This document shows positions 1 to 64,000 of a stretch of DNA of 64,000 nt, piece after piece. Location of the stretch: contig NZ_JAGGRI010000004.1 of assembly GCF_018612875.1 (NCBI RefSeq), positions 1-64,000 of the forward strand, in the 5' to 3' direction. The notes under the pieces were generated by a model. The model was not told the DNA's origin and did not search any database. It was given only the letters and a program-made list of their open reading frames with translations. The translations under genes were made by a program, and so were the position numbers. This DNA comes from Lysobacter sp. ISL-50 (GTDB lineage Bacteria > Pseudomonadota > Gammaproteobacteria > Xanthomonadales > Xanthomonadaceae). Each line of letters begins with the position of its first letter. Position 1 is the stretch's first letter.

Positions 1-10
1 CGTCCATATA

Positions 11-44
11 AAGCGTTCATGGGCTCGCCGCAACGACGCGGCGA
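11..44 (+). promoter_or_regulatory. 5' leader hairpin, module 1
   Basis: The ten-base box AAGCGTTCAT (11-20) is followed by a perfect 7-bp stem (25-31 with 38-44) closing the loop AACGAC, just upstream of a small ORF. The same box and a hairpin with a near-identical loop recur at 442-473 and 1118-1152. It looks like a conserved 5'-UTR RNA element; its function is unknown. Confidence 0.6.
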
Positions 45-60
45 ACTTGAGATAACAACG

Positions 61-309
61 ATGGCGAATATGTCTTACTGCCGATTCCAGAACACCGCGC
101 TGGCTTTGAGCAATTGCGAAGAGGTTTTGGAGGACATGGTCGACAGCGACCCCGAGCGGCTCAGCGATGAGGAGCTACTCGCGGCCCAGCGATTGGTCAC
201 CAGTTGCCTCAACATCGTCCAACTACTGGCCGAGCGCGGCTCGCTGGATTTCGCGCCGGACATGGACCTTTCGGCGGTGGTCCAGGAGTTGAACGACGCG
301 GCCGAGTGA
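61..309 (+). CDS. Small acidic phage protein (module 1)
   Basis: An 82-residue protein beginning MANMSYCRF, a start seen in many phage small hypothetical proteins. I chose ATG 61 because it lies after the leader hairpin, although an in-frame ATG at 19 would run through the hairpin. Aligned by eye it is a paralogue of the 83-residue protein at 1169-1420: both share a helical, acidic body with a D-M pair, an E-x-L-x-A-A segment and a conserved Cys before a C-terminal D/L-rich stretch. It sits upstream of the terminase genes, so it is probably a prophage accessory gene. No enzymatic motif is visible and its function is unknown. Confidence 0.7.
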   Translation: MANMSYCRFQNTALALSNCEEVLEDMVDSDPERLSDEELLAAQRLVTSCLNIVQLLAERGSLDFAPDMDLSAVVQELNDAAE

Positions 310-326
310 TGAAGTGAGAGCGCTTA

Positions 327-351
327 CCTCAGCGCCCACAGGGCGCTGGGG
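327..351 (+). terminator. 3' hairpin, module 1
   Basis: An 11-bp stem with one G.T wobble, a 3-nt loop and the downstream tail GGGGTATTCCCTCTTC. The tail is shared with the hairpins at 1035-1066 and 1440-1464. It lies 18 bases after the stop codon. It lacks a classical T-run, so termination or mRNA 3'-end protection is an inference. Confidence 0.6.
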
Positions 352-441
352 TATTCCCTCTTCTTGGTAGGCAAGATATCTGTCTGCCTGCTGTCCGTGG
401 TCGATGCAGTCCGTGATTTCGCTTGCCATGTTCGAGGAAGG

Positions 442-473
442 AAGCGTTCATCGCGACGCCGCAACAACGCGGT
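442..473 (+). promoter_or_regulatory. 5' leader hairpin, module 2
   Basis: The second copy of the box AAGCGTTCAT (442-451), followed by a shorter 5-bp stem (458-462 with 469-473, the last pair G.T) and the loop AACAAC. TCTACAGGGA follows, as in the third copy. It ends 16 bases before the ATG at 490. Confidence 0.55.
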
Positions 474-489
474 CTACAGGGACTAAGCC

Positions 490-1020
490 ATGGACAACGA
501 GGTCATGATTTCCGACGCTGAGCTTCGAAGCCTCAGCGATTACGTGGAGCGGATACTGCGGTCCGGCCACACGTTCTCACGGCCCGACGCAGCCTTAACC
601 TTGTTCGCCAGCTATGCCTTGGCCAGCATCCTCGCCGAGCGCACCGATACGATTCGAACGCGCCGCCTCGACCCGGACATGGTCAGGAGATTAGTGACCG
701 AGTGCCGTAGAGAACTGGCACCGGTGGAGCGCGCTATTGAGCAGACCGGCAGTTGGTCCGCAAAGCGCTGGGTTCCCAGCGAGACCTGCGCGGACGAGAT
801 GACGTTGCGTTGGCTGCATGACGAGATTACGCGCTGTTTCGAAGGATTGGAGCCGGAATTCGTGGGATTGCCGGTGCATCAGCTCAATCGGGCGGTGCAA
901 CAAGCCCGGATGATGCAGGTATGGGATGTAGCGGACGCCAAGTACCAGACCAGCCTGCGCGCCGCCATCCGTCATTTGGAGCAAGCGATCATGGCGGCGA
1001 TGTGCGCGCCGCGTAACTGA
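490..1020 (+). CDS. Phage protein of unknown function (module 2)
   Basis: A 176-residue, mainly helical and mildly acidic protein with no signal peptide or membrane segment. It is the middle of three small genes that share the same 5' leader hairpin and 3' hairpin, but it is not an obvious relative of the other two products. It contains several Arg- and Glu-rich helices and an R-x-L-x-x-E-C-R-R-E-L segment. Its position before the terminase genes suggests a late accessory gene of the prophage. I do not recognise the family. Confidence 0.75.
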   Translation: MDNEVMISDAELRSLSDYVERILRSGHTFSRPDAALTLFASYALASILAERTDTIRTRRLDPDMVRRLVTECRRELAPVERAIEQTGSWSAKRWVPSETCADEMTLRWLHDEITRCFEGLEPEFVGLPVHQLNRAVQQARMMQVWDVADAKYQTSLRAAIRHLEQAIMAAMCAPRN

Positions 1021-1034
1021 CCACGGGAGAGCGC

Positions 1035-1066
1035 ACACCCCAGCCATCTCGGGATGGCTGGGGTGT
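1035..1066 (+). terminator. 3' hairpin, module 2
   Basis: A perfect 14-bp stem (1035-1048 with 1053-1066) around TCGG, followed by TCCTTCTTCC. Its stem sequence differs from the other two copies in paired positions while the stem itself is kept, which is covariation and supports a real RNA structure. Confidence 0.65.
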
Positions 1067-1117
1067 TCCTTCTTCCGCGAAATTGGTCGCGGAATCACTT
1101 GCTATCGCGTTGGAAGG

Positions 1118-1152
1118 AAGCGTTCATGCGGACGCCGCAAGAACGCGGCGTC
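1118..1152 (+). promoter_or_regulatory. 5' leader hairpin, module 3
   Basis: The third and best copy: box AAGCGTTCAT (1118-1127), then a perfect 8-bp stem (1131-1138 with 1145-1152) around the loop AAGAAC. TCTACAGGGA follows and may provide the ribosome binding site for the ATG at 1169. Confidence 0.65.
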
Positions 1153-1168
1153 TACAGGGAGAACGAAC

Positions 1169-1420
1169 ATGAGCGAGCACCATCGCAATTTTGGAGCCAT
1201 CACCCGCAGCTTGACCAAGTTTGAAGTTGATATCCACGACATGCTGGCGCACGACGACACCGCCGCGTTGGCGCGCGAAGATTTGGAGGCGGCTGGCAAG
1301 CTGAGTCGAAGCTGTTGGGCGGTCGTCGCCATGCTCTGCGGAACGGCCGGTGTCGACTTGCCGACCGAGCCGGATTGGGACGTCATCCTCGCGGACGTTA
1401 ACGCGACGCTGGGCAACTAG
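1169..1420 (+). CDS. Small acidic phage protein (module 3)
   Basis: An 83-residue acidic protein, paralogous to the product at 61-309 (similar spacing of D-M, E-D-L-x-A-A, a single mid-protein Cys and a C-terminal D-x-x-x-x-L-x-D-x-N pattern). It has its own leader hairpin, a plausible ribosome binding site (AGGGAGAACGAAC before the ATG) and its own 3' hairpin. There is no signal peptide, membrane segment or catalytic motif. The function is unknown; a small phage regulator or anti-host protein is possible but unsupported. Confidence 0.75.
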   Translation: MSEHHRNFGAITRSLTKFEVDIHDMLAHDDTAALAREDLEAAGKLSRSCWAVVAMLCGTAGVDLPTEPDWDVILADVNATLGN

Positions 1421-1439
1421 TAAGCCGGGAGTGGCAAGT

Positions 1440-1464
1440 CCCCAGCGCCCGATGGGCGCTGGGG
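1440..1464 (+). terminator. 3' hairpin, module 3
   Basis: A perfect 11-bp stem with loop GAT, followed by TGTTCCCTCTTCC. It stands between the last small module and the terminase small-subunit gene and has the same tail as the other two module hairpins. Confidence 0.65.
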
Positions 1465-1538
1465 TGTTCCCTCTTCCAACTACCTGATCTGCGCCGATGG
1501 CCGGCGGTCGCGGAGGCTGACCCGAATCGAATCCTGAC

Positions 1539-2090
1539 GTGGGAATCTCCATCCGTGCTTACGGCCGCCATCGCGGCGTGTCCGACACCGCCGTGCGCAA
1601 GGCCATCGCCGCCGGCCGCATCACCGCCGAGGCGGACGGCACCATCAACGTGGCGCGCGCAGACGCCGATTGGGCGGCCAGCACGCGCGCGCCCGAGGAG
1701 CGAGTGTCGGCCTCTGCGCCGCCCGCGCGGTCGCGCGCGGCAACGCGGCTGGGGGGAGACGACCTCGGCACGGTAGCGCCGTCCAGCGCGCCCAGCGGCG
1801 GCAACACCTATGCCCAGGCACGCACCGCCAACGAAGTCCTCAAGGCGCAGCACCACAAGCTGCGCATCGCCCAACTCAAGGGCGAGTTGATCGACCGATC
1901 ACAGGTCATGTCGCAGGTCTTCGCGCTGGCGCGGGCCGAACGCGATGCTTGGTTGAACTGGCCGGCGCGCATCAGTTCGATGCTCGCCGCCGAACTCGGC
2001 ATTGATCCGCACACGATGCACGTCGCGCTGGAGCGCGAGGTGCGCCAACACCTGTCTGAGTTGGGCGAGTTTGTCGCGCGATTGGAGTGA
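1539..2090 (+). CDS. Phage terminase small subunit
   Basis: A 183-residue protein with a predicted helix-turn-helix at its N-terminus (about residues 1-40, with the pattern G-V-S-D-T-A-V-R-K-A-I), a low-complexity Ala/Arg/Ser linker, and a helical C-terminal part containing K-x-x-L-R-I-A-Q-L-K-G-E-L-I-D. This layout matches Nu1-like small terminases that recognise cos DNA and recruit the large subunit. The start is GTG. It lies 3 bases before the large subunit gene, consistent with coupled translation. Family assignment rests on layout and context rather than a single diagnostic motif. Confidence 0.8.
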   Translation: MGISIRAYGRHRGVSDTAVRKAIAAGRITAEADGTINVARADADWAASTRAPEERVSASAPPARSRAATRLGGDDLGTVAPSSAPSGGNTYAQARTANEVLKAQHHKLRIAQLKGELIDRSQVMSQVFALARAERDAWLNWPARISSMLAAELGIDPHTMHVALEREVRQHLSELGEFVARLE

Positions 2091-2093
2091 TTC

Positions 2094-4040
2094 TTGTACG
2101 ACGGCTCGGACGACGTTGCGCGGTACTGGCGCGACGGTCTGACGCCCGATCCGTTTCTTGACGTCTCCGAGTGGGCCGACCGCGACCGGGTGTTGTCCAG
2201 CACGTCGTCGGCCGAGCCGGGTCGTTGGCGCACCGCGCGCACGCCGTACCTGCGCGACATCATGAACGACCTGTCGCCGGCCTCGGCGACCGAGCGCGTT
2301 GTGTTCATGAAGGGCGCGCAGGTCGGGGGCACGGAGTGCGGCAACAACTGGATCGGCTACGTCATCGCCTGCGCGCCGGGGCCGATGATGGCGGTGGCGC
2401 CCACGGTCGAGATGGCGAAGCGCAATTCGAAACAGCGCATCGACCCGCTGATCGAAGAGTCGCCGTCGCTACGCGAGCGGATCGCTCCCTCGCGCGCGCG
2501 CGATGCCGGCAACACGATCCTGGCCAAGGAGTTCCGCGGCGGCGTCCTGGTGCTGACCGGCGCCAACAGCGCGGTCGGCCTGCGCTCGATGCCGGTGCGG
2601 TATCTGTTCCTGGACGAAGTGGACGGTTACCCGCGTGACGTCGAGGGCGAAGGCGACGCCGTTGCATTGGCGGAAGCCCGTACCCGCACCTTCACGCGGC
2701 GCAAGATTCTGTTGGTCTCGACACCGACGATTGCCGGCGCTTCGACCATCGAGCGTGAGTATCTCGCGTCCGACCAGCGGCGGTACTTTGTGCCGTGCCC
2801 GCATTGCCGCCACGAACAATGGCTGCGGTTTGAGCAACTGCGCTGGACCTGGGGCGACCCGCGCTCGGCTCGGTACATGTGCGAGGTCTGCGAGCAGCCG
2901 ATCGGCGAGCACCACAAGACCGCGATGCTGGCGGACGGGCGCTGGATCGCGACCGCGCCGAAGAACAAAAGAAAGACGGCGGGCTACCACCTGTCGTCGC
3001 TATACTCGCCGGTCGGCTGGCGCAGTTGGGCCGACATCGTCGCCGCATGGGAATCCGCGCAAGGTTCGGCGACCGCGCTGAAGGCGTTCAAGAACACGGA
3101 ACTGGGCGAGACCTGGGAAGAGGAAGGCGAAGCGCCCGATTGGGAACGCTTGCTGGAGCGTCGCGAGGATTACCGCATCGGCACCGTGCCGGCCGGTGGC
3201 CTGCTGCTGACCGGTGGTGCCGACGTCCAGAAGGACCGCATCGAAGTATCGGTGTGGGCGTTCGGCCGGGGCCGGGAGACCTGGCTGGTCGAGCACCGCG
3301 TGCTGATGGGCGATACCGCCCGCGCCGCGGTGTGGAACGAGTTGGGCACGATCCTTTCGGAACAATGGACCCACGCCAGCGGAGCGCTGTTGCCACTAAC
3401 GCGATTGGGCCTGGACACCGGGTTCGCCACCCAGGAAGCGTATGCGTTCGCGCGCTCGGCCGGCGATCCACGCCTGCTGCCGATGAAGGGCGTCGGTAGT
3501 GCCGCAGCGTTGATCGGCACGCCGACCGCGGTGGATGTCAGCGTGCCGGGCAAGCGCATCCGACGCGGCCTGAAACTGTTCGCGATCGCTGGCGGTATCG
3601 CCAAGCTGGAGCTTTACAACGCGCTGCGCCTGTCGATAGAGATCGGACCGGACGGACAGTCGGCCTTCCCGGCCGGCTACGTCCATCTGCCGAAGATTGA
3701 CGGCGAGTTCCTCCAGCAGCTCACCGCCGAACATTTGATCTCCCGACGCGACCGCCACGGTTACACCGTGCGTGCGTGGGAGAAGCGGCGCGATCGCAAC
3801 GAGGCGCTGGACTGTTACGTCATGGCACGCGCCGCGGCGATGCAGGCCGGCGTCGATCGCTTCGAGGAACGCCATTGGCGCGAGATGGAGCGAACGGTTG
3901 GCGTTCTACCTGCAGCGACGCCATCAACGCCATCGCCTACATCGAGCTACCCCTCCCCACAGGCCGCCTCCCCAGGCGGCCTTTCCATTTCTGGCCCGCG
4001 TCGAGGGCGCCGGGTTATTTCGAGTCACTTCATGGGATGA
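2094..4040 (+). CDS. Phage terminase large subunit, GpA family
   Basis: A 648-residue ATPase and nuclease that packages DNA into the prohead. The adenine and Walker A region reads KGAQVGGTE at residues 73-81, Walker B is LFLDEVD at 171-177, and the coupling motif follows as S-T-P near 205. Two Cys pairs (CPHC and CEVC, about 230-260) resemble a zinc knuckle of GpA proteins. The start codon is TTG. The last 40 or so residues are Pro/Ser-rich and are encoded across a terminator-like hairpin (3961-3982), which suggests that the original stop was lost when the neighbouring HAF gene entered. The core is confident; the C-terminal end is not. Confidence 0.93.
   Translation: MYDGSDDVARYWRDGLTPDPFLDVSEWADRDRVLSSTSSAEPGRWRTARTPYLRDIMNDLSPASATERVVFMKGAQVGGTECGNNWIGYVIACAPGPMMAVAPTVEMAKRNSKQRIDPLIEESPSLRERIAPSRARDAGNTILAKEFRGGVLVLTGANSAVGLRSMPVRYLFLDEVDGYPRDVEGEGDAVALAEARTRTFTRRKILLVSTPTIAGASTIEREYLASDQRRYFVPCPHCRHEQWLRFEQLRWTWGDPRSARYMCEVCEQPIGEHHKTAMLADGRWIATAPKNKRKTAGYHLSSLYSPVGWRSWADIVAAWESAQGSATALKAFKNTELGETWEEEGEAPDWERLLERREDYRIGTVPAGGLLLTGGADVQKDRIEVSVWAFGRGRETWLVEHRVLMGDTARAAVWNELGTILSEQWTHASGALLPLTRLGLDTGFATQEAYAFARSAGDPRLLPMKGVGSAAALIGTPTAVDVSVPGKRIRRGLKLFAIAGGIAKLELYNALRLSIEIGPDGQSAFPAGYVHLPKIDGEFLQQLTAEHLISRRDRHGYTVRAWEKRRDRNEALDCYVMARAAAMQAGVDRFEERHWREMERTVGVLPAATPSTPSPTSSYPSPQAASPGGLSISGPRRGRRVISSHFMG
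3961..3984. terminator. Terminator-like hairpin inside the terminase 3' end
   Basis: A perfect 8-bp stem (3961-3968 with 3975-3982), loop TCCCCA, then TTTCCATTT. It resembles the hairpin at 5789-5807, which is also followed by CATTTCTG. The two flank the minus-strand HAF gene, so they may be duplicated ends of an insertion. This hairpin could terminate transcription of the HAF gene and of the terminase genes. Confidence 0.6.
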
Positions 4041-4135
4041 CATCGATTCGTATGCATTCCGGGGAGAAGTTCATTGGCGATCAACATGCTTAGTTCACCT
4101 AGATCGTGAGAATACGCAGGCTCTACCAAAGAAAA

Positions 4136-5623
4136 CTAAATGCCGTCCTTTCTCCCTACGAGTATGCCGCTCATCGGCGACTGCCTGATTAGTGACCATA
4201 GATTGGCATCTATGTATGCACTCTTAGCGCGTACAGCTATCGTTTTTGATCTTTTGAACGTAAAAAATTGATACATTGTTCTGTATGTATTTGTTGTGCC
4301 GCCGACCATGTCCCGTCCAGAGCCTGAACTCAGAACCGAATAATGGATCTGCGCGGGTTCTTTCCTCGGCACTGAAGGCTGTTCCATCTTTTTGTCGCTT
4401 CGCTCTTGGCGCACGGCTCTGAACTGACCCTCAGCGTTTTGGCTGATCCCGACTAGGTGGCGCCCGCTGTCGCTGATGGCAATCGCTTGACTGGCCAATC
4501 CTCCAGGCAGTGTGCCGAGATCGATGAGTGTGGCCCCACCGATGACTGCGCGGATTGCGCCTACATCATCCTGTGCCGATCCAATCGCCGCGTTGTTGTC
4601 CGCAATCGCTGTTACGGATGTAGAAAATCCACCCAAATTTCCAAGATCCGCAGCGGCCTCAAGGTCGGGATTTTCGACAGGCATCCAGACAAAGGCGCTC
4701 GTGCGGCCGGACGCAGTTAGATACTGGCCAACAATGCGGCCAGAGGCATTCATGTCGATGACTTGAAGCTGTTGTGGAAAGACGCCTTCGACTCGGTTCA
4801 GAACGGCGAGCATCGTTCCGTCACTTTCCCATCGTACTGCGGCAAGATCATTAGCGGCCGATTCGCAATGCCCCGCGACTTGGCCGCTGTCGTTAATGGC
4901 AATCGCGGCGCAGCTTGAGTCGGGAGCGAGCGGGCGCAGCGTGTGTACGACATAAGCTCCGCCCAATCCGGTCGGTACCCATCGCACCGCCACGCTCCCT
5001 CCCACTCGGAGCGAGCAAACCCCGGTGATCAACGGACTGGCCCCATTGGTCATGTCAGTGACCTCGCAGCCAATGCTGGCCGGGAGCAAAGGGGGAAGCG
5101 GACCTAACTCAGGCAACGCCGTTGCTGAGACCTGATCGCGCTTCCAGATGACCGCGCGTATCGCACCCGCGTTGCTAATGCTGTATCCCGCGACAATACC
5201 CAAGTGATTGACTAACACGGAACCGGATTTGACATGCAGCGGCAGGGCACTCAATCGTTGCGGTGCGCTTGGGACTGACGTGGCCGTTGACCAGCGGACC
5301 GGGAAAAACTCACCGTCATCGTCCTGGCAGTTCCCAGCGATGGTGCCGTCATTTCCGATGGCTTCTGCATCGCAAAGCGCATCCGCTTCCAGAGGCGGCA
5401 ATAGCCTTGGTGGCTGAGCACGAGGCCAATACACCGGGACCAGATCCTCATCTTCGTCGCGACAGGTCCCAACGGCATTGCCTTGGTCGTTAATGTCCAT
5501 GCCGATGCAGATGTCACCTTGTGGAAGTGTCCCCATGTCCGACCACGCTGCTGATGTGGCGACTGGAAAGCTGCCTATTGATGCCAGCACAAGGGCAACA
5601 CTGCTGAAGCGATATGGCGACAT
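4136..5623 (-). CDS. HAF-repeat secreted protein inserted in the prophage
   Basis: A 495-residue protein with an N-terminal signal peptide (hydrophobic to about residue 26, A-x-A-like site) followed by tandem repeats of about 45-60 residues built around D-x-G-x-L-x-G, A-I-N-D-x-G-x-x-x-G and a W-containing strand. This is the HAF family of extracellular beta-rich repeats, whose role is unknown. It points against the phage genes, between terminase and gpW, with terminator-like hairpins on both sides: the arrangement of a moron or a later insertion. Two related genes occur in this window (54191-55567 and 62741-64000). About 90 C-terminal residues are not repeat-like and may be a fused tail. Confidence 0.8.
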   Translation of the reverse strand: MSPYRFSSVALVLASIGSFPVATSAAWSDMGTLPQGDICIGMDINDQGNAVGTCRDEDEDLVPVYWPRAQPPRLLPPLEADALCDAEAIGNDGTIAGNCQDDDGEFFPVRWSTATSVPSAPQRLSALPLHVKSGSVLVNHLGIVAGYSISNAGAIRAVIWKRDQVSATALPELGPLPPLLPASIGCEVTDMTNGASPLITGVCSLRVGGSVAVRWVPTGLGGAYVVHTLRPLAPDSSCAAIAINDSGQVAGHCESAANDLAAVRWESDGTMLAVLNRVEGVFPQQLQVIDMNASGRIVGQYLTASGRTSAFVWMPVENPDLEAAADLGNLGGFSTSVTAIADNNAAIGSAQDDVGAIRAVIGGATLIDLGTLPGGLASQAIAISDSGRHLVGISQNAEGQFRAVRQERSDKKMEQPSVPRKEPAQIHYSVLSSGSGRDMVGGTTNTYRTMYQFFTFKRSKTIAVRAKSAYIDANLWSLIRQSPMSGILVGRKDGI

Positions 5624-5788
5624 ACGTATGTCTCCGATGCGTTAGTGGAAGTCGCCAAGCGTGTATGGGCGCAAGTGCACACAAGCGCAACGTCGATCCT
5701 AGGAGCGCACCGAACGGGAGTCTGTGATCGCGTTGTTGCGGTGAGCAAACGTGAGTAGCCGTTTTACCACTTGTCTCGCATTCCATCG

Positions 5789-5812
5789 GGCCGCCCTTAG
5801 GGCGGCCTCTTC
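5789..5812. terminator. Terminator-like hairpin upstream of gpW
   Basis: An 8-bp perfect stem (5789-5796 with 5800-5807), loop TTA, then TCTTCATTTCTG. It shares the GGCCGCC/GGCGGCC core and the CATTTCTG tail with the hairpin at 3961-3984. Confidence 0.55.
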
Positions 5813-5858
5813 ATTTCTGTCTTGCTCCAAAAGCGCGAGACCTTAACCACTCAATTCG

Positions 5859-6077
5859 ATGACCGATCTTCCTTATACCCACGAACAACTGAAAGTGCTG
5901 CGCAACGCGCTCGCGCGCGGCGAGCGCCGCGTCAGCTTCGGCGACCGCTTGGTCGAGTACCGCTCCGTCGATGAATTGCTGGCCGCGATCCGCGAGATCG
6001 AGGCCGCGCTCGCTGGCACCGAGGGCCAACCGCGACGCGCCCGCCGATTGCTGACCACCACCTCCAAGGGCTTCTGA
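5859..6077 (+). CDS. gpW-like head-tail joining protein
   Basis: A 72-residue, highly charged protein (starting MTDLPYT) of the size and pattern of lambda gpW, including an R-R-V-S-F-G-D-R-x-V-E-Y-R-S segment and a helix spaced like the gpW fold. In lambda, gpW completes DNA-filled heads before tail attachment. Its stop is immediately followed by the portal ATG, as W is followed by B in lambda. The order terminase-W-portal is kept apart from the intervening HAF gene. Confidence 0.88.
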   Translation: MTDLPYTHEQLKVLRNALARGERRVSFGDRLVEYRSVDELLAAIREIEAALAGTEGQPRRARRLLTTTSKGF

Positions 6078-6078
6078 C

Positions 6079-7740
6079 ATGAGTTGGTGGTCCCGGCTGC
6101 GAACGTCGATGTTCGGAGGCACGCCCGTGCATGAGGTGGCGGGCCACGGCCGCCGCTCGACTGCATGGCAGCCCAGCAATCCCGGCGCGGTGGCCGCGTT
6201 GCTGGCGACCGGCGATGCGCTGCGGGTGCGCTCGCGCGATCTCGTTCGCCGTAACGCCTGGGCCAACGCCGCGCTGGAAGCCTTCGTCGCCAATGCGGTC
6301 GGCACCGGCATCAAGCCGCAATCGCTGATCACCGATCAGACCCAACGCGAGGCGGTGCAGGCGCTGTGGCGCGATTGGTGCGATGAGGCCGATGCGGCGG
6401 GCCTGACCGATCTGTACGGATTGCAGGCCTTGGCCTGCCGCGCGCTGCTGGAAGGCGGCGAGTGCTTGGTCCGCCTGCGCCCGCGTCGGCCGGAAGACGG
6501 CCTCGTCGTTCCGCTGCAGTTGCAGGTACTGGAGCCCGAGCATCTGCCGCTGAGCCTCAACCGCGAAGAGCCCAACGGCAACCTGATCCGCGCCGGCATC
6601 GAGTTCGACCGACTCGGCCGGCGTGTGGCGTATCACCTCTACCTGTCGCATCCGCAGGACGGCGCGATGGCACCGATGTCGCGTCACGGCGGCATGGAAA
6701 CGTTTCGGGTTCCGGCGTCGGAAATCCTGCATCTGTTCCGTCCGCTGCGTCCCGGCCAGATTCGCGGCGAGCCCTGGCTCGCGCGCGCGGTGGTCAAGCT
6801 GCACGAGCTGGATCAGTACGACGACGCCGAGTTGGTCCGCAAGAAGACGGCGGCGATGTTCGCCGGCTTCGTGACCCGCGACGGCCCCGAAGATCCATTG
6901 CCGGGGGATGGACCGCCTGACGAACACGGGACGGCGCCGCTCGGCCTGGAGCCGGGCAGCCTGCAAATTCTGGAGGCGGGCGAGAGCGTCACCTTCGCCC
7001 AGCCGGCCGATGTGGGCGCGAGCTACGAGGCGTTCCTGCGCTCGCAGTTCCGCGCCGTCGCCGCTTCGATCGGCATTACCTACGAGCAGCTGACCGGCGA
7101 CCTGACCGGCGTGAATTACTCGTCCATCCGCGCCGGGTTGCTGGAGTTTCGGCGCCGCTGCGAAATGGTCCAGCACACGGTGCTGGTCTACCAACTGTGT
7201 CGCCCGATCTGGAACGCGTTTCTGGATACGGCGGTGTTGTCGGGCGCGATTGAACTGCCGGGTTACCGGCGTCGCAAGCGCCAGTACCGCGCCAGCAAAT
7301 GGGTACCGCAGGGCTGGAGCTGGGTCGATCCGGAAAAAGAGTTCAACGCGATGATCCTCGCGATCCGCGCGGGTCTGCTCTCGCGCTCGGAGGCCATTGC
7401 CAGTTCGGGCTACGACGCCGAGACCATCGACCGCGAAATCGCGGCGGATGCAGCGCGCGCCGACGCCCTCGGCCTGGTCCTCGACACCGATCCCCGCCAG
7501 GTCGCCCGCAACGGTGCCCTGCAATCCGCGCCGGCCGAGCCGGTGCCTTCTGAGTTATCGCCTGCCAATGACCGATCTGCCTTTCCTGGCGGCGCGCGTG
7601 TTCAACACGCCGCTGCTGATCCAGCGCGTCAAGCTGGACGTGATCCTGAGTGTGTTAGCACCGCGATTCGACCTGCAAACCCTGCCGCCGCCCCAGATGG
7701 CACCGCCTTTGGTGGCCAGCGCACCGACGCTCGGCGATGA
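6079..7740 (+). CDS. Phage portal protein, lambda B family
   Basis: A 553-residue portal that forms the dodecameric DNA entry ring. Features typical of lambda-type portals include a start with W-W-S-R-L, an N-terminal R-x-x-A-W-A-N-A segment, an E-G-G-E-x-L-V-R strand, and Y-S-S-I-R-A-G-L-L-E-F near residue 350. The last 58 codons overlap the S49 protease gene (from 7568) in another frame. The C-terminal P/A-rich tail may therefore be real or may reflect loss of an earlier stop. Confidence 0.92.
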   Translation: MSWWSRLRTSMFGGTPVHEVAGHGRRSTAWQPSNPGAVAALLATGDALRVRSRDLVRRNAWANAALEAFVANAVGTGIKPQSLITDQTQREAVQALWRDWCDEADAAGLTDLYGLQALACRALLEGGECLVRLRPRRPEDGLVVPLQLQVLEPEHLPLSLNREEPNGNLIRAGIEFDRLGRRVAYHLYLSHPQDGAMAPMSRHGGMETFRVPASEILHLFRPLRPGQIRGEPWLARAVVKLHELDQYDDAELVRKKTAAMFAGFVTRDGPEDPLPGDGPPDEHGTAPLGLEPGSLQILEAGESVTFAQPADVGASYEAFLRSQFRAVAASIGITYEQLTGDLTGVNYSSIRAGLLEFRRRCEMVQHTVLVYQLCRPIWNAFLDTAVLSGAIELPGYRRRKRQYRASKWVPQGWSWVDPEKEFNAMILAIRAGLLSRSEAIASSGYDAETIDREIAADAARADALGLVLDTDPRQVARNGALQSAPAEPVPSELSPANDRSAFPGGARVQHAAADPARQAGRDPECVSTAIRPANPAAAPDGTAFGGQRTDARR

Positions 7741-8749
7741 GCGCGGCATTCTTGTTCTGCCGATCCACGGGACGCTCGTCCAGCGCACGGTCGGCTTGGA
7801 CACCCTGTCGGGTCTGACCAGCTATCTGTCGATCGCGCGGCGAATCGACGCCGCGCTCGCCGATGAATCCGTCCGCGGCATTGTGTTGGACATCGACAGT
7901 CCGGGCGGGGAAGCCGCTGGCCTGTTCGATCTGGCCGACCAGATTCGTGCCGCCGGCAGGGTGAAGCCGATCTGGGCGGTGGCGAACGATGCGGCGTTCT
8001 CGGCCGCCTATGCGTTGGCGAGCGCAAGTCAGCGGTTGTTTTTGACGCGCACCGCCGGTGTCGGATCGATTGGCGTGATCGCGTTGCACGTTGATCAATC
8101 GCAGAAGGACGCCAACGCGGGGTTGAAATTCACGCCCATCCAAGCCGGTGACCGCAAGAACGACGGCACGCCGCATTCGGCGCTAACCGATGAAGCGCGC
8201 GAGTCGATCCAAACCGAGGTCAACCGCCTCTACGAACTGTTTGTCCTGACCATTGCCGATCAACGCGGCTTGTCCGCTGAGAGCGTCCGCAAGACCGAAG
8301 CCGCGCTGTACTTCGGTCAAGACGCCATCAATGTCGGCCTGGCCGACCGGCTCGGCACCCTTAGCGACGCCGTCCAGCAAATGCACACCGAACTGGACGC
8401 CACCGCGCGTCCCCTTTTCTTGGAGTCCCCTGTGATGTCTACCCCTGAATCAACGGTACCGACCGTCGATACCGACGCCGTGCGCGCGCAAGCGCACAGC
8501 GATGCCCTGGCGATCGCCGAACTGTGCGAGCTGGCCGGGCAACCGCAGCTGACCGCGACGCTCCTCGCCGAAGGCGTAACCCCTGCGGTCGCACGTCAGC
8601 GCCTGCTCGCGGCCAAGGCCGAGTCGCCCGAGATCGCCAGCCATTTGTCGCCGACCGCATCGATTCCCTCAGCATCGCTGTCCTTGGACGACAACCCGCT
8701 CATTCACGCGGTTAAGCCCCGTGCCGCCGCAGCGCGGAGGGGACGCTGA
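7568..8749 (+). CDS. S49 prohead protease (lambda C-like)
   Basis: A 393-residue protease that matures the capsid. The body contains the S49 motifs: D-I-D-S-P-G-G near residues 108-114, the nucleophile Ser145 in FSAAYAL, and an AGDRKNDG segment bearing the candidate catalytic Lys. I chose ATG 7568 because the upstream in-frame extension from 7397 is low-complexity and shadows the portal frame. The C-terminal 104 residues form a separate Ala/Glu-rich region with its own internal start (8435), as in lambda C/Nu3. The stop overlaps the next ATG. Confidence 0.9.
   Translation: MTDLPFLAARVFNTPLLIQRVKLDVILSVLAPRFDLQTLPPPQMAPPLVASAPTLGDERGILVLPIHGTLVQRTVGLDTLSGLTSYLSIARRIDAALADESVRGIVLDIDSPGGEAAGLFDLADQIRAAGRVKPIWAVANDAAFSAAYALASASQRLFLTRTAGVGSIGVIALHVDQSQKDANAGLKFTPIQAGDRKNDGTPHSALTDEARESIQTEVNRLYELFVLTIADQRGLSAESVRKTEAALYFGQDAINVGLADRLGTLSDAVQQMHTELDATARPLFLESPVMSTPESTVPTVDTDAVRAQAHSDALAIAELCELAGQPQLTATLLAEGVTPAVARQRLLAAKAESPEIASHLSPTASIPSASLSLDDNPLIHAVKPRAAAARRGR
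8435..8749 (+). CDS. Putative internal scaffolding protein (Nu3-like)
   Basis: An in-frame ATG at 8435 inside the protease gene is preceded by TTGGAG about 10 bases upstream and begins MSTPES. Translation from here would give a 104-residue Ala-rich helical protein equal to the protease C-terminus. In lambda the scaffold Nu3 is made the same way from within gene C. The protein is inferred; the start site and ribosome binding site are visible. Confidence 0.55.
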   Translation: MSTPESTVPTVDTDAVRAQAHSDALAIAELCELAGQPQLTATLLAEGVTPAVARQRLLAAKAESPEIASHLSPTASIPSASLSLDDNPLIHAVKPRAAAARRGR

Positions 8750-9141
8750 TGCGCCTGACTACGTATCCGCCCGTCCACCAAGGCTTGAACCTCGGCGATG
8801 TGGTCAAGTTCGAGGCCGACAACCTCTACTCGCGCGATCAGGTCACCGTCGCCGCGGACCAAGTGCTGCGACTCGGCCAGGTCGTCGGTCGCGTTACCGC
8901 GACCGGTGAAATGGCTGCGCTCGACCCTGCCGCCACCGACGGCCGGGAGGTCGCCGCTGGCGTGGCTATCGCGCCGATTTCGACCACCACCGAGCCCAGT
9001 CTGGACGGTTTGATCGTCGCTCGCCACGCCACCGTCGCCGATCACGCCTTGGTCTGGCCACGCGTCGTAACCGCTGAACAACGTGCCGCCGCCGTCGCGC
9101 AGCTGCGCTCCCTCGGCGTACTTGTCCGCCACGGAGTCTGA
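8749..9141 (+). CDS. Head decoration protein (gpD-like)
   Basis: A 130-residue protein located exactly between protease/scaffold and major capsid genes, with the G-x-V-x-x-x-T-A-x-G-E-x-A pattern and repeated beta strands of lambda gpD-type capsid-stabilising trimers. The start ATG overlaps the protease stop (TGATG). A gpD-like protein is expected from size and synteny. Confidence 0.85.
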   Translation: MRLTTYPPVHQGLNLGDVVKFEADNLYSRDQVTVAADQVLRLGQVVGRVTATGEMAALDPAATDGREVAAGVAIAPISTTTEPSLDGLIVARHATVADHALVWPRVVTAEQRAAAVAQLRSLGVLVRHGV

Positions 9142-9144
9142 TCC

Positions 9145-10152
9145 ATGTCCATGAACAACCCGTTCCACAATCCGGCGTTCTCGATGAGTGCGCTGACCAC
9201 CGCGATCAACCTGCTGCCGAATCAATACGGTCGCCTGGATGAGCTGAACCTGTTTCCGGTCAAGCCGGTGCGCACGCGCCAAGTGACGGTCGAAGAACGC
9301 AATGGCGTGCTGTCGTTGTTGCAGACCCAGCCGGTGGGCTCGCCCGGCACCGTGGGCAAGCGCGGTAAGCGCAGCCTGCGTGCGTTCAACGTGCCGCATA
9401 TCCCGCACGACGACGTAGTGCTGCCCGAGGAGGTCGTCGGTGTCCGCGCGTTCGGCACCGAGTCGGAACTGGAGACGGTGGCGGGCGTCATGGCCGATCA
9501 CCTGCAGACCATGCGCAACAAGCACGCGATTACGCTGGAGCATCTGCGGATGGGCGCCCTGAAGGGAGTAATCCTGGACGCCGATGGCAGTGAACTCGCG
9601 AACCTGTTCGATATCTTCAACATCGCGCCCAAGACCTTCGACTTCCAGCTCGCCAACAAGGACACCGACGTTCGCAAGAAGTGCCTGGACCTTAAGCGCT
9701 ACATGAGCCAATCGCTGCTTGGCGAGCGCATGAGCGGAATTCATGTGCTCGTGTCCACCGAGTTCTTCGACGCGCTGACTGGACACCCCAAGGTTGAGAA
9801 GGCTTACGAGCGCTGGCAGGAGGGTGCGGCGCTGCGCGACGACATGCGGTCCGATTTCCGATTGGCGGGCGTGCGGTTCGAGGAATACACCGGCGAAGCC
9901 AGCGACGGCGAGGGCAATAGCCGTCGTTTCATTGCCGAGGGCGAAGGCCACGCGTTCCCGCTCGGCACGTTGGACACGTTCGCGACTTACGTGGCGCCGG
10001 CCGACTTCAACGAGAGTGTCAACACCCTGGGCCAGTTGCTCTACAGCAAGCAGGCGCCACGCAAGTTCGATCGCGGCACCGACCTGCACACGCAGTCGAA
10101 CCCGCTCCCGATGTGCCATCGCCCAGCGCTGCTGCCCAAGCTGAAGGCGTAA
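9145..10152 (+). CDS. Major capsid protein, lambda E family
   Basis: A 335-residue capsid subunit with the HK97-type fold expected of lambda gpE. It carries an N-terminal A-L-T-x-A-I-N segment, the P-H-I-P-H-D-D strand, D-H-L-Q-T-M-R-N-K-H-A-I-T-L-E-H in the spine region, and an A-L-K-G-x-I-x-D-A-D-G turn. It starts 3 bases after the decoration gene with an AGTCTGATCC leader. This is the most recognisable structural gene of the prophage. Confidence 0.94.
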   Translation: MSMNNPFHNPAFSMSALTTAINLLPNQYGRLDELNLFPVKPVRTRQVTVEERNGVLSLLQTQPVGSPGTVGKRGKRSLRAFNVPHIPHDDVVLPEEVVGVRAFGTESELETVAGVMADHLQTMRNKHAITLEHLRMGALKGVILDADGSELANLFDIFNIAPKTFDFQLANKDTDVRKKCLDLKRYMSQSLLGERMSGIHVLVSTEFFDALTGHPKVEKAYERWQEGAALRDDMRSDFRLAGVRFEEYTGEASDGEGNSRRFIAEGEGHAFPLGTLDTFATYVAPADFNESVNTLGQLLYSKQAPRKFDRGTDLHTQSNPLPMCHRPALLPKLKA

Positions 10153-10155
10153 GCC

Positions 10156-10446
10156 GTGAACGCGTTCGTGACCATGGACGAGGTAGTGTTTGACACGCTC
10201 GGCGTCGTCGCGCTCGTTCAGCGTGCCGGCTCCCCACCGGTACGTTCCCAACTGATCGTGCGTGACGGCGTCGAGCGCTTGGGCGAGTTTCAGCAGGTCA
10301 TCGGCCGCGCTCGGCATGTGGTCGTTCGCAACCGCGATTGGACGTTCCGCCGGGGCGACACGGTCACCCTGGACGGCCGGTCCCAAGCGGTCGAGGCGCT
10401 GGTCCGCGACGACGGCCTGGTCAATGAGGTCGTCCTTCATGGCTGA
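10156..10446 (+). CDS. Head-tail joining protein (FII-like)
   Basis: A 96-residue protein from a GTG start, directly after the major capsid gene. Its length and beta-rich, Val/Arg-rich composition match lambda FII-type joining proteins, which sit under the portal and contact the tail. The sequence has no unique motif; the assignment is by size and by its place between capsid and tail-completion genes. It overlaps the next gene by 8 bases. Confidence 0.65.
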   Translation: MNAFVTMDEVVFDTLGVVALVQRAGSPPVRSQLIVRDGVERLGEFQQVIGRARHVVVRNRDWTFRRGDTVTLDGRSQAVEALVRDDGLVNEVVLHG

Positions 10447-10867
10447 GTCCGCCCCGACTTGGCAATTGCTGGAGCGGGTCGCGGAGCGCTTAACCGAGAT
10501 CCGCGTAGGTGCCGGCTACCGCACCGACATCGGCGCCGTCGTCGCGTTGGAACCCGCGCAGCACCCGGACGATGAAGCCGAGGGGCTGACGCTGGCCTCG
10601 CTCGGCATCCAGCGCGACGCCAGTAAACCCCATGGACGCCATCGACTGTTGCAAGTCCTGGCCGAAGCGACGGTGCCGGTCAGTTTGACCGACGCCCATG
10701 CTCGATCGCATGCCATCGCGGCCGATATCGAGGATGCGTTGGACGACTGGATTCCCTTGCCCCACGCCCTGCCGGCGCAGGTCGAGGACATCGTGTTCCT
10801 CGACCGCCCGGAGGGTCTCCCGGTGGTGGCCGTGCAAGTCGCCCTGACGATTCACTATCGCCGCTGA
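10439..10867 (+). CDS. Tail terminator-like protein (gpU position)
   Basis: A 142-residue protein beginning MAESAPTW. ATG 10439 is chosen over the longer in-frame ORF, which shadows the previous gene. It contains an R-x-G-A-G-Y-R-T-D-I-G segment common in minor tail or terminator proteins of this phage type and ends in a beta strand with V-Q-V-A-L-T-I-H-Y. Its place before the Z-like protein and the tail tube suggests that it ends the tail tube. It overlaps the next start. Confidence 0.7.
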   Translation: MAESAPTWQLLERVAERLTEIRVGAGYRTDIGAVVALEPAQHPDDEAEGLTLASLGIQRDASKPHGRHRLLQVLAEATVPVSLTDAHARSHAIAADIEDALDDWIPLPHALPAQVEDIVFLDRPEGLPVVAVQVALTIHYRR

Positions 10868-11415
10868 TGGAACTCTTCATCGATGCCAACGCCACGCTCG
10901 ACGTGGCCAAACGCATCAGCGAGATCCCGGCCAAGGTGGTCCTCGCGCAGCGTCGCGCGCTGGGCACGCTGCGTCGTCGCTGGCCGGTCATCGCCCGTCG
11001 TGACATCCAAACCGAGTACGCCTTGTCGGCGCAACGCATCCGCGCCGGCATCAGCGTGCGAACGACGCGCGAGGGCGTCGAACTGGTCGGCGTCGCGCGC
11101 GGCGTCGGCCTACGGAACTTCGCGTCCAAACGCAGCGCCGATGACCGAGGTTTGAACTTCACCGCCCTGCGCGGCAAGCGCGGCTTCCGTCGCAGCGGCT
11201 TCCATCGCCGCCACGGCGGCGCCGACATCGCGTTCGTCCGGACCCCGGTCTCGGGGGATAAGCGCGTTCCACGCACGCCGATCATTCGGCTCTACGGTCC
11301 GTCGCTGGCGCAAATGCTGCGCAAGGGCGACCGCCCCGAACGCATGGCCCAAGCCGGCCTCGACGTGATCACCGCCGACATCGACCGACTGCTGCTGCGC
11401 TCGCTGCGTCGCTGA
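10867..11415 (+). CDS. Tail completion protein (gpZ-like)
   Basis: A 182-residue, strongly basic protein. The pattern of an N-terminal helix (residues 10-45) with V-L-A-Q-R-R-A-L and R-R-R-W, then a basic centre with G-F-R-R-S-G-F, followed by G-P-S-L-A-Q-M and a final helical tail, fits the lambda gpZ minor tail family. Such proteins complete the tail so that it joins the head. Its ATG overlaps the preceding stop. Confidence 0.8.
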   Translation: MELFIDANATLDVAKRISEIPAKVVLAQRRALGTLRRRWPVIARRDIQTEYALSAQRIRAGISVRTTREGVELVGVARGVGLRNFASKRSADDRGLNFTALRGKRGFRRSGFHRRHGGADIAFVRTPVSGDKRVPRTPIIRLYGPSLAQMLRKGDRPERMAQAGLDVITADIDRLLLRSLRR

Positions 11416-11471
11416 ATCGGCTGCCGCTCGGCCGCCCACTTACACCTTATATATAGGAGCCACGCTGCCCC

Positions 11472-12230
11472 ATGGCCGCGCAAGACCTGTTTTCGTTCCA
11501 GGGCAAGGTTTACCTCGCCCAGCGTCAGCCCAATGGCAAGCCCGGCCCGCTGCGGTGGGTCGGCAATGCGCCCCAGCTCCAGCTTGCGCTGGAGGTCCAG
11601 AACTCCGACAAGACTGAATCGTTCAGCGGCAACCGCCTGCTCTACGGCCGCCTGATCCAGAGCAAGACCGCCAATCTCAATCTCACCTTGGACGAGGCGA
11701 CCCCGGAGAATCTGGCCGAGGGCCTGTACTCGATCCCGGCGACCCTGCCGGCCGGTGCGGTCAGCAACGAACTGCTGCCGGCGGGCTTGAAAGCCAACGA
11801 CATGGTCGCGCTCGACCGCGGTTGGGTCAGCGAGGTGTCGCTCACCGACAGCGCCACGCCGCCGGTCACGGTACCGGTACCGAATTGGTGGACCGAATCG
11901 CCTTCGGCGGGCTTGCTCGGACTGCGCAAGGTCGACGGATTCACTCAGCCGTTCAAGGCTACTTATAAGCACGGCGAGACGGTCAACATCGCCCTGTTCA
12001 ACACGCCGCCGCAGGAACGCATGCTGTTCCTGGACGGCATCAACACCGTCAACGGCCGCCGCGCCCGCGTGACGCTCTACCGCGTCGCGTTCAATCCCAT
12101 TGAACAGTTGGACTTGATCTCCGAGGAATGGGGTAGCCTCCAACTGTCGGGCGCGACGCTGTTCGATGAATCCCGGTCGCTGGACCCGGACTTGGGCGGC
12201 TTCGGCCGCATCGAATTGGTGAAGTCGTAA
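11472..12230 (+). CDS. Major tail tube protein
   Basis: A 252-residue protein with a G-x-V-Y-L-A-Q-R segment at the N-terminus, many beta strands, and T-L-D-E-A-T-P-E-N-L in the centre, as in siphophage tail tube subunits. The good ribosome binding site TAGGAGCCACG lies upstream. It is followed without a gap by the G/GT chaperone pair and then by lysis and tape measure genes. The tail tube role is strong from synteny and size. Confidence 0.85.
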   Translation: MAAQDLFSFQGKVYLAQRQPNGKPGPLRWVGNAPQLQLALEVQNSDKTESFSGNRLLYGRLIQSKTANLNLTLDEATPENLAEGLYSIPATLPAGAVSNELLPAGLKANDMVALDRGWVSEVSLTDSATPPVTVPVPNWWTESPSAGLLGLRKVDGFTQPFKATYKHGETVNIALFNTPPQERMLFLDGINTVNGRRARVTLYRVAFNPIEQLDLISEEWGSLQLSGATLFDESRSLDPDLGGFGRIELVKS

Positions 12231-12661
12231 TGGCGCGCAAGATCAAACGGCCCGGGCCCGTCGCTGACGAACTGGCGATCTTGCAGCCCAACCGCACGCT
12301 GCCGTTGGGCGATCGCAATGTGACCGTGCGCGAGCTGGGCTTCTTTGAAAGCCTGCGCCTGCACGAATCGGTGGCCGCCCTGGTCGGCGGCCTGGTCAGC
12401 CTGACCGAGGACGGCAACGTCGATCTGGATCGGCTGCACCGCGTCTGTGCGCTGCACCCGGACGCCGCGGTCGAGCTGCTGGCGCAAGCCAGCGATCAAT
12501 CCGTCGAATGGGTGCATTCGCTCAATGCCGCGCAGGGCGATCTGTTGCTGATGACGTTCTGGGCGGTCAACGCCGATTTTTTTCTGCAGCGCGTGCTGGC
12601 GGCGCTGGAGACGCGGCGCGCGGTCCTGGCAACGACTGGCCCAGCGTCCTCGCCACCCTGA
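12230..12661 (+). CDS. Tail assembly chaperone G
   Basis: A 143-residue, mainly helical protein directly after the tail tube gene, the normal place for the G chaperone that binds tape measure protein. The reading frame overlaps a second one that starts being used after a run of seven T at 12577-12583. The unshifted product ends at 12661 with a short Pro/Ser tail. Its ATG overlaps the tail tube stop. Confidence 0.8.
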   Translation: MARKIKRPGPVADELAILQPNRTLPLGDRNVTVRELGFFESLRLHESVAALVGGLVSLTEDGNVDLDRLHRVCALHPDAAVELLAQASDQSVEWVHSLNAAQGDLLLMTFWAVNADFFLQRVLAALETRRAVLATTGPASSPP

Positions 12662-12846
12662 TCGATCACGGCTTTGATTGGCCGTGGATCGAGCGCGCGA
12701 CCTCGCGCCAACTCTCTCTGTTCTATCGCATCGCGGTCCAGCGCGAGCGTGCGCTGCGCGCCGATCGCGTCGAGGACATCAACGCCGGCTTCGCTGGCGG
12801 ACGTGACGTCACCGCCTTCATTCAAAAACTACGGAATCCCTTATGA
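12230..12846 (+). CDS. Tail assembly chaperone GT, -1 frameshift product
   Basis: Slippage by one base at the T-run would join the first 118 codons of G to the overlapping frame, which runs to 12846 and encodes a helical T domain (F-D-W-P-W-I-E-R-A-T-S-R-Q and a final K-L-R-N-P-L). The fused protein would be about 205 residues. Lambda and many long-tailed phages make G and GT in this way to control tail length. No in-frame start with a good ribosome binding site is seen for an independent T gene. Confidence 0.75.
12577..12607 (+). promoter_or_regulatory. -1 ribosomal frameshift signal
   Basis: Seven consecutive T (12577-12583) read as GAT TTT TTT in frame G. Slippage back by one gives TTT TTT TCT in the T frame. 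Three bases downstream a 6-bp stem (CAGCGC at 12587-12592 with GCGCTG at 12602-12607) could stimulate the shift. Confidence 0.7.
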
Positions 12847-13064
12847 AACTCATCGAGAACTGGCGCCACGCGTGGCGCTTCCTGAGCGTGCAAGCGATGA
12901 CGCTCGCCATCGCCCTCCAAGGCGTTTGGTTGAATCTGCCCGACGACCTGCGCGTCCACGTGCCCGACCGCATTGCCGCCAGCGTCACCGCGGGTTTGCT
13001 GATCTTGGGCCTGATCGGCCGCCTGTTCCAGCAGCGAGGGGCCGATGGCGAAACTCTCCGCTGA
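12843..13064 (+). CDS. Holin-like protein
   Basis: A 73-residue protein with two short hydrophobic segments (about residues 14-30 and 44-60) separated by a hydrophilic turn, then a charged tail. Size, topology and position directly before the endolysin indicate a holin, which makes inner-membrane holes to release the lysin at the end of infection. It overlaps both the T frame and the endolysin start. The family is inferred, since holins share little sequence. Confidence 0.7.
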   Translation: MKLIENWRHAWRFLSVQAMTLAIALQGVWLNLPDDLRVHVPDRIAASVTAGLLILGLIGRLFQQRGADGETLR

Positions 13065-13521
13065 GCAGGCCGGCGGTCAGAACGTCGTCGCGTTCCTCGA
13101 CATGATTGCCCACGCCGAAGGCGTCGAGCGTTTCAGCGAACACGACGGGTACGACGTGATGGTTGGCGGCAAATGCTTTACCGGCTTTGATGAACATCCG
13201 CGCAAGCTGGTGTGGCTGCCGAAGTACCGCATCAACTCTACGGCGGCAGGCCGTTACCAATTCCTGTGGAAAACCTGGAACAGCCTGCGCAACAAATTGC
13301 GACTGCCCGATTTCGGCCCGGCGTCGCAGGATCGCGCCGCGATCGAACTGCTGCGCGAGAACGGCGCGCTGGCCGACATCAAGAAGGGCTGGGTCAAATC
13401 GGCCGTGCGTAAGTCCCGCAAGACCTGGGCTTCGTTACCCGATGCCGGCTACGAGCAGCGCGAGGTGCCGCTGGAAGCCCTGCTGGCGGTCTATCAGAAA
13501 GCCGGAGGCCAGATCGCATGA
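13045..13521 (+). CDS. Lambda R-type endolysin (lytic transglycosylase)
   Basis: A 158-residue protein with the lambda R signatures: F-L-D-M-I-A-H-A-E-G with the catalytic Glu25, H-D-G-Y-D-V-M-V-G-G, H-P-R-K-L-V, A-A-G-R-Y-Q-F-L, S-Q-D-R-A-A and W-A-S-L-P-D-A-G-Y. It cleaves peptidoglycan by transglycosylation. No signal peptide is present, so it needs the holin. The GCGAGGG ribosome binding site precedes the ATG. Its stop overlaps the Rz start (ATGA). Confidence 0.95.
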   Translation: MAKLSAEQAGGQNVVAFLDMIAHAEGVERFSEHDGYDVMVGGKCFTGFDEHPRKLVWLPKYRINSTAAGRYQFLWKTWNSLRNKLRLPDFGPASQDRAAIELLRENGALADIKKGWVKSAVRKSRKTWASLPDAGYEQREVPLEALLAVYQKAGGQIA

Positions 13522-13922
13522 TCGCTCTGAAAGTTTGGGCGACCACGGTGCTGACCGCGATCGCTGCGGTGTTGGCCGCGTTCGGCTGGGGTCGGCTGAA
13601 GGGCGCGCGACGCGCGCGCAAGCAGTCCGATAAGCGCATCGGCGCGAGCGAACAGCGTGCAGCTGTAGCTGAGCGCGTCATTGACCACACCGAAGTACGA
13701 CACGAGGTCGACACCGATGTCCTTCACCTTCCGTCCAGCGATCTTCGGCTCGGTGTCCCTGCGGCAATGGCAGTGGTCGTTGCTGATTCCGCTGCTGACC
13801 GCTTGTACGACGACTGGTCGCGCGACGGTGACGACGTCGGGGTGCGAGTGGACGCGTCCGATTCTGGTCTCTCGTCTGGATCAACTGACCGATCTGACGG
13901 CCCGGCAGATTTTGGCCCATAA
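13518..13922 (+). CDS. Rz i-spanin
   Basis: A 134-residue protein with one N-terminal membrane anchor (residues 4-24) and a charged periplasmic helix rich in Arg, Lys, Gln and Glu, typical of Rz. With Rz1 it fuses inner and outer membranes in the last step of lysis. The Rz1 gene is embedded in another frame starting at 13717, so the C-terminal third is coded over by two proteins. The ATG overlaps the endolysin stop. Confidence 0.85.
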   Translation: MIALKVWATTVLTAIAAVLAAFGWGRLKGARRARKQSDKRIGASEQRAAVAERVIDHTEVRHEVDTDVLHLPSSDLRLGVPAAMAVVVADSAADRLYDDWSRDGDDVGVRVDASDSGLSSGSTDRSDGPADFGP

Positions 13923-13980
13923 CGAAACCGGCCGCCGCCTGTGCGGCTGGGGCGCGAAAGCGGCGCGCAAGCAGCCCTGA
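13717..13980 (+). CDS. Rz1 o-spanin lipoprotein
   Basis: An 87-residue protein from ATG 13717, mostly in a different frame inside Rz. It has a hydrophobic signal with the lipobox L-L-T-A-C (about residues 26-30), so it should be anchored in the outer membrane. It extends 58 bases past the Rz stop, an arrangement known for overlapping spanin pairs. The tape measure gene starts 4 bases later. Confidence 0.75.
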   Translation: MSFTFRPAIFGSVSLRQWQWSLLIPLLTACTTTGRATVTTSGCEWTRPILVSRLDQLTDLTARQILAHNETGRRLCGWGAKAARKQP

Positions 13981-13983
13981 TTC

Positions 13984-16900
13984 ATGGCGAACCGCGATAC
14001 CACGATCACGCTGCTGATCAAGGCCAATGCCGCACAACTCAACCAGGCGCTGCAACAAGCGGGAGTGCGGGCCCGTGTCTTTGGTGACGATGCCGAGAAC
14101 GCCGGTCGCCGAGCGAAGAAGGGATTTGAACAGTCCCGATCCAGTGTCGAAGCCATCGGCCACCAGCTCGGCCAGGCCAAGGCGCAGCTGCTGGCGTTCG
14201 TGGGATTGCAAGGCGCCGGCACCGCCATCGCCGGCCTGGCGCGCGCGGCCGACAGCTACGCCAATCTTACGGCGAAGATCAAGCTGGCGACGACGTCGCA
14301 GGCCAGCTTCAACTTGGCCGAGGACGCGGTGTTCGCGATCTCGCAGCGCACGTCCACGCAGTTGGATGCGACCGCGACACTGTTCGGCCGCCTCAGTGGT
14401 GCGCTGAAAGACCAGGGGGGATCGCAGCGCGAAGTACTCGGCTTGACCGAGACGATCAACAAGGCGTTGGCAGTATCGGGCGCGACCGGCGCCGAGACGG
14501 CCTCGGTCATCGTGCAGCTGAGTCAGGCGTTCGCCGCCGGTCGGCTGAGCGGCGATGAATTCAACTCGGTCAACGACGCCGGCCCGCGCCTGATGAAGGC
14601 ACTGGCTGAGAGCATGGGCGTCACCGTGGGCGAGCTGAAAGCGCTGGCCGAAGCCGGCAAGCTCACCAGCGACCAGCTCCGCACCGCGTTCTCCGGTGAT
14701 CAGGCGAAGAAGATCGCCGCCGAGTTCAATCAGTTGCCGCTGACGATCGAGCGCAGTCTGACCCAGCTCGACAACGCGTTCACCCGCTTCATCGGTCAGC
14801 AGGATCGGGCGATGGGTGTGTCGGCCGTCGTGGCCGGTTCGATCCAAGGGTTGTCGCAGAACTTTGACGGTTTGGCGAATGTGGTCGGCGTGATTGTCGT
14901 CGCCGGGCTGGGCCGCTTGATCGCGACGCTGGTCACCGCGGGCGCGGCGAAAGTCGCCGGCATGCGCAAGACCCAGCAGTTGGCGCAGGAGGAACTGGCC
15001 CAGGCGCGTGCGGCGGAAACCGCAGCGCAGGCCGAATTGGCGCGTGCCCGCGCGCTGACCCTGTCGGGCACCGGGACCACGCAGGTCGCCGCCGCCGAAG
15101 CCGGTTTGGCCGCCGCCCAGGCCCGCACCACGGCCGCCACCCAGGCGGCGACGGCGGCCGTGGGCGCGAAGGCCGTGGCCGTGCGCGCGCTGTCGTCCGT
15201 ACTGACGCTGATGGGCGGCCCCCTCGGGCTGGCCATTACCGGCGTCACCCTGCTTGCGAGCGCCTTTGCCACGGCGAGCGCGAATGCGAAGGCGGCGAAG
15301 ATCGAGTTCGAAAGCACGATCAAGGCGGCGCAGCGGTTTCGCGAGCAGCAGGACATCGATTCCGGTGTCGATGTTGGCAAACGGCTCATCGATCAGCGCC
15401 AGCAACTACAGAAGGAGTTGGAGAACCTTCAGATCCTTCGGCAAGGCATCGGTCCGCTCTATGGCGGCGCCCAGTTTGATGGCGGTCAAAGCAGCGGGCG
15501 GTTGCTGTTCGGCAAGGACGTCGACGCCGAGATCAAGCGCGTTCAAACCCAGCTCGCGCGGACCAATCAAGAATTCAATCAGGTCCGCGATTCGCTGACC
15601 GAGCTGCGCACCGCTCAAGCGAGCGGTGGACGCACGCGCCTACAGGTTACGAAGGAAGCAGGGGATTTCACCAAGGCGCTAACCGACCAGAACGAGAAGC
15701 TCAAGGTCGAGCGGATCGAACGCGAAAAGGGTCTGCGTGCCGCCTTGGAGTATCAGGCGGTCAAGGCAGCCGGCGTCAAGGACACCACGCAGCTGACCGC
15801 TGCGATGCGGCAAGCCATCGATGTGCAGGTGCGCGAACGCGAGGCGGCCGAGGCCGCGACCGCCGCCGGGCGCGCGCAGACCAAAGCCCAGCGTGACGCG
15901 GTACGTCAGCAAAAAGCGGACGAACGTCAGCAGGCGCGGGACAAGAAGGATCAAGAGAAGGAACAGAAGAAAGAGCGAAAGACCAGCGATGAGTTGGACA
16001 AGACCGTCGGCGATGCGGAGTTCTCGCTGCTGCGCAATCGCGGCGACACCGCCGCCGCGCGCCAGCGCGAGCTGCTGCTGGAGCATCGCGAGTCCCTGGC
16101 CGAATTGCTGGAGCGGGGCCGAACCTCGGATTGGCTGAAGCTCAACCTGAGCATCGACACGCAAGTGGCTCAGGCGCAGCTGGACGATCTGCAGGGGCAG
16201 GTCGAGCGCGTCTTTGGTCAACAGTCCCGTGATGAGCAATCGATCCAGACGCGGCAACAGGCGGGATTGCTGACCGAGATCGGTGCGCGCCGTGAACTCA
16301 TCGATCTGCATGCGCGGACCGCGGCTGAGGTCGAGCAGTTGCTGCCGAAGATGAATCAACTGGCGGCAAAGACTGGCTCTCCTGAATCGATCGAACGCGT
16401 CAAAGACCTGACGGCGCAAGTTGCAGCACTCAAAACGCAATCGAACGAGTTGGTCGTCACGCTGACCAATGGCTTCGAAAGCGGCTTGAGTAACGCGCTG
16501 GAAGGACTGGCGACCGGCACCTTGACGCTGCGCCAAGCGCTTACGGGACTGGTGCAGGACATGGCCCGCTCGATGGCGCAACTGGCGGCGCAGCAATTGG
16601 CCGCGATGGCGACCGCGAAACTGATGTCGGTCATCGGCAAGATCGGCGGCGCCAAGACCCCGGATCTCGCCCAACCCGATCCGGTGCAAGCGGCGACGGC
16701 AGGCGCTGCCTACGCCCTGCCTATCGCGGGCGCGTCCGCTGCATTGGGCGCGGCCGGTGGGGTGGTGATGGCTGCTGCAATTGCCATGCAGGCGGCGGCG
16801 AAGACCATGCTGGCCGCCAATGCCGCAAAAACGGCCTCGGGATTCTTCGCCAGCGGCGGCTTCACCGGCATCGGACCGAAATACGCCCCGGCCGGCGTGG

Positions 16901-17250
16901 TCCATCGCGGCGAGTTCGTGCATCGGCGCGAAGTCGTGCGCCAACCGGGCGCGCGCTCGTTCCTTGAGCGGTTCAACCGCGTCGGTATGGCGTCGATCGA
17001 TGGCCTGCGCGGCTACGCGGCAGGTGGTTTCGTGAGCCCGGCGCCGCGCGCCCCTGCCACGGTCAGTCGGTCGGTTGCCGAACAGCCTGGGCGTGGCGCC
17101 GAGCCGGATCGGCGTTCGGGCCAGATCACGAATGTCTTGTACCTGGACCCGCGTGAGATCGTGAACGTGATGGGCACCCAGGCCGGGCGGCAAGTGATCC
17201 TGTCCACGATTCGCGCAAATGCTCCCACCGTCAGGCAAGACCTGGGCTGA
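13984..17250 (+). CDS. Tail tape measure protein
   Basis: A 1088-residue protein with long Ala/Gln/Glu-rich coiled-coil stretches, a hydrophobic patch near residues 400-430 and an Ala-rich membrane-like stretch at about 905-945, as expected of a lambda H-like tape measure. The region G-I-G-P-K-Y-A-P-A-G-V-V-H-R-G-E-F-V near residue 960 is a common C-terminal motif of such proteins. It sets tail length and helps DNA entry. Unusually, it is separated from the GT gene by the lysis cassette. Confidence 0.93.
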   Translation: MANRDTTITLLIKANAAQLNQALQQAGVRARVFGDDAENAGRRAKKGFEQSRSSVEAIGHQLGQAKAQLLAFVGLQGAGTAIAGLARAADSYANLTAKIKLATTSQASFNLAEDAVFAISQRTSTQLDATATLFGRLSGALKDQGGSQREVLGLTETINKALAVSGATGAETASVIVQLSQAFAAGRLSGDEFNSVNDAGPRLMKALAESMGVTVGELKALAEAGKLTSDQLRTAFSGDQAKKIAAEFNQLPLTIERSLTQLDNAFTRFIGQQDRAMGVSAVVAGSIQGLSQNFDGLANVVGVIVVAGLGRLIATLVTAGAAKVAGMRKTQQLAQEELAQARAAETAAQAELARARALTLSGTGTTQVAAAEAGLAAAQARTTAATQAATAAVGAKAVAVRALSSVLTLMGGPLGLAITGVTLLASAFATASANAKAAKIEFESTIKAAQRFREQQDIDSGVDVGKRLIDQRQQLQKELENLQILRQGIGPLYGGAQFDGGQSSGRLLFGKDVDAEIKRVQTQLARTNQEFNQVRDSLTELRTAQASGGRTRLQVTKEAGDFTKALTDQNEKLKVERIEREKGLRAALEYQAVKAAGVKDTTQLTAAMRQAIDVQVREREAAEAATAAGRAQTKAQRDAVRQQKADERQQARDKKDQEKEQKKERKTSDELDKTVGDAEFSLLRNRGDTAAARQRELLLEHRESLAELLERGRTSDWLKLNLSIDTQVAQAQLDDLQGQVERVFGQQSRDEQSIQTRQQAGLLTEIGARRELIDLHARTAAEVEQLLPKMNQLAAKTGSPESIERVKDLTAQVAALKTQSNELVVTLTNGFESGLSNALEGLATGTLTLRQALTGLVQDMARSMAQLAAQQLAAMATAKLMSVIGKIGGAKTPDLAQPDPVQAATAGAAYALPIAGASAALGAAGGVVMAAAIAMQAAAKTMLAANAAKTASGFFASGGFTGIGPKYAPAGVVHRGEFVHRREVVRQPGARSFLERFNRVGMASIDGLRGYAAGGFVSPAPRAPATVSRSVAEQPGRGAEPDRRSGQITNVLYLDPREIVNVMGTQAGRQVILSTIRANAPTVRQDLG

Positions 17251-17324
17251 TCGTCTCAACCTTTGCGAAGGCTTCCCCGCAGGATGCTTCCCGGCGGTGG
17301 GGTCCCCCCTGTTCCCCACCGCTA

Positions 17325-17359
17325 AGCGCGTCCGGACCCTCGCCGGACGCGCTTTTTTT
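17325..17359 (+). terminator. Rho-independent terminator after the tape measure gene
   Basis: A perfect 11-bp GC-rich stem (17325-17335 with 17343-17353) followed by seven T. A second perfect 9-bp hairpin (17294-17302 with 17314-17322) lies just before it. The next gene starts only 8 bases after the T-run. Confidence 0.85.
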
Positions 17360-17366
17360 GTGCCCT

Positions 17367-18944
17367 ATGACTCTACGAACTGGCGTTGCTACCGATTACT
17401 ACGATTTTCTCAGTCAACTCGAAGGCGCTCTGTGTGGCGAAGGACATGCCTGGGGTCTGCTCACCTCAGGCGCCGGCAATGGCACCCTGACGGGCATCGA
17501 CGGCGCGACCGGTGGTTACCGCGGTGGTATCGCATCCATCGCCGAAGCCTTCACGATCACGGCGCTGGATGCGAGTCGATTTCAGGTGATGGGTGCATCG
17601 GCCGGCGACCTCGGTGTCGCCACGGTCGACCAGCCCTTCGAACACGCACGGTTGCGTTTTCGGATCAACGCCGGCACCGCCGCGTTCGTCGCGGGCGATC
17701 GCTTCACCTTGAATACGACCCCGCCGTGGACGATGGTGCGCCGCTTCGGCGTGCGCAATCCGACGTTCCGCACCGGCAACTTCACCAATCTGGCGGCGCT
17801 CTTCGACAATAACGTCGATACGTGGGGCACACGTGCGGTCGCGGACCTGCCGGCGATCGCCGGTGCGGAGATGGTTGGGCCGGTGTCGGTCCGAGCCGTG
17901 ACGTTGGGCATCGGCGACAGCGGTGCGCGCGGCCCGGCAGCGTTCGAGCTGCAACGATCAGACAGCGGCAGTGCCTGGGCGCCGGTGCAAGCCTGGACCG
18001 GCGTGACCTGGGCGAGCGCGCGGGCGCGGCGCACGTTCGCCGTGAGCGCCGCGCCGCCGACCGCCCGGTTCTGGCGGGTGGTGGTCACCGCAACGGCCGG
18101 TGCCGGCCCGCTGGAGGTCAACGACCTGTCGTTCCACACCGATCTCAACGCCGACTACGAACTGGAGGATCGTGCGCAGTGGATCGTGAAGGCGCCGGGA
18201 CTCGACGGTACGAAGGCGATCTTCATTGGCGCAGAGCTGTACGAAGATCCGGCGCGTGCGGCGTACAGCCTCAATTGGTACGGCTTCCGTAATCACAATC
18301 CTTTGCTCGGGGTGCGCTCGCAGGTCAATAACAGCGGTCTTCGCAACCTTCCACTACGCAACGGCTCTTTTGCCTACTGGCTCGCGATCAACGGGCAGCG
18401 CGTGGTGATCGTCGCCCGCATCGGTACGGTCTATGTCAGCGCCTACCTGGGTTATGCCAATGCCTACGAACCGCCTTCGATTCATGAGTATCCCCTGGTG
18501 ATCGGCGCCTGCGGCTCGGTCGAGGGCGGGACGCCCGATGCGACCGATGCCAACTTCCGCGGCTTCTTTGATCCGGGTCGCTATGGGCTAATGGCGAACT
18601 ATCCCGACAACGTGTGGCGGCCGCACAGCAATCGCTACGCATCCAGCGCCAATGACTACGGCGACACTGAAATCAGCGGCAAGGTGTATCCAAGCGCGAT
18701 GTCGGCTTCAGGCGACCGTTCCTATCTGCGCGACAACCTTGATCAGTCGTCGCCGCTGCTTCCGTTGATTTTGGGGAATATGAATCCCCGCCACCCGTGG
18801 GGCGAGTTCGACGGCTGCGCCTGGACCACGGGATTCTCGACCGCGTCCGAGTCGCGCATCGAACGTGACGGGGCGACGTGGCTGGCGTTCCAGAACACGT
18901 TTCGCATCTCACCCGACAACTTCTTCGCCTTGAGGATGGACTGA
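17367..18944 (+). CDS. Phage tail protein of unknown function
   Basis: A 525-residue protein from ATG 17367 (a TTG nine bases upstream falls in the terminator T-run). The N-terminal Y-D-F-L-S-Q-L-E segment and L-R-F-R-I-N-A-G-T-A-A-F-V-A-G-D-R-F near residue 95 are common in tail-tip operons of lambda-like phages of Proteobacteria. A central beta-sandwich-like region (about 130-260) resembles a discoidin-type carbohydrate-binding fold, but that is only inference. No Shine-Dalgarno sequence is visible. It overlaps the next ATG. Confidence 0.75.
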   Translation: MTLRTGVATDYYDFLSQLEGALCGEGHAWGLLTSGAGNGTLTGIDGATGGYRGGIASIAEAFTITALDASRFQVMGASAGDLGVATVDQPFEHARLRFRINAGTAAFVAGDRFTLNTTPPWTMVRRFGVRNPTFRTGNFTNLAALFDNNVDTWGTRAVADLPAIAGAEMVGPVSVRAVTLGIGDSGARGPAAFELQRSDSGSAWAPVQAWTGVTWASARARRTFAVSAAPPTARFWRVVVTATAGAGPLEVNDLSFHTDLNADYELEDRAQWIVKAPGLDGTKAIFIGAELYEDPARAAYSLNWYGFRNHNPLLGVRSQVNNSGLRNLPLRNGSFAYWLAINGQRVVIVARIGTVYVSAYLGYANAYEPPSIHEYPLVIGACGSVEGGTPDATDANFRGFFDPGRYGLMANYPDNVWRPHSNRYASSANDYGDTEISGKVYPSAMSASGDRSYLRDNLDQSSPLLPLILGNMNPRHPWGEFDGCAWTTGFSTASESRIERDGATWLAFQNTFRISPDNFFALRMD

Positions 18945-19879
18945 TGGCGTATTCCACATCGTCGGCGAATGACCCCAACGAACTGCTCGACAAACTGCGG
19001 CTGTTCGCTCAGGGCGCCGGCTGGACGATCGATGGCCTGCGCGATCGCACCGCGGGCGCCGGCAAGGCCCTGAGCCTGCACGCCGGCACGCTTCACGCGA
19101 CCTTCCTGTCGCAGCTGAGCGGCGGCGATGGCAACAATCCCCCGCCCCTGCTGGGCGCGTTTGGCCATACCGGCTACACGGCCAATGCCAATGCGGATCT
19201 CCAGAACGAAGCCAGCGCGGCGACCTGGACAAACTATGTGCAAGGGCCGTACAGCGCCGTCTATTTCTTCGGCCGCACCGCGCCGCAGCCGTACCTGCAC
19301 ATCGTTCTGGAAACCCAGGCCGGCACGTTCAAGCATTTCGGTACGGGGCGCTTGGTCACGGCCGGCGTGGTCAACACCGGCCAGTACGTCTACGGAAGTT
19401 CGTGGTACTACGCGGCCAATTACATCAACAGCGCGGACGCGCCGTACCACAGTGTTGGGTTCGATGAGGCGTACTACAACTACACCACGCCCGCGACGCG
19501 CGTTCGCGCCGATTTCGACGGCATTGCCCCGCGCTGGCATGCGACCAACGGCGATACGAACGATCCGCGACGGCTGACCTGCGGCTGGCGGTCCAAAGCC
19601 AGCCCGATCAACCTCCTCAAGGACGTCGGTCACAGCACTTTGACCGGTCGCGCGCCCGGGCAGCCGTTGTGGTGCGCGGTCCCGCGCGGCGCCGGCCTGT
19701 GGTCCGACGTCGGCCACCCGCCTGATCTGCGCTTCATCCGCTTGGACAGCTACGCGCCCGGTGAGGAGTTGCCGCTGGGCGGCGATCGCTGGAAGGTCTT
19801 CCCCGTCCACCGCAAGAACGGCCCGACCGGCACGCCTAATAGCGGGGTCTATGGGTATGCCTATCGCATCACTGAGTAA
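18944..19879 (+). CDS. Phage tail-associated protein
   Basis: A 311-residue protein from ATG 18944, which overlaps the preceding stop (ATGA). It starts with M-A-Y-S-T-S-S-A-N-D-P-N-E-L-L-D-K-L and has a Tyr/Trp-rich centre. Phages with similar tail operons carry a gene of this size after the previous one. I cannot assign a molecular function. There is no signal peptide or catalytic motif. It is likely part of the tail tip or baseplate. Confidence 0.75.
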   Translation: MAYSTSSANDPNELLDKLRLFAQGAGWTIDGLRDRTAGAGKALSLHAGTLHATFLSQLSGGDGNNPPPLLGAFGHTGYTANANADLQNEASAATWTNYVQGPYSAVYFFGRTAPQPYLHIVLETQAGTFKHFGTGRLVTAGVVNTGQYVYGSSWYYAANYINSADAPYHSVGFDEAYYNYTTPATRVRADFDGIAPRWHATNGDTNDPRRLTCGWRSKASPINLLKDVGHSTLTGRAPGQPLWCAVPRGAGLWSDVGHPPDLRFIRLDSYAPGEELPLGGDRWKVFPVHRKNGPTGTPNSGVYGYAYRITE

Positions 19880-19888
19880 ATAACGGAC

Positions 19889-21592
19889 ATGTGGAATGGC
19901 CTGTGGCCGCTGACCTTCAGCGGTCAGGCCGACTATTTCCAATCGCCTTCGGCTTGGGACGGACATCCTTCGGCTGCGCTCGGCAACGAGCCGAGCTTTG
20001 GGCGTCCTTCGTTCGATGTGCCGAACCATGTGATCGACCGTCGTGCGGGTGCACCGCAGCCGATGTTCGGCGACGACTTCTTCGACCGCATCCACGTCGA
20101 GCCGCAAGTGCTGAACCTGGGCAACGTCAGCAGCGTCCAGCAACGCGCCGTGCGCGTTTGGAATGCGTACCGCGCCCGCGCGCTGACCCTGACCGATGCT
20201 GCCTTGAGCGGCGGCGAAGGGATCGTGCTGACCGCACCCGGTGTACCGCCGCTGCCGTTCGCGCCGATGTCGGGACGGACATGGCAGGTCGCGGTCGGCA
20301 CGGACGGTCCGCCGGTCATCGCCGCGACGCTGGCGTTTCGGTTCGACGGTTTCGCTGAGATCCCGGTGGTCATTACCGGCCAGCGCATCGTCGCTTGGGC
20401 GTTCGTGCCGGATTGGTCGCGCGGCGTGTTGGAACGGCTGGAATGGAAGACCGACATTCTGACGAGTCCTATTGCGGCCGAACAGCGCAGGGGCTTGCGG
20501 TCGGCGCCGCGTCGTTCATTCGAGGCCACGATGATTGTGGACGGGCGCGAACGCGTGCTGCTCGATCTGGCCGTGTTCGGCTGGGGCGGACGGACTTGGG
20601 CGTTGCCGATCTGGCCCGATGGGCAGTGGTTGGCGCAGGACCATGCGCTCGGCGTGCGGGTCATCGCCTGCGATCCGCTGCACCGCGATTTCCGCGTCGG
20701 TGGTCTGGTGCAGCTGCGCGGGCGTACCGCATTTGAGGTGGAGGTCGCCGAGGTCGAGGCAATCGGCGCGGCCACCCTTACGCTGCGCCATCCGACCACG
20801 CGCGCTTGGCTGCGCGGCAGCCGGCTGTATCCGGTGCGGACCGCGCGTTTGGCCGAGCCGCCCAGGGTCATCCGGCTGACCGATCAGGCCGCGTCGGTCA
20901 GCGCCCGTTTCGATGTGGTCGAAGCCTGCGACTGGCCGGGGATTGCCGAGCCGGCGATGTACCGCGGCCACCCGGTCTTGGAACAACGCCCTGACGAGTC
21001 CGAAAGGCTCAATGAGGGTTGGCAGCGCGCGTTGCTGAGCTTGGATAACGAGTTCGGCCGGCCGTGGGTGGTGGACCCCGCCGATTGGGCGGCGACGACC
21101 CAAGCGCACCGCTGGCGCATGCACGGCCGGGCCGAGCGCGCCGCCGTGCGGTCCTGGCTGTACACCCTGCGTGGCCGACAGCGCGCCGTGTGGCGGCCCC
21201 CCCACGCCGACGGCCTGACCTTGTTGACCACGGTCGCCGGCACCGCGACGGCGCTCGATGTGACCAACGTGGGCTTAAGCCGGTTTGCGGGCCTTCGGCC
21301 TGGACGGCGCGATGTGCGGATCGAACTGCGCGGCGGTGTCGCCTTACATCGCCGGATTACCGCGGCGGTGGCCTTGGACGACGACATCGAGCGGTTGACG
21401 CTCGATGCCGCACTCGGCCTGGACGTTCGCCCGCGCGACATCCGCCGCATCAGCTTCTTGGTGCTGAGCCGCGGCGACAGCGACGAAGCGGAAATAGAAC
21501 ACCACACCGACAGCGATGGTAGCGCCGACGCCGCCATCGTCCTGCGCGCCGTGCGCGATCCCGATATTGACGACATCCCCGCTCCGACATGA
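19889..21592 (+). CDS. Phage tail-tip protein
   Basis: A 567-residue, beta-rich protein beginning MWNGLWPLTF. It contains a W-x-x-W-x-Y-T-L-R-G-R-Q-like segment (near 425-440) that is typical of distal-tail or hub-type proteins in the tail operons of transposable and lambda-like phages. It ends four bases into the next gene. The role as a tail-tip structural protein is inferred from its place between tape measure and J-like genes. Confidence 0.75.
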   Translation: MWNGLWPLTFSGQADYFQSPSAWDGHPSAALGNEPSFGRPSFDVPNHVIDRRAGAPQPMFGDDFFDRIHVEPQVLNLGNVSSVQQRAVRVWNAYRARALTLTDAALSGGEGIVLTAPGVPPLPFAPMSGRTWQVAVGTDGPPVIAATLAFRFDGFAEIPVVITGQRIVAWAFVPDWSRGVLERLEWKTDILTSPIAAEQRRGLRSAPRRSFEATMIVDGRERVLLDLAVFGWGGRTWALPIWPDGQWLAQDHALGVRVIACDPLHRDFRVGGLVQLRGRTAFEVEVAEVEAIGAATLTLRHPTTRAWLRGSRLYPVRTARLAEPPRVIRLTDQAASVSARFDVVEACDWPGIAEPAMYRGHPVLEQRPDESERLNEGWQRALLSLDNEFGRPWVVDPADWAATTQAHRWRMHGRAERAAVRSWLYTLRGRQRAVWRPPHADGLTLLTTVAGTATALDVTNVGLSRFAGLRPGRRDVRIELRGGVALHRRITAAVALDDDIERLTLDAALGLDVRPRDIRRISFLVLSRGDSDEAEIEHHTDSDGSADAAIVLRAVRDPDIDDIPAPT

Positions 21593-22404
21593 GCTACGAA
21601 CAATTCGAACGATCGACTGCTGCGGGCAATCCGCAGCGGCTGTACGAGTTTGTGCGCGGCGCGCAGCGCTACCGCTACACCGGCGGCGACCGCGACCGCG
21701 TTCTCGACACCCAAACGTATCGCGCTGTAGCTGCGTCCGACGATGGCATCCGCCAGTCCGGCAGCGTCGCCAGCGACATGCTGACGATTGTCGTGCCGGG
21801 CGATCTGGACCTTGTGCGCCTGTATCGCGGACTGCCCCCGTCGAGCGAGATCGGCGTGGTCATTCGCGACCTGCATGGAGGCGATGACGACGCGAAGGTG
21901 GCATGGATGGGGCGTATCGCCGGCATCAATCGCACCGCGCCCGAGCGCGCCGAGATCCGCTGCCAGACGCTGGATGCCACGCTGTCCCAGCCGGGCCTGC
22001 GGTTGGCCTGGACGCGCGGCTGTCCGCACACCCTGTACGACCGCAACTGTCAGGCAAATCCGGAAGCGCATCGCGTGCCCGTATTGCTGACGACGGTCGC
22101 CGGGGTGGTGGTCACTGCGGGCGAGTTCGGCCACTACCCGGACGGCTGGTTCGCGGGTGGATTTCTGGCCTGGGACTTGGGCGAGGCGGGCATGGAGCGG
22201 CGCGGCATTCGCTCGCATCAGGGAGAGCGGCTGACGTTGCTTGGCGCGGGCGATGGCTTGCGCGTCGGTCAGGCCGTTGTCGCGTATCCCGGCTGCGGTC
22301 GAACCATCGCCATCTGCGACGCCAAGTTCAAGAACGCCCCGAACTACGGCGGCGCACCGGGACTGCCCGGCAAATCGCCGTTCGACGGCACCCCCATCTT
22401 CTAA
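21589..22404 (+). CDS. Phage BR0599/DUF2163-type tail protein
   Basis: A 271-residue protein with the family layout: an N-terminal beta domain with E-F-V-R-G, a central V-R-L-Y-R-G-x-P segment, and a C-terminal domain holding four Cys in C-P-H-T-L-Y-D-R-N-C and Y-P-G-C-G-R-T-I-A-I-C, followed by N-Y-G-G-A-P-G-L-P-G. The related gpL and the hub protein of gene transfer agents bind an iron-sulfur cluster, so these Cys may do the same. It starts with an ATGA overlap. Confidence 0.85.
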   Translation: MSYEQFERSTAAGNPQRLYEFVRGAQRYRYTGGDRDRVLDTQTYRAVAASDDGIRQSGSVASDMLTIVVPGDLDLVRLYRGLPPSSEIGVVIRDLHGGDDDAKVAWMGRIAGINRTAPERAEIRCQTLDATLSQPGLRLAWTRGCPHTLYDRNCQANPEAHRVPVLLTTVAGVVVTAGEFGHYPDGWFAGGFLAWDLGEAGMERRGIRSHQGERLTLLGAGDGLRVGQAVVAYPGCGRTIAICDAKFKNAPNYGGAPGLPGKSPFDGTPIF

Positions 22405-22419
22405 TACCCGGACACCCGC

Positions 22420-22659
22420 ATGCATATTTGGGTCCAGCTCGCGATCATGGTCGTGAGCTATTTCTTGTCGAAAGCCTCACAGCCGAAACCGCCGCAGCCC
22501 ACGCCCGCGGCCTTCGGCGATTTCCAGTTCCCGCAAAGCACCGAAGGCACCCCGCAGGCGGTGGTGTTCGGCGATGTGTGGACCGGCGACTGGATGGTGC
22601 TGGGTGTCGGTCAGTACCGCACCGTGCCGATCAAACAAAAGGGCGGTAAGGGCAAGTGA
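22420..22659 (+). CDS. Small tail assembly protein
   Basis: A 79-residue protein with an N-terminal hydrophobic helix (residues 4-17) then a Pro-rich stretch and G-D-F-Q-F-P-Q-S-T-E-G-T-P-Q-A-V-V-F-G. The pattern resembles the N-terminal region of J-like or tail-tip proteins in which the motif V-x-F-G-x-x-W-x-x-G occurs. It seems to be a separate small gene in this operon. The endonuclease gene begins inside its last codons. Confidence 0.65.
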   Translation: MHIWVQLAIMVVSYFLSKASQPKPPQPTPAAFGDFQFPQSTEGTPQAVVFGDVWTGDWMVLGVGQYRTVPIKQKGGKGK

Positions 22660-23249
22660 ATATCGGCGATCAGTACGGTCGTTGGCAAATTGTGCGTGGA
22701 CGCTTGGGTACTCATGTGCGGGCGCAATGTCAGTGCGGAACGGTCAAGGACGTTCAGGTCGGCCATCTGCAAAGCGGGCGTAGCCGATCGTGTGGATGCC
22801 TCCGCGCCGAACAGTTGAGCGCCCGTCGCCTTCGTCATGGTGCTTCGGGCACTCTGGAATACCGACTTTGGCGAAAGATGAAAGAACGGTGCTCGAATCC
22901 TAACGCGCCGGGCTATCGCAATTGGGGCGGTCGCGGCATCCGTGTGTGTGATCGTTGGCAAGCCAGCTTCGAAGCGTTCTTGCGCGATATGGGAATGTGT
23001 CCCTCGGGCTACTCGCTGGATCGTATCGACAACGAGCGCGGTTACGAGCCTGGAAATTGTCGCTGGGCGAGTCATCAGCAACAGTGCAACAACCAGCGAC
23101 GCAATGTGCGCGTCACGCTGGATGGGAAGACGCAGACCATTGCCAGTTGGGCGCGGGAACTGTCCCTGCCCTATGCAACGCTCCATCGGCGCGTTTCGAT
23201 TCGCCATGAATCTCCTGCGCGCGCGTTCCGCGAAGTAGGTGCACCGTGA
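22656..23249 (+). CDS. HNH-type phage endonuclease (likely homing)
   Basis: A 197-residue protein: an N-terminal zinc-ribbon-like part with Cys pairs (C-Q-C-G and S-C-G-C-L), a centre with R-L-W-x-x-M-K-x-R-C and W-G-G-R-G-I, and a nuclease core S-L-D-R-I-D-N-x-x-G-Y-E-P-G-N-C-R-W-A with N-N-x-R-R-N downstream. The C-terminus (about 150-190) looks like a DNA-binding helix-turn-helix. Such genes are free-standing homing endonucleases in phages. The GTG start overlaps the preceding stop (GTGA) and its stop overlaps the next GTG, so it fits the tail operon without a gap. Confidence 0.88.
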   Translation: MNIGDQYGRWQIVRGRLGTHVRAQCQCGTVKDVQVGHLQSGRSRSCGCLRAEQLSARRLRHGASGTLEYRLWRKMKERCSNPNAPGYRNWGGRGIRVCDRWQASFEAFLRDMGMCPSGYSLDRIDNERGYEPGNCRWASHQQQCNNQRRNVRVTLDGKTQTIASWARELSLPYATLHRRVSIRHESPARAFREVGAP

Positions 23250-23467
23250 TCGTGACCTTGGATCATCTGCGGCGTGCGCCGGGATTTGGCGTGCGCGATG
23301 GGTTCTGCGCCCAAGGCGGTCGCGAGTGGTTCGCCTACTACGGTCTCGACTGGAATGCCTTCGTGCGCGACGGGATCGACGCCGAACTGCTCCAAGCGAC
23401 CGGCGACGCCCTGGCGCTGCATGTCATCGCCTTCGCACGCGAGGAGGCGGCGCGTGGGCAGCAGTAA
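23246..23467 (+). CDS. Small tail operon protein
   Basis: A 73-residue protein from a GTG that overlaps the endonuclease stop. It has the pattern V-T-L-D-H-L-R-R-A-P-G-F-G-V-R-D-G-F-C, then W-F-x-x-Y-G-L-D-W-x-x-F-V-R-D-G-I-D-A, which recurs in tail operons with BR0599-type genes. Its function is unknown. It overlaps the J-like gene by 14 bases. Confidence 0.75.
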   Translation: MIVTLDHLRRAPGFGVRDGFCAQGGREWFAYYGLDWNAFVRDGIDAELLQATGDALALHVIAFAREEAARGQQ

Positions 23468-25667
23468 GAAGCAGACGGTCGGACATCGCTATCTGTTCGG
23501 TCTGCACATGGGCCTGTCGCGCGGTCCGCTCGATGAGATCGTCGAAATTAGGATCGGTGATCGCGAAGCCTGGAAAGGATCGATCACCAAGACCAGCCGC
23601 AACTTCATCAACAAGCCCGACCTGTTCGGTGGCGACAAGGGCGAGGGTGGGATCAAGGGTACGCTCGATGTCCTGATGGGCGATCTGAACCAGGCGGTGC
23701 TGCCGGTGCTGGCGGCGTTGCATGGCGCCATCGTCCCGGCCTTCCGCGGCGTGACCACGCAATACTTTGACGGGCAGATTACGGCGAACAACCCGTATCC
23801 GAAGCCTTGGAAGATGCGCGTGCGTCGCGCGCTGGCCGGATGGGACGGCGCATCGTGGTATCCGGAAAAAGCGGTGATCTGGCTCGGCAATGGCGCGGTG
23901 CGCGCGATGAATCCGGCGCACATCCTGGTCGAGTGCCTGACGAACCGCGATTGGGGTCGGGGGCTGGACCGGGGCCTGCTGGACGACGCCAGCTATCGCC
24001 GCGCCGCCGATGCGCTGTCGGCCGAGGGCTTTGGCCTGTGCCTGCGCTGGAACCGCCAATCTTCGATCGCCGAGTTCATGCAGGTCGTGATCGACCACAT
24101 TGGCGCGGCGCAGTACGTTGACCGCTCGACCGGCCGGCTGACGTTGAAGCTGATTCGCGACGATTACCGGATCGAGGACTTGCCGCTGTTCGATTACAGC
24201 AACGGCCTGCTCGCTATTGAAGAAGACGAGGTTGCGGCGCCCGACGGCGCGGTCAATCAGGTCATCGTGACCTGGTACGACCCGGTCTCCGATGAAGAGC
24301 GCCAGGCACGCGTGCAGGATCTGGCCGGCATTCAAGCGACTGGCGGTGTCGCCTCCAGCACGGTCGAGTACAAGGGCCTGTCTACCGCTGATCTGGCCGC
24401 CCGTGTCGGCATGCGCGATCTGACCATTGCCTGTTCGGGGTTGAAACGGCTCAAGCTGAAATTTGACCGGCGCGGTGGCGTGCTGGCACCGGGCGGCGTA
24501 TTCCGCATCCGCGATCCGCTGCGCGGCATCGAGAATCTGGTGCTGCGCGTCGGCACCTTTGATGATGGCAAGTTGACGGAAGGCACGATCACGGTCGCTG
24601 CGGTGCAGGACGTGTTCGGGTTGCCGGCGACGGTCTATCTGGAGCCGCAGCCGCCGGTCTGGACGCCGCCGGATCGTAATCCGCAGCCGTCACCGAATCG
24701 GCGGTTGATCGAAGCCAGTTACCGCGACTTGGCCACCTCGTTGAATGCCGCAGCGCTGGCGGCCCTGCCGGTAGACGCGGGTGTCGTGGCCAGCGTCGCA
24801 GAACAACCGACCGGCTTGGCCCTGAACTACGTGCTGACCACACGCGTCAGTAGCGGCGACTACACCGAGGCCGGCATCGGCGACTGGTGTCCGACCGCGG
24901 TACTGGGCGGCGCCTTGTCGGCGACGACCATTGCGCTGCAACTGACCGGCGGCCGAGGGCTGGATCAAGTCGCGGCGGGCACGGCTGCGCTGGTGGAGGA
25001 CGAGATCGTGCGGGTGGTTGCAATTGATCCGCAGGCGCAGATCGCGACGATCGCCCGCGGCTGCGCGGACACGGTGCCGGTGCCGCACGCAGCGGGGGCG
25101 CGGGTTTGGTTCTTTGATGACTACGCCGCCGCCGATTCCACCGACTACAGCGTGGGAGAGACCGTGCAGGCCAAGCTGCTGACGCGGACATCGAGCGCGA
25201 TGCTGGACCCTGCGCTGGCGCCAGTCGATGCGGTCAAACTGGCCCAACGACAAGCGCGGCCGTACCCGCCGGGTGATCTGAGGCTCAATGGGCAGCGCTA
25301 CCCGGCATCGATCGAGGGCGACCTGGCCGTCGCCTGGGCGCACCGCGATCGACGCTTACAGGCCGATCAATTGGTCGACTATGGCCAAGGATCGATTGGC
25401 CCCGAGGCCGGTACGGCGTATGTGCTGCGACTGCTGGACGACATCGCCGGCAGCGTGCTGGAAACCCCGGCCGCCACGACGAGCACCGGATATGCCGCCG
25501 CGTTGAAAGGCGTCTACCGATTGCGAGCAGAGATTGGCTCGACCCGCGAGGGGCTGACGAGCTGGCAGAAGGCAACGCACACCTTCGACTTCAAGAACGG
25601 ACTGCTTCGCACCGAGACCGGCGATGAGCTGGTGTCGGAAGCGGGCGACTATCTATTGATCGAGTAA
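23454..25667 (+). CDS. J-like tail-tip/host-specificity protein
   Basis: A 737-residue protein starting at GTG 23454, with a GAGGAGG ribosome binding site six bases upstream (the longer in-frame ORF is the shadow of the previous gene). It begins V-G-S-S-K-K-Q-T-V-G-H-R-Y-L-F-G-L-H-M, and has P-W-K-M-R-V-R-R-A near residue 120 and N-P-A-H-I-L-V-E-C-L-T-N near 155, typical of phage tail-tip proteins related to J and the phage-tail_3 family. It forms the tail tip and contacts the host surface. Receptor specificity probably lies in its C-terminal half. Confidence 0.88.
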   Translation: MGSSKKQTVGHRYLFGLHMGLSRGPLDEIVEIRIGDREAWKGSITKTSRNFINKPDLFGGDKGEGGIKGTLDVLMGDLNQAVLPVLAALHGAIVPAFRGVTTQYFDGQITANNPYPKPWKMRVRRALAGWDGASWYPEKAVIWLGNGAVRAMNPAHILVECLTNRDWGRGLDRGLLDDASYRRAADALSAEGFGLCLRWNRQSSIAEFMQVVIDHIGAAQYVDRSTGRLTLKLIRDDYRIEDLPLFDYSNGLLAIEEDEVAAPDGAVNQVIVTWYDPVSDEERQARVQDLAGIQATGGVASSTVEYKGLSTADLAARVGMRDLTIACSGLKRLKLKFDRRGGVLAPGGVFRIRDPLRGIENLVLRVGTFDDGKLTEGTITVAAVQDVFGLPATVYLEPQPPVWTPPDRNPQPSPNRRLIEASYRDLATSLNAAALAALPVDAGVVASVAEQPTGLALNYVLTTRVSSGDYTEAGIGDWCPTAVLGGALSATTIALQLTGGRGLDQVAAGTAALVEDEIVRVVAIDPQAQIATIARGCADTVPVPHAAGARVWFFDDYAAADSTDYSVGETVQAKLLTRTSSAMLDPALAPVDAVKLAQRQARPYPPGDLRLNGQRYPASIEGDLAVAWAHRDRRLQADQLVDYGQGSIGPEAGTAYVLRLLDDIAGSVLETPAATTSTGYAAALKGVYRLRAEIGSTREGLTSWQKATHTFDFKNGLLRTETGDELVSEAGDYLLIE

Positions 25668-25669
25668 CC

Positions 25670-26110
25670 ATGGCAAATCTGAAACTCTCGCAGCTGCCGG
25701 CGGCGACTGCGCTGACCGGCGATGAAATCATTCCGGTGGTCCAAGGCGGGCAAACTCGTCGCAGCACGGCGGCGGCTGTCACTGATCTGCGTAAGGGGAC
25801 GTGGTTGTTGCCGACGCTCTATGTGCCATGGGCCAATTATGGAGATGCGTTCGCAAATGCCGCGTACCGCAAGGATGCCACACGCGTGCAGCTACGCGGG
25901 TTGGTCAAAGGCGGCGTCGGCAGCAGCGTGGTATTCACGTTGCCGGTTGGATTTAGACCACCAGCGCAACAAATCTATGTGGCCGTTTGCGATGCGCAGT
26001 CGCCCGCGCGAATCGACGTGCGAAGCAATGGTGATGTGGCTGTTGCGCAGCCCACTACAGGCACGATGGGGTGGCTTTCGCTCGATGCCGTCGTCTTCTA
26101 TATAGATTAG
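25670..26110 (+). CDS. Short tail-fibre-like protein
   Basis: A 146-residue protein that starts with L-K-L-S-Q-L-P-A-A-T-A-L-T-G-D-E-I-I-P-V-V-Q, a motif found at the N-terminus of tail-fibre or receptor-binding proteins that bind the tail tip. A beta-rich C-terminal part follows. It begins 2 bases after the J-like gene. It is the last recognisable phage gene in the window. Confidence 0.8.
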   Translation: MANLKLSQLPAATALTGDEIIPVVQGGQTRRSTAAAVTDLRKGTWLLPTLYVPWANYGDAFANAAYRKDATRVQLRGLVKGGVGSSVVFTLPVGFRPPAQQIYVAVCDAQSPARIDVRSNGDVAVAQPTTGTMGWLSLDAVVFYID

Positions 26111-26300
26111 GTTCGACGCGGGAAACGAAATGGAGGGCAGCGCCATCTATCCGTCAAAGATCCCCTTAATGCTTGTTACCGAAATCCCGTTTTGAGTAGC
26201 GCCATCACTAAAAAATCTTGCCACTTCATATCTTAAAAGCCGACGGGCGGCGTTGCCGCTCCTCGGCCTTGTATTCACTGCTTGTTGATAAAAGAACTAC

Positions 26301-26666
26301 TCACAATCTTGTTAGCTTTCGGACATAAATCGTTTGATCGCCGCAACCGCCGGCCTCGATCTCACGGTCAAGGATCTTGTAGTAGATAGCGGTTGGGTCC
26401 CGCGGCCTCGCAACGGCTTCACCGACAAGAGCGACCTTCTTTCCGTCCCATCTTCGCGTATCTTCAAGAATCGATGGAGGAAGCGCCAAATCATGGCAAA
26501 CGCCGTCCTTCCCCACTAACGAAGCACCCCCTCTCCCACCTGGGAATATGCTGAGGTGTCCTTCAAGTCGTTCACCACCTGCAAGCGCTGGATTTATGTT
26601 GGAACGCGAGTGCATCGAACAACTTGCGCAAAGCATCGCCACGGTCAGCAAACTTTTTGACTGCAT
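26301..26666 (-). CDS. Small lipoprotein, possible orphan immunity protein
   Basis: A 121-residue protein with a signal peptide ending in a lipobox-like C-A-S-C (about residues 13-16), then a compact domain with G-G-E-R-L-E-G-H-L-S, a Cys pair (V-C-H and G-C-G-D) and T-I-Y-V-R-K-L at the end. It follows a truncated copy of the Rhs Fn3 region (26701-26983) just as a cassette-borne immunity gene would follow an Rhs end. The immunity role is inference only; the lipoprotein signal is visible. Confidence 0.6.
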   Translation of the reverse strand: MQSKSLLTVAMLCASCSMHSRSNINPALAGGERLEGHLSIFPGGRGGASLVGKDGVCHDLALPPSILEDTRRWDGKKVALVGEAVARPRDPTAIYYKILDREIEAGGCGDQTIYVRKLTRL

Positions 26667-26700
26667 GAAACGTTCCCTCCTCCGGCTGCTCCGTGCGTGT

Positions 26701-26983
26701 GTCGCTGACGATGCGTCCGCTCAGGGTGTTACGTAGCCAATCCGCCAGCGTAAGGGCCGGTGTCGCGGACGGCAGATCCACAGTAATGAACTGTGCTTTG
26801 GAGAATGGACCGCAGCCTGCTGCGTTACAGCCCCGAACGCGATAGCCATAGCGGCCATCACCGTGATTCCAAACCGTCTTGCCTAGCGCGGGCTCCTCAT
26901 ACAGCAACGACCAGGGGGGCGCCCTCGCGGCTTTCCTCGAGTTGGTAAGTCGTGGGAGTGCCGACGCTCACATTGGCCCATGT
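26701..26983 (-). pseudogene. Displaced fragment of the Rhs gene
   Basis: About 283 bases nearly identical to 28776-29058 within the Rhs gene (roughly 90 percent by eye), encoding the last complete Fn3-like module and the T-L-A-D-W-L-R-N-T-L-S-G-R-I-V segment. An extra G in the run near 26912 shifts its frame. It ends where the homology to the Rhs gene stops and a different short tail begins, 35 bases before the lipoprotein gene. It looks like the residue of a recombined Rhs C-terminal cassette. Confidence 0.8.
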
Positions 26984-27037
26984 AACCGATTAAGAGCCGA
27001 ATCAAGGCCTTTTTGCAGGGGTGGTTCGAGACGAAGT

Positions 27038-27062
27038 AAGGGCCTCAGTGCCGAGGCCCTTT
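27038..27062. terminator. Bidirectional hairpin
   Basis: A 9-bp perfect stem (27038-27046 with 27053-27061) that starts with AAG and ends with CTT, so it can act on either strand. It lies between the immunity candidate (27167-27571) and the displaced Rhs fragment. Confidence 0.6.
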
Positions 27063-27166
27063 AAGCGGCTCAACGCAACCTGATTACCAAGGGCCGGAAT
27101 CCGTTGCCTTCAATCGCTAGCAAGAAGCCCGCGCGGTACGTGACTTTGCTAAAGCTAATTCATTTG

Positions 27167-27571
27167 TCATTTCATTGCGTCTTTCATAAGGCTAATTTTC
27201 ACGCCATCGACTCTATCAACTCTTATTGCACTGGGTCGATTGGATCTGGATGTGCACTTCAATGTCCCGTGGAATGTTGCGTGAAAGGTCCGAGTCGTAT
27301 AGTCCTGTGGCTTGGCTATGTAAGTAAACATTTTAGAGATGGATGCGTCCGAGGAGGCCGCGTCGAAATCCAACATAATTCCTTTGGTGGAGCCAACAGT
27401 ATCGGAAATATAGGAGCCATGCCGGCTCGCGTTGAGGTACGCAACCACGCGCACCGGTCGTTCACTGCAACGAGTTGACGCGCGAATGTGCCGCACGGTC
27501 TCAGTATTATCCGACGCCACTGCGGCACAAGCGACTAGGCACGTTATCAAAACCACGTAATGCTTTCTCAT
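27167..27571 (-). CDS. Exported protein, probable immunity to the Rhs toxin
   Basis: A 134-residue protein with a clear signal peptide (residues 1-19, ending A-V-A-S) and two Cys in the mature part. Its ATG overlaps the stop of the toxin-like gene (ATGA), so the two are translated together. In Rhs and other polymorphic-toxin loci the gene right after the toxin encodes the immunity protein; a periplasmic location would suit a toxin that acts there. No family is recognised; the role is inferred from position and export. Confidence 0.65.
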   Translation of the reverse strand: MRKHYVVLITCLVACAAVASDNTETVRHIRASTRCSERPVRVVAYLNASRHGSYISDTVGSTKGIMLDFDAASSDASISKMFTYIAKPQDYTTRTFHATFHGTLKCTSRSNRPSAIRVDRVDGVKISLMKDAMK

Positions 27572-28533
27572 CTACAGGCTCCTTCTCTAGATTCACACTG
27601 CCATATAGCCGTGGAAGCATCTGCTTGCCTTTCTATGGCGTTTGCATTTATTCCGTTCGCCCTGGTCCAAAGTCCTGCTGCCGAATCTCGCCCCAGTCCT
27701 TTGAACAGCATTGCCTCAGCTGCGGAGGCGCGCTTCTCCGACCAATTAACATTGATGATAGTGTACGCCATGCCAAATCTACGTTGATCGATACCGTGAT
27801 TGCTTTCGTGAAGTATGGTAGCTGCGAGATCTGCGCGCTCCACTGCCGGATTTCCTTGGCCTACTTGTTTTGAAAAGCTCGGATTGACGGACAAAGTGGT
27901 TTTACCGCCGGAAGTTTTAGCGCTCCCAGGTGTGGGGTGGCTGGTGTCGATGTTCACGGTAACATTGTTATCTTCGCCGGCCTTTCCGAGGAATTTTAAT
28001 GCTCGCGATAGGACGTTATACTGCGTACTTCCGGCCTTGTAGCTATTCCTTGCCGCGCGAATATCTTTGATGCCGCCTTCCACCATGCCCACTTGTGCGA
28101 TACTGCATGGCGCGCCTGGTTTTCCGGAAGTGCAAACATATCGTCCGTCGGGATCTATAAATTTGTACGGATTGTTGTTTGCGTACCAATATCGATTGAA
28201 GTTTGCGCCCATCTTTACGTCAACCGTTACAGGGTCCACCGAAAGAAATTTTCCGATGCTCGAATCGAAATAGCGCTGTTGCATATAACTCAACCCGGTC
28301 GCCGCATCGCTGACGTGGCCGGTGTACCCTGGTCCGTCTTGTATCGTGCGATTGACTTGTAGGCCGTAAGGCTCGTACTCGCTGTGTTCGATGACTTGTT
28401 GATTGGCATCGGTTATCGCGACGGGGCTGCCGAGCGCGTCGGTGTGGATGTACTCCACCACCGTCTGCGCCGGAGCCGCGAAGGTGGCGACAGCGAGGAG
28501 CGCCGTCGCGAAGAGCTTGGATATCCATTTCAT
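27568..28533 (-). CDS. Secreted Rhs core-end protein with HExxH toxin-like domain
   Basis: A 321-residue protein starting at ATG 28533 (TGGAGAT ribosome binding site eight bases upstream). It has a signal peptide (to A-P-A-Q, residue 23), the Rhs core-end region (Y-I-H-T-D-A-L-G-S-P-V, Y-E-P-Y-G, T-G-L-S-Y-M-Q-Q-R-Y-F-D, G-K-F-L-S-V-D-P-V, N-P-Y-K-F-I-D-P-D-G-R at 121-131), then a unique C-terminal domain with L-H-E-S-N-H-G at 241-247. HExxH is a zinc-metalloprotease signature, so a protease toxin is likely but not shown. It begins 14 bases after the large Rhs gene, so the Rhs appears split into two exported proteins. Confidence 0.8.
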   Translation of the reverse strand: MKWISKLFATALLAVATFAAPAQTVVEYIHTDALGSPVAITDANQQVIEHSEYEPYGLQVNRTIQDGPGYTGHVSDAATGLSYMQQRYFDSSIGKFLSVDPVTVDVKMGANFNRYWYANNNPYKFIDPDGRYVCTSGKPGAPCSIAQVGMVEGGIKDIRAARNSYKAGSTQYNVLSRALKFLGKAGEDNNVTVNIDTSHPTPGSAKTSGGKTTLSVNPSFSKQVGQGNPAVERADLAATILHESNHGIDQRRFGMAYTIINVNWSEKRASAAEAMLFKGLGRDSAAGLWTRANGINANAIERQADASTAIWQCESREGACR

Positions 28534-28547
28534 GTCGTGATCTCCAG

Positions 28548-31500
28548 TCAGTCCATTGGCACAGTGCGACGGGTAGCCGGATAGGCCGGCGTCGACCAGC
28601 CCGAGCACCCACCCGATCCGCACGCTCGAACCGCGTAGTTGAGCGCGCAATACTGTCCGCTGGACGCAGATGCGATCTGGTTGGCGGTGCCGCGATACAG
28701 CAGAGCCCCGGTGTCCGTCGATTGCAGTTCATACGCGGTGGTTTTAGCCGACGCGGTCCAACGCACCGTGCAGGTGTCGTTGACGATGCGTCCGCTCAAG
28801 GTGTTACGCAGCCAATCCGCCAGCGTAAGGGCCGGTATTGCGGGCGGCAGATCTACGGTAATGAACTGTGCGTTGGAGAATGGGCCGCAGCCTGCTGCGT
28901 TACAGCCGCGAGCGCGATAGCCATAGCGTCCGTCGCCGTGATTCCACACCGTCTTCCCTAACACGGGTTCCTCATACAACAACGACCAGGGTGCGCCTTC
29001 GCGGCTTTCCTCGAGTTGGTAAGTCGTGGGAGTGCCGACGCTTACATTGGTCCATGTGACGGGGAACGTGCCCGTGTTGCTGACTGAATCCACGGAGAGG
29101 GTGGGAGCAACATACGGCGGACCGAAGACCTGCACGTTCACTTGAGCAGAGGTGGCGCCACACCCCGCGGCATTGCAGGCACGGACCCGATAGCTGTAAG
29201 TACCGGTCGAGCCGCCGACGATTGCGCGGCTGGTCGCACCCGTGTCCTGAATGAGCGTCCAGCCACCGCCCAAGGCGTTCTGCTCCAACTGATAGCGGTC
29301 GGCGCTGCCGATCGCATTCCAGCTGACCGTGAAGCTGCCCGCCTCACTTCGCGCCGGCGCGCTGACGGTCGGTGCGGAAACCGGGGGATACAGCACAGTG
29401 ACGGAACTGACGGCGGACGTGGGGCCGCAGCCTGTGGGGTTGCACGCCTTGATCCGGTAGGCGAACGTTCCTGACGGTTTGCCCGTGAAGGCTTGGCTCA
29501 GGCCGGTACTGTTGTACACAGTGACCCAGGCGCCGCTATTGGCGCTTTCTTCCAAGGTGTAGTCGATTGCGCCGCCGACAGTCGACCAGCTGGCGGTGTA
29601 CTGACCGTTCAACGCCGTTCCTGGCGCGGTTAGCACGGGCGCAGTGGCCGGCGGGCGCTGAATCGCCACGGTGACTGCTGTGCTCCACCCACCGCAGCCG
29701 GCCGTATTGCAGGCGCGTGTGCGATAGCCGTAGCTGCCTTCGACCTTGCCTGGGATCACACGGCTACGCTCGCCGCCACTATAGAGCCCCAACCAAGCCC
29801 CTGCGTTGGCCTGCTCCTCTAGTTCATAACGGCCCGACGTGGTCACCGCCGTCCAACTGACGGTGTAACTAGTGTTCTGCGGCACAAAACTAAGGGCGCT
29901 CACGACCGGAACATCCGGAGCCGTCGGCGTGGTGGCCCGGGCGACCAGACTGCCATTCAAGTTAATGTAGGCGACATCCTTCTCTTTGCGGTAATCACGC
30001 TGGAACCGAAGGACGCCGTCCTGGCCGTACATCGAGACGATGTTGCCCAGGGTCGGGCTGGTCGCCAGCACCCGCCGGCCGTGGCCGTCGTAGCGATACG
30101 TCTCCTTACCCACGGCCTCACGCAGCCGATTACCAAAATCGAATTTGAACACTTGCTCGTTCTTATTCTGCACATTGCCTTGCACGTCATAGCCCAGAGC
30201 GATCATCGCTGCGCCCGCAGGCGTCCTAATCAGTTCAAGGCGATTCGCACTGTCGTAAAGATAGACGTGATTGCGCCCGGGCACCAAAGCGGTGCCGGCG
30301 ACGCTGACGCTGCGCAGGTTGTCCAGCGCGTCGTAGGTGTAGCCGGCGGCACCGAACATGGTTGAAGCCACGCCGGTCAGACGATCCGCTCCGTCATAGC
30401 TCATCGTGCGGTTGCCACGTGCGCCTGGCACGCCGTCGCTGATCGCGGCCACGTTGCCGTTGGCATCGTAGTCGTAGCTATCATCGTGCACCGTAGCATT
30501 GCCGGCATCCCGGCTTCGTTCGGCCAGTCCGCGAGCGTTCTGCTGCAGGGTGTGGACGATACCGTTTCCGTAAGTGAACCGGGACATGCCACCGTTGGGG
30601 AAGTAGGTCACGCCGGTCGCATACGTGCCGGCCTGCCGCGGTTGTCCCAGCGCATTCGTGGCGTAAGGGACCGTCAGCCCGCCTGGGTAGGTGTGTGAGT
30701 CCAGGTTGCCCTCGTTGGTGTACGTCTGGCCGATCGTCCAGTCGACACCGTTCAACTGCAGGCGCTCGCGCGTCATAAGGCGTCGCTTGTTGTACTCGTA
30801 GGTATTGAATACCCAGTCGGTACCGCTGGCGTTGTAAGTAACGATCTGCTTGAGCTGGCCGTCTGGGTAGTAGTCCAACAACTGGTTGCCGCGCCCGTCC
30901 GGAAAACCTAAGGTCTTGACCCGGTTGCGACTGTCGTAGGTACGAACTGCAGCACGGCCGGACGCAAGCGCCTCGTCGCGGTTACAACTGGTGGGCGAGG
31001 AGGCGGATACGCCCGATGCGGACCATGCGGGGTTATTGGCACCGTCATAGTCAACGATGGTCGCGCCCGTCTCGGGCTCGATGGTTTTACACAGACGCTG
31101 CTTGTCGTCGTAGACATACTGGCGTATGGCTTGCACACTCCCATCTCCATTGCGGCGTTTGATCATCGTCAACGCGCCAAACAGGTCGCGATGCAACTCC
31201 GTCGCCATGCCTTCGGGATGATTAATGCCAACCGCCAACTCGTAGCTGGGCTGGTCGTACGCCATGAACAGGGCGACAGTCTGTTGCTGGCGCGGGTTAG
31301 TGATCCGTGTCATCAACTGCGGCAAATACTCGGTGCGGGTCGTCAACAGGCCCAGTTCGCTGTCTTGCTTGACCGCCGTCGTTCGACCCAGGGTGTCGTA
31401 CTCGGTGTAGGTGCCCTGAGTCGGCGCCGTGGTCTGATTGCCGGGGTAGCTGGTGAACACGGGCCGGTTCTGGTCGTCATAACGCGTTGCGGTAGTGCGC

Positions 31501-33905
31501 AACGTACCCGCTAGATCCGCGCCGTCCCACTCGTGCGTCAAGACGGGACGCCATAGCGCATCAAGAAAGACATTCTTGGCCCGGTTCCCAGTGACCGTGC
31601 TCAACATCCAGTGTCCCGGAGCTAGGCCGTGCTCGGTGACGTCGCGGCGCGTGAAGCTGATGTTGGTGGCGTACCAAGCGTTGGAATCGCCGGTCGGATA
31701 GTTAATCCCTTTCAACCGCCCTGCCAAGTCGTAAGCATAGGACGTAGCGAATGCGTTCTCGTCGGTGACCGACATGATCCAGCCATTGTCATCCACGACC
31801 GCCGAGTCGCTGGCCTGATCGGGATATTGAATCGTCTGCGGCAGGCCCCGCTTCCAGTTGTTCAATGAAGTCGTGTTGTTGCGCCCATCAGTCACCGTCG
31901 CCAGGGTGCCGTCCGGATGATAGGTGTAGCTCTCGAGCAGCCGCCCGAAGCTGTATCTCGCACTGGGTTGTGCACTGCTGTTGAACTGGGTTTCTGAGGT
32001 CACACGTCCCGTGTCGGTATTGGTTTCATTTTTGACTTGGTCTAACACCCAGAGCGAGAGGTCGTCATGATATTCCGCGGTGTCGCTCCGGCCGCGATCG
32101 CTCAACGTCCCGGACGACCACTTGCTGACGTTGGTCGGACGCGCCAACGCATCGAACGCGTTCACGTTCCGATTGAACGTTGCATTGTCCTGACTAGTGA
32201 CGGTCAACTTCACGGGCCGATTGGAGTTGGGCAGGCGATCCGCGAATTCGTCTCCGCTGGTGCCGACCCATGCCTGAAACGGTTGATTTGCCGCTTCGGA
32301 CTCCGAGAGATAAGTGTTCTGGATGATCTTGTAGGTTAGACCGGCCTTGCGGGTCACGATGCTGAACAATTGTCCCTCATTGATGTCCCGGTCACGACCA
32401 AACGTGTGGACGTTCTGCGTGCCATCAGGTTCGGTCACCGTGACCGTCTTATAGTTCGGCGCCGGCGGCGCGTACTTGGCATTCCAGCCTGCGCCGATGT
32501 CCCAACGCGACTCGTCCTGGGTCTGATAACCCTCGCCGAGCCCTTCGTACGCATAGGTGTAGACCTGCTCGGGAACGTTGGGGCCGGCGATATGTTTCTC
32601 GATCAACGACCACGTGTCGTGATGGGTCGAATAACGATTGCGCTGGCTGTTTCCCTCATCGAAACCTGTCTCGCACTCATAGGGAACACTGGTCCGGCCA
32701 TGGCGCATGGACTTGAAGACGTATTCCGCGGTCGCACCGGAGGGGTGGGTGATGCGGGCCTTGGAGATGGTGTCCTTGAGCACTGCGCCCGGGGAGCAGG
32801 GGACGTTCTTCTTGGGATAGGTTTGATTGGTGTCCGGATTCAGCAGATACTCCGCCACATCGAGACGGAACGTGTTGAACTGAAAAGGCCCTTCGTACTT
32901 CCACTCCGTGCCGTCTGGGTTGACGACATTGCCGCCATTGCCGGCCGTGTAGGGAAACGACCAAGTCCGTCCGTTGGCGGTCGCAGTCCGGATGGCGGTT
33001 TGGAAATTTCCCGTGAACAAATACGGCACGGCGTCTGAATACGTCATCGTGATCTCGCGGCCGTCATTGGAGTAGATACGTTTGGGATGGTCATACTCCC
33101 AGTCGTACTTGACCCAATTACCGAAGCGGTCCTCGATCTTGGTTACGTATAGCTTGAGCTTGTATCGATGTAGCAAAGCGTTCGCAACGGTGTAGCCCCA
33201 TGGGTGAGTGATCGACGAATAGCGCCGATACACCAACCAGTCGAAGGTGTACTTGGTGCCGTCTGGCGCATAACCAATCAGGCCCTTGCCGGGACCGTTT
33301 TGCACGCTGGGCAGTTCGGAGAAGTACCAGCCGTCCTTCGTGGTGAAGGTGTAGGTCACCGAGTTGTTGGGCTTGACTCGTTTGGGATCGTTGGTGATCT
33401 GCAGTAGATCGCCGCCACCACCGCCGTTGATCGCGAGTCGGTTACCGCTCCAAAACATTGATCGATCGAATTCGATGTTGTAACCATTGTCGACGTTCGG
33501 CGGAATAGGCACCCAGCCCTTGGCCTCGGCGCTCTTGCTGTGGTGCACGGCGTTGACATTTGGGATGTCCATATCCCATGAACCATTCAACGCGCCGCCG
33601 GTAATATCGTGCGGGTCCAGGAAGATTCCCAGCGATACAGGCAATCCGCTATTGCCCGGCAGCGAGATCAGGTCATGGCTAAACCGCACGGTGCCATTAA
33701 ACAGATTGACCTTGTCACCAAAGGCTTCGTCGCCTAAAGGAGAAACGTTCTCGGTCGAGCGCACGCGCTTGGCGTACTCATTGGGCCAGTCCGTGCCCTG
33801 GGCGTGGGCATTGCCCAGCGAGAAAGCTAATCCAAAGAGCGCGGCCCAAGGCAGCCCGAGTCGCCATGTCCTGCCGCGGCTCCACCTAAATAACTGAGTT
33901 TTCAT
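28548..33905 (-). CDS. Large secreted Rhs-repeat protein with Fn3-like C-terminus
   Basis: A 1785-residue protein with a signal peptide (residues 1-36, ending A-H-A-Q), a wall-associated N-terminal domain (N-L-F-N-G-T-V-R-F, S-L-P-G-N-S-G-L-P-V), and a central Rhs/YD-repeat shell (repeats such as Y-D-A-L-D-N-L-R-S-V, Y-R-Y-D-G-H-G-R-R, Y-D-L-A-G-R-L). About 400 C-terminal residues follow, made of about five Fn3-like modules marked by the pattern R-A-C-N-x-x-G-C-G. The usual core-end D-P-x-G-x motif is absent and is found instead in the next gene. It is likely the shell that carries or presents the downstream toxin domain. Confidence 0.9.
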   Translation of the reverse strand: MKTQLFRWSRGRTWRLGLPWAALFGLAFSLGNAHAQGTDWPNEYAKRVRSTENVSPLGDEAFGDKVNLFNGTVRFSHDLISLPGNSGLPVSLGIFLDPHDITGGALNGSWDMDIPNVNAVHHSKSAEAKGWVPIPPNVDNGYNIEFDRSMFWSGNRLAINGGGGGDLLQITNDPKRVKPNNSVTYTFTTKDGWYFSELPSVQNGPGKGLIGYAPDGTKYTFDWLVYRRYSSITHPWGYTVANALLHRYKLKLYVTKIEDRFGNWVKYDWEYDHPKRIYSNDGREITMTYSDAVPYLFTGNFQTAIRTATANGRTWSFPYTAGNGGNVVNPDGTEWKYEGPFQFNTFRLDVAEYLLNPDTNQTYPKKNVPCSPGAVLKDTISKARITHPSGATAEYVFKSMRHGRTSVPYECETGFDEGNSQRNRYSTHHDTWSLIEKHIAGPNVPEQVYTYAYEGLGEGYQTQDESRWDIGAGWNAKYAPPAPNYKTVTVTEPDGTQNVHTFGRDRDINEGQLFSIVTRKAGLTYKIIQNTYLSESEAANQPFQAWVGTSGDEFADRLPNSNRPVKLTVTSQDNATFNRNVNAFDALARPTNVSKWSSGTLSDRGRSDTAEYHDDLSLWVLDQVKNETNTDTGRVTSETQFNSSAQPSARYSFGRLLESYTYHPDGTLATVTDGRNNTTSLNNWKRGLPQTIQYPDQASDSAVVDDNGWIMSVTDENAFATSYAYDLAGRLKGINYPTGDSNAWYATNISFTRRDVTEHGLAPGHWMLSTVTGNRAKNVFLDALWRPVLTHEWDGADLAGTLRTTATRYDDQNRPVFTSYPGNQTTAPTQGTYTEYDTLGRTTAVKQDSELGLLTTRTEYLPQLMTRITNPRQQQTVALFMAYDQPSYELAVGINHPEGMATELHRDLFGALTMIKRRNGDGSVQAIRQYVYDDKQRLCKTIEPETGATIVDYDGANNPAWSASGVSASSPTSCNRDEALASGRAAVRTYDSRNRVKTLGFPDGRGNQLLDYYPDGQLKQIVTYNASGTDWVFNTYEYNKRRLMTRERLQLNGVDWTIGQTYTNEGNLDSHTYPGGLTVPYATNALGQPRQAGTYATGVTYFPNGGMSRFTYGNGIVHTLQQNARGLAERSRDAGNATVHDDSYDYDANGNVAAISDGVPGARGNRTMSYDGADRLTGVASTMFGAAGYTYDALDNLRSVSVAGTALVPGRNHVYLYDSANRLELIRTPAGAAMIALGYDVQGNVQNKNEQVFKFDFGNRLREAVGKETYRYDGHGRRVLATSPTLGNIVSMYGQDGVLRFQRDYRKEKDVAYINLNGSLVARATTPTAPDVPVVSALSFVPQNTSYTVSWTAVTTSGRYELEEQANAGAWLGLYSGGERSRVIPGKVEGSYGYRTRACNTAGCGGWSTAVTVAIQRPPATAPVLTAPGTALNGQYTASWSTVGGAIDYTLEESANSGAWVTVYNSTGLSQAFTGKPSGTFAYRIKACNPTGCGPTSAVSSVTVLYPPVSAPTVSAPARSEAGSFTVSWNAIGSADRYQLEQNALGGGWTLIQDTGATSRAIVGGSTGTYSYRVRACNAAGCGATSAQVNVQVFGPPYVAPTLSVDSVSNTGTFPVTWTNVSVGTPTTYQLEESREGAPWSLLYEEPVLGKTVWNHGDGRYGYRARGCNAAGCGPFSNAQFITVDLPPAIPALTLADWLRNTLSGRIVNDTCTVRWTASAKTTAYELQSTDTGALLYRGTANQIASASSGQYCALNYAVRACGSGGCSGWSTPAYPATRRTVPMD
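28776..29058 (-). repeat. Rhs gene segment duplicated at 26701-26983
   Basis: This part of the Rhs gene (last Fn3 modules) has a near-identical copy about 2.1 kb away. The copies differ at scattered third positions and by an inserted G in the distal one. Direct repeats of this kind allow exchange of Rhs C-terminal cassettes. Confidence 0.85.
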
Positions 33906-34123
33906 ACCGTTCGTCCGTGTAAGTCAGCCGTTGCGGCTGAAACTGATGCCTCGGCAGTCGTTGCCCGTCCCGCCAACCAAGCATTGCTGCAACTATTATG
34001 CGACGCAAGTCACTCAACAGATGAGACTGCATTAAATAAATCGGTCCAGGGGGAGGGCGACGCCGAGCCGATGCCCCGACCCGCCGGCCCCCATTGGCCG
34101 GCGGGTTCCTGCCTCCACCGCCG

Positions 34124-34357
34124 TTAGCGCTCAACCGGCCGGGGGCGGGCGCGGTGAGCAACGTTCTTTCCTCGCTTCGCACGACACGGAGTCTCCGCTT
34201 GCCGGGGGTTATCCAGAAGCTCTGAGCGAAGAATCAGTACGTCGCGAGGGGCGGTGATTCCGAAACGAACATCGCCGTTGCGCACTCGGAACACGCGGAC
34301 TTCGATGTCCTCCCCAATCTTGATGGCCTCGCACGGTCTGCGGGAGAAAATCAGCAT
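34124..34357 (-). CDS. csrA: CsrA/RsmA-family RNA-binding protein
   Basis: A 77-residue protein whose first 50 residues align with CsrA: M-L-I-F-S-R-R-P at the start, E10, I-G-E-D-I-E-V, G-D-V-R-F-G-I-T-A-P and L-R-S-E-L. The RNA-contact residues Arg7 and Arg44 are kept; position 4 is Phe instead of Leu. The last 27 residues are a basic tail not found in ordinary CsrA. The gene lies 6 bases after a small unknown gene and is likely a horizontally acquired paralogue of the main chromosomal csrA. It may act on nearby mRNAs such as the Rhs or type IV operon; that is inference. Confidence 0.85.
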   Translation of the reverse strand: MLIFSRRPCEAIKIGEDIEVRVFRVRNGDVRFGITAPRDVLILRSELLDNPRQAETPCRAKRGKNVAHRARPRPVER

Positions 34358-34363
34358 CCGCGG

Positions 34364-34696
34364 TCAACCCGGCCACACGCATGGGAAGTACATGCCGTAC
34401 TGATCACAGGCTTCACGCAGTTCCCAACTCGGTTGTGGATCTTGGAGCAGCGCCTCCAGATCCGATGGCGTCATGAAGCGCATGATGCATTCGCGACGCC
34501 CGTGAACTCCGACGACCCAAACCTCCGTCGTCACCGAATGATCGAGGTGGTGGCGACGCGCACGCGCGGTTGCCGCGCCGATGCACGCGTCGCGCCCCGC
34601 AAACGGAACGTGGTCGTCTTCGCCATTGATCGAAACGCGCCAGTTCAGCGATCCTCGGCAGACCGCATCGAAATGGACCGCATTGGTACTTACCAT
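34364..34696 (-). CDS. Small protein, DUF2188-like pattern
   Basis: A 110-residue protein from the ATG at 34696, which overlaps the stop of the upstream gene. The longer in-frame ORF is a shadow of that gene. The centre has N-W-R-V-S-I-N-G-E and an A-x-x-A-A-x-A-R-A-R segment, reminiscent of DUF2188-type small proteins, but I am not certain. It is followed 6 bases later by csrA. Its function is unknown. Confidence 0.6.
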   Translation of the reverse strand: MVSTNAVHFDAVCRGSLNWRVSINGEDDHVPFAGRDACIGAATARARRHHLDHSVTTEVWVVGVHGRRECIMRFMTPSDLEALLQDPQPSWELREACDQYGMYFPCVWPG

Positions 34697-35343
34697 CCCT
34701 CGTACTCCTCGAGGACACCAATCTTTCGGACAAACCCTTCGCCCACCCACTGCGGGTGGTAACTTCGCCCCGACATCTGATCCGGATGCAGAAACAGTCC
34801 GCGGGCTTGTCGCTCGTCGGCGAGAGCGTGCGCTGGGAACACCGCCCAGAAGGTCGGGTCCATAATTTCGTGACTGGGAAGCGTCAGCCAGGCGTGCAGG
34901 TTGATGCGCGAGCCCGGCGCAATCCCGGTGCGCAGCATCTGTTCCAGCCCCTCGATGGGGGTGTGGCAGAGCCGATGTCCATCCAAGCACACGTAGCCCA
35001 AGGTGTAGGCCACGCGGACACGCAGCTGCGCCTCCAACAATCCGCGCACCATAGCGATCAATCCGAAGCGCTGAGCAGCGATAACGTCTTCGCGCAGGTC
35101 GCCCAGCCCGTAGTCCAGTAGGCGCTGGGTTGATGCGATGGTTTCGCCGGAAGCGTATCGGAAGGAAATTGGCTCAAAGCGCGGCGGCTGTAGCCCCCAC
35201 TGAATGCTGCGTGCGTAAGCAGCCATGAGCTTGCACTCATAGTTGGCCGCCGCGCGGGCGGCGGGAGCGTCGTACCTAAAAAAACGGCGTAGCCAATTCG
35301 GCAGCTTCCAATGCATATACGCCGGGTTCGGAAGTTGGGACAC
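34690..35343 (-). CDS. Conserved protein of unknown function
   Basis: A 217-residue protein from a GTG start with the ribosome binding site AGGAG six bases upstream. The N-terminal region is basic (N-W-L-R-R-F-F-R-Y); the middle has an L-x-D-Y-G-L-G-D-L-R-E-D-V helix. There is no signal peptide or membrane segment. It heads a three-gene run with the DUF2188-like gene and csrA. I do not recognise the family; its neighbours suggest a mobile-element gene. Confidence 0.65.
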   Translation of the reverse strand: MSQLPNPAYMHWKLPNWLRRFFRYDAPAARAAANYECKLMAAYARSIQWGLQPPRFEPISFRYASGETIASTQRLLDYGLGDLREDVIAAQRFGLIAMVRGLLEAQLRVRVAYTLGYVCLDGHRLCHTPIEGLEQMLRTGIAPGSRINLHAWLTLPSHEIMDPTFWAVFPAHALADERQARGLFLHPDQMSGRSYHPQWVGEGFVRKIGVLEEYEGW

Positions 35344-35356
35344 AAAGCGCTCCTGG

Positions 35357-35374
35357 CCGCCCCTTACGGGGCGG
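35357..35374. terminator. Hairpin between the lipase and the csrA gene run
   Basis: A perfect 7-bp GC stem (35357-35363 with 35368-35374) with loop TTAC. It may end the type IV operon transcript, or form the 5' leader of the 217-residue gene. No strong T-run is present. Confidence 0.4.
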
Positions 35375-35406
35375 TGCGGCTGAGGTCGGGTTGAAGGAAA
35401 AGTCGC

Positions 35407-36744
35407 TTAGACGGTGCGAGCCGATTGGTTTCGGGTCTGCTCTTGGCTTTGCTGATCCTGCGTCAGCGACAGCTGCTGATTGACGGCAGCCAGCTGCTGG
35501 AAGGATTTCTCGACGGGGATCAGGGCCGCGACCTCGGTGTTGACCTGGGCCCGCTTATGCGCAGGATCAGCCAGCTCGCCCTGCACGGCGAAAAGGTCCG
35601 TGCCGGCCGGTGTGCTGCGGCCTGCGACGACATGGTTGATCTGCTCCAGCCCTGCTTGCCGCGAGTTCACCAATAGCGCCGCTGCCGTGCGCTCGGCGGT
35701 CTCGTTGAGCGGAAGCCCTTGTTGGGCGAACTCTCGTTCGATACCGGCGTGGAGGGTGCTATGCATCGAGTGGTTCGGATGATCTGGGTTGCGCGGATCG
35801 ATTGCGCGCTGCTCCGACGCAGGCAGCGCGCCGTGCGCGTCCTTGAAAGGGCTCTCCGGACGCTTCTCGGGAAGGTGTCGCCCGATCTCTTCGGCGATAC
35901 CCATCGGTCCACGGAGGACGGCAGCGCCAATGGAAGCTCCTTCGCGCATTGCCCAGACATCGCCACGGAATTTGTCGATCATCGCTTCGAAACGGTGAGC
36001 GTTGATGCGCGTTTCAGGATCGCGAAGAACTGATGTGTCCCTCGCGCCATCCGAGCCCACATCTCGGAAATTATGAAGACTGTGTGAAAGTGCGCCTGAT
36101 GCAAGAGCCACCGGCAGGTTTCGCTGATCGGTAAGGCGCGTATCATTGTTGGCGTAGCCTGCCACCGACAGCGTGGAGACATCATGTCGATTGGCGTATA
36201 CCCGCACCTCGCCGAAGTGATGGCTGCCGGAGCTCACGAAGTCAGCGGCCATGACGTGGTTGACAACCTGGCGCCCGCCTTCGGGTATGCGCATGTTGAG
36301 ATCGGCCGCGCCGTAGGCGTTGAAGGTTTCACCTTGGAGTCCGAGCTTGGCCGCAGTGATCTGGGCCAAGCATCCGCCTAGTGAATGGCCGGTTACAGTT
36401 ACTGGAACGCCCTGTTGGCGCCCCAGCTCCATGGCTTTCTTGGTGAAGGCGATTGCGTCCGTAGTTTGCGCGTTAGCGCGCTGCGCAACCATTCCTCCGT
36501 CAGCGCTCGCGACATCTTGGACGAACTGGCGGGTAAACTCCGTGCCTCTATGCGCTACTACAATCTCCCTAGTTCCTTCACGTTGGAGGATGAGGCCTTG
36601 GTAGCCAGAACGAGCGTCGGCCTCCGCCAAGACGGTGTACTTGATCCCGTCGATTTCCTTGACGCGCTTACCATCGCTGCCTGGTTTGGGAGGGTCGTAG
36701 GCGGCTTCGCTGAGTTCGGCGTAATGAGCGCTACTGATCGTCAT
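35407..36744 (-). CDS. XVIPCD lipase effector of type IV secretion
   Basis: A 445-residue protein. The N-terminal half is a class-3-type alpha/beta hydrolase with the nucleophile elbow T-G-H-S-L-G-G (Ser121) and a preceding V-V-A-H-R-G-T-E oxyanion segment, so a phospholipase or lipase is expected. The C-terminal part (about 315-430) has D-P-R-N-P-D-H-P-N-H, the helix with R-Q-A-G-L-E-Q-I-N-H-V and F-A-V-Q-G-E-L-x-D-P-A-H-K, then a Gln-rich end. This is the Xanthomonadaceae VirD4-interacting conserved domain of effectors that kill rival bacteria. It lies directly downstream of a lipoprotein gene, the usual immunity partner. Confidence 0.9.
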   Translation of the reverse strand: MTISSAHYAELSEAAYDPPKPGSDGKRVKEIDGIKYTVLAEADARSGYQGLILQREGTREIVVAHRGTEFTRQFVQDVASADGGMVAQRANAQTTDAIAFTKKAMELGRQQGVPVTVTGHSLGGCLAQITAAKLGLQGETFNAYGAADLNMRIPEGGRQVVNHVMAADFVSSGSHHFGEVRVYANRHDVSTLSVAGYANNDTRLTDQRNLPVALASGALSHSLHNFRDVGSDGARDTSVLRDPETRINAHRFEAMIDKFRGDVWAMREGASIGAAVLRGPMGIAEEIGRHLPEKRPESPFKDAHGALPASEQRAIDPRNPDHPNHSMHSTLHAGIEREFAQQGLPLNETAERTAAALLVNSRQAGLEQINHVVAGRSTPAGTDLFAVQGELADPAHKRAQVNTEVAALIPVEKSFQQLAAVNQQLSLTQDQQSQEQTRNQSARTV

Positions 36745-36748
36745 GGCC

Positions 36749-37396
36749 TCAATCCTTGGCAGTTGCAGTTAACGTGATAGTGAAAGAGTTAGCAGGGTCA
36801 AATCGGCCAACGGATCGCAAGACATCCTCGGTCAGGCCGGACTCGCTTGTGGGATACATGGTGGAGTCAAGTCGCTTTGGAGGATCGAAATAGGGTTTCC
36901 GGGGGAGGTAGAGGACAACCGGCTTCCCGCTTTTCAACTCGGCTTCATTCAAGGACGCTCCGAATCCTAGAAAGTCAGGGTTGGCCGATCTTGCTATCGT
37001 GATTCCTGCACTTTGAACGAGCCAAGTGCAAGTTCCCTTCCCGAAGTAATCCTTGGAAACCATTCCATCTAAATACACGTCGAACGTGTACTCAGAGGGA
37101 GATACCACGTTGACCTTCGACTTGGTGCTTGCAGTATCCGGGGTGGGGAAGACTCCCGTAAACGGCTCGGCATCTGGCATGCATCCTTTTGTCGGGCCGA
37201 CTTCATATGTGACGCTTGCAGAAATAACGCTAAACGCCCCGGGCGCTCCGTTGATCTTCGCACTCACGACGTATCTTTGTCGTGGGTCTCCGTTGATTTC
37301 GTACTTTGGTTCCCGGACGGCATTGGAGCAGCTACTTAGCAGCGCAGCTATCGCGGCAACCAAGATGGCCAAGTGTGGGTTAGGCTTCATCATCAA
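36749..37396 (-). CDS. Lipoprotein, probable immunity to the XVIPCD lipase
   Basis: A 215-residue protein with a lipoprotein signal peptide and lipobox L-L-S-S-C (about residues 19-23). The mature part is beta-rich with two Cys. Effectors of this secretion type are usually encoded with an outer-membrane lipoprotein that blocks them in the periplasm, and here the gene ends four bases before the lipase start. Its ATG overlaps the stop of the upstream membrane-protein gene. Confidence 0.8.
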   Translation of the reverse strand: MMMKPNPHLAILVAAIAALLSSCSNAVREPKYEINGDPRQRYVVSAKINGAPGAFSVISASVTYEVGPTKGCMPDAEPFTGVFPTPDTASTKSKVNVVSPSEYTFDVYLDGMVSKDYFGKGTCTWLVQSAGITIARSANPDFLGFGASLNEAELKSGKPVVLYLPRKPYFDPPKRLDSTMYPTSESGLTEDVLRSVGRFDPANSFTITLTATAKD

Positions 37397-37893
37397 AGCT
37401 CGATTTTTCGGATTGGCGGCACGCTGCGTAGTTCTTGAATTTCAGATCGCAGTGCCTTATGGGAGTGCAGAAAAGCAAGTGAGTAAGCGGCAGACATTCC
37501 AATAAGGACGGAGTAGGCTGCCAGAGTTATCGGAAACAAGTACTTCACATTCAGAACCATCGCCCACACCAGCTGAAGTCCGAAAATAACCCACGCCATG
37601 ACCGGGCCGAGCACTAACCCTCTGGCGCGCCGCCTAACAGGGGCTACAGCCGGAACATTGTTGCTCTGCCATCTGCCGGCCAGATGCTGATAGAGCGAAA
37701 TAGTCAGGGTGGTTCGCAACCAAGCGAACCACGCATGGCAGCACGCCGAACCGATAGCGAGAGTCCAGGCGATGGATGAAAGGACATCTGCTTGCAACCT
37801 CATAGCCAGCGCAGTGACCCCGAGCGAAACGAACATCGAAGTCGGCGCAATTACGGCGACCGTATCGGCCAACTTCGCGTGGCCGAACGTCAT
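37393..37893 (-). CDS. Inner-membrane protein of the type IV gene cluster
   Basis: A 166-residue protein from ATG 37893 (M-T-F-G-H-A-K); the longer in-frame ORF reaches 38022 and the true start is uncertain. Four hydrophobic segments are visible (about residues 14-33, 36-58, 92-112 and 118-142). It ends with an overlap to the lipoprotein gene, so the two are likely cotranslated. There is no recognised family. A second immunity factor or a secretion accessory protein are both possible. Confidence 0.6.
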   Translation of the reverse strand: MTFGHAKLADTVAVIAPTSMFVSLGVTALAMRLQADVLSSIAWTLAIGSACCHAWFAWLRTTLTISLYQHLAGRWQSNNVPAVAPVRRRARGLVLGPVMAWVIFGLQLVWAMVLNVKYLFPITLAAYSVLIGMSAAYSLAFLHSHKALRSEIQELRSVPPIRKIEL

Positions 37894-37994
37894 TCCCTTG
37901 TAGTTCGTCACGGTGTTGAGTCTCTCAAGAAGGTTCTGGTAGCAAGGGCAATGTCCATTGCTGTAGTCGGTAACTAGTTGTAAGGAAAATATAG

Positions 37995-38486
37995 TCAGCG
38001 AATGCGGACAGGAAGGCTGCATGCCTTGTAGTAGATATGGCAGTCAGTGTCGCCTCTCCTCTCGCATGCCTCCATCCCGATCTGCGTCGCCCGTTCGATC
38101 GATGGCGCCCGAGAATTGTTTATCGCCGTGCTTCCCTGAATCGTTACGACGCACTGGTTAGTGTACGCAAGCTCAACTTTGCAGTTGACTCCACCACGAG
38201 AGGCGCACTCGGCGACTGCATCCTTTTGCGCCGTTCGTTTGTTCTCACGATTTGCTACTGCACCGAGCACTCCGCTGTTTTTGTCTTGCGCAATTGCTCC
38301 CCAACGTGACGCCCACTTGGGGCCGGTCGGCGTGGCTTGCCCACCTGAGCTTGGAATTGGTCCGCAGGACTGCGTGTTGGTGCCTTGATAGGGGATCATT
38401 CCAGGCGGGCAGCCGCCTTCCGCGTGCGCAGCGCCATCGGCGACAAGGAGGATTCCGGCGATTACTATGACGGCCTTGATATTCAT
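37995..38486 (-). CDS. DUF4189-domain secreted protein
   Basis: A 163-residue protein with a signal peptide (to A-H-A, residue 22), then a Pro/Gly-rich linker and the DUF4189 pattern W-G-A-I-A-Q-D-K-x-x-G-V-L-G, A-x-x-E-C-A-S-R-G-G-x-x-C and Y-x-N-Q-C-V. Cys-rich proteins of this family lie beside virB6 in Xanthomonadaceae; their role is not established. The ATG overlaps the virB6 stop (ATGA). Confidence 0.8.
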   Translation of the reverse strand: MNIKAVIVIAGILLVADGAAHAEGGCPPGMIPYQGTNTQSCGPIPSSGGQATPTGPKWASRWGAIAQDKNSGVLGAVANRENKRTAQKDAVAECASRGGVNCKVELAYTNQCVVTIQGSTAINNSRAPSIERATQIGMEACERRGDTDCHIYYKACSLPVRIR

Positions 38487-39607
38487 TTCTTCTTGATCTC
38501 GTTCGGGTCGGGCGTTTCGGATGATGTCCCAGCGGTATATCGAGACCCTGAATCGTAGCTTCTGCCTGTGGCCTGCGGGCTCTGGGAGGACGATTCGCTT
38601 CTTGTCGTCGGCGGGCTGTAGGAACCGGGCGGTTGGCCCTGTGGTCCTGGCTGACTCTGATTACCGCTGCCGAACGCGGAGAAGTGCATGAAGTTTCCGA
38701 CCTGCCCTTGGAAAAAGTGCGCGGCGACGGGGGGCACGGAAATGATAAGCATTGTAAGTATCAGGCCCATACCGCCCTGCTCCATGGCTTGACCGGAAAT
38801 GCCTCCAGCGCTCGCACCTGAGATGTTGGTCAACTTTATGAGCCATGTGGCAGCCGAGATCCGTACCATCAGGTCGAGAATCAGACCTGAAATGAAGCTC
38901 AACATCCCCATCGTAAAAAGTGCGCCAAGGCCGTACTGAAGCCAGCGGTGGAACATGGCCTTGGTCGCATCGAACGCCAAGGCGAAGATGAACAATGGTC
39001 CGAAGCCCACCCACATTGCGACAACGATCTTCATTAGAAGAAGCATGACACCCGCCGCAATGGCCGGGCCGGCGGTTCCCAGCCCTGCGAGGAGCTTCGC
39101 TGTGCGCTTTTCCTCAAGTAGCTCCGGGTTTCCATCGAGTACCTGAACTCCATCGATCGCCGTCATGGCAATCTGCAAGTAGGCCAAGTTCTGGTCGATG
39201 GCATCGGCTGTGGTTTGGCCCTTGTTCCCAGTGACGAGTTCATGGACGGCCTCGTCCATGTCGTGTGTCAGGAACGTGTGCAGCTTGATACCGCCAACTC
39301 CCATTGATGGCGCGATACCGACGCATAGTGCGATCTTTAAGCCATCGACCACCAGCTTCATGAGCGGGTCGCGCAGCTGTCCGGTCAGGATTCGATAGCC
39401 CTGGACGAGTACCCATAACGTCACGACAGAGATGCCGACGCCGGCAACGAACTTCATCATGCGGCCCATAAGCGCCAAGCCGAAGTCGCCGATCCGCGAG
39501 GTCAGGTACGTGTTGATGAGGCGAAAGCCCATGTAGTCCCCAATCCCCGTACCGGCGGAAGGGGAAAGCCAATCCATTAAATTGGAAGTGATGCTTAACA
39601 GATCCAT
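38483..39607 (-). CDS. virB6: VirB6 inner-membrane channel protein
   Basis: A 374-residue polytopic membrane protein with at least six hydrophobic segments, the TrbL/VirB6 pattern (W-V-L-V-Q-G-Y-R-I-L-T-G, then W-V-G-F-G-P-L-F-I-F-A-L-A-F-D-A-T-K, G-G-M-G-L-I-L-T-M-L-I) and a hydrophilic Ser/Gly/Gln-rich C-terminal tail of about 70 residues. It forms part of the inner-membrane complex of type IV secretion. Together with virB5 it is an isolated pair: virB1-4 and virB7-11 are not in the window. Confidence 0.9.
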   Translation of the reverse strand: MDLLSITSNLMDWLSPSAGTGIGDYMGFRLINTYLTSRIGDFGLALMGRMMKFVAGVGISVVTLWVLVQGYRILTGQLRDPLMKLVVDGLKIALCVGIAPSMGVGGIKLHTFLTHDMDEAVHELVTGNKGQTTADAIDQNLAYLQIAMTAIDGVQVLDGNPELLEEKRTAKLLAGLGTAGPAIAAGVMLLLMKIVVAMWVGFGPLFIFALAFDATKAMFHRWLQYGLGALFTMGMLSFISGLILDLMVRISAATWLIKLTNISGASAGGISGQAMEQGGMGLILTMLIISVPPVAAHFFQGQVGNFMHFSAFGSGNQSQPGPQGQPPGSYSPPTTRSESSSQSPQATGRSYDSGSRYTAGTSSETPDPNEIKKK

Positions 39608-39634
39608 TGCGTGTCTACCGAGCAGGGAGGGATG

Positions 39635-40393
39635 TCAGTGGCCGAATACCGAGTTCAGCGAACTGCTCGGGATGAATCCGTCGCCGCCGCTCTTCTTGCC
39701 TTGCAGAGCACGCTTAGCCAAGCGGGCGTGGTCTGCCTTTAAGGCTGCGATGTAGTCGTCATAGGCCTTCATACGAGCTTGCCAGTAGTCGAGATCGAGC
39801 TGGTTACGTGCGACGAAGCGCTGGGCCTCGTTATCGTTGGCGGCCAAAGCCCCTTGACTGCCGCTGATGCCGTCGCGTTGCTGCTCGATTTGCGCGAACT
39901 CCGTGCTGCGCTGAAGCAGTGTCTTGAGCATGGTCGCCGAGTCGTTGTACCTGCGATTCTCGGCATAGACCATTCGCTGACAGATGGCCAACTGCTCGTT
40001 CACTACATTGCCGTCGAGTTGCGGTGCCATCTGCTTGAATGCACCTATCAACTGATCCTTGATGCCGCGCCCCGGCCCTGCGCAGGTGTCGTCCATACCG
40101 TAGTCGAGCGGCCGCAGCGCGAAGCTGTCTTCCTTCTGCGCTTGCCCGAAATTGAGACGTTGCAGCTTGATCAACTGCTGTTGGTAGTGCTCGGCCGTGG
40201 ACTTCCACCGTTCCGCGTTCTTTCCGTACTCGACGGCGCTCTTGCTGACCTGCTCCATGTTCGCCATGAAGTTGGTCGGGTCCTTGGTGATCATCTGGGC
40301 GCTTGCGGTGTTGCCCCAAAGGCCGGCCACCAACATGATCGAGATTGCAGCCCCCCTGGCGGAGCCATGGATCACTCTGCTGCGATGTTTCAT
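39635..40393 (-). CDS. virB5: VirB5-like pilus-tip protein
   Basis: A 252-residue protein from ATG 40393 with a signal peptide (to A-S-A-Q, about residue 33) and a long helical body beginning M-I-T-K-D-P-T-N-F-M-A-N-M-E-Q, as in VirB5-type minor pilins. The longer in-frame ORF has an upstream extension that shadows the previous gene and lacks a signal. It is followed after 27 bases by virB6, the usual gene order. Confidence 0.8.
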   Translation of the reverse strand: MKHRSRVIHGSARGAAISIMLVAGLWGNTASAQMITKDPTNFMANMEQVSKSAVEYGKNAERWKSTAEHYQQQLIKLQRLNFGQAQKEDSFALRPLDYGMDDTCAGPGRGIKDQLIGAFKQMAPQLDGNVVNEQLAICQRMVYAENRRYNDSATMLKTLLQRSTEFAQIEQQRDGISGSQGALAANDNEAQRFVARNQLDLDYWQARMKAYDDYIAALKADHARLAKRALQGKKSGGDGFIPSSSLNSVFGH

Positions 40394-40430
40394 ACTGACT
40401 CCTTGTCGTATTGAAGATACTGCAAACGAA

Positions 40431-41069
40431 CTACAATGATTTCTTGCGCAAGGTTGTAGGTAGCGGGCCACGGAACTCAAGTGCGCAGGCGAACGATTCG
40501 GCAGCGCCGCCGAACGCCTTGTCGAGAAACATGCGGCGTATCCCTCGGCGCGGGCCTTTCGTAATTCGAACTCGCCAGCCTCCAACCGATCCGCTGCTCG
40601 GCAGGCGCGATATCCAGAGCAGATTGTCGGCGTGCTCGGTCTGAAGTTCGACCGCGACGACTTCTTCAAGAATGGGATCGAGGTGTATGACTGCGGCCCT
40701 GGCCGGAGGCCACGCCTCATCGACCTCCGGGCTGGCTTGAGTCGGAGCCGCTTGAGGGGCTTGTTCCTCGCGCGTGGCTTGCTCCGCTGCCGCCTTTTGC
40801 TTTTTTCGCTCGGCCACCGCCAGCGCCATCGCCGTGCCCGCACCGCCGTGATCGACAATGAGGAACGTCCTCGCTAGCCAATCCTCGGTCGGCAGCTCGG
40901 TCATGGCGCAGTACCCAACCACGCTGCCTCGCTGGTGAACTGCCGTGACGCCGTCATAAGCCGTGACCCGGTGATCCTGAATCAACTCAACCTTGGCAGA
41001 CGTATCCTGCGCGCTGACCTCGAGGACAGCTCGGATATGGTTAGTGTGCTTTCTCGGCATATTTAACAT
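40431..41069 (-). CDS. Unknown protein at the head of the virB5-virB6 operon
   Basis: A 212-residue protein with no signal peptide or membrane segment. A charged, Ala/Gln/Pro-rich linker (about residues 85-115) separates two folded halves. Either Met1 or Met4 (M-P-R-K-H-T-N) could be the start. It lies 37 bases upstream of virB5 and so probably belongs to the same transcript. I do not recognise it. A regulatory or effector-recruitment role is possible, but unsupported. Confidence 0.6.
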   Translation of the reverse strand: MLNMPRKHTNHIRAVLEVSAQDTSAKVELIQDHRVTAYDGVTAVHQRGSVVGYCAMTELPTEDWLARTFLIVDHGGAGTAMALAVAERKKQKAAAEQATREEQAPQAAPTQASPEVDEAWPPARAAVIHLDPILEEVVAVELQTEHADNLLWISRLPSSGSVGGWRVRITKGPRRGIRRMFLDKAFGGAAESFACALEFRGPLPTTLRKKSL

Positions 41070-41342
41070 TCCTTGTTCACCGATACGCCTGCGATCTCGC
41101 AGCGCGTGTACCTGACGGTGCGTTGATACCTCCCTCTCGGGTGGAACGCAAGCGTGACATGCGCGAATTTCGAAAGATGTAGGGAAAGTCTTATTTTCTT
41201 GTCACCCATTTGGGCGACACGTTCCCCCATATGGGTGACAAACTGATGAGGTGTTTTGCAGATTTGAAATGATTGACTTGAATGCTCTAGCACTCCTTTG
41301 GCTAAGTCGCGTCCCCAAGGACGACATTGGCCAGGACGCGCT

Positions 41343-41981
41343 GTGATTCGAGTTTTCATTGTGGATGACCACGAGCTTGTCCGCGTTGGGCTGCGAAGCC
41401 TGCTTGGGGATCAACCTGACATCACGGTGGTCGGCGAGGCGAGTAGCGCTGTTGCGGCCATCGAGAGTATCCCGCCGCTCAATCCCGATGTGGTGCTCTG
41501 CGATTACCATCTGCCGGATGGAACGGGATTGTCGATTATTAATGCACTTTTGGACGCCGACTCAGGGCTGAAGATTCTCGTGGTGTCCATGGTCGAAGAT
41601 CCAGAAATTCCGAGACGCCTGCTGGCTGCTGGAGCTATGGGATTCGTCAGCAAGGAGAGTGGCGCGACGGTGGTGCGCGCGGTTCGCCGTGTGGCCGCGG
41701 GGCAGCGCTTCGTGGAGTTCATCGGATCTCTCGAACAGGTGCGGGAATGGGAATCGCCGTCGAGTCCGCTAGGCCCGCTCAGTCCTCGGGAGGTGGACGT
41801 GCTCCGCCTGTTACTGTCTGGCCACTCTTACAAAAGCATTTCGATGCACCTTGGGATCAAGGTCAACTCGGTGAAGACACACCGGAGCCGCGCATTTGAG
41901 AAGCTGGGCATCAGGAGCCGCATCGAACTCCTTCAATGGGCTCGATCGGTAGGTTGGGCGGGTGTAACGGACGAATCCTGA
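41343..41981 (+). CDS. NarL/FixJ-family response regulator (GacA/UvrY-like)
   Basis: A 212-residue protein from GTG 41343. The receiver domain has the acidic pair D8-D9, the phosphoacceptor Asp54 (L-C-D-Y-H-L-P) and the conserved Lys near 103 (F-V-S-K-E-S). A LuxR-type helix-turn-helix follows (L-S-P-R-E-V-D-V-L-R-L-L-L-S-G and V-N-S-V-K-T-H). It is close in pattern to UvrY/GacA, which control CsrA-sequestering small RNAs. No sensor kinase is nearby. It is transcribed away from the type IV operon and may control it. Confidence 0.9.
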   Translation: MIRVFIVDDHELVRVGLRSLLGDQPDITVVGEASSAVAAIESIPPLNPDVVLCDYHLPDGTGLSIINALLDADSGLKILVVSMVEDPEIPRRLLAAGAMGFVSKESGATVVRAVRRVAAGQRFVEFIGSLEQVREWESPSSPLGPLSPREVDVLRLLLSGHSYKSISMHLGIKVNSVKTHRSRAFEKLGIRSRIELLQWARSVGWAGVTDES

Positions 41982-42406
41982 CAGTCCCTCAACCTGAACA
42001 AGCCGCCTCCCCTTTCCAGACTGGCTAGCGCGTCGTCGTCAGAATCAAGTCGGGCTAATCGGGCACGGGATGGACATCTCCACATTCCGCACGCCACGAT
42101 TCTGCTCAACCCCGCGCGCTGCTCGCCGCGCGACGCCCACCAGTCTGGAGCGCTTTTCCGACCCGCAGTGATCGAATTGCAACCGGCATCACGGGCGTTA
42201 CGCGGCTCAATCAACGGTGTCATGTTCGGCGAAAGATGAAAATCCGCATCACGGGATGGGGACGCCGGAAGCTGAAGCGGAGTGGCTTCCGACTCCAGAG
42301 GCTTCATTCCCGGTTCCAGCGTAGGGGCGTGTAAAGCAGGGGCCTCGCAGGAAGTAACGTTGCCGCCGTTCCGGCGCGGCGGTCCGATTCCATCAAGGAG
42401 GCCATC
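41982..42406. other. Intergenic region without a supported gene
   Basis: 425 bases between the response regulator and the secreted protein gene. The long minus-strand ORF here shows no family pattern and runs into the regulator gene. A strong ribosome binding site (AAGGAGG) is present just before 42407. Confidence 0.5.
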
Positions 42407-43027
42407 ATGTTCAACACTTCGAAACTATTTCTCTTGGCGCTGGCGCTGATTCCTGTTTCTCCGGCTTTGGCTCAGGCAGATGCTGCTTTACCCGGCAACG
42501 TATATTTCGCCAGGGAGGAAAAGTCTCTGACGATTCCGATCACCTACGGGTGGACGACGCCGCCTCAGCGCAAGGTGATCTACAGTCTGGGACCGCTGAA
42601 CTATTACCACTCGACGCAGACGCGCTCTTTGGTCGAAGAAGTGCGCATGCAAGTGGGCCTGACGAAGCGCTGCCCGGGCACGGTGCGCTTGGGTTACTAC
42701 GTCGTGCGTGCGTTCAGTCCGACCGGCACGGAAGGGACGTTCGTCACGCGTTATACCGTGGTGGATCTGCCGCAACGGCCTACTGAGGGCGCACAGCTTC
42801 CGCTGGAGCCGGATGAGGCGATAAACCATTCGATCCAACAGCAGGGGCTGCATCCGCTGGGCATCGGCGACTCGACACTAACCAAGGTGTACTACAACGT
42901 GGTCGTGTTCGCGAATACCTACGACGACAGCTGCCTCGGACAGACGCTGCAGGTGAAGGGCAACGACTCGCACGACTATCACGGCGAGTTGTCGATGCAT
43001 ATCTCGTACGGGAACAATCTGCGCTGA
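42407..43027 (+). CDS. Secreted protein of unknown function
   Basis: A 206-residue protein with a clear signal peptide (residues 1-23, ending A-L-A-Q), a strong AAGGAGG ribosome binding site and a mature beta-rich region with two Cys (K-R-C-P-G and D-D-S-C-L). No catalytic motif is seen. It is followed by a strong terminator-like hairpin, so it is a single-gene unit. The family is not recognised. Confidence 0.75.
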   Translation: MFNTSKLFLLALALIPVSPALAQADAALPGNVYFAREEKSLTIPITYGWTTPPQRKVIYSLGPLNYYHSTQTRSLVEEVRMQVGLTKRCPGTVRLGYYVVRAFSPTGTEGTFVTRYTVVDLPQRPTEGAQLPLEPDEAINHSIQQQGLHPLGIGDSTLTKVYYNVVVFANTYDDSCLGQTLQVKGNDSHDYHGELSMHISYGNNLR

Positions 43028-43039
43028 TGTTATTGGACG

Positions 43040-43076
43040 GACACGGGCCTCGAATTGTTTCGAAGCCCGTGTCTTT
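43040..43076 (+). terminator. Terminator-like hairpin
   Basis: A 15-bp stem with one mismatch (43040-43054 with 43059-43073), then TTT. It lies 12 bases after the stop of the secreted-protein gene. Confidence 0.75.
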
Positions 43077-43129
43077 GGGTGTTGCCGGGCGATCTGCATG
43101 TCGAAGCTGAACGGAGCTATTTCGATTGA

Positions 43130-43240
43130 TCGGGGCGCCTATCGCTCATCGAGAACGGCAGGGCGGCTGTAACGATAATGACGCTGTACAAGCTCGCCTT
43201 CGCGCTTGATTACGAGGTGAGCCAGCTTCTTCCTAATCGG
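43130..43240 (+). pseudogene. Remnant of an XRE-type regulator
   Basis: The + frame encodes S-L-I-E-N-G-R-A-A-V-T-I-M-T-L-Y-K-L-A followed by A-L-D-Y-E-V-S-Q-L-L-P. This is the second half of an HTH_3/XRE DNA-binding domain (I-E-N-G-R then L-x-x-L-A-x-A-L-x-V). A stop codon at 43127-43129 cuts the upstream half, which is missing. Confidence 0.6.
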
Positions 43241-43306
43241 GATGAGGCTTATCAGGCTGAGCGCGGTGCCCTATTGACGCCTGGAGTTCTGAACGTAGCT
43301 ATTGGC

Positions 43307-43337
43307 AAAAAAAACGCGCTGCGGGGCTTTTTTTTTT
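43307..43337. terminator. Bidirectional A/T-run hairpin
   Basis: Eight A followed by a short GC stem and ten T (43328-43337). It separates the XRE remnant from the convergent 68-residue ORF and could stop transcripts of both. Confidence 0.65.
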
Positions 43338-43356
43338 GGGCAAGGCGGGTTCGGCC

Positions 43357-43563
43357 CTATGGTGCATCCTCGTCGCGCGACAAATACTGGACATCATCGT
43401 CGCTGCGGTAGTGCCCACGGTCGATACGCTCCAGCGCTCGACCGTCCTGTGTGTACATGGTCACCACCTCTACGCCAGCGACTTCGATCGCCTTGCACCA
43501 GATGCGCCTTGGTACGCCCCGGTTGTCGATGGCAGTGATGCGCCAGGAACGGCTATTCGGCAT
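43357..43563 (-). CDS. Small hypothetical protein
   Basis: A 68-residue protein with a beta-rich N-terminal part (R-S-W-R-I-T-A-I-D-N-R-G-V-P-R-R) and an acidic end. It faces a bidirectional terminator and has no signal peptide or membrane segment. It is of the size of mobile-element accessory genes. The family is not recognised and the coding status is only moderately supported. Confidence 0.45.
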   Translation of the reverse strand: MPNSRSWRITAIDNRGVPRRIWCKAIEVAGVEVVTMYTQDGRALERIDRGHYRSDDDVQYLSRDEDAP

Positions 43564-43613
43564 GGCTTGATCGGATCTCGGCTGACGCGACCAGGGTAGC
43601 GCAAGCTCGGCAC

Positions 43614-43938
43614 ATGGATACGCTCAGCACTCTACAGCCGCTGCCACGTGGCTTTCACTGGGAAGCACAGGGACCAGCCACCGCGCGGCATCTGGTTGCC
43701 GTGCCCGACATCAATCCAGACGTCTGGCTGGCCAGCATCGGCACCCGTGGTGAGTGCGGCTGCGTCGCAACGATCCGGCGGCACCAGGCACGCGCGGCGC
43801 ACATTGATCGGTGCGGCGGCGGCGTCAGGCTGGGTGTCGCGCTGGCTCGACCGCCAAGGCCGCTTGATCGCCGCGGAACTCGCCGGTCAAGGGCCGACGC
43901 CAGCGGCAACCGGCAGGAGCCGGTTTAAGCCGGTTTAA
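43614..43938 (+). pseudogene. Frameshifted small gene
   Basis: The first part reads M-D-T-L-S-T-L-Q-P-L-P-R-G-F-H-W, with G-T-R-G-E-C-G-C-V-A-T-I-R-R-H-Q near residue 45. The matching second half (W-V-S-R-W-L-D-R-Q-G-R-L-I-A-A-E-L) lies in another frame. The shift is around 43800-43835, in a run of GGC triplets. Each half looks coding, so a single small protein seems to have been split by an indel. Confidence 0.5.
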
Positions 43939-44048
43939 GCCCGTCAAGAGAGTTGGACCCCGCGTGCTTTGGGCGCGCCAAACCTCCCGTTCCAACTTTT
44001 TCTACGCCTCGTCGCAACGACGAAAAAGGCCTTGTTTCCGAGGTTTTT

Positions 44049-44158
44049 GGCGTTTTCCATTGGTCGGCGGGTTATCCGCAGAGGGGCTGTTTGGCGATTT
44101 TTTCGCCTCTCTGCGGGCGGTTTTCTCCGGACCTGTGGTCGGCCGACCAATGGACGCC
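44049..44158. repeat. Large nested palindrome
   Basis: An outer perfect 12-bp inverted repeat (44057-44068 with 44142-44153) encloses an inner 11-bp repeat with one mismatch (44077-44087 with 44105-44115). GGCG and CGCC extend the outer arms. It is intergenic (43939-44360) and has no similarity to the attC sites further on. Confidence 0.7.
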
Positions 44159-44360
44159 CATACGAATCAGTGACTTAGCAATGGTCTGAGTCAACAGTTT
44201 TTTTGACGTTTTGACCCCAGCGCCACATCAACCCGCTTGATTTGCCCTCGGATGCGTCTCGGAATATGAGAATTTAAGAGAGTCATACTCCGTGCATGCG
44301 TCCATGCCTGGATCACGCACGAGCCATGTCTAAGTGATAGCGAGCGGGTGCAATCTACTG

Positions 44361-44507
44361 ATGCAAGCCGTGAGCATCGAGACACTGGACATCAACGAAA
44401 ACTGGTTTCGGGGCGGGCAACCAAAGGACAAACGCCAGCAACCATGGAAAGGTTGGTACGAGGCTACGCGAGCAAAAAAGCATGAGGGGCGAATGACTGA
44501 GGCGTAA
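44361..44507 (+). CDS. Small ORF upstream of the NERD helicase
   Basis: A 48-residue ORF rich in Trp, Lys and Gln (N-W-F-R-G-G-Q-P-K-D-K-R-Q-Q-P-W-K-G-W-Y). It ends 45 bases before the helicase gene on the same strand. The composition looks protein-like rather than random, but no family or good ribosome binding site is seen. It could be the first gene of the operon. Confidence 0.35.
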   Translation: MQAVSIETLDINENWFRGGQPKDKRQQPWKGWYEATRAKKHEGRMTEA

Positions 44508-44552
44508 AATCTCACACTAGATTCGAGCAACCAACAGACAAGGAGAGACTGA

Positions 44553-47066
44553 TTGGCTGTAATGATTCCAAACTGTGGCCCAGTAATCTCAGGCAGCAAG
44601 GGGGAGGTGCTGCTCTATAGATTGCTTAAAGAGCAGTTAGATGACGAGTTCACCGTCATACACAGCCTACCGTGGCTTGCCTCGGCTGCCCGCGAGCTTG
44701 ATGGCGCAAAAGCAGCCACTGGTGAGATCGACTTTTTGATCGTGCATGCCGATCTGGGAGTGCTTGCGATCGAAGTGAAAGGCGGCGCGCATCGGATACA
44801 AGGGGCGGCGTTCGTCCACATTAAAAGCGGTCTGAAGACCCACGCGGTGCATCAGCTGCGATCCAATGTCCATGGTTTAGCGAGATGGCTTGGCGTTGAC
44901 CCGAAGCTTCGTTGGCGGATCGGATACTCCTTAGTTTTCCCTCACAGCGATTTCAAAAGCAAAGTCGCCAGTCCGGCTCTGGCGGATACCACAGTAGACC
45001 CTTCAGTTTCACTGCTAATGGACATGAGTAGTGTTTCGGAATTCGGATCTCAAATAGTTCGGATCATGGAGTACTGGCGGTCAGCTTTACGGAATCCGCC
45101 GCTTGGAATTAAGCGAAAGACGGTGCTTATTAACGCTCTATGTCCAGAGTTCGACGGCACCCCATCTTGGGCAACAAAAATTTCTTGGGATGGAAAGTTC
45201 TGGTTAAGATTGACGGAAGATCAGACCGAAATTGTCGACAATGTGTTGGTCGGTGGCAATCAGGTCATCACGGGCTGGCCGGGAACTGGTAAAACTCTAA
45301 TACTCATCGAAGCAGCACGTCGCTTACTCACTGAGGGTAAAAGTGTTCTGGTCCTGACCTTTAACTCACTCCTTTCCGCAAATCTTCGAGAGCAAATAGG
45401 CAGTAATCAAAGACTCCGCATCTCTACATGGCATGCCTTCTGTCGCACATACACGCAGAGTGACAAAAATGAGCTGGAGGAAAAGTGGCTGTCCCAAGGT
45501 TGCCTAGACGACATTCGCACCGCGGCAAATGAAGGGAGACTGCCACGTTTTGACGTTGTACTTGTGGATGAGGCACAGGCATTTCATCCCGAGTGGATGC
45601 AATGGCTTTGCTCTTGGCATGGCGCCAACCAGATCCTCGCCTCTTGCGATGAGACGCAAGTCTTTGAGTTTGAAGGCCGTCGAATTCGCCTGCGAGAGCT
45701 ATGCCAACTAATGGAGGTAGAGGATGCATTTCTATTAACTAATGCCATCAGGTCACCTAGAGCTGTGCTTGAACGCTTAAAGGCGGCAATGAAACCGACC
45801 TATCAGCTTCAATCTCCTCGTGAACTCGACGAAGCGGCCGTCAATGAACAGTTGGTTGCAGAAGAGCGCGACGGAGTTGATGACGCGATAACTCAAATCT
45901 TGGCAGGCGGAGTCGCGCCCGAGGACATAGTTGTCTTGTCCAAGTTTGGTTGGCTTAAGGCCCCGCATGCCCGTGTTCGATTTTTCTCCCTCTCTCGCTT
46001 CCGAGGCATGGAATCTCCCGTAGTTATTATTAGCGGCGCGGAAGAAATGGACGACGTGGAACTGTTCTGTGCTTACTCCCGGGCCACTACGTTATGCGTT
46101 GCTTTATACAGTGCAGAAAGGCTCGGCGCTGGCAGTATAAACGGGAAATTCCATCAGCTCGTATTGGCTAGGCCTGGCTTCTCTGAGGAAGCCAAACGGG
46201 CTCACCTCAACGCACATCCCGGCGAGATAATTCGGGCAAACCTTGACGTTGTATGGCTGGGTCTTCGTAGCGTCCAGCTAGGATGGCTCCCGGATTGGAA
46301 TTGCTGGCTGATAGAAGAGTCTGGGCCTCTATCTAGGTACTGGATTGACTATCTTATATCGGACTTCCCCTGGGCCGTATGCTATTGGCCAGAGAGCGCC
46401 CTATATCAGGTGCGGGTCGCACCTCGAGTGATCAATGTTACAGAAGAGTCTGCATACGGAGCGCCGCATGATCTCTATATCTGCGAGGCTTGTTGTATGT
46501 TGACGCCTCATCAAAGAGACCCAATATCAGACGATATGCTGTGCGCCCGTTGCTTCGGCTTGCTGAAGAATGGTCTCGATTTTCCGAACGATGTCACCAC
46601 TGACCGACTTAAACACCTCGACGCGATGCTCAGTGAAACGGCGCCTACGGCCCTGAGTGAAGAGCAGCGCAAAAATCTGCCTTTGTCGCTCGCAGCAGGC
46701 GCGGCGATGGAGCAATCGGTACGTGAAAGAGGTCCTGAATGCCGCGGACTGGGCATGCTGGGCGGGCGAATTTCGTACCACGCAGCCCTGGGACTCATGT
46801 ACTCACTTGTCAATTTGCTCCCCGCTGGAAGGCGGATCGTAATTCGTAAAATGGCGGATCTACTATACGGTCGCTATCTCGTTCCTTCTGGACTCACACT
46901 CGTCGAGTGGAGAAAGGAAATATCTACGGCAACGGCGATTATCAACAAACGGGGGTGCTTGAATAAGGTCGCGAAGGGCGAATACGAAGTGCGCGACTGG
47001 AGCTTGAAGCCCCCGCACCTCGTGGACATGTCGCAACCGAAGTTGTCAGAAGAGGAGGGAATATGA
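44553..47066 (+). CDS. NERD-nuclease/SF1-helicase fusion (defence-like)
   Basis: An 837-residue protein from a TTG start with the ribosome binding site AAGGAG upstream; ATG 44562 is the alternative. The N-terminal NERD domain (about 13-110) carries the nuclease residues Asp60, Glu74 and Lys76 in G-E-I-D-F-L-I-V and I-E-V-K-G-G. A superfamily 1 helicase follows: Walker A G-W-P-G-T-G-K-T at 241-248, Walker B V-V-L-V-D-E-A-Q-A-F near 335, and F-S-L-S-R-F-R-G-M-E near 480. Two Cys pairs (I-C-E-A-C-C and L-C-A-R-C-F) near 640-670 may bind zinc. Such fusions are common in phage-defence islands. Its stop overlaps the next ATG. Confidence 0.88.
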   Translation: MAVMIPNCGPVISGSKGEVLLYRLLKEQLDDEFTVIHSLPWLASAARELDGAKAATGEIDFLIVHADLGVLAIEVKGGAHRIQGAAFVHIKSGLKTHAVHQLRSNVHGLARWLGVDPKLRWRIGYSLVFPHSDFKSKVASPALADTTVDPSVSLLMDMSSVSEFGSQIVRIMEYWRSALRNPPLGIKRKTVLINALCPEFDGTPSWATKISWDGKFWLRLTEDQTEIVDNVLVGGNQVITGWPGTGKTLILIEAARRLLTEGKSVLVLTFNSLLSANLREQIGSNQRLRISTWHAFCRTYTQSDKNELEEKWLSQGCLDDIRTAANEGRLPRFDVVLVDEAQAFHPEWMQWLCSWHGANQILASCDETQVFEFEGRRIRLRELCQLMEVEDAFLLTNAIRSPRAVLERLKAAMKPTYQLQSPRELDEAAVNEQLVAEERDGVDDAITQILAGGVAPEDIVVLSKFGWLKAPHARVRFFSLSRFRGMESPVVIISGAEEMDDVELFCAYSRATTLCVALYSAERLGAGSINGKFHQLVLARPGFSEEAKRAHLNAHPGEIIRANLDVVWLGLRSVQLGWLPDWNCWLIEESGPLSRYWIDYLISDFPWAVCYWPESALYQVRVAPRVINVTEESAYGAPHDLYICEACCMLTPHQRDPISDDMLCARCFGLLKNGLDFPNDVTTDRLKHLDAMLSETAPTALSEEQRKNLPLSLAAGAAMEQSVRERGPECRGLGMLGGRISYHAALGLMYSLVNLLPAGRRIVIRKMADLLYGRYLVPSGLTLVEWRKEISTATAIINKRGCLNKVAKGEYEVRDWSLKPPHLVDMSQPKLSEEEGI

Positions 47067-47587
47067 ATTATGGCATCGAATTTGCGCTTACTCGCAGCTA
47101 CGATAGGTTTAATCGAAAATGGAGGCTGCCTTCTGAAAAAACAGCGTGGGTCAAAGTTTGGTGTCTTTACCTCAACGATTGCAGCCTTGATGAAATTACG
47201 GCCGTTACCGATTACTGCGAATCAGAAATGAACCGCGCCCCATCCCTGCCCGAGTTCGCCCAGCTTGTGGACAGGCTAAGAAGTGGGAAGCCTCTTTCCG
47301 ATCCGATTGTTTCTTTGGCAGAAAGGATGGCATTCCTTATCCTGACGTCGGATGAATTTGCAGACGCTGATGCTCCAACCTTGTCTGACGCTTGCCTTAT
47401 TGCCGGCGCACTCGCGCATTTGAAATCATATGGAGGTATTGGTGATGTCTCAGGAGAGGAAATAGCTTCGGATTTTTCAGGCCGAGCCAAGATGTTCAGT
47501 TGCGCGGCCGGCCACTGGAAGACAGATGTCGACCAGGGAAAAGGTTATTGGAAGTTCTATTTCGCCGAGCAAGCCAATGATGTCTAA
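47063..47587 (+). CDS. Second gene of the NERD-helicase operon
   Basis: A 174-residue protein starting at an ATG that overlaps the helicase stop. It has an N-terminal L-T-R-S-Y-D-R-F-N-R-K-W segment and W-V-K-V-W-C-L-Y-L, then a helical middle and W-K-F-Y-F at the end. No known family is recognised. Strict coupling to the helicase implies they act together. The GC content here is visibly lower than in the prophage, a sign of transfer. Confidence 0.75.
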   Translation: MNYGIEFALTRSYDRFNRKWRLPSEKTAWVKVWCLYLNDCSLDEITAVTDYCESEMNRAPSLPEFAQLVDRLRSGKPLSDPIVSLAERMAFLILTSDEFADADAPTLSDACLIAGALAHLKSYGGIGDVSGEEIASDFSGRAKMFSCAAGHWKTDVDQGKGYWKFYFAEQANDV

Positions 47588-48011
47588 ACGGCTTGACCCA
47601 ATTCAAGTTTCAGCCGGCAAGAGCGGCACCCTGGTGCGGCAAGATCTACGTAAGGGCAGATCGAGTGTCTACTTCAATTACGAGTCTGGCGGCGGGTACA
47701 CCATCGGGGCAGATCGATTCGAGGTAGTACTTGAGGAAAAGGCGATCGTAATTAGGTTTTACCTCAAGCCGGTCGATGACAATGAACTGATTGATGAGCG
47801 CCGACTTCATTCCGAGATGCTCACAGAGGTCCATGTCAGCGATGGCCAAATCATTAGCAACCTGGCGCGGTTCACGAGGCAGCGTTATGTCGATGCTCAC
47901 GCGGTGCGGCTGCAGATTGTGTCTCAAGGCACTCCACTGAATTACATCGTGGCGTTCGGCGCCACAGAAGCCGAGCTGTTGCCAATGATGGTGCAGCGCA
48001 TTTCCAGCTAG
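47577..48011 (+). CDS. Third gene of the NERD-helicase operon
   Basis: A 144-residue protein starting at ATG 47577 (or 47580), 11 bases inside the previous gene. It is beta-rich at the N-terminus (V-S-A-G-K-S-G-T-L-V-R-Q-D-L-R-K-G) with no signal peptide. An attC site starts in its last codons, as is normal in integron cassettes. Its function is unknown. Confidence 0.7.
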   Translation: MMSKRLDPIQVSAGKSGTLVRQDLRKGRSSVYFNYESGGGYTIGADRFEVVLEEKAIVIRFYLKPVDDNELIDERRLHSEMLTEVHVSDGQIISNLARFTRQRYVDAHAVRLQIVSQGTPLNYIVAFGATEAELLPMMVQRISS

Positions 48012-48065
48012 CTCGTTACTGAAGCCGAAGCCGCTTTGCGGCTCGTCTTATTTCAGGCGTTAGGC
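48009..48065 (+). repeat. attC site 1
   Basis: The right core GTTAGGC is at 48059-48065; the central arm pair GCCGAAGCCG...CGGCTCG is present with an extra unpaired A. The left core is degraded (GCTCGTTAC). It follows the third gene of the NERD operon and precedes a small cassette ORF. Confidence 0.7.
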
Positions 48066-48081
48066 GCTACATGGAGGCCTC

Positions 48082-48354
48082 ATGTTCATTGAAAGATCAG
48101 CTGGTCAGAACATCTTCTACGTTGGTAGCCAACAGCTACCCAAGCTAGAGATCGCCAATGGGGATTCAGTCACGCTCAAGGCCGGAGACACGCTCGTCCA
48201 GGTTCGCAACGTACACCTCCTTCAACCCTACGGCTTCTCAGGCGAGATCTGCGGGTTCGAGCCAGCTCTCCCCGAAAGTCCAGCAGGCCTCACAATTGGT
48301 CAACGCGTAGAGTTCTCGGAGCGTCAGGTCTACAGCTGCGGCCGTGGTGCGTAA
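48082..48354 (+). CDS. Integron cassette protein, unknown
   Basis: A 90-residue protein with a beta-rich pattern (F-Y-V-G-S-Q-Q-L-P-K-L-E-I and G-D-T-L-V-Q-V-R-N-V). It starts 17 bases after attC site 1 and its stop codon lies within the left core of attC site 2, the standard one-gene cassette layout. No signal peptide or family is recognised. Confidence 0.75.
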   Translation: MFIERSAGQNIFYVGSQQLPKLEIANGDSVTLKAGDTLVQVRNVHLLQPYGFSGEICGFEPALPESPAGLTIGQRVEFSERQVYSCGRGA

Positions 48355-48408
48355 CAATTCATTCACGCCGAAGCCGCTTCGCGGCTCGGCTTAATTCTGG
48401 TGTTAGGC
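48349..48408 (+). repeat. attC site 2
   Basis: The best-preserved site: left core GCGTAAC (48349-48355), right core GTTAGGC (48402-48408), and between them arms that pair as GCCG-AGCCG with CGGCTCGGC around a TTCG-type loop. One extra A in the left arm would be the extrahelical base used by the integrase. Total length is 60 bp. Confidence 0.88.
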
Positions 48409-48413
48409 CCTTT

Positions 48414-48797
48414 ATGAAACTTCCCCGAGAACTCGCCGCCAACAAATCCGCGACTTATAGGCTTCAGCCCCGTTACTACCTTCTCACCACTTGTGTGGGC
48501 TTCGCTGGCGTGGCGGTTGGCTTCGGGCTTCTCTTCGTGTCCTTCAGCTACTTGTATACCGCTGTTCTTGGTGTTCCAGTCACTAGGTCTGTCCCTTTCA
48601 ACGCGACTGCTGGCTGGCTACTGCTCGCCTTCATGGTCGGCATTCCTATTTTCATTTATATCGGTTGTGTCCTAGTTGCAAGTATGCTCGGCTTGTTTTT
48701 GGTTGGCCGCGGCAAGTGCTCATGGTCTGAGGCCGTGTATTACGCTTTGTTCTCCAGGTACCCAGCTGACTGGTGCAAATCCAGGGATGAGGCCTAA
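48414..48797 (+). CDS. Integron cassette membrane protein
   Basis: A 127-residue protein with three hydrophobic segments (about residues 22-47, 63-84 and 86-98) and short basic loops, so an inner-membrane protein. It starts 5 bases after attC site 2 and ends in the left core of attC site 3. No known family is recognised. Confidence 0.75.
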   Translation: MKLPRELAANKSATYRLQPRYYLLTTCVGFAGVAVGFGLLFVSFSYLYTAVLGVPVTRSVPFNATAGWLLLAFMVGIPIFIYIGCVLVASMLGLFLVGRGKCSWSEAVYYALFSRYPADWCKSRDEA

Positions 48798-48832
48798 CAA
48801 TTCATTCAAGCCGAAGCCGCTTCGCGGCTCGA
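48792..48832 (+). repeat. attC site 3, right end lost
   Basis: The left core GCCTAAC (48792-48798) and both central arms are intact, but after CGGCTCG the sequence diverges and no GTTRRRY core follows. The cassette boundary has decayed or been deleted. Confidence 0.75.
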
Positions 48833-49185
48833 CATATCTAGCGCATTGGGTCAGCGCACTCACGCTTTCAACAAACTTAGAGCCTATCGGACCCAACACG
48901 TGCGGAAAGGGAACTGGGAGGCATATCGCCAAGCGGGGAGATGGCGCCGGGCTCCGTGCCTTGAATGACGAAGATGCCAAGGGGCGAGATGATGTCGCGC
49001 AATGCTGCTTGACGCTCGCCGAGCGGCGCGACATTGCCGACGGTCACCAGAGTGCCCATAGGTCGCCATGGACGCAGAGCTGTGCCGGGAAGACCTCGCC
49101 CGGTCCGGTCATCTTTCCGGCACTCGGCTATATTGAGCGCCCTTCCCATGTCCCCTCACGGCGCCAACGCATGCACGCGACTTCG
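48833..49185. other. Cassette spacer without a supported gene
   Basis: About 350 bases between attC site 3 and the serine hydrolase. A minus-strand ORF (48877-49149) has a repetitive look but shows no family pattern. No hairpin with a T-run was seen. Confidence 0.4.
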
Positions 49186-50342
49186 ATGATGGTTCGAAAC
49201 AGATTGTGGCTTGGCTGCTTAATATTGTCCGTCGCTCTCTCGGTCGCAGGCTGCACCCGCGCGAGCACCCGGCGAAAGACCTGGAAACCGAGATTGATGA
49301 AGTCGCCGCTAGCCTGATCAAGCAGCCCCTGCTTCACTCGACCTCGATCGGGGTCGTGTACCGAGGAAAGGAAATCATCCGCCATCGCGGCGATATGCAT
49401 GCGGGGAAGCCGAGCCCTCCGACCGACGCGACCCTTTACGAAATCGGCTCGTTGAGTAAGACCCTTGCCGGAACCCTGATGGCCCATGCCGTCCTGGATC
49501 GCAAACTGAGTCTCGACGACGACGTCCAGATGTATCTGAGCGAGCCCTATCCGAATCTGCAGTATAAGGGCGAGCCCATCCGCATCCGCCACCTGCTGTC
49601 GCATACCAGCGGCCTGCCGAACATGTTGCCCGAGCGCGCGAATACGGTACTCGCCGACTTCACTGACCGGCGCACGCCCGGCGAACTCAATGTCATCTAC
49701 GCGCACTACGGCAAGGCGGAGTTCTTCAAGGATCTCCACGCCGTCGAAATTACGCGGATGCCCGGAAAGAAGTACGCCTACTCCAGCTCCGGCACAGAAC
49801 TGACGGCGCATATTCTCGAAACGGTTTACAAGCGCGACTACGAGTCGCTACTACGCGAATTTTTCCGCGATTCGGCGGCAATGACGGACATCCGTATCAG
49901 GCTCGGCGATGCCGAAGCGAACCGGCTGGCCATCGGCTACCACAGCGACAATCCGGTTCCGACCACGCCGATGCCACAGCTGCCCTGGGGCGCATCCGGG
50001 AATGTGAAGGCGACCGTCCCGGACATGATGAAGTACCTGAAGTTCCAGTTGGCCAATGGCCCTGTCGTGAAGGAATCGCATCGAACCTTGGTCAAATTCG
50101 ATTCCGAGTTCAGCATCGGCTACTTCTGGAACATTGTCACAGACGGCCAGTTGAAAGGCGTTTACTACGCGCACCACGGCGGCGTGCCGCGATCGCAGTG
50201 CTACATCTACATCGTGCCGAAATACGATCTTGGCATCTTCGTCATCACCAACCAGAGCGGCGACCAGACCGCCAACGCCATGGAAGCGGCGATCGATACG
50301 ATCGTCGAGGAAATCGCGGCGCGGGAAAATATCGCGAGTTGA
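49186..50342 (+). pseudogene. Frameshifted beta-lactamase-fold lipoprotein
   Basis: The body (to 50342) is a class C/serine beta-lactamase-fold hydrolase with the nucleophile motif S-L-S-K-T, Y-S-S-S-G and H-L-L-S-H-T-S-G-L-P. Its natural start, a lipoprotein signal peptide with lipobox S-V-A-G-C (from 49186 or 49189), lies in a different frame; the frames meet around 49255-49285. In the present sequence the body would start without export, so the gene is broken or needs a frameshift. It lies between attC sites 3 and 4 and is likely a cassette. Confidence 0.75.
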
Positions 50343-50372
50343 GCGACGTCGACGCGAACGTCCGATCACGCC

Positions 50373-50430
50373 GCCCAGCAATGTATTCAAGCCGAAGCCG
50401 CTTCGCGGCTCGGCCAATTACGTCCTCATC
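50373..50430 (+). repeat. attC site 4, degenerate
   Basis: The central part CAAGCCGAAGCCGCTTCGCG is identical to the other sites (50389-50408). The left core is replaced by CAGCAATG and the right half (CAATTACGTCC) lacks GTTRRRY. Confidence 0.7.
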
Positions 50431-50656
50431 GTAACAGACCGTAATTTATTAGCCGGAGCGCCACGCACTCAAGGTCCGCCTTCAGAAGCGGACAAAAACA
50501 TGTTCGACCAGGGATCGCTCGATCTGAAGGAAACAGTGTCCGGACCTGGCGCGGTTCAGTACTAATCGGCGTCCTGATCGCTGGGTCGTATGTCCGCATT
50601 TGCCGCTTGGGCTTGGATACCGTATGCCCCTCTCGAATGACTGAGGATCAACCCCC

Positions 50657-51865
50657 ATGCCGACCACTGCGCGCACCTGCGGCTGGTTGACGCTCCTTCT
50701 GTTGGCCGCTTGGGCCCGCATGACCGCCGAGGCCGCGACGGTGGGCGACCCTGCCGAGGGTTGTCGGACCGTCGGCACTGACCTGGTAACCCTGCCGATC
50801 ACCACAGACGCTACCGCGTTTCCCCCGCCGCAGCTCCAGATCCGCACGCCCCTGGCGCCCGCGCCCTTCCCCAGTGCAGGCCGAAGCTACCTGATCTATG
50901 AGTTGCATCTGCAGAACTTGTCGGATGCCCCGATGAACATCCGGGGCCTTGAAGTTCTGGTTGCGGATCGTTCGGCTACAACGCCCGTTGCGGCGTTCCA
51001 ACGTGAGACCCTGCGCTCGCTGCTCACCACGTTCGGTAACGAAGCGGCTCCAGGCGAAAAAGGCGATGGCGTCCGCCTGGCCGCTGGCAGCGCCGCCATC
51101 GCATTTCTGTGCCTGGCCTTTGAGAAAGACTCGCTGGTGCCGCAAGGGCTGACCCACCGCGTCGCTCTCGACAATGGCACCGTGGACGGAACCCGCGTAG
51201 ACGTCGCGCAAGGCCCCCTGCGGGTGTTGGCGCCGCCGGTATCGGGGGTGGACTGGATCGTCGCGAACGGTCCCAGCAACACGTCCCACCACCGGCGCGG
51301 ACTTATCGTGATGGACGGCACCGCACGCATCTCCCGTCGGTTTGCCATCGACTGGAAGCGGATGAAGAACGACGCTGCGTTCACCGGTGACGCGCGCGAT
51401 GTCCGCGCCTACCACGCCTACGGGCAGAGTGTGCTCGCGGTAGCCGACGCCACCGTCGTGAGCACGATGGATGGCCTGCCGGACAACGTGCCGCGGACTG
51501 CGACCGGCTTCAGTCCGGCCGTCCCCGTGATGATGGACAACATCGGCGGCAACCACGTTGTCCTCGACCTGGGCAGTGGGCAGTTCGCCTACTACGCTCA
51601 CCTGCAGGCCGGAACCATCGGCGTGAAAAAAGGGGATCGCGTGCGACGCGGCCAAGTGCTGGGCCGGATCGGAAACTCGGGCGACGCGCGCGAGCCGCAC
51701 CTGCATTTCCAGTTGACGGATGCCATGCACATCCTGGCCGCAGAAGGTCTGCCCCACGTCATTGATCGCTATTTGCTCAGGACGGACACCGATGTGCAGG
51801 AGCGCACAGGAGAGCTGCCGGTACGTGGCATGTCGATCGACATCGAGCCGATCGATTCGAAATAG
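50657..51865 (+). CDS. M23-family metallopeptidase, secreted
   Basis: A 402-residue protein with a signal peptide (to A-E-A-A, about residue 27). The C-terminal domain has the LytM/M23 pattern: G-N-H-V-V-L-D-L-G near 300, Y-A-H-L-Q-A-G, V-K-K-G-D-R-V-R-R-G-Q-V-L-G-R-I-G-N-S-G, and the zinc motif H-L-H-F-Q-L. It probably cleaves peptidoglycan peptides or acts on rival cell walls. It lies between attC sites 4 and 5. Confidence 0.88.
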   Translation: MPTTARTCGWLTLLLLAAWARMTAEAATVGDPAEGCRTVGTDLVTLPITTDATAFPPPQLQIRTPLAPAPFPSAGRSYLIYELHLQNLSDAPMNIRGLEVLVADRSATTPVAAFQRETLRSLLTTFGNEAAPGEKGDGVRLAAGSAAIAFLCLAFEKDSLVPQGLTHRVALDNGTVDGTRVDVAQGPLRVLAPPVSGVDWIVANGPSNTSHHRRGLIVMDGTARISRRFAIDWKRMKNDAAFTGDARDVRAYHAYGQSVLAVADATVVSTMDGLPDNVPRTATGFSPAVPVMMDNIGGNHVVLDLGSGQFAYYAHLQAGTIGVKKGDRVRRGQVLGRIGNSGDAREPHLHFQLTDAMHILAAEGLPHVIDRYLLRTDTDVQERTGELPVRGMSIDIEPIDSK

Positions 51866-52145
51866 GCTGGGCAGGCTCGCGCATCGCGAATGTCCGCTTC
51901 GGGTTGGAAGCGGGCATTAGCACCATTCCGTCTCCTCTGGCGCCAGTATCGAGCAAGCGCCTAGGCACAGCCTGGAGCTCTGTGTTGCTCCCGGTAAAGA
52001 GCACAAGCTCCTGGAGCTTGCGGCGGCTATTGAGGTCATTACTTCCAGGCGATATGACGCACTCATTCTTACGAGTACGCTTGCCTGTGTGCCGATCGCT
52101 CAGTCACTGCGCAGGCTGGTTGCCGTTCTAGCATCAGCGTGTAGC

Positions 52146-52205
52146 GCGCAACAATTCATTTAATCCGAAGCCGCTTTGCGGCTCGGCCTAGTTCAGACGT
52201 TAGGT
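52146..52205 (+). repeat. attC site 5
   Basis: The left core GCGCAAC (52146-52152) and right core GTTAGGT (52199-52205) flank the standard arms with CTTTG in the loop. It is 60 bp long and close in sequence to site 2. Confidence 0.85.
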
Positions 52206-52220
52206 AGACGAGGAGGGAGC

Positions 52221-52544
52221 ATGGCAAGTGAAATTGAGAAAAGAGCGGATATGGGACTCGCCGCCATCAAGCAAGCGTTCGGGACAGAAGCCGACGAATA
52301 TGGCGCCACGATGTTCGTGAAGCATCATCTCGAAGAGATTCCTCGGGACTATTGGCAAAAGCACCTTGGGGCTAGCGACCCTGAGCCGTCCGCGGTCCTC
52401 GGCTTACTAGAGTTTCGCTCCAACTGGGGCGCGGATGAAATCGAGAACTTCGATTTCTCGCTCCCTGAAGATGTAACGAACTACGTTTTATCCGTTCATT
52501 TCGACGATGCCGGTGAGATCGATGGGATATCAATGGAGAGTTGA
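52221..52544 (+). CDS. Integron cassette protein (DUF2004-like)
   Basis: A 107-residue acidic protein from ATG 52221 with the ribosome binding site AGGAGGG. The end reads F-D-F-S-L-P-E-D-V-T-N-Y-V-L-S-V-H-F-D, which resembles DUF2004-type small proteins. It fits exactly between attC sites 5 and 6. Its role is unknown. Confidence 0.78.
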   Translation: MASEIEKRADMGLAAIKQAFGTEADEYGATMFVKHHLEEIPRDYWQKHLGASDPEPSAVLGLLEFRSNWGADEIENFDFSLPEDVTNYVLSVHFDDAGEIDGISMES

Positions 52545-52554
52545 TCGCGCGCCT

Positions 52555-52602
52555 GGTCAACAATTCATTCAAGCCGAAGCCGCTTCTCGGCTCGGCTCGG
52601 CC
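52555..52602 (+). repeat. attC site 6, right end lost
   Basis: The left half matches (GGTCAAC, then CAATTCATTCAAGCCGAAGC). A CTCGG repeat and a diverged tail replace the right core. It marks the downstream end of the visible array. Confidence 0.75.
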
Positions 52603-52702
52603 AGATTTGATCGCGAAATTTGGCGCGCCCACGGCTACGGTTTTCAAACCAGTCTATTCACGCAAGGGAACGCCGAGGAACATTGAAGCACAGCTTATAA
52701 GT

Positions 52703-53461
52703 CTAGCGGGGCTGTGTTCGGCGCAGTCTTTCCATGACGCCAGCCCGGTAGGCGAGCCCAGGTGGCTCTCGACCTTGGTCGGCGTACCACTCCAAGGTCA
52801 GTGCCCAGGCCAGGTCTGGGCACTCTATCCGACCGTCCCCCTGGATGTGCCGGCGACGCAGTTCGAGGAGCGGCACGGCCGCGATGAACGCTAGGCACAG
52901 CCAGAGGGCTCCCCGATATTCGCCAGAGGCCACAAAGGTGCCGTTCGGAAAACCAAGCTCGATTAAGATCAAGATCAAACAAACGACACTCAAGCGTGCG
53001 CCCATCAACCTCATGGTCTGTTTTGCGACAAGACTACCGCGGACGTCCTTCACCTTTTGGGCTAGTTCGACGTTCGTAGTCTTGCTGGCATGTCGCTCGG
53101 CGTCATCAAGCGACACCGTGTAGCGGCAAGGGGGCTGGGGCAATACATCTGGCGTATCGAGAAGCCAGCGAAAAAGCCTATCCATCCGATCCAAAAACAA
53201 CTCCCGAATCGAAAGGACGCACTGAACTAAGCGTGCAGAATGATGGATAAGGAAGAGCGTACCGAGCGCGCACAGGATTGCGGCTCCTGGCGACACAGCT
53301 TCGTTTAGAGTTGACCAGCGCAACTGAAGAATCGACTGACCGCAGATGGTCAACGTAATGTCGAACGCCAATGCCAGCAGCAGGGCACTGTAGAACGCAT
53401 TGGCGTTTCGAAACGCTAATTCAAGCAACCCGAGCCAGCTTTCGGCGCTTTTCGGATTCAT
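52703..53461 (-). CDS. Membrane protein of unknown function
   Basis: A 252-residue protein from ATG 53461 (M-N-P-K-S-A-E-S-W). The longer upstream ORF is unsupported. Hydrophobic segments are seen near residues 22-42, 58-78, 155-170 and 180-200. It is opposite in orientation to the integron cassettes and so may have been inserted after the array. No family is recognised. Confidence 0.65.
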   Translation of the reverse strand: MNPKSAESWLGLLELAFRNANAFYSALLLALAFDITLTICGQSILQLRWSTLNEAVSPGAAILCALGTLFLIHHSARLVQCVLSIRELFLDRMDRLFRWLLDTPDVLPQPPCRYTVSLDDAERHASKTTNVELAQKVKDVRGSLVAKQTMRLMGARLSVVCLILILIELGFPNGTFVASGEYRGALWLCLAFIAAVPLLELRRRHIQGDGRIECPDLAWALTLEWYADQGREPPGLAYRAGVMERLRRTQPR

Positions 53462-53657
53462 TTTCGTTCTCGGCGAGCGATCCAACCCAATCATCCGCTC
53501 GGGGTGGGCCGGCTGCAAGCCAGCTTTGCCAGCGATCGCTCTTTTCGATTCGGTACGAGTGACACGCAGCAACCCTAGCGTGACGGTCGAATTAGCGGCA
53601 TTTTTACCAGTCGTCCGAGGCGGGGTGCTCCCAGCCCAAACACGCAAGGAATATAAG

Positions 53658-53813
53658 ATGAAATGGATTCTCGTTGCGGGATTTTTGACCATGCCCGTAC
53701 AGGCGCAGGAGCAGTGCGAGGCGTACCGCGCGGCTGATCCGAGCCTGCAATTGCAGTTCATCCCGCACTTGGCTGCGCCGCCGAAAGCTTACGTCGGGAT
53801 CAGCTACAACTAG
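53658..53813 (+). CDS. Small secreted protein, possibly truncated
   Basis: A 51-residue ORF with a signal peptide (M-K-W-I-L-V-A-G-F-L-T-M-P-V-Q-A-Q) and the ribosome binding site AAGGAAT. The mature part is only about 34 residues, so it may be the start of a longer gene that has been cut. Confidence 0.5.
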   Translation: MKWILVAGFLTMPVQAQEQCEAYRAADPSLQLQFIPHLAAPPKAYVGISYN

Positions 53814-53915
53814 CGAGTCGCTGGTGCAGGTCGAGACGCCTGATCGTCGCTGAGTTGGCTGGCCAGTAAGGCCTGAGTGTCGCCCCTGTCAGGGTGGTGC
53901 CGCTAAGCTGTCGTC

Positions 53916-54222
53916 ATGCTCAACGACATTGAACGAAGGCGTGCCGAAAACGTCGTCGCGACGCTTCTGAAGCCACGCCACTGCCCTCATGCGAAGTCGG
54001 GTGGGACGGTCCTTTGCCGCGTGGTGGATCAAGCCATCTAGGTCTATTCGGCGGGACCGGCTTACGGCGATCCCGACGAGATCATCGAGATCCCGATTGC
54101 CAAGTTCCGGTACGTTCGGGTGACCGGGGTGTGGCAGTTGTTATGGTTTCGGGCCAGCGGCGGCCGAGAAGAAGGGAGGAAAGACGTAGCTCATCGACCT
54201 CCTGGACAGTGAGTACTCTCTC
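53916..54222 (+). pseudogene. DUF3024 remnant
   Basis: The frame starting M-L-N-D-I-E-R-R-R-A-E follows the pattern of DUF3024 proteins: A-K-F-R-Y-V-R-V and L-L-W-F-R-A are visible. It contains an in-frame TAG (54039-54041) and a later frameshift that puts L-I-D-L-L-D-S-E-Y in another frame. The 3' end overlaps the HAF gene. Confidence 0.6.
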
Positions 54223-55567
54223 TCCCAAGTGTTGCGCACCATGCGGTCTCAAAAGGAAGACCCGCGAGACCTATCAGGCCTTTCGAGATGATTTTCGGAG
54301 AGACGCTCCTCACCAACTTCGGAATATCAGCTTGGATGGGGCCAATGCGATAGGCGAGTCGCTGGCCACTGCTGATCGTGCTCGCGCCCACTATCCACAT
54401 GCCGTTGGGGCTGATCGCGGCAGGATGATTGTAGGTGCCACCGAGAGTGCCCAGATCCTGAATATTGGACGACGGGCTCCAGGCAAAACCGGCCGACGCG
54501 CCCTGAGGGCTCTCCGCCGTTCCAATAATGGTGCCGTTATCGCTTACCTGTTGAACACGAACCACCGCTCCTCCCAGGGTACCGAGATCCAATCCGTCCT
54601 CGGTGGCCGGATCATCGGTGGGCACCCAAACGAAGCCTCGCTGCAGCCCGTCTGAAGTGTAGTAATTGCCAATGACGGTGCCGGTGGCATTGATGTCTGC
54701 CGCCATGACTTGTTGGCCCACGGCGGCTTCGCGCGGCAACCCCCGCAGCATGGCTGGCGCCCCTCCCGAGAGTCGCCACCGCACGGCCGCCAAATCTCCA
54801 ACGGGGTCTTCGCATGTACCTGCGATGTAGCCATTTGGATTGACCGCCACCGCGACACAGTTAGAGCCGCCGGGAATTCGCGGCAGTGACGCGACGCTAT
54901 AGCCTCCCGAGGTAGTGGGCGTCCACTTGACAGCGAGGCTCCCGCCTTGGCGCAGGTCGCAGAACCCGACTACCGCAGGCGCAATCGCAACGCCGAGAGC
55001 GGTGATGTGACATTCGGTGATCGACGACAACAAAGGCGGGAGCAACCCGGGGACCGGCAAGGAGGTGGCCTGGATCTGGCCGCTTTTCCATAGCACCGGG
55101 TGGTCCGTTCCATCTGGACTGGTGCTAATGCCGGCTACGGTGCCGGCGGCATTGATGAATGTCGCCTCGGCCCGGTCGTCGCCAGTGCGTGCATTCAACG
55201 TCTGCGGCGTTGTCGACGGCAGGGAAGGCGTTAGCCATCGCACCGGAAACGATTCGCCGTCTTCGCCGCGCTCACAGTTACCTGTGACTACATCGTTTCC
55301 GCTGATCCCTAATGCCGTGCACGGGCCGTTGAACTCCAATCCGGGCAACGCCATTGCCGCCACGCTGGTGGAAGCCCAGTAAGTCACCGCAAAGTCTCCC
55401 TCCGTGGTTCGGCACTGGCCTATCGCTGCGCCTGCATTGTTGACGTCGATGGCGATGCACCGACTTCCACCGAGCGAGCCCAGTTCCGATGCGTCCGCCT
55501 GCGACGCATGGGGCGCCAGCAGAGCCAGGAGTGTTGCGTGCAACACGTAAGGAGTGCAGTGCTTCAT
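54191..55567 (-). CDS. HAF-repeat secreted protein 2
   Basis: A 458-residue protein with a signal peptide (residues 1-24, H-A-S-Q-A-D-A) and tandem HAF repeats (L-G-S-L-G-G, A-I-D-V-N-N-A-G, D-L-G-T-L-G-G near 325 and 370). It is a clear paralogue of the genes at 4136-5623 and 62741-64000, sharing the S-I-T-E-C-H-I-T-like Cys pattern and the L-P-P-L-L-S turn. The C-terminal 50 or so residues are not repeat-like. Its function is unknown. Confidence 0.8.
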   Translation of the reverse strand: MKHCTPYVLHATLLALLAPHASQADASELGSLGGSRCIAIDVNNAGAAIGQCRTTEGDFAVTYWASTSVAAMALPGLEFNGPCTALGISGNDVVTGNCERGEDGESFPVRWLTPSLPSTTPQTLNARTGDDRAEATFINAAGTVAGISTSPDGTDHPVLWKSGQIQATSLPVPGLLPPLLSSITECHITALGVAIAPAVVGFCDLRQGGSLAVKWTPTTSGGYSVASLPRIPGGSNCVAVAVNPNGYIAGTCEDPVGDLAAVRWRLSGGAPAMLRGLPREAAVGQQVMAADINATGTVIGNYYTSDGLQRGFVWVPTDDPATEDGLDLGTLGGAVVRVQQVSDNGTIIGTAESPQGASAGFAWSPSSNIQDLGTLGGTYNHPAAISPNGMWIVGASTISSGQRLAYRIGPIQADIPKLVRSVSPKIISKGLIGLAGLPFETAWCATLGRESTHCPGGR

Positions 55568-55908
55568 GGCGGACTATCTCCGATGAATGTTTCGCGTCGG
55601 AGCATGTTGTTCGCGATCTCCGCGGGAAACTTTGTGATGCATCACGTAGTGATCGTGAGTGAGCAGAGCGACATCGGTTGTCGGCCATGATCATGGTTTC
55701 GAGACTGCGGACGTCCGAGCTCAACAGTGTGCGAAGCAGGAATGATTCCACCGCCATGAGCTGATCTCCGGCCAAACCGTCGGCGCCTTCAAAAAGAGCC
55801 TGCGATGCAAACTGATAACAGCGGGCCGCGATGTCCAAGGTGACAAGGACTCCATACCCGGAACGTTCCAGTCGGTTGGTGGGCTCAATATTCCGATGAC
55901 ACGCGGGC
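55568..55908. other. Region upstream of the HAF gene
   Basis: 340 bases. The minus strand has an open frame with protein-like patterns (G-Y-G-V-L-V-T-L-D-I-A-A-R, then F-L-L-R-T-L-L-S-S-D-V-R-S) that breaks off at the IS3 remnant. It may be the end of another gene, but I cannot name it. Confidence 0.35.
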
Positions 55909-56879
55909 ATGGAGGTGTCGCAATTGCGGCACCTGAAGGGCGTCGAGGCCGAATTGTCGCGGCTCAAACGGATGTACGCGGACCTGGCGCTGGAACACCA
56001 CGCGCTCAAGGACGTCATGTCGCGAAAGCTCTAGGCCAGGCTCGGCGGCTGGAACTGAGTCTGGCGATGCAAACCGATCACGGGCTCAGTGTCCGACGCG
56101 CCGATCGAGTGCTGCATTTGTCGCGTTCGGCGCGGCATTACCGTCCTCGGGTGCGCGACGATGGACCGTTGATCGCGGCCATCGGGGTTCATTTGAAGGA
56201 CAACCCGGGGCACGGCTTTGGGTTGTTGTTCGAGTCGGCGTTGCGGCCTTTTGGCTGGGGCAAACCCGGGCCTGGCGGGTGTACGCGGCGCTGAAGTTGA
56301 ATCTGCCGCGTCGCGGCAAGCGGCGTTTGCCCGAGCGCATCCGCGAGCCGTTGGAGATCCCGCTCAGCGCCAACCACACCTGGTCGGCCGACTTCATGGC
56401 CGATGCGCTGTGGTCGGGTCGGCGCTTTTCGCACCTTCAACGTCAACGACGACTTCAACCGCGAATCGATGAAGATCGAGATCGAGATCGAGATCGACAG
56501 CAGCCTGCCATCGGCCCGCGTCATTCGCGCTCTGGACGAACGGGTCGAGGTTCGCGGCGCTCCCACGCGCTTACGCTTGGACAACGGCCCGGAGTTCATC
56601 AGCGATGCGCTCAAGCAATGGGCCAGACACCGCCACGTGGAACTGCTCCACATCCAGCCTGGAAAGCCAACCCAGAACGCCTACATCGAGCGGTTCAACC
56701 GTACGTTCCGCACCCAGATACTGGATCGGTTCGTCTTCACCACCCTCGACGAGGTTCGGCGCATGGCGGAGGACTGGCGTCACCACTACAACTACCACCG
56801 CCCGCACCGGTCATTGGGCGGGCTATCCCCCATCCACTACGCAATGGCGCACTCGCCTGCCACCTCTACTTTCGAATGA
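55909..56879 (+). pseudogene. Degraded IS3-family transposase genes
   Basis: OrfA survives as the C-terminal 41 codons (R-L-K-R-M-Y-A-D-L-A-L-E-H-H-A-L-K-D, ending at 56034). OrfB follows in three frames. The three DDE motifs are all visible: A-D-F-M-A-D, L-D-N-G-P-E-F and Y-I-E-R-F-N-R-T-F-R, but frameshifts near 56260, 56420 and a GATCGA expansion at 56475-56500 break it. No complete inverted repeats were found, so the element cannot move by itself. Confidence 0.85.
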
Positions 56880-56897
56880 CTCGAAAGAACGAGGACG

Positions 56898-56981
56898 CTT
56901 CACTACGCGACTCGATTTCCCATGGTGGAGGTCGATTCGTCGTACTACGCGCTCCCGAATTCGGTGAACGCTCAGAAGTAG
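56898..56981 (+). pseudogene. DUF72 fragment
   Basis: A 27-codon stretch (L-H-Y-A-T-R-F-P-M-V-E-V-D-S-S-Y-Y-A-L-P-N-S) that matches the N-terminal region of YecE/DUF72 proteins and then stops at TAG. It lies directly after the IS3 remnant and is only a fragment. Confidence 0.5.
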
Positions 56982-57315
56982 GCTGAGGAAACTCACGACG
57001 AGCCGAAGCCGGTTTGCGGCGCGATTTTGTGCGGGCCCCTTGTCGCTGATAAGAACCTATTGCAAAGGAGCCAAAAAGAACGTCTCAACGGTGAAGTCGA
57101 CGCAACCGAGACTGCGTGCGGATTTTTGTCGATCATGCAGAGCGTTCGCTCTCTGAACATCACGGATGCTCACCGTTGGATTGTGCGGTCGGCAGCAACA
57201 GGCTTTGAGCTGCATCGCAGTTCGGCGAGGTTGCGGACTTTTGCAGCCTGGGTCGATTGACAAGACAGCAGCGTCAGGTCAACTCACCCGTATCCGTTCT
57301 CTCAACGGTGCCGCG
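56982..57315. other. Upstream region of the ACP-TE-P450 gene
   Basis: About 330 bases without a supported gene. A weak attC-like core (AGCCGAAGCCGG...TTGCGGC, 57002-57023) is present. No clear promoter box was identified. Confidence 0.4.
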
Positions 57316-59892
57316 ATGGAAAGAGCTGACCCGGGTGTCAACATCAAAGGTTCCGTCGGCGAGTCGGGCATCGACGCCGCAAGCGGAAAGCGGCGCCTGG
57401 GTGCGATCGAGCGTCGGCGGGGGATCGCCGAGGACATCGCCGGAGAGGTCGGCCGCTTAACTCGGGCGAAAGAGGTTGCGCTGCGGCCCGATACGCTTCT
57501 GTCCGATGTGGGGATCGACTCGCTCGGAGGCATGGAACTCCTCGGCTACATTGAGCGGAAGTTTGGTGTCGCGATCCCTATCAGCACCTTGCTGGGATCG
57601 ACGAGCTTCGACGAACTGGTGACGAAGATAGAGCAATTCCAGGGAAGTGCTGGAGCTGTGGACGGCGAGATCCACTCGACTGAGTTGCTGCGCCCACGGA
57701 CCTGGGACCGCAAAGCACGAGCGACCTTGTTACGCGACTGGCGGATCGCTGCGCCACTGTTTCTGATTCCTGGGCTCAACGGTACGACCTATTATTTGTC
57801 GTCCCTGTGCAAGGCTTTGCATACGAATCGGGCTTGCATCGCCTTTCAGATGCCGGGTGTCGATGGGCTGGAACCCCCGCTGGGATCGATCGAGGAAATC
57901 GCGCGCCGCCACGTGGAAGAGATGCGCGCGATCCAGCCGCACGGTCCCTATGCCATCGCCGGTCATTCTTTCGGTGGGGTGGTCGCCTACGAAATGGCGC
58001 AGATGCTGGCCGAACAAGGTCAGCAGGTGGCGCCGTTGATGCTGTTGGATTCACCTAACAGCGAATCGGAGGATGGGGCTCTTCAGGATGACGAGGTCAT
58101 GGCGTTGTTCGAGGTGATCGGTGTCTACTGCCGCTTCTCCGAGCGTCCCCTCAAGCCGATTCGCGCCGAGCGTTTGAGTGGGCTGCCCGTAGATGAGCAG
58201 CTACAACTCCTGTGGTCGTTGCTGGCTTCCTATCCGACCGCGGCTCACGTGATCGCGACTTATCGTAAAGGTTTCGTTGCGATGACGCGCTATCGCCCGC
58301 GTCCCTACGGCGGACCGGTGATTCTGTTCCGTTCGGCGGAAGGTTTTCCGGCTGAGGCCATGCATCCCGAGCGACGTGTGCGTTCCCAATTCGACTCATC
58401 GACCTTGGGGTGGGGTGGGCTGTGCGCTGACTTGCGTATCGTGGAAACCCCGGGCGACCACTTCAGCATGGTCATGCCGCCGCATTCTGCCGAGTTAGGT
58501 GCCGCCATGCAGGAGCCGCTGAATACGGCGGCGGACATGCTTATCGACTTCGACCGTCTGCGACCTGCTACGGTGGTGACTAAGGTCGGACGTGCCCTGC
58601 GGGTGGATGGGGCGCGTGTCCACTTCGATCCGCATCACCCCGATTTCCGCGAAGATCCGTATCCGTTCCTGAGCCAGTTGCGCGAGCACACGCCGATCTT
58701 CCAGGATGCCCTGTCGCAGTGGTGGGTGACGCGCCACGCAGACGTGTCGGCCGGCCTGCGCAACCGATTGCTTTCGGTCGACGCCAGGGCGATCGATCAT
58801 GTCGAGGGCATCGGCAGTGAAAGCGCTAAGCCGTCCGCGCTCAGCAGTTGGTTCCGGAACCAGGACGCATCGGCGTTGGCGCAGCTTTACAACAAATTTT
58901 TGCTGTTCATCGATGCGCCACGACATACGGTCCTTCGCAAAGTGTTCTCGCCATCGTTCTCGCACGAATCCATCCGCCACTTGGCTGGCTGCATCGACGA
59001 GCGCGTCGAGACATTGATGGCCGACATGCGTGCGAAGCCGCGGCCGGATCTCATGCGCGATCTGGCGCTTCCGCTTCCGGTCGGCGTGATCTCGTTGATC
59101 TATGGCGTGCCGGATGCGGACTCGGCCCAGGTGACGCAATGGGCGCGAGACCTCGCTACGGGGTTGGACTCCGGGATGTCCCTGCAAGCCATGCGCAGGG
59201 CGGAGCGGAGCGCCGAGGAGTTCACGCGTTACCTGCACGGTCACGTGCAGCGTCTGCGGAAATCGCCGCCGCACACGCCAGGCGGCGCGCGCCTGGACGT
59301 CAACGAAGCGATCGCGCAAGGCATCACACCGGACGAATTGGTGGCGCATATCGCGATGTCCTATCTGGCCGGATTCGAGACCACCACCAACAGCATTGGC
59401 AACGGCACGCTGGCATTGCTGCGTCATCCCGATCAGCTTGAGCGATTGCGATCCGACCCGGCGCTGGCCGAGAACGCTTCGGAGGAGCTGTTGCGCTACG
59501 ACTGCCCGGTGATGTTCGTCATGCGCTTCGCGGTCGAAGACCTTGAGGTGGCCGGGCAGCGCATTGCGCGCGGGAGTTCCATTACTTTCATGCTCGCCTC
59601 GGCCAATCGCGATCCAGCGGCCTTCCCCGATCCGGACAGGCTCGATCTGGCGCGCCCAGCCAGGCATCACGTTGCGTTTTCCAATGGCGCGCACTACTGC
59701 CTGGGCGCTCCGTTGGCACGGCTGGAGCTGCAACGCGTCTTTGTGGCGCTTTCCAGGCAGCGTTTCCAGCCGGTGCCGGGTGGGCTGGCGTGGAGAGACG
59801 CCTATACCTTCCGCGCTCTCGAACGATTCCCGATCGCATGGTGTTGGTGCGGTTCGCAATCGGCCACGTGGACGCGGTCGTCGATGAGCTGA
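57316..59892 (+). CDS. Acyl-carrier/thioesterase/cytochrome P450 fusion
   Basis: An 858-residue protein from ATG 57316 (a TTG or ATG further upstream would add unstructured residues). Residues 30-105 form a carrier domain with D-V-G-I-D-S-L, Ser69 being the phosphopantetheine site. Residues 145-430 are a type I thioesterase with G-H-S-F-G-G (Ser218), L-L-D-S and G-D-H-F. Residues 450-845 are a bacterial P450 with A-G-F-E-T-T-T-N, E-E-L-L-R-Y-D and the haem loop F-S-N-G-A-H-Y-C-L-G (Cys about 795). A carrier-bound acyl chain could be oxidised and then released by one protein. No ketosynthase or adenylation gene lies nearby. The last 15 residues look frameshifted. Confidence 0.9.
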   Translation: MERADPGVNIKGSVGESGIDAASGKRRLGAIERRRGIAEDIAGEVGRLTRAKEVALRPDTLLSDVGIDSLGGMELLGYIERKFGVAIPISTLLGSTSFDELVTKIEQFQGSAGAVDGEIHSTELLRPRTWDRKARATLLRDWRIAAPLFLIPGLNGTTYYLSSLCKALHTNRACIAFQMPGVDGLEPPLGSIEEIARRHVEEMRAIQPHGPYAIAGHSFGGVVAYEMAQMLAEQGQQVAPLMLLDSPNSESEDGALQDDEVMALFEVIGVYCRFSERPLKPIRAERLSGLPVDEQLQLLWSLLASYPTAAHVIATYRKGFVAMTRYRPRPYGGPVILFRSAEGFPAEAMHPERRVRSQFDSSTLGWGGLCADLRIVETPGDHFSMVMPPHSAELGAAMQEPLNTAADMLIDFDRLRPATVVTKVGRALRVDGARVHFDPHHPDFREDPYPFLSQLREHTPIFQDALSQWWVTRHADVSAGLRNRLLSVDARAIDHVEGIGSESAKPSALSSWFRNQDASALAQLYNKFLLFIDAPRHTVLRKVFSPSFSHESIRHLAGCIDERVETLMADMRAKPRPDLMRDLALPLPVGVISLIYGVPDADSAQVTQWARDLATGLDSGMSLQAMRRAERSAEEFTRYLHGHVQRLRKSPPHTPGGARLDVNEAIAQGITPDELVAHIAMSYLAGFETTTNSIGNGTLALLRHPDQLERLRSDPALAENASEELLRYDCPVMFVMRFAVEDLEVAGQRIARGSSITFMLASANRDPAAFPDPDRLDLARPARHHVAFSNGAHYCLGAPLARLELQRVFVALSRQRFQPVPGGLAWRDAYTFRALERFPIAWCWCGSQSATWTRSSMS

Positions 59893-60085
59893 CTGAGCGC
59901 GCATGAGCGACCTTCTGACGACGCCGGACAAGTGGTATGGACATGCACGGAGCCAGCAATGAATGTCAGATGGCGATTGGCACTCGGCTCGCGAGATCGG
60001 CCGAGATCCTTGATTGCAAACGGCCGACGGAGCGTCGTTCGCTGTTCCTTAGTTTTGGCAGGCAGGGCTGCACCGCGCTCATCAA

Positions 60086-60247
60086 CTAAAGTATCTGCGA
60101 GAGGTTAGGCGATCTGGGCTCGTCAGATGTCTCGTCGTGCTGGCCGGCCCCCAGATAGCCGGTGCGCGTTGGGACAGAAAGCAGCGCTGCATCGGGCACG
60201 CGGAACTGCTCGGCCGAAAGGTTGCGAAGGTAGTCGAAGCTAGACAT
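60086..60247 (-). pseudogene. arsH: Truncated ArsH
   Basis: A 53-codon minus-strand ORF that starts inside the end of the aquaporin gene (ATG at 60247). It reads M-S-S-F-D-Y-L-R-N-L-S-A-E-Q-F-R-V-P-D, the usual N-terminus of ArsH flavoproteins in Xanthomonadaceae ars operons, then diverges and ends at TAG. The NADPH/FMN-binding core is missing, so it cannot be active. Confidence 0.6.
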
Positions 60248-60887
60248 GTTTTGTGCCGAGGAGCTTATCGATCGTTGCGCCTAGCACCGCCCCAAGCACC
60301 TGCGCTGCGATGAAGGCCGGCACATCACCCGGGGCGATGCCGGCGAAGCTATCGCTGAACATGCGCCCAAAGGCGGCTGCAGGGTTGGCGAACGACGTGG
60401 ATGAGGTGAACCAGTAAGCAGCACCGATGTAGGCGGCCACCATCGCGGCAACGCGGGATGACGGCGCTCGCAGCACCACCAGTAGCAGCCCGGCCGTCGC
60501 GACGATCTCACCAAGCCACTGCCCCGCGCCGGTTCGCGCCTTCTCGGAGAACTCCAGCAGCGGAAGATCGAACATGGCATTCGCCATCCACGCGCCACAC
60601 GCGGCACCCAGTAGCTGGACCAAGATGTAGCCCGGCAGCAGCATCCACGAGAGCTCACCGCGCACGGCCATCACAGCACTGACGACCGGGTTCATGTGAG
60701 CGCCGCTGACCGGACCAAACGTTTCGATCAGGATGTACAGGCCACCGACGGTGGCCAACGTGTTCGCGATTAAGGCGACCGCATCGTTACCGCCGGCCAG
60801 GCGCTCGGCCATGATGCCCGAGCCGATCACCGTGACCAGTAGCAAGCTCGTCGACAGGAACTCGGCAAACAGACGCTGCCCAATCAT
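60240..60887 (-). CDS. aqpS: Aquaglyceroporin, arsenite-type (AqpS-like)
   Basis: A 215-residue MIP-family channel with six hydrophobic segments, the first NPA box read as H-M-N-P-V-V and the second as F-A-N-P-A-A. In ars operons this protein lets arsenite out of the cell down its gradient. The gene overlaps arsC (ATGA) and the arsH remnant, so it is part of that operon. The NPV variation in the first box is common in ars-linked members. Confidence 0.85.
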   Translation of the reverse strand: MIGQRLFAEFLSTSLLLVTVIGSGIMAERLAGGNDAVALIANTLATVGGLYILIETFGPVSGAHMNPVVSAVMAVRGELSWMLLPGYILVQLLGAACGAWMANAMFDLPLLEFSEKARTGAGQWLGEIVATAGLLLVVLRAPSSRVAAMVAAYIGAAYWFTSSTSFANPAAAFGRMFSDSFAGIAPGDVPAFIAAQVLGAVLGATIDKLLGTKHV

Positions 60888-61387
60888 TCGGCGCCGACGC
60901 GTCCGATTTCACCAAGCTTCGCTTGCGCTGCCAAACGATCAAGGCTTTGAAGCGGGAGCGAGAGCAGCAGTTCGATGCGGCGGCGAAGGGTGGCGAACGC
61001 TGCGGTATAGGCGTGGCGACGATCTCCTTCATCGCCAGTGGCGGCCACCGGATCAGGAACGCCCCAATGAGCGAGCGCTGGATGACCGAACCAGACTGGG
61101 CAGGCTTCGCCCGCGGCGTTGTCACAGACCGTGATGACGATATCCATCTCCGGCGCACCGTCCACGGCGAATTCATCCCAGTTCTTGCTGCGGACTTGGC
61201 TTGCGTCATAGCCAATGGCCTCGGCAAGTTCCCGCGCCATCGGCTGAACTTGGCCACTGGGGTGACTGCCGGCGCTGTAGGCCTTGAATCGCCCTTGTCC
61301 CAGCACGTTCAGGATCGCCTCGGCCATGATGCTGCGCGCAGAGTTACCGGTACACAGGAACAGTACGTTGTAGGTCTTGTCGGTCAT
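60884..61387 (-). CDS. arsC: Arsenate reductase, LMW phosphatase type
   Basis: A 167-residue protein with the P-loop C-T-G-N-S-A-R-S (C12-x5-R18) and the acid segment V-P-D-P-V-A, as in thioredoxin- or glutaredoxin-dependent ArsC of the low-molecular-weight phosphatase fold. It reduces arsenate to arsenite for export by the next gene. The C-terminal region extends beyond the core by about 25 residues. It starts just after the damaged arsR. Confidence 0.9.
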   Translation of the reverse strand: MTDKTYNVLFLCTGNSARSIMAEAILNVLGQGRFKAYSAGSHPSGQVQPMARELAEAIGYDASQVRSKNWDEFAVDGAPEMDIVITVCDNAAGEACPVWFGHPALAHWGVPDPVAATGDEGDRRHAYTAAFATLRRRIELLLSLPLQSLDRLAAQAKLGEIGRVGAE

Positions 61388-61388
61388 T

Positions 61389-61681
61389 TCACATCTCTTG
61401 GGTGTGGATCAACGGAGCTTCTTCGGACTTCCGGGCGCAGGACTTCCCGCCACAGCAGCTCGCACGTAGCCGGATGATCCTGCCCTCACGCCTATCCGCG
61501 ACCCGTTCCGCCGCACGCAACTGATTCTGGTCGGCGGTGAGCGTTGCAGGCGGCAGATCGAGTTGATCGTGCAGTTGGCCTACGCCCTGCCGGTCGGACC
61601 AGCCTGTACGAGGCGCGTAAGCGGCAAGGCGGATCCGTGCGCGAGCGCACGGAGTGCTTGGACGGTCTGGTGTGAATCCAT
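61389..61681 (-). pseudogene. arsR: Damaged ArsR repressor
   Basis: The start M-D-S-H-Q-T-V-Q-A-L-R-A-L-A-H (ATG 61681) and L-V-Q-A-G-P-T-G fit ArsR. After about 33 codons the frame must shift to continue (L-D-L-P-P-A-T-L, then A-D-R-R-E-G-R-I-I-R). The end S-C-C-G-G-K-S-C carries the metalloid-binding Cys, but about 20 residues before it are deleted. No functional repressor can be made from one frame, so the operon may be unregulated. Confidence 0.75.
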
Positions 61682-61687
61682 GCTTCC

Positions 61688-61711
61688 ATATTTCCAGAAT
61701 ATAGGAAATAT
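61688..61711. promoter_or_regulatory. ArsR operator
   Basis: A perfect 8-bp inverted repeat ATATTTCC...GGAAATAT with an 8-base spacer, located 7-30 bases upstream of the arsR start on the minus strand. The A/T-rich dyad at this position matches ArsR-family operators. Confidence 0.65.
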
Positions 61712-61827
61712 TGGAATTCCTTTGTTGCAGCAAGATGACCGTTCGGCTCGCAAGCGGCCAGTCATCATGGGCGGCGCCAGCGTACAAACTGCCAGTTCGA
61801 GCTAATGAGAGAGAGGCTAAGGTCGCG

Positions 61828-61853
61828 CATGCAAGCCGAAGCCGCTTCGCGCA
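61828..61853 (+). repeat. attC-like relic
   Basis: The 20-base core CAAGCCGAAGCCGCTTCGCG seen in the integron array occurs once more here, without left or right cores. It suggests that cassette DNA once extended to this region. Confidence 0.5.
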
Positions 61854-61927
61854 GCACGCCAGAGAGCTGGTCGCTCACGACGCACTTCCGGTTCAAGCAG
61901 TCATATCGCGCAAGCGGTGTAGCGAAT

Positions 61928-62482
61928 TCAGCGCTTGTCGATGATAGTCAGCTGCGTCCACCAACGTTCATCACGCCGGGCACCACCTTTGAATACCGCG
62001 CCGGGCGCTACGGTGTCGTGCCACGAGGTGTGGTTGGTCAATTCGTACTCGTGACCCTCGAACAACAACCGGCCCGAGAGGGGATTGGGAACCTTGACCG
62101 CCAGTTCGGCGTAGACCCGGCTGGATACGAGCTGCTCCTCATAGAATTCGCTGTCTTCTTGCTCGACCAGCACGATCGCCTGCTCCGGATCGGTAATGCG
62201 CTCAAGTGCGCGCAAATTGTCGGCGTAATTGGACCAGCGCAGGCGCTGCTCGCCGGGATCATCGTCTTCCAGCGCCGCATGCAGGCGCTCGGCGTCATCG
62301 GCTATGCGTTTTTTCAGCGCGGCCAGCAAATTTTCTTTATCGACTGCATCAAGCACGTTTTCGCCTCCGACCAACTCGAACCATCCCCGATGGTCGCCGG
62401 CACTACGCATCGTAGAGTCGATGAGACCGCCGGTCCAAAACAGGGGGTTAAGGAATATCTGAACAACTCTCCCGAACAGCAT
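61928..62482 (-). CDS. Unknown protein upstream of the ars operon
   Basis: A protein of about 184 residues from ATG 62482; a longer frame to 62551 exists but shadows the IS remnant. The middle is helical and acidic (L-D-A-V-D-K-E-N-L-L-A-A-L-K-K-R-I), and the end is beta-rich (W-H-D-T-V-A-P-G-A-V-F). No signal peptide or catalytic motif is seen. The family is not recognised. Confidence 0.55.
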   Translation of the reverse strand: MLFGRVVQIFLNPLFWTGGLIDSTMRSAGDHRGWFELVGGENVLDAVDKENLLAALKKRIADDAERLHAALEDDDPGEQRLRWSNYADNLRALERITDPEQAIVLVEQEDSEFYEEQLVSSRVYAELAVKVPNPLSGRLLFEGHEYELTNHTSWHDTVAPGAVFKGGARRDERWWTQLTIIDKR

Positions 62483-62576
62483 AAAACCCGGAGCCTGTCG
62501 CAGGCATGAGTCAACAAAGTGAATTACAAGCAGGTTCCAGTGCCTTGGCACGGGTTTTCCCGTGCGCCGGACGCAG

Positions 62577-62717
62577 TTATCCCGTCATCGGCATCAACTG
62601 TCGGCGCGCCATCCACAAATTCGACAACGCAAACAACGCCAGCACTTGCGCCGTGTTCTTGGCCAAGCCGCAAAACCCCACTAGCGTCGGCCTCATAAAT
62701 TGGGTTTGCAGTTCGCG
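62577..62717 (-). pseudogene. C-terminal remnant of an IS5-type transposase
   Basis: The minus frame reads E-L-Q-T-Q-F-M-R-P-T-L-V-G and then A-K-N-T-A-Q-V-L-A-L-F-A-L-S-N-L-W-M-A-R-R, a typical end of IS5-family transposases, and stops at TAA (62577-62579). An upstream stop (TGA) cuts it off after about 45 codons. It lies right beside the broken tyrosinase domain. Confidence 0.7.
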
Positions 62718-62740
62718 CGAAGCCCATCATCTGCAAAGTA

Positions 62741-64000
62741 TCAATATGCGGTATCAAAGTATTGCTCTCTCCAAAGCACGGATTGCGCAGGATTCGGCAA
62801 GTGGGAATCCAAGGTGGAGTCCCAATAGGGTATCGCGACCGATGAATCAAAGGCACGAAGTGCAATCTCCATTCTCTTTAGGTACTCCCTGTGCCATGGC
62901 AGAAAGGCAGGCCCGCCGTGGGCGCTATCCATCGAATTTGCTTTGCCAGCGCTCCTCTTTGCGTTACCCGCGGCGTAAGCATGCATGTGGCCCGACGCCA
63001 CTTGGCTGCTACCTACCAGATTCAATCCGTCGTCGCTGAGCGCGGTGGCTTGACTCGAAAATCCCCCTAGCGTTCCTAGCCCTTGTATACCGGTCGTTGG
63101 CTTCCATATGAATGATTCGGCAAGTCCGCTCGCGTTCTGCGCCGTACCAACGACGTATCCGTTGCCGGCGATATCGCGGCCGGCTGTCCAGGCCCCTCCG
63201 AGCGATCCAATATCCAACCCTTCTTCGAGCGCCGGATCGCCGATGGGCACCCAAACAAATGCGCGGGCGAGGCCATCGTCAGTCAAGTAATTTCCAAGGA
63301 CAACGCCCGCTTCATTCATATCGATCACTGCCAACTGCTGACGCGATTCCCCGCTGGCTTCCAGGTAGTCCAGGTAAGTAAGTGAGTTGCCGTCGGGTGC
63401 CCATAGCACCGCGATGGCGTCTCCATCCTCATCCTCGCAGGTTCCCGCGACTGCGAGGTTCGTATTGATCGCCGCTGCCGCACAGTTCGATCCGCCAGGC
63501 AGGCGCGGGAGTTGAGTCGCGGAGTAGCCAAGCAGACCAGAGGTCCAGCGCACCGCGACGGCGCCGCCATCGCGCAATTGACAAATACCTACCGCGACGG
63601 GCCAATCCGTATCGGTCATGTCGGTGACATGGCACTCGGTTGTGCTCGGGATCAGGGGCGGAAGTAGACCGAGTTCGGGTAGCGTCGTGGGGCCGGTTTG
63701 GTTAGGGCGCCAGAGAACGGCATGGTCTCCTCCATCGTTGTCGATGCTCACGCCCGCGACGACGCCTGCGTGATTGATCGCCGAGGCCGCCGCCTTGGCG
63801 TGACCCGCAAGCGGCTTCAGTCGCTGCGGAGTGCTGCCAGGCAAGGATGCGACCCATCGAACCGGGAAGTCCTCTCCCGCCGTACCCTGTTCGCAGCCAC
63901 CGACGGCAACGTTCGCGTTGTTGATGTCGAAGACAGAACACGGACCGTCAGGTTCCAGTGTGCTCAAGAGAGTCGGAGTTGAAATCCCAGGCGGCCAGTA
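62741..64000 (-). CDS. HAF-repeat protein fused to a tyrosinase fragment, partial
   Basis: The frame enters from the right edge of the window, so the N-terminus and any signal peptide lie outside. About 330 residues are HAF repeats (L-G-S-L-G-G, L-G-T-L-G-G, D-I-N-N-A-N, D-M-N-E-A-G). They then run into H-G-G-P-A-F-L-P-W-H-R-E-Y-L and A-I-P-Y-W-D-S-T-L-D, the middle of the first copper site of tyrosinases. The first copper-A His and the whole second site are missing, and the frame ends near an IS remnant. It is likely a chimera made by recombination, not an active enzyme. Confidence 0.7.
   Translation of the reverse strand, partial: YWPPGISTPTLLSTLEPDGPCSVFDINNANVAVGGCEQGTAGEDFPVRWVASLPGSTPQRLKPLAGHAKAAASAINHAGVVAGVSIDNDGGDHAVLWRPNQTGPTTLPELGLLPPLIPSTTECHVTDMTDTDWPVAVGICQLRDGGAVAVRWTSGLLGYSATQLPRLPGGSNCAAAAINTNLAVAGTCEDEDGDAIAVLWAPDGNSLTYLDYLEASGESRQQLAVIDMNEAGVVLGNYLTDDGLARAFVWVPIGDPALEEGLDIGSLGGAWTAGRDIAGNGYVVGTAQNASGLAESFIWKPTTGIQGLGTLGGFSSQATALSDDGLNLVGSSQVASGHMHAYAAGNAKRSAGKANSMDSAHGGPAFLPWHREYLKRMEIALRAFDSSVAIPYWDSTLDSHLPNPAQSVLWREQYFDTAY

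Follow-up and report, generated by a model that had tools for sequence, protein, structure and literature searches.

Half-eroded attC array without an integron integrase in Lysobacter sp. ISL-50, with the attC hairpin core as the joint between modules

Genes and attC sites of the array

The window analysed here is the whole stretch of 64,000 nucleotides from Lysobacter sp. ISL-50, and the array that it carries is listed in Table 1. The array comprises six co-oriented attC copies and five cassette genes, all on the + strand, the single reading direction that the first-pass annotation had noted. Small ORFs stop inside an attC site at 48011, 48354 and 48797 and begin at 48082, 48414 and 52221, between 6 and 17 nt past the last base of one, an arrangement that had been described for the cassette genes in general. 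Exceptions are the serine hydrolase, which starts 355 nt past copy 3 and stops ahead of copy 4, and the M23 peptidase, which starts 243 nt past the core of copy 4 and ends 281 nt ahead of copy 5.

The serine hydrolase gene, which encodes the beta-lactamase-fold protein of the array, is frameshifted, with the signal peptide (recognised by eye) and the catalytic domain in different frames; in six relatives both are in one frame. Its scores are below the curated family cut-offs (NF033085, 85.9 bits versus 415; AmpH, the best model, 108.6 versus 266) and it is not assigned to the class C beta-lactamases. Homologues were identified in four congeners (L174-L177), where no attC model match exceeded 15.4 bits, and diverged homologues of the M23 peptidase in three congeners, with no attC model match at those places. 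The cassette of the 127-aa ORF has a 94% identical counterpart in congener G003, in a different neighbourhood.

Table 1. Features of the array (positions in the window)
Feature	Position	Strand	Description
161-aa ORF	47526..48011	+	No family; stop inside attC copy 1
attC copy 1	48006..48065	+	R1 47.9 bits; core and right arm (GTTAGGC) present, left arm eroded
90-aa cassette ORF	48082..48354	+	No match in Pfam, NCBIfam or PADLOC; stop codon within R'' of copy 2
attC copy 2	48349..48408	+	R1 74.0 bits, E 3.5e-18; both arms, best preserved of the six
127-aa ORF	48414..48797	+	No family; membrane-protein-like by eye
attC copy 3	48792..48851	+	R1 51.5 bits; left arm intact, right side that of the downstream cassette
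Serine hydrolase (PF00144, AmpH-like)	49206..50342	+	Profile match
attC copy 4	about 50373..50432	+	R1 27.9 bits (core only); core 50391-50414 exact; left arm kept in part, right arm gone
M23 peptidase (PF01551)	50657..51865	+	Profile match
attC copy 5	52146..52205	+	R1 46.1 bits; both arms, with changes (GTTAGGT)
107-aa cassette ORF	52221..52544	+	No family (scanned as a 122-aa extended ORF)
attC copy 6	52555..52612	+	R1 41.1 bits; left arm and core, right arm gone
Downstream module	52595..52691	+	Common to congeners G016, G001 and G003, joined there to other left modules

The six repeats are attC sites of the Xanthomonadales type, as the first-pass annotation had read them, with an imperfect palindrome, R''/R' and L''/L' boxes and an extrahelical base. 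In the covariance search which that annotation had proposed, a model (R1) built from other genomes only gave scores of 41 to 74 bits for five copies and of 28 bits for the hairpin core of the sixth, the best match elsewhere in the window being 12.7 bits. The sites of R1 were pre-filtered for pairing, which biases both its covariation and the contrast in compensated pairs given below. The unpaired A described in the arms corresponds to column 23, invariant in 45 full-length attC sites of other genomes, and the motif GTTAGGC/T, described for the best sites, was found in copies 1, 2 and 5 only. A 21-nt core with at most three mismatches was identified seven times in the window versus 0.01 expected from shuffles: in the six copies and, with three mismatches, at 57003. 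Rfam gave no match in the window at gathering scores; the 335-bp repeat had none with E values of up to 1 allowed.

Both arms are retained in two of the six sites (copies 2 and 5). Copy 1 has 17/18 consensus bases in the right arm and 9/18 in the left, much of which is lost. Copies 3, 4 and 6 have 18/18, 14/18 and 15/18 in the left arm and 9/18, 5/18 and 3/18 in the right.

Integron integrase in the genome and its relatives

An intI gene elsewhere in the genome, which the first-pass annotation had suggested looking for, was not identified in ISL-50 (99.35% complete) with the TIGR02249 profile. The only matches fall below the cut-off (the best with 74 and 67 bits versus 265) and lie in two genes, presumably those of XerC and XerD; matches below the cut-off were present in 14 of 14 control genomes. 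A tblastn search with two integrases as queries, run a second time alongside a positive control in the same database, detected no integrase remnant within the array, within the remaining attC regions compared or beside acnB.

At E 1e-60, intI was matched in 42 of 79 relatives, among them 21 of 28 other family members versus one of 19 congeners; 12 of the 18 negative congeners were searched at 1e-5 and gave sub-threshold matches only. The only congener intI seen, in G013, adjoins acnB, and arrays adjoining acnB persist in G011 and G012 with no intI match. The acnB gene of ISL-50 lies on another contig than the array, and the 4.7 kb checked downstream of its 3' end contain no attC match.

Since the attC sites are genuine and the genome has no integron integrase, the array is not a working integron but a half-eroded CALIN (at least two attC sites, no neighbouring integrase). 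The label of chromosomal integron of the xanthomonad type is correct as to the attC array and fails as to the integron, the complete form of which has intI in the genome. The same annotation held that absence of intI from the lineage together with an identical order in all relatives would point to a non-mobile repeat; intI is present in the lineage and, among the 84 core sites compared below, no pair has both neighbours alike. The array is the relic of an integron and not a non-mobile repeat.

Persistence of the core and loss of the arms

The comparison was confined to the regions with exact cores in six genomes (ISL-50, two of whose stretches are 3-kb pieces centred on a core, and five congeners) and comprises 84 cores defined by at most three mismatches. 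The 24-bp hairpin core outlasts the arms in all six: 52 of the 84 sites have it with at most one change, and both arms are missing beside 35 of the 84 cores, a set that was chosen for being conserved. When well-kept arms (at least 15/18) were sought independently of the core, 33 were found, with the core beside 30 and displaced by 5 nt in one; the reversed control gave no arm of 15/18 or better. The core is not always kept, since two left arms of 17/18 (G016:5910700 and G005:454098) have no intact core.

The core folds as a hairpin and is conserved by sequence rather than by pairing. None of the 95 changed stem pairs in relic sites is compensated (25 wobble, 70 broken), and only 1 of 195 when five mismatches are allowed, versus 69 of 75 in 45 intact attC sites, themselves pre-filtered for pairing. 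Core orientation is uniform (23/23 in G003, 21/21 in G001 and 12/13 in G016). A REP-like mobile hairpin was set aside because the cores share one orientation and are concentrated in a single region. The exact 24-mer was identified in two stretches of viral contigs.

The core as joint between modules

Pairs of the 84 sites share the left (upstream) module in 37 cases, the right (downstream) module in 28 and both in none, these tests being based on the 39 sites that have a module in common with another and on pairs that are not independent within clusters. No core lies inside a conserved inter-species block, versus 15.9 expected. Among repeat alignments no shorter than 80 bp, 24 of 30 left modules end at attC positions 39-44 and 26 of 35 right modules start at positions 14-20. 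For the arrays with intact attC in four congeners, alignments of 120 bp or more place 8 of 10 ends at 57-66 and 11 of 11 starts at 0-6. The core is the most conserved part and alignments can bridge into it, which weakens the counts for right modules; these boundaries were dropped as proof of a joint at the core and the L' arm was tested directly, a test that bridging leaves unweakened. Several right modules begin near a GTT, as judged by eye.

In an exchange by IntI the switch is at the G^TT of R' and L' remains with the upstream cassette. In these sites the L' arm goes with the downstream module and not with the upstream one: of 2000 permutations, none gave an L' identity as high as that of the right-sharing pairs, and 1709 reached that of the left-sharing pairs. 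Of the eight right clusters, four clearly have the arm in common (7.8 to 11 of 12), three scarcely do (6.0 to 7.0) and the last (4.75) is under the unrelated mean of 5.05. The signature of IntI was not found, with the exception of two two-site clusters among the eight left ones, where L' reaches 7 and 8 of 12. The joint lies within a tract of identity, which is one of two marks of homologous recombination between short repeats, the other being dependence on RecA or on annealing.

Copy 3, by a three-way comparison, is a chimera joined at the core. Its left side matches the cassette at G003:548612, with 98% identity in 100 nt of flank and 18/18 bases in the left arm, its right side matches the hydrolase cassette of G003 and G001, and the switch is at the core.

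Discussion

Comparison with the relatives suggests that pieces of the array went on being shuffled through the short common hairpin sequence. We hold with moderate confidence that the array is a decayed leftover whose modules were rejoined at the core, and we infer that this exchange followed the loss of intI, was driven by homology and was the work of the cell's own repair and recombination machinery. The CALIN would derive from the integron system of the family; once intI was lost, the outer attC arms, needed by the integrase alone, would drift or be replaced, and the GC-rich hairpin stem of 24 to 28 bp would persist in many near-identical co-oriented copies. The stem would then serve as short homology for joining modules in new combinations, by RecA-dependent exchange or by annealing and slippage at stalled forks as candidate routes, and exchange there would also keep the core uniform. 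Mutation or deletion at the stem edge would be needed as an added step, since exchange between two full attC sites cannot alone yield armless cores. For older events, an integrase may have acted in trans from a passing mobile integron.

That all shuffling was done long ago by IntI, followed by neutral decay of the sites and no further movement, is unlikely, although intI is widespread in the family, arrays adjoining acnB outlive any intI match in G011 and G012, some downstream modules begin near GTT as products of IntI would, and two good left arms lack the core. On average L' does not go with the upstream module in the 37 left-sharing pairs, and the same holds for the pair with 98% identity in the upstream flank. 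Neutral decay would also erode core and arms equally, yet the core accompanies 31 of the 33 well-kept arms and many cores, a set selected for conservation, are armless. A functional xanthomonad integron, for which the true attC sites, the cassette ORFs and their one orientation would speak, has a negligible probability: with no intI in the genome it is refuted, barring a copy hidden in an assembly gap, and the acnB of ISL-50 is apart from the array with no attC match in the part checked.

Selection on the core as a folded hairpin (a terminator or an RNA stabiliser), leaving the arms free to vary, would fit its fold and its frequent exactness, but is very unlikely given the lack of compensated stem pairs in the relics as against the intact sites, and it leaves unexplained why no site pair has both neighbours in common. 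Conservation of sequence and not of pairing, as well as the single orientation, would agree with a site-specific recombinase other than IntI that recognises the core and moves the modules; we know of no candidate, the Xer-type genes are generic and descent from an array gives one orientation too, which makes such an enzyme highly improbable.

The array may be set beside several known systems. The sites are of the same taxonomic type as the Xanthomonadales-like (XL) attC sites of Ghaly et al. 2021, who name Lysobacter among the genera (PMC8352920); in the text available, the attC sites modelled are those of chromosomal integrons, whereas here the arms are lost and the core persists. Integrase-less attC clusters away from ilvD were reported for about 50% of Xanthomonas genomes in the available text of PMC12444791, and are alike in having attC sites and cassettes without intI; here the sites are half eroded and modules are joined at the hairpin stem instead of at G^TT. 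The ilvD integrons of Xanthomonas in which intI is inactivated (Gillings 2005, according to PMC12444791) are similar in that the lineage lost the integrase and retained cassettes, but here one congener has intI beside acnB and the other 18 have none at E 1e-60. In class 1 integrons, which are mobile, fused cassettes with a truncated attC are described as rare in the accessible part of PMC4670013; partial loss of attC joins two cassettes in both cases, and here the joint is recurrent in regions of six genomes. No description of joints in the attC stem was found in the open-access literature covered by the terms used.

Integrase-less attC clusters are common in the family, and the question addressed is how such clusters go on changing. 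If the core is an exchange site for the ordinary machinery of the cell, these clusters could acquire, shed and rearrange genes well after the integrase has gone. Sequence alone would then separate the two modes, by which cassette the L' arm follows, so the question could be tested in any lineage with such clusters. We tentatively propose as a possibility a second mode of cassette shuffling, with the attC core as exchange site and no integron integrase, in which CALINs would be still-evolving platforms and not dead relics.

The attC array and its cassettes

The six repeats reported by the first-pass annotation at 48009-52602 are all present, on the + strand throughout. They were searched with R1, a covariance model for Xanthomonadales-type attC trained on 45 full-length sites, all from other genomes and pre-filtered for pairing, which biases pair counts. 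This search, suggested by the same annotation and run with filters off, recovered five copies at 41.1-74 bits and the core of copy 4 at 27.9 bits; the best window match outside the six sites and their reverse strands reached 12.7 bits. The core is a 24-bp hairpin stem; searched as a 21-nt sequence at up to 3 mismatches, it was matched 7 times in the window, versus 0.01 expected. Both 18-base arms are kept in 2 of the 6 copies. In the genus, R1 matches at E 0.01 or better were identified in 19 of 20 genomes (the Lysobacter sp. ISL-50 genome included), with 1 to 96 per genome.

attC copies of the window, with R1 scores and matches to the 18-base consensus arms
Feature	Position	Strand	R1 score	Arms left/right (of 18)
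attC copy 1	48006-48065	+	47.9 bits	9/17
attC copy 2	48349-48408	+	74 bits	16/16
attC copy 3	48792-48851	+	51.5 bits	18/9
attC copy 4	about 50373-50432	+	27.9 bits, bare core only	14/5
attC copy 5	52146-52205	+	46.1 bits	15/14
attC copy 6	52555-52612	+	41.1 bits	15/3

The beta-lactamase-fold protein of that annotation is a PF00144 hydrolase, AmpH-like, and falls far below the listed beta-lactamase cut-offs. Its signal peptide and catalytic domain lie in different frames here and in one frame in 6 relatives. The same cassette lies between attC relics, eroded sites with the core kept and the arms partly or wholly lost, in the congeners G003 (92% DNA identity) and G001 (89%). The gene was also identified in G002, G004, G008 and G011, with no attC model match above 15.4 bits near it.

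Absence of the integrase

The genome (5.91 Mb, 72 contigs, 99.35% complete) gave nothing above cut-off with the integron integrase profile TIGR02249, the intI search proposed along with the integron reading. Four sub-threshold matches, the best of 74 bits, trace to a pair of genes (presumably XerC and XerD); such matches likewise occur in 14 of 14 control genomes. At E 1e-60, intI was identified in 42 of the 80 genomes searched: 0/1 for this genome, 1/19 for congeners, 21/28 for other family members and 20/32 for the order. Twelve congeners searched at 1e-5 gave sub-threshold matches only, and for the remaining 6 with no intI match the threshold was 1e-60 alone. A tblastn search with two integrase queries, repeated with the intI of the congener G013 as positive control, found no intI remnant in the window or the other stretches tested.

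In G013 intI adjoins acnB. The attC sites of G011 and G012 extend to within about 0.5 kb of this gene, with no intI match above cut-off left, and the intI-less arrays directly adjoin it. In our genome acnB is carried by contig C12, where the 4.7 kb taken past its 3' end hold no attC match. Arrays of 36 to 70 attC matches per genome, without an intI match, were identified in G011, G012 and G015 and may represent an earlier phase of this integrase loss.

With no intI in the genome, the claimed integron array is an integron relic and not an integron. Viewed as a CALIN (an attC cluster without integrase) it is of an ordinary, already known type. Published work already covers CALINs and the decay of the integrase in Xanthomonas (PMC12444791 and PMC2426708), as well as Xanthomonadales-like attC sites, Lysobacter included (PMC8352920).

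Features around the array

A 335-bp structured non-coding repeat (43907-44241, z-score -3.8) has no Rfam match; 5 more matches (one of 32 bp) are found in the genome and others in 6 congeners, oriented, where known, mostly as the attC relics. Positions 43322-43913 and 53837-54161 adjoin in G006 (5512301-5513178, 56 bp overlap), so that about 10 kb with the whole array represent an insertion here or a deletion in G006. The NERD-nuclease and UvrD-type helicase protein at 44553-47066 (best PADLOC model RTasNERD-Hel, 118 bits), followed by two ORFs without families, is possibly a defence gene. A dispersed short motif beginning GCCCACGGCTACGGTTTTCAAAC is found at 52620-52671 and at C1:32949-33000, the latter after an apparent tRNA 3' end; it occurs both with and without an attC core ahead.

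A single 908-aa ORF (57166-59892) joins a carrier domain, a thioesterase and a cytochrome P450, a fusion that looks unusual. Three - strand ORFs (4136-5623, 54191-55567 and 62741-63967), alike by eye, carry repeated LGxLGG-type units, with no Pfam match in the two scanned. Positions 2094-26000 are prophage-like, with a GpA terminase, an S49 peptidase and, by eye, portal, tail tape measure and tail genes.

The core as a joint between modules

Cores with up to 3 changes in the 24-mer were collected from 494 kb of relic regions of our genome, G001, G003, G005, G006 and G016, giving 84 sites, 27 exact and 25 with one change. Their orientation is nearly uniform per region (G003 23/23, G001 21/21, G016 12/13). 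More than 20 nt from the core, the left (upstream) module is common to 37 site pairs and the right (downstream) module to 28, pairs that draw on 39 of the 84 sites; none shares both. Blocks of at least 300 bp conserved between genomes, 18.9% of the sequence compared, contain 0 cores versus 15.9 expected. Among repeat alignments of at least 80 bp, 51 of 344 ends fall inside the core in both partners, the chance for a single end being 0.54%.

The integrase cleavage point is G^TT of R' (positions 54/55), so the L' arm is expected to stay with the upstream cassette. In relic regions, 24 of 30 left-module alignments stop at attC positions 39-44, and 26 of 35 right-module alignments start at 14-20. 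In four attC-intact arrays (alignments of at least 120 bp) the left ends lie at 57-66 in 8/10 and the right starts at 0-6 in 11/11. Alignments can run on into the well-kept core, so the L' arm was tested directly. Its mean identity, out of 12, is 4.73 in left-sharing, 5.05 in unrelated and 6.82 in right-sharing pairs; 2000 arm permutations reached the right-sharing value 0 times and the left-sharing value 1709 times. The means are uneven by cluster (right 7.8, 11, 6.2, 6, 11, 4.75, 10 and 7; left 5, 4, 4.7, 3.3, 7, 4, 8 and 6). The clearest switch, located at the core, is in copy 3: its upstream flank is 98% identical to G003:548612 over 100 nt and its left arm matches 18/18, after which it continues as the hydrolase cassette found elsewhere in G003 and G001.

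Persistence of the core and its explanation

Arms were scanned blind to the core, with a reversed-sequence control. At 13/18 or better, 46 left arms (control 13) comprise 32 with a core alongside and 14 without, and 49 right arms (control 34) comprise 25 and 24. At 15/18 or better, where the control gave none, a core accompanies 15 of 17 left arms (exceptions G016:5910700 and G005:454098) and 15 of 16 right arms, the remaining one having its core shifted by 5 nt. Neither arm is left at 35 of the 84 cores. Cores, which were selected as conserved, thus often outlast arms, and arms seldom outlast the core.

Selection for a folded hairpin could also retain the core, but here the sequence is kept and the pairing is not. 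Relic stem changes comprise 0 compensated, 25 wobble and 70 broken (1, 44 and 150 with five mismatches allowed); intact sites, pre-filtered for pairing, show 69, 2 and 4. The core is therefore kept by sequence, a pattern that favours exchange between tracts of identity over a selected hairpin fold. The stem common to the sites most likely serves as a short homology at which modules join; RecA-dependent exchange, annealing at stalled replication forks and breakage of the hairpin with subsequent repair are all compatible with the sequence. For armless cores, mutation or a deletion where the stem ends would have to be added. Foreign DNA taken up one-sidedly, with homology as the anchor, might also fit. 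The literature searched contained no description of attC-stem joints. Such core-centred joints set the array apart from an ordinary CALIN and are worth testing.
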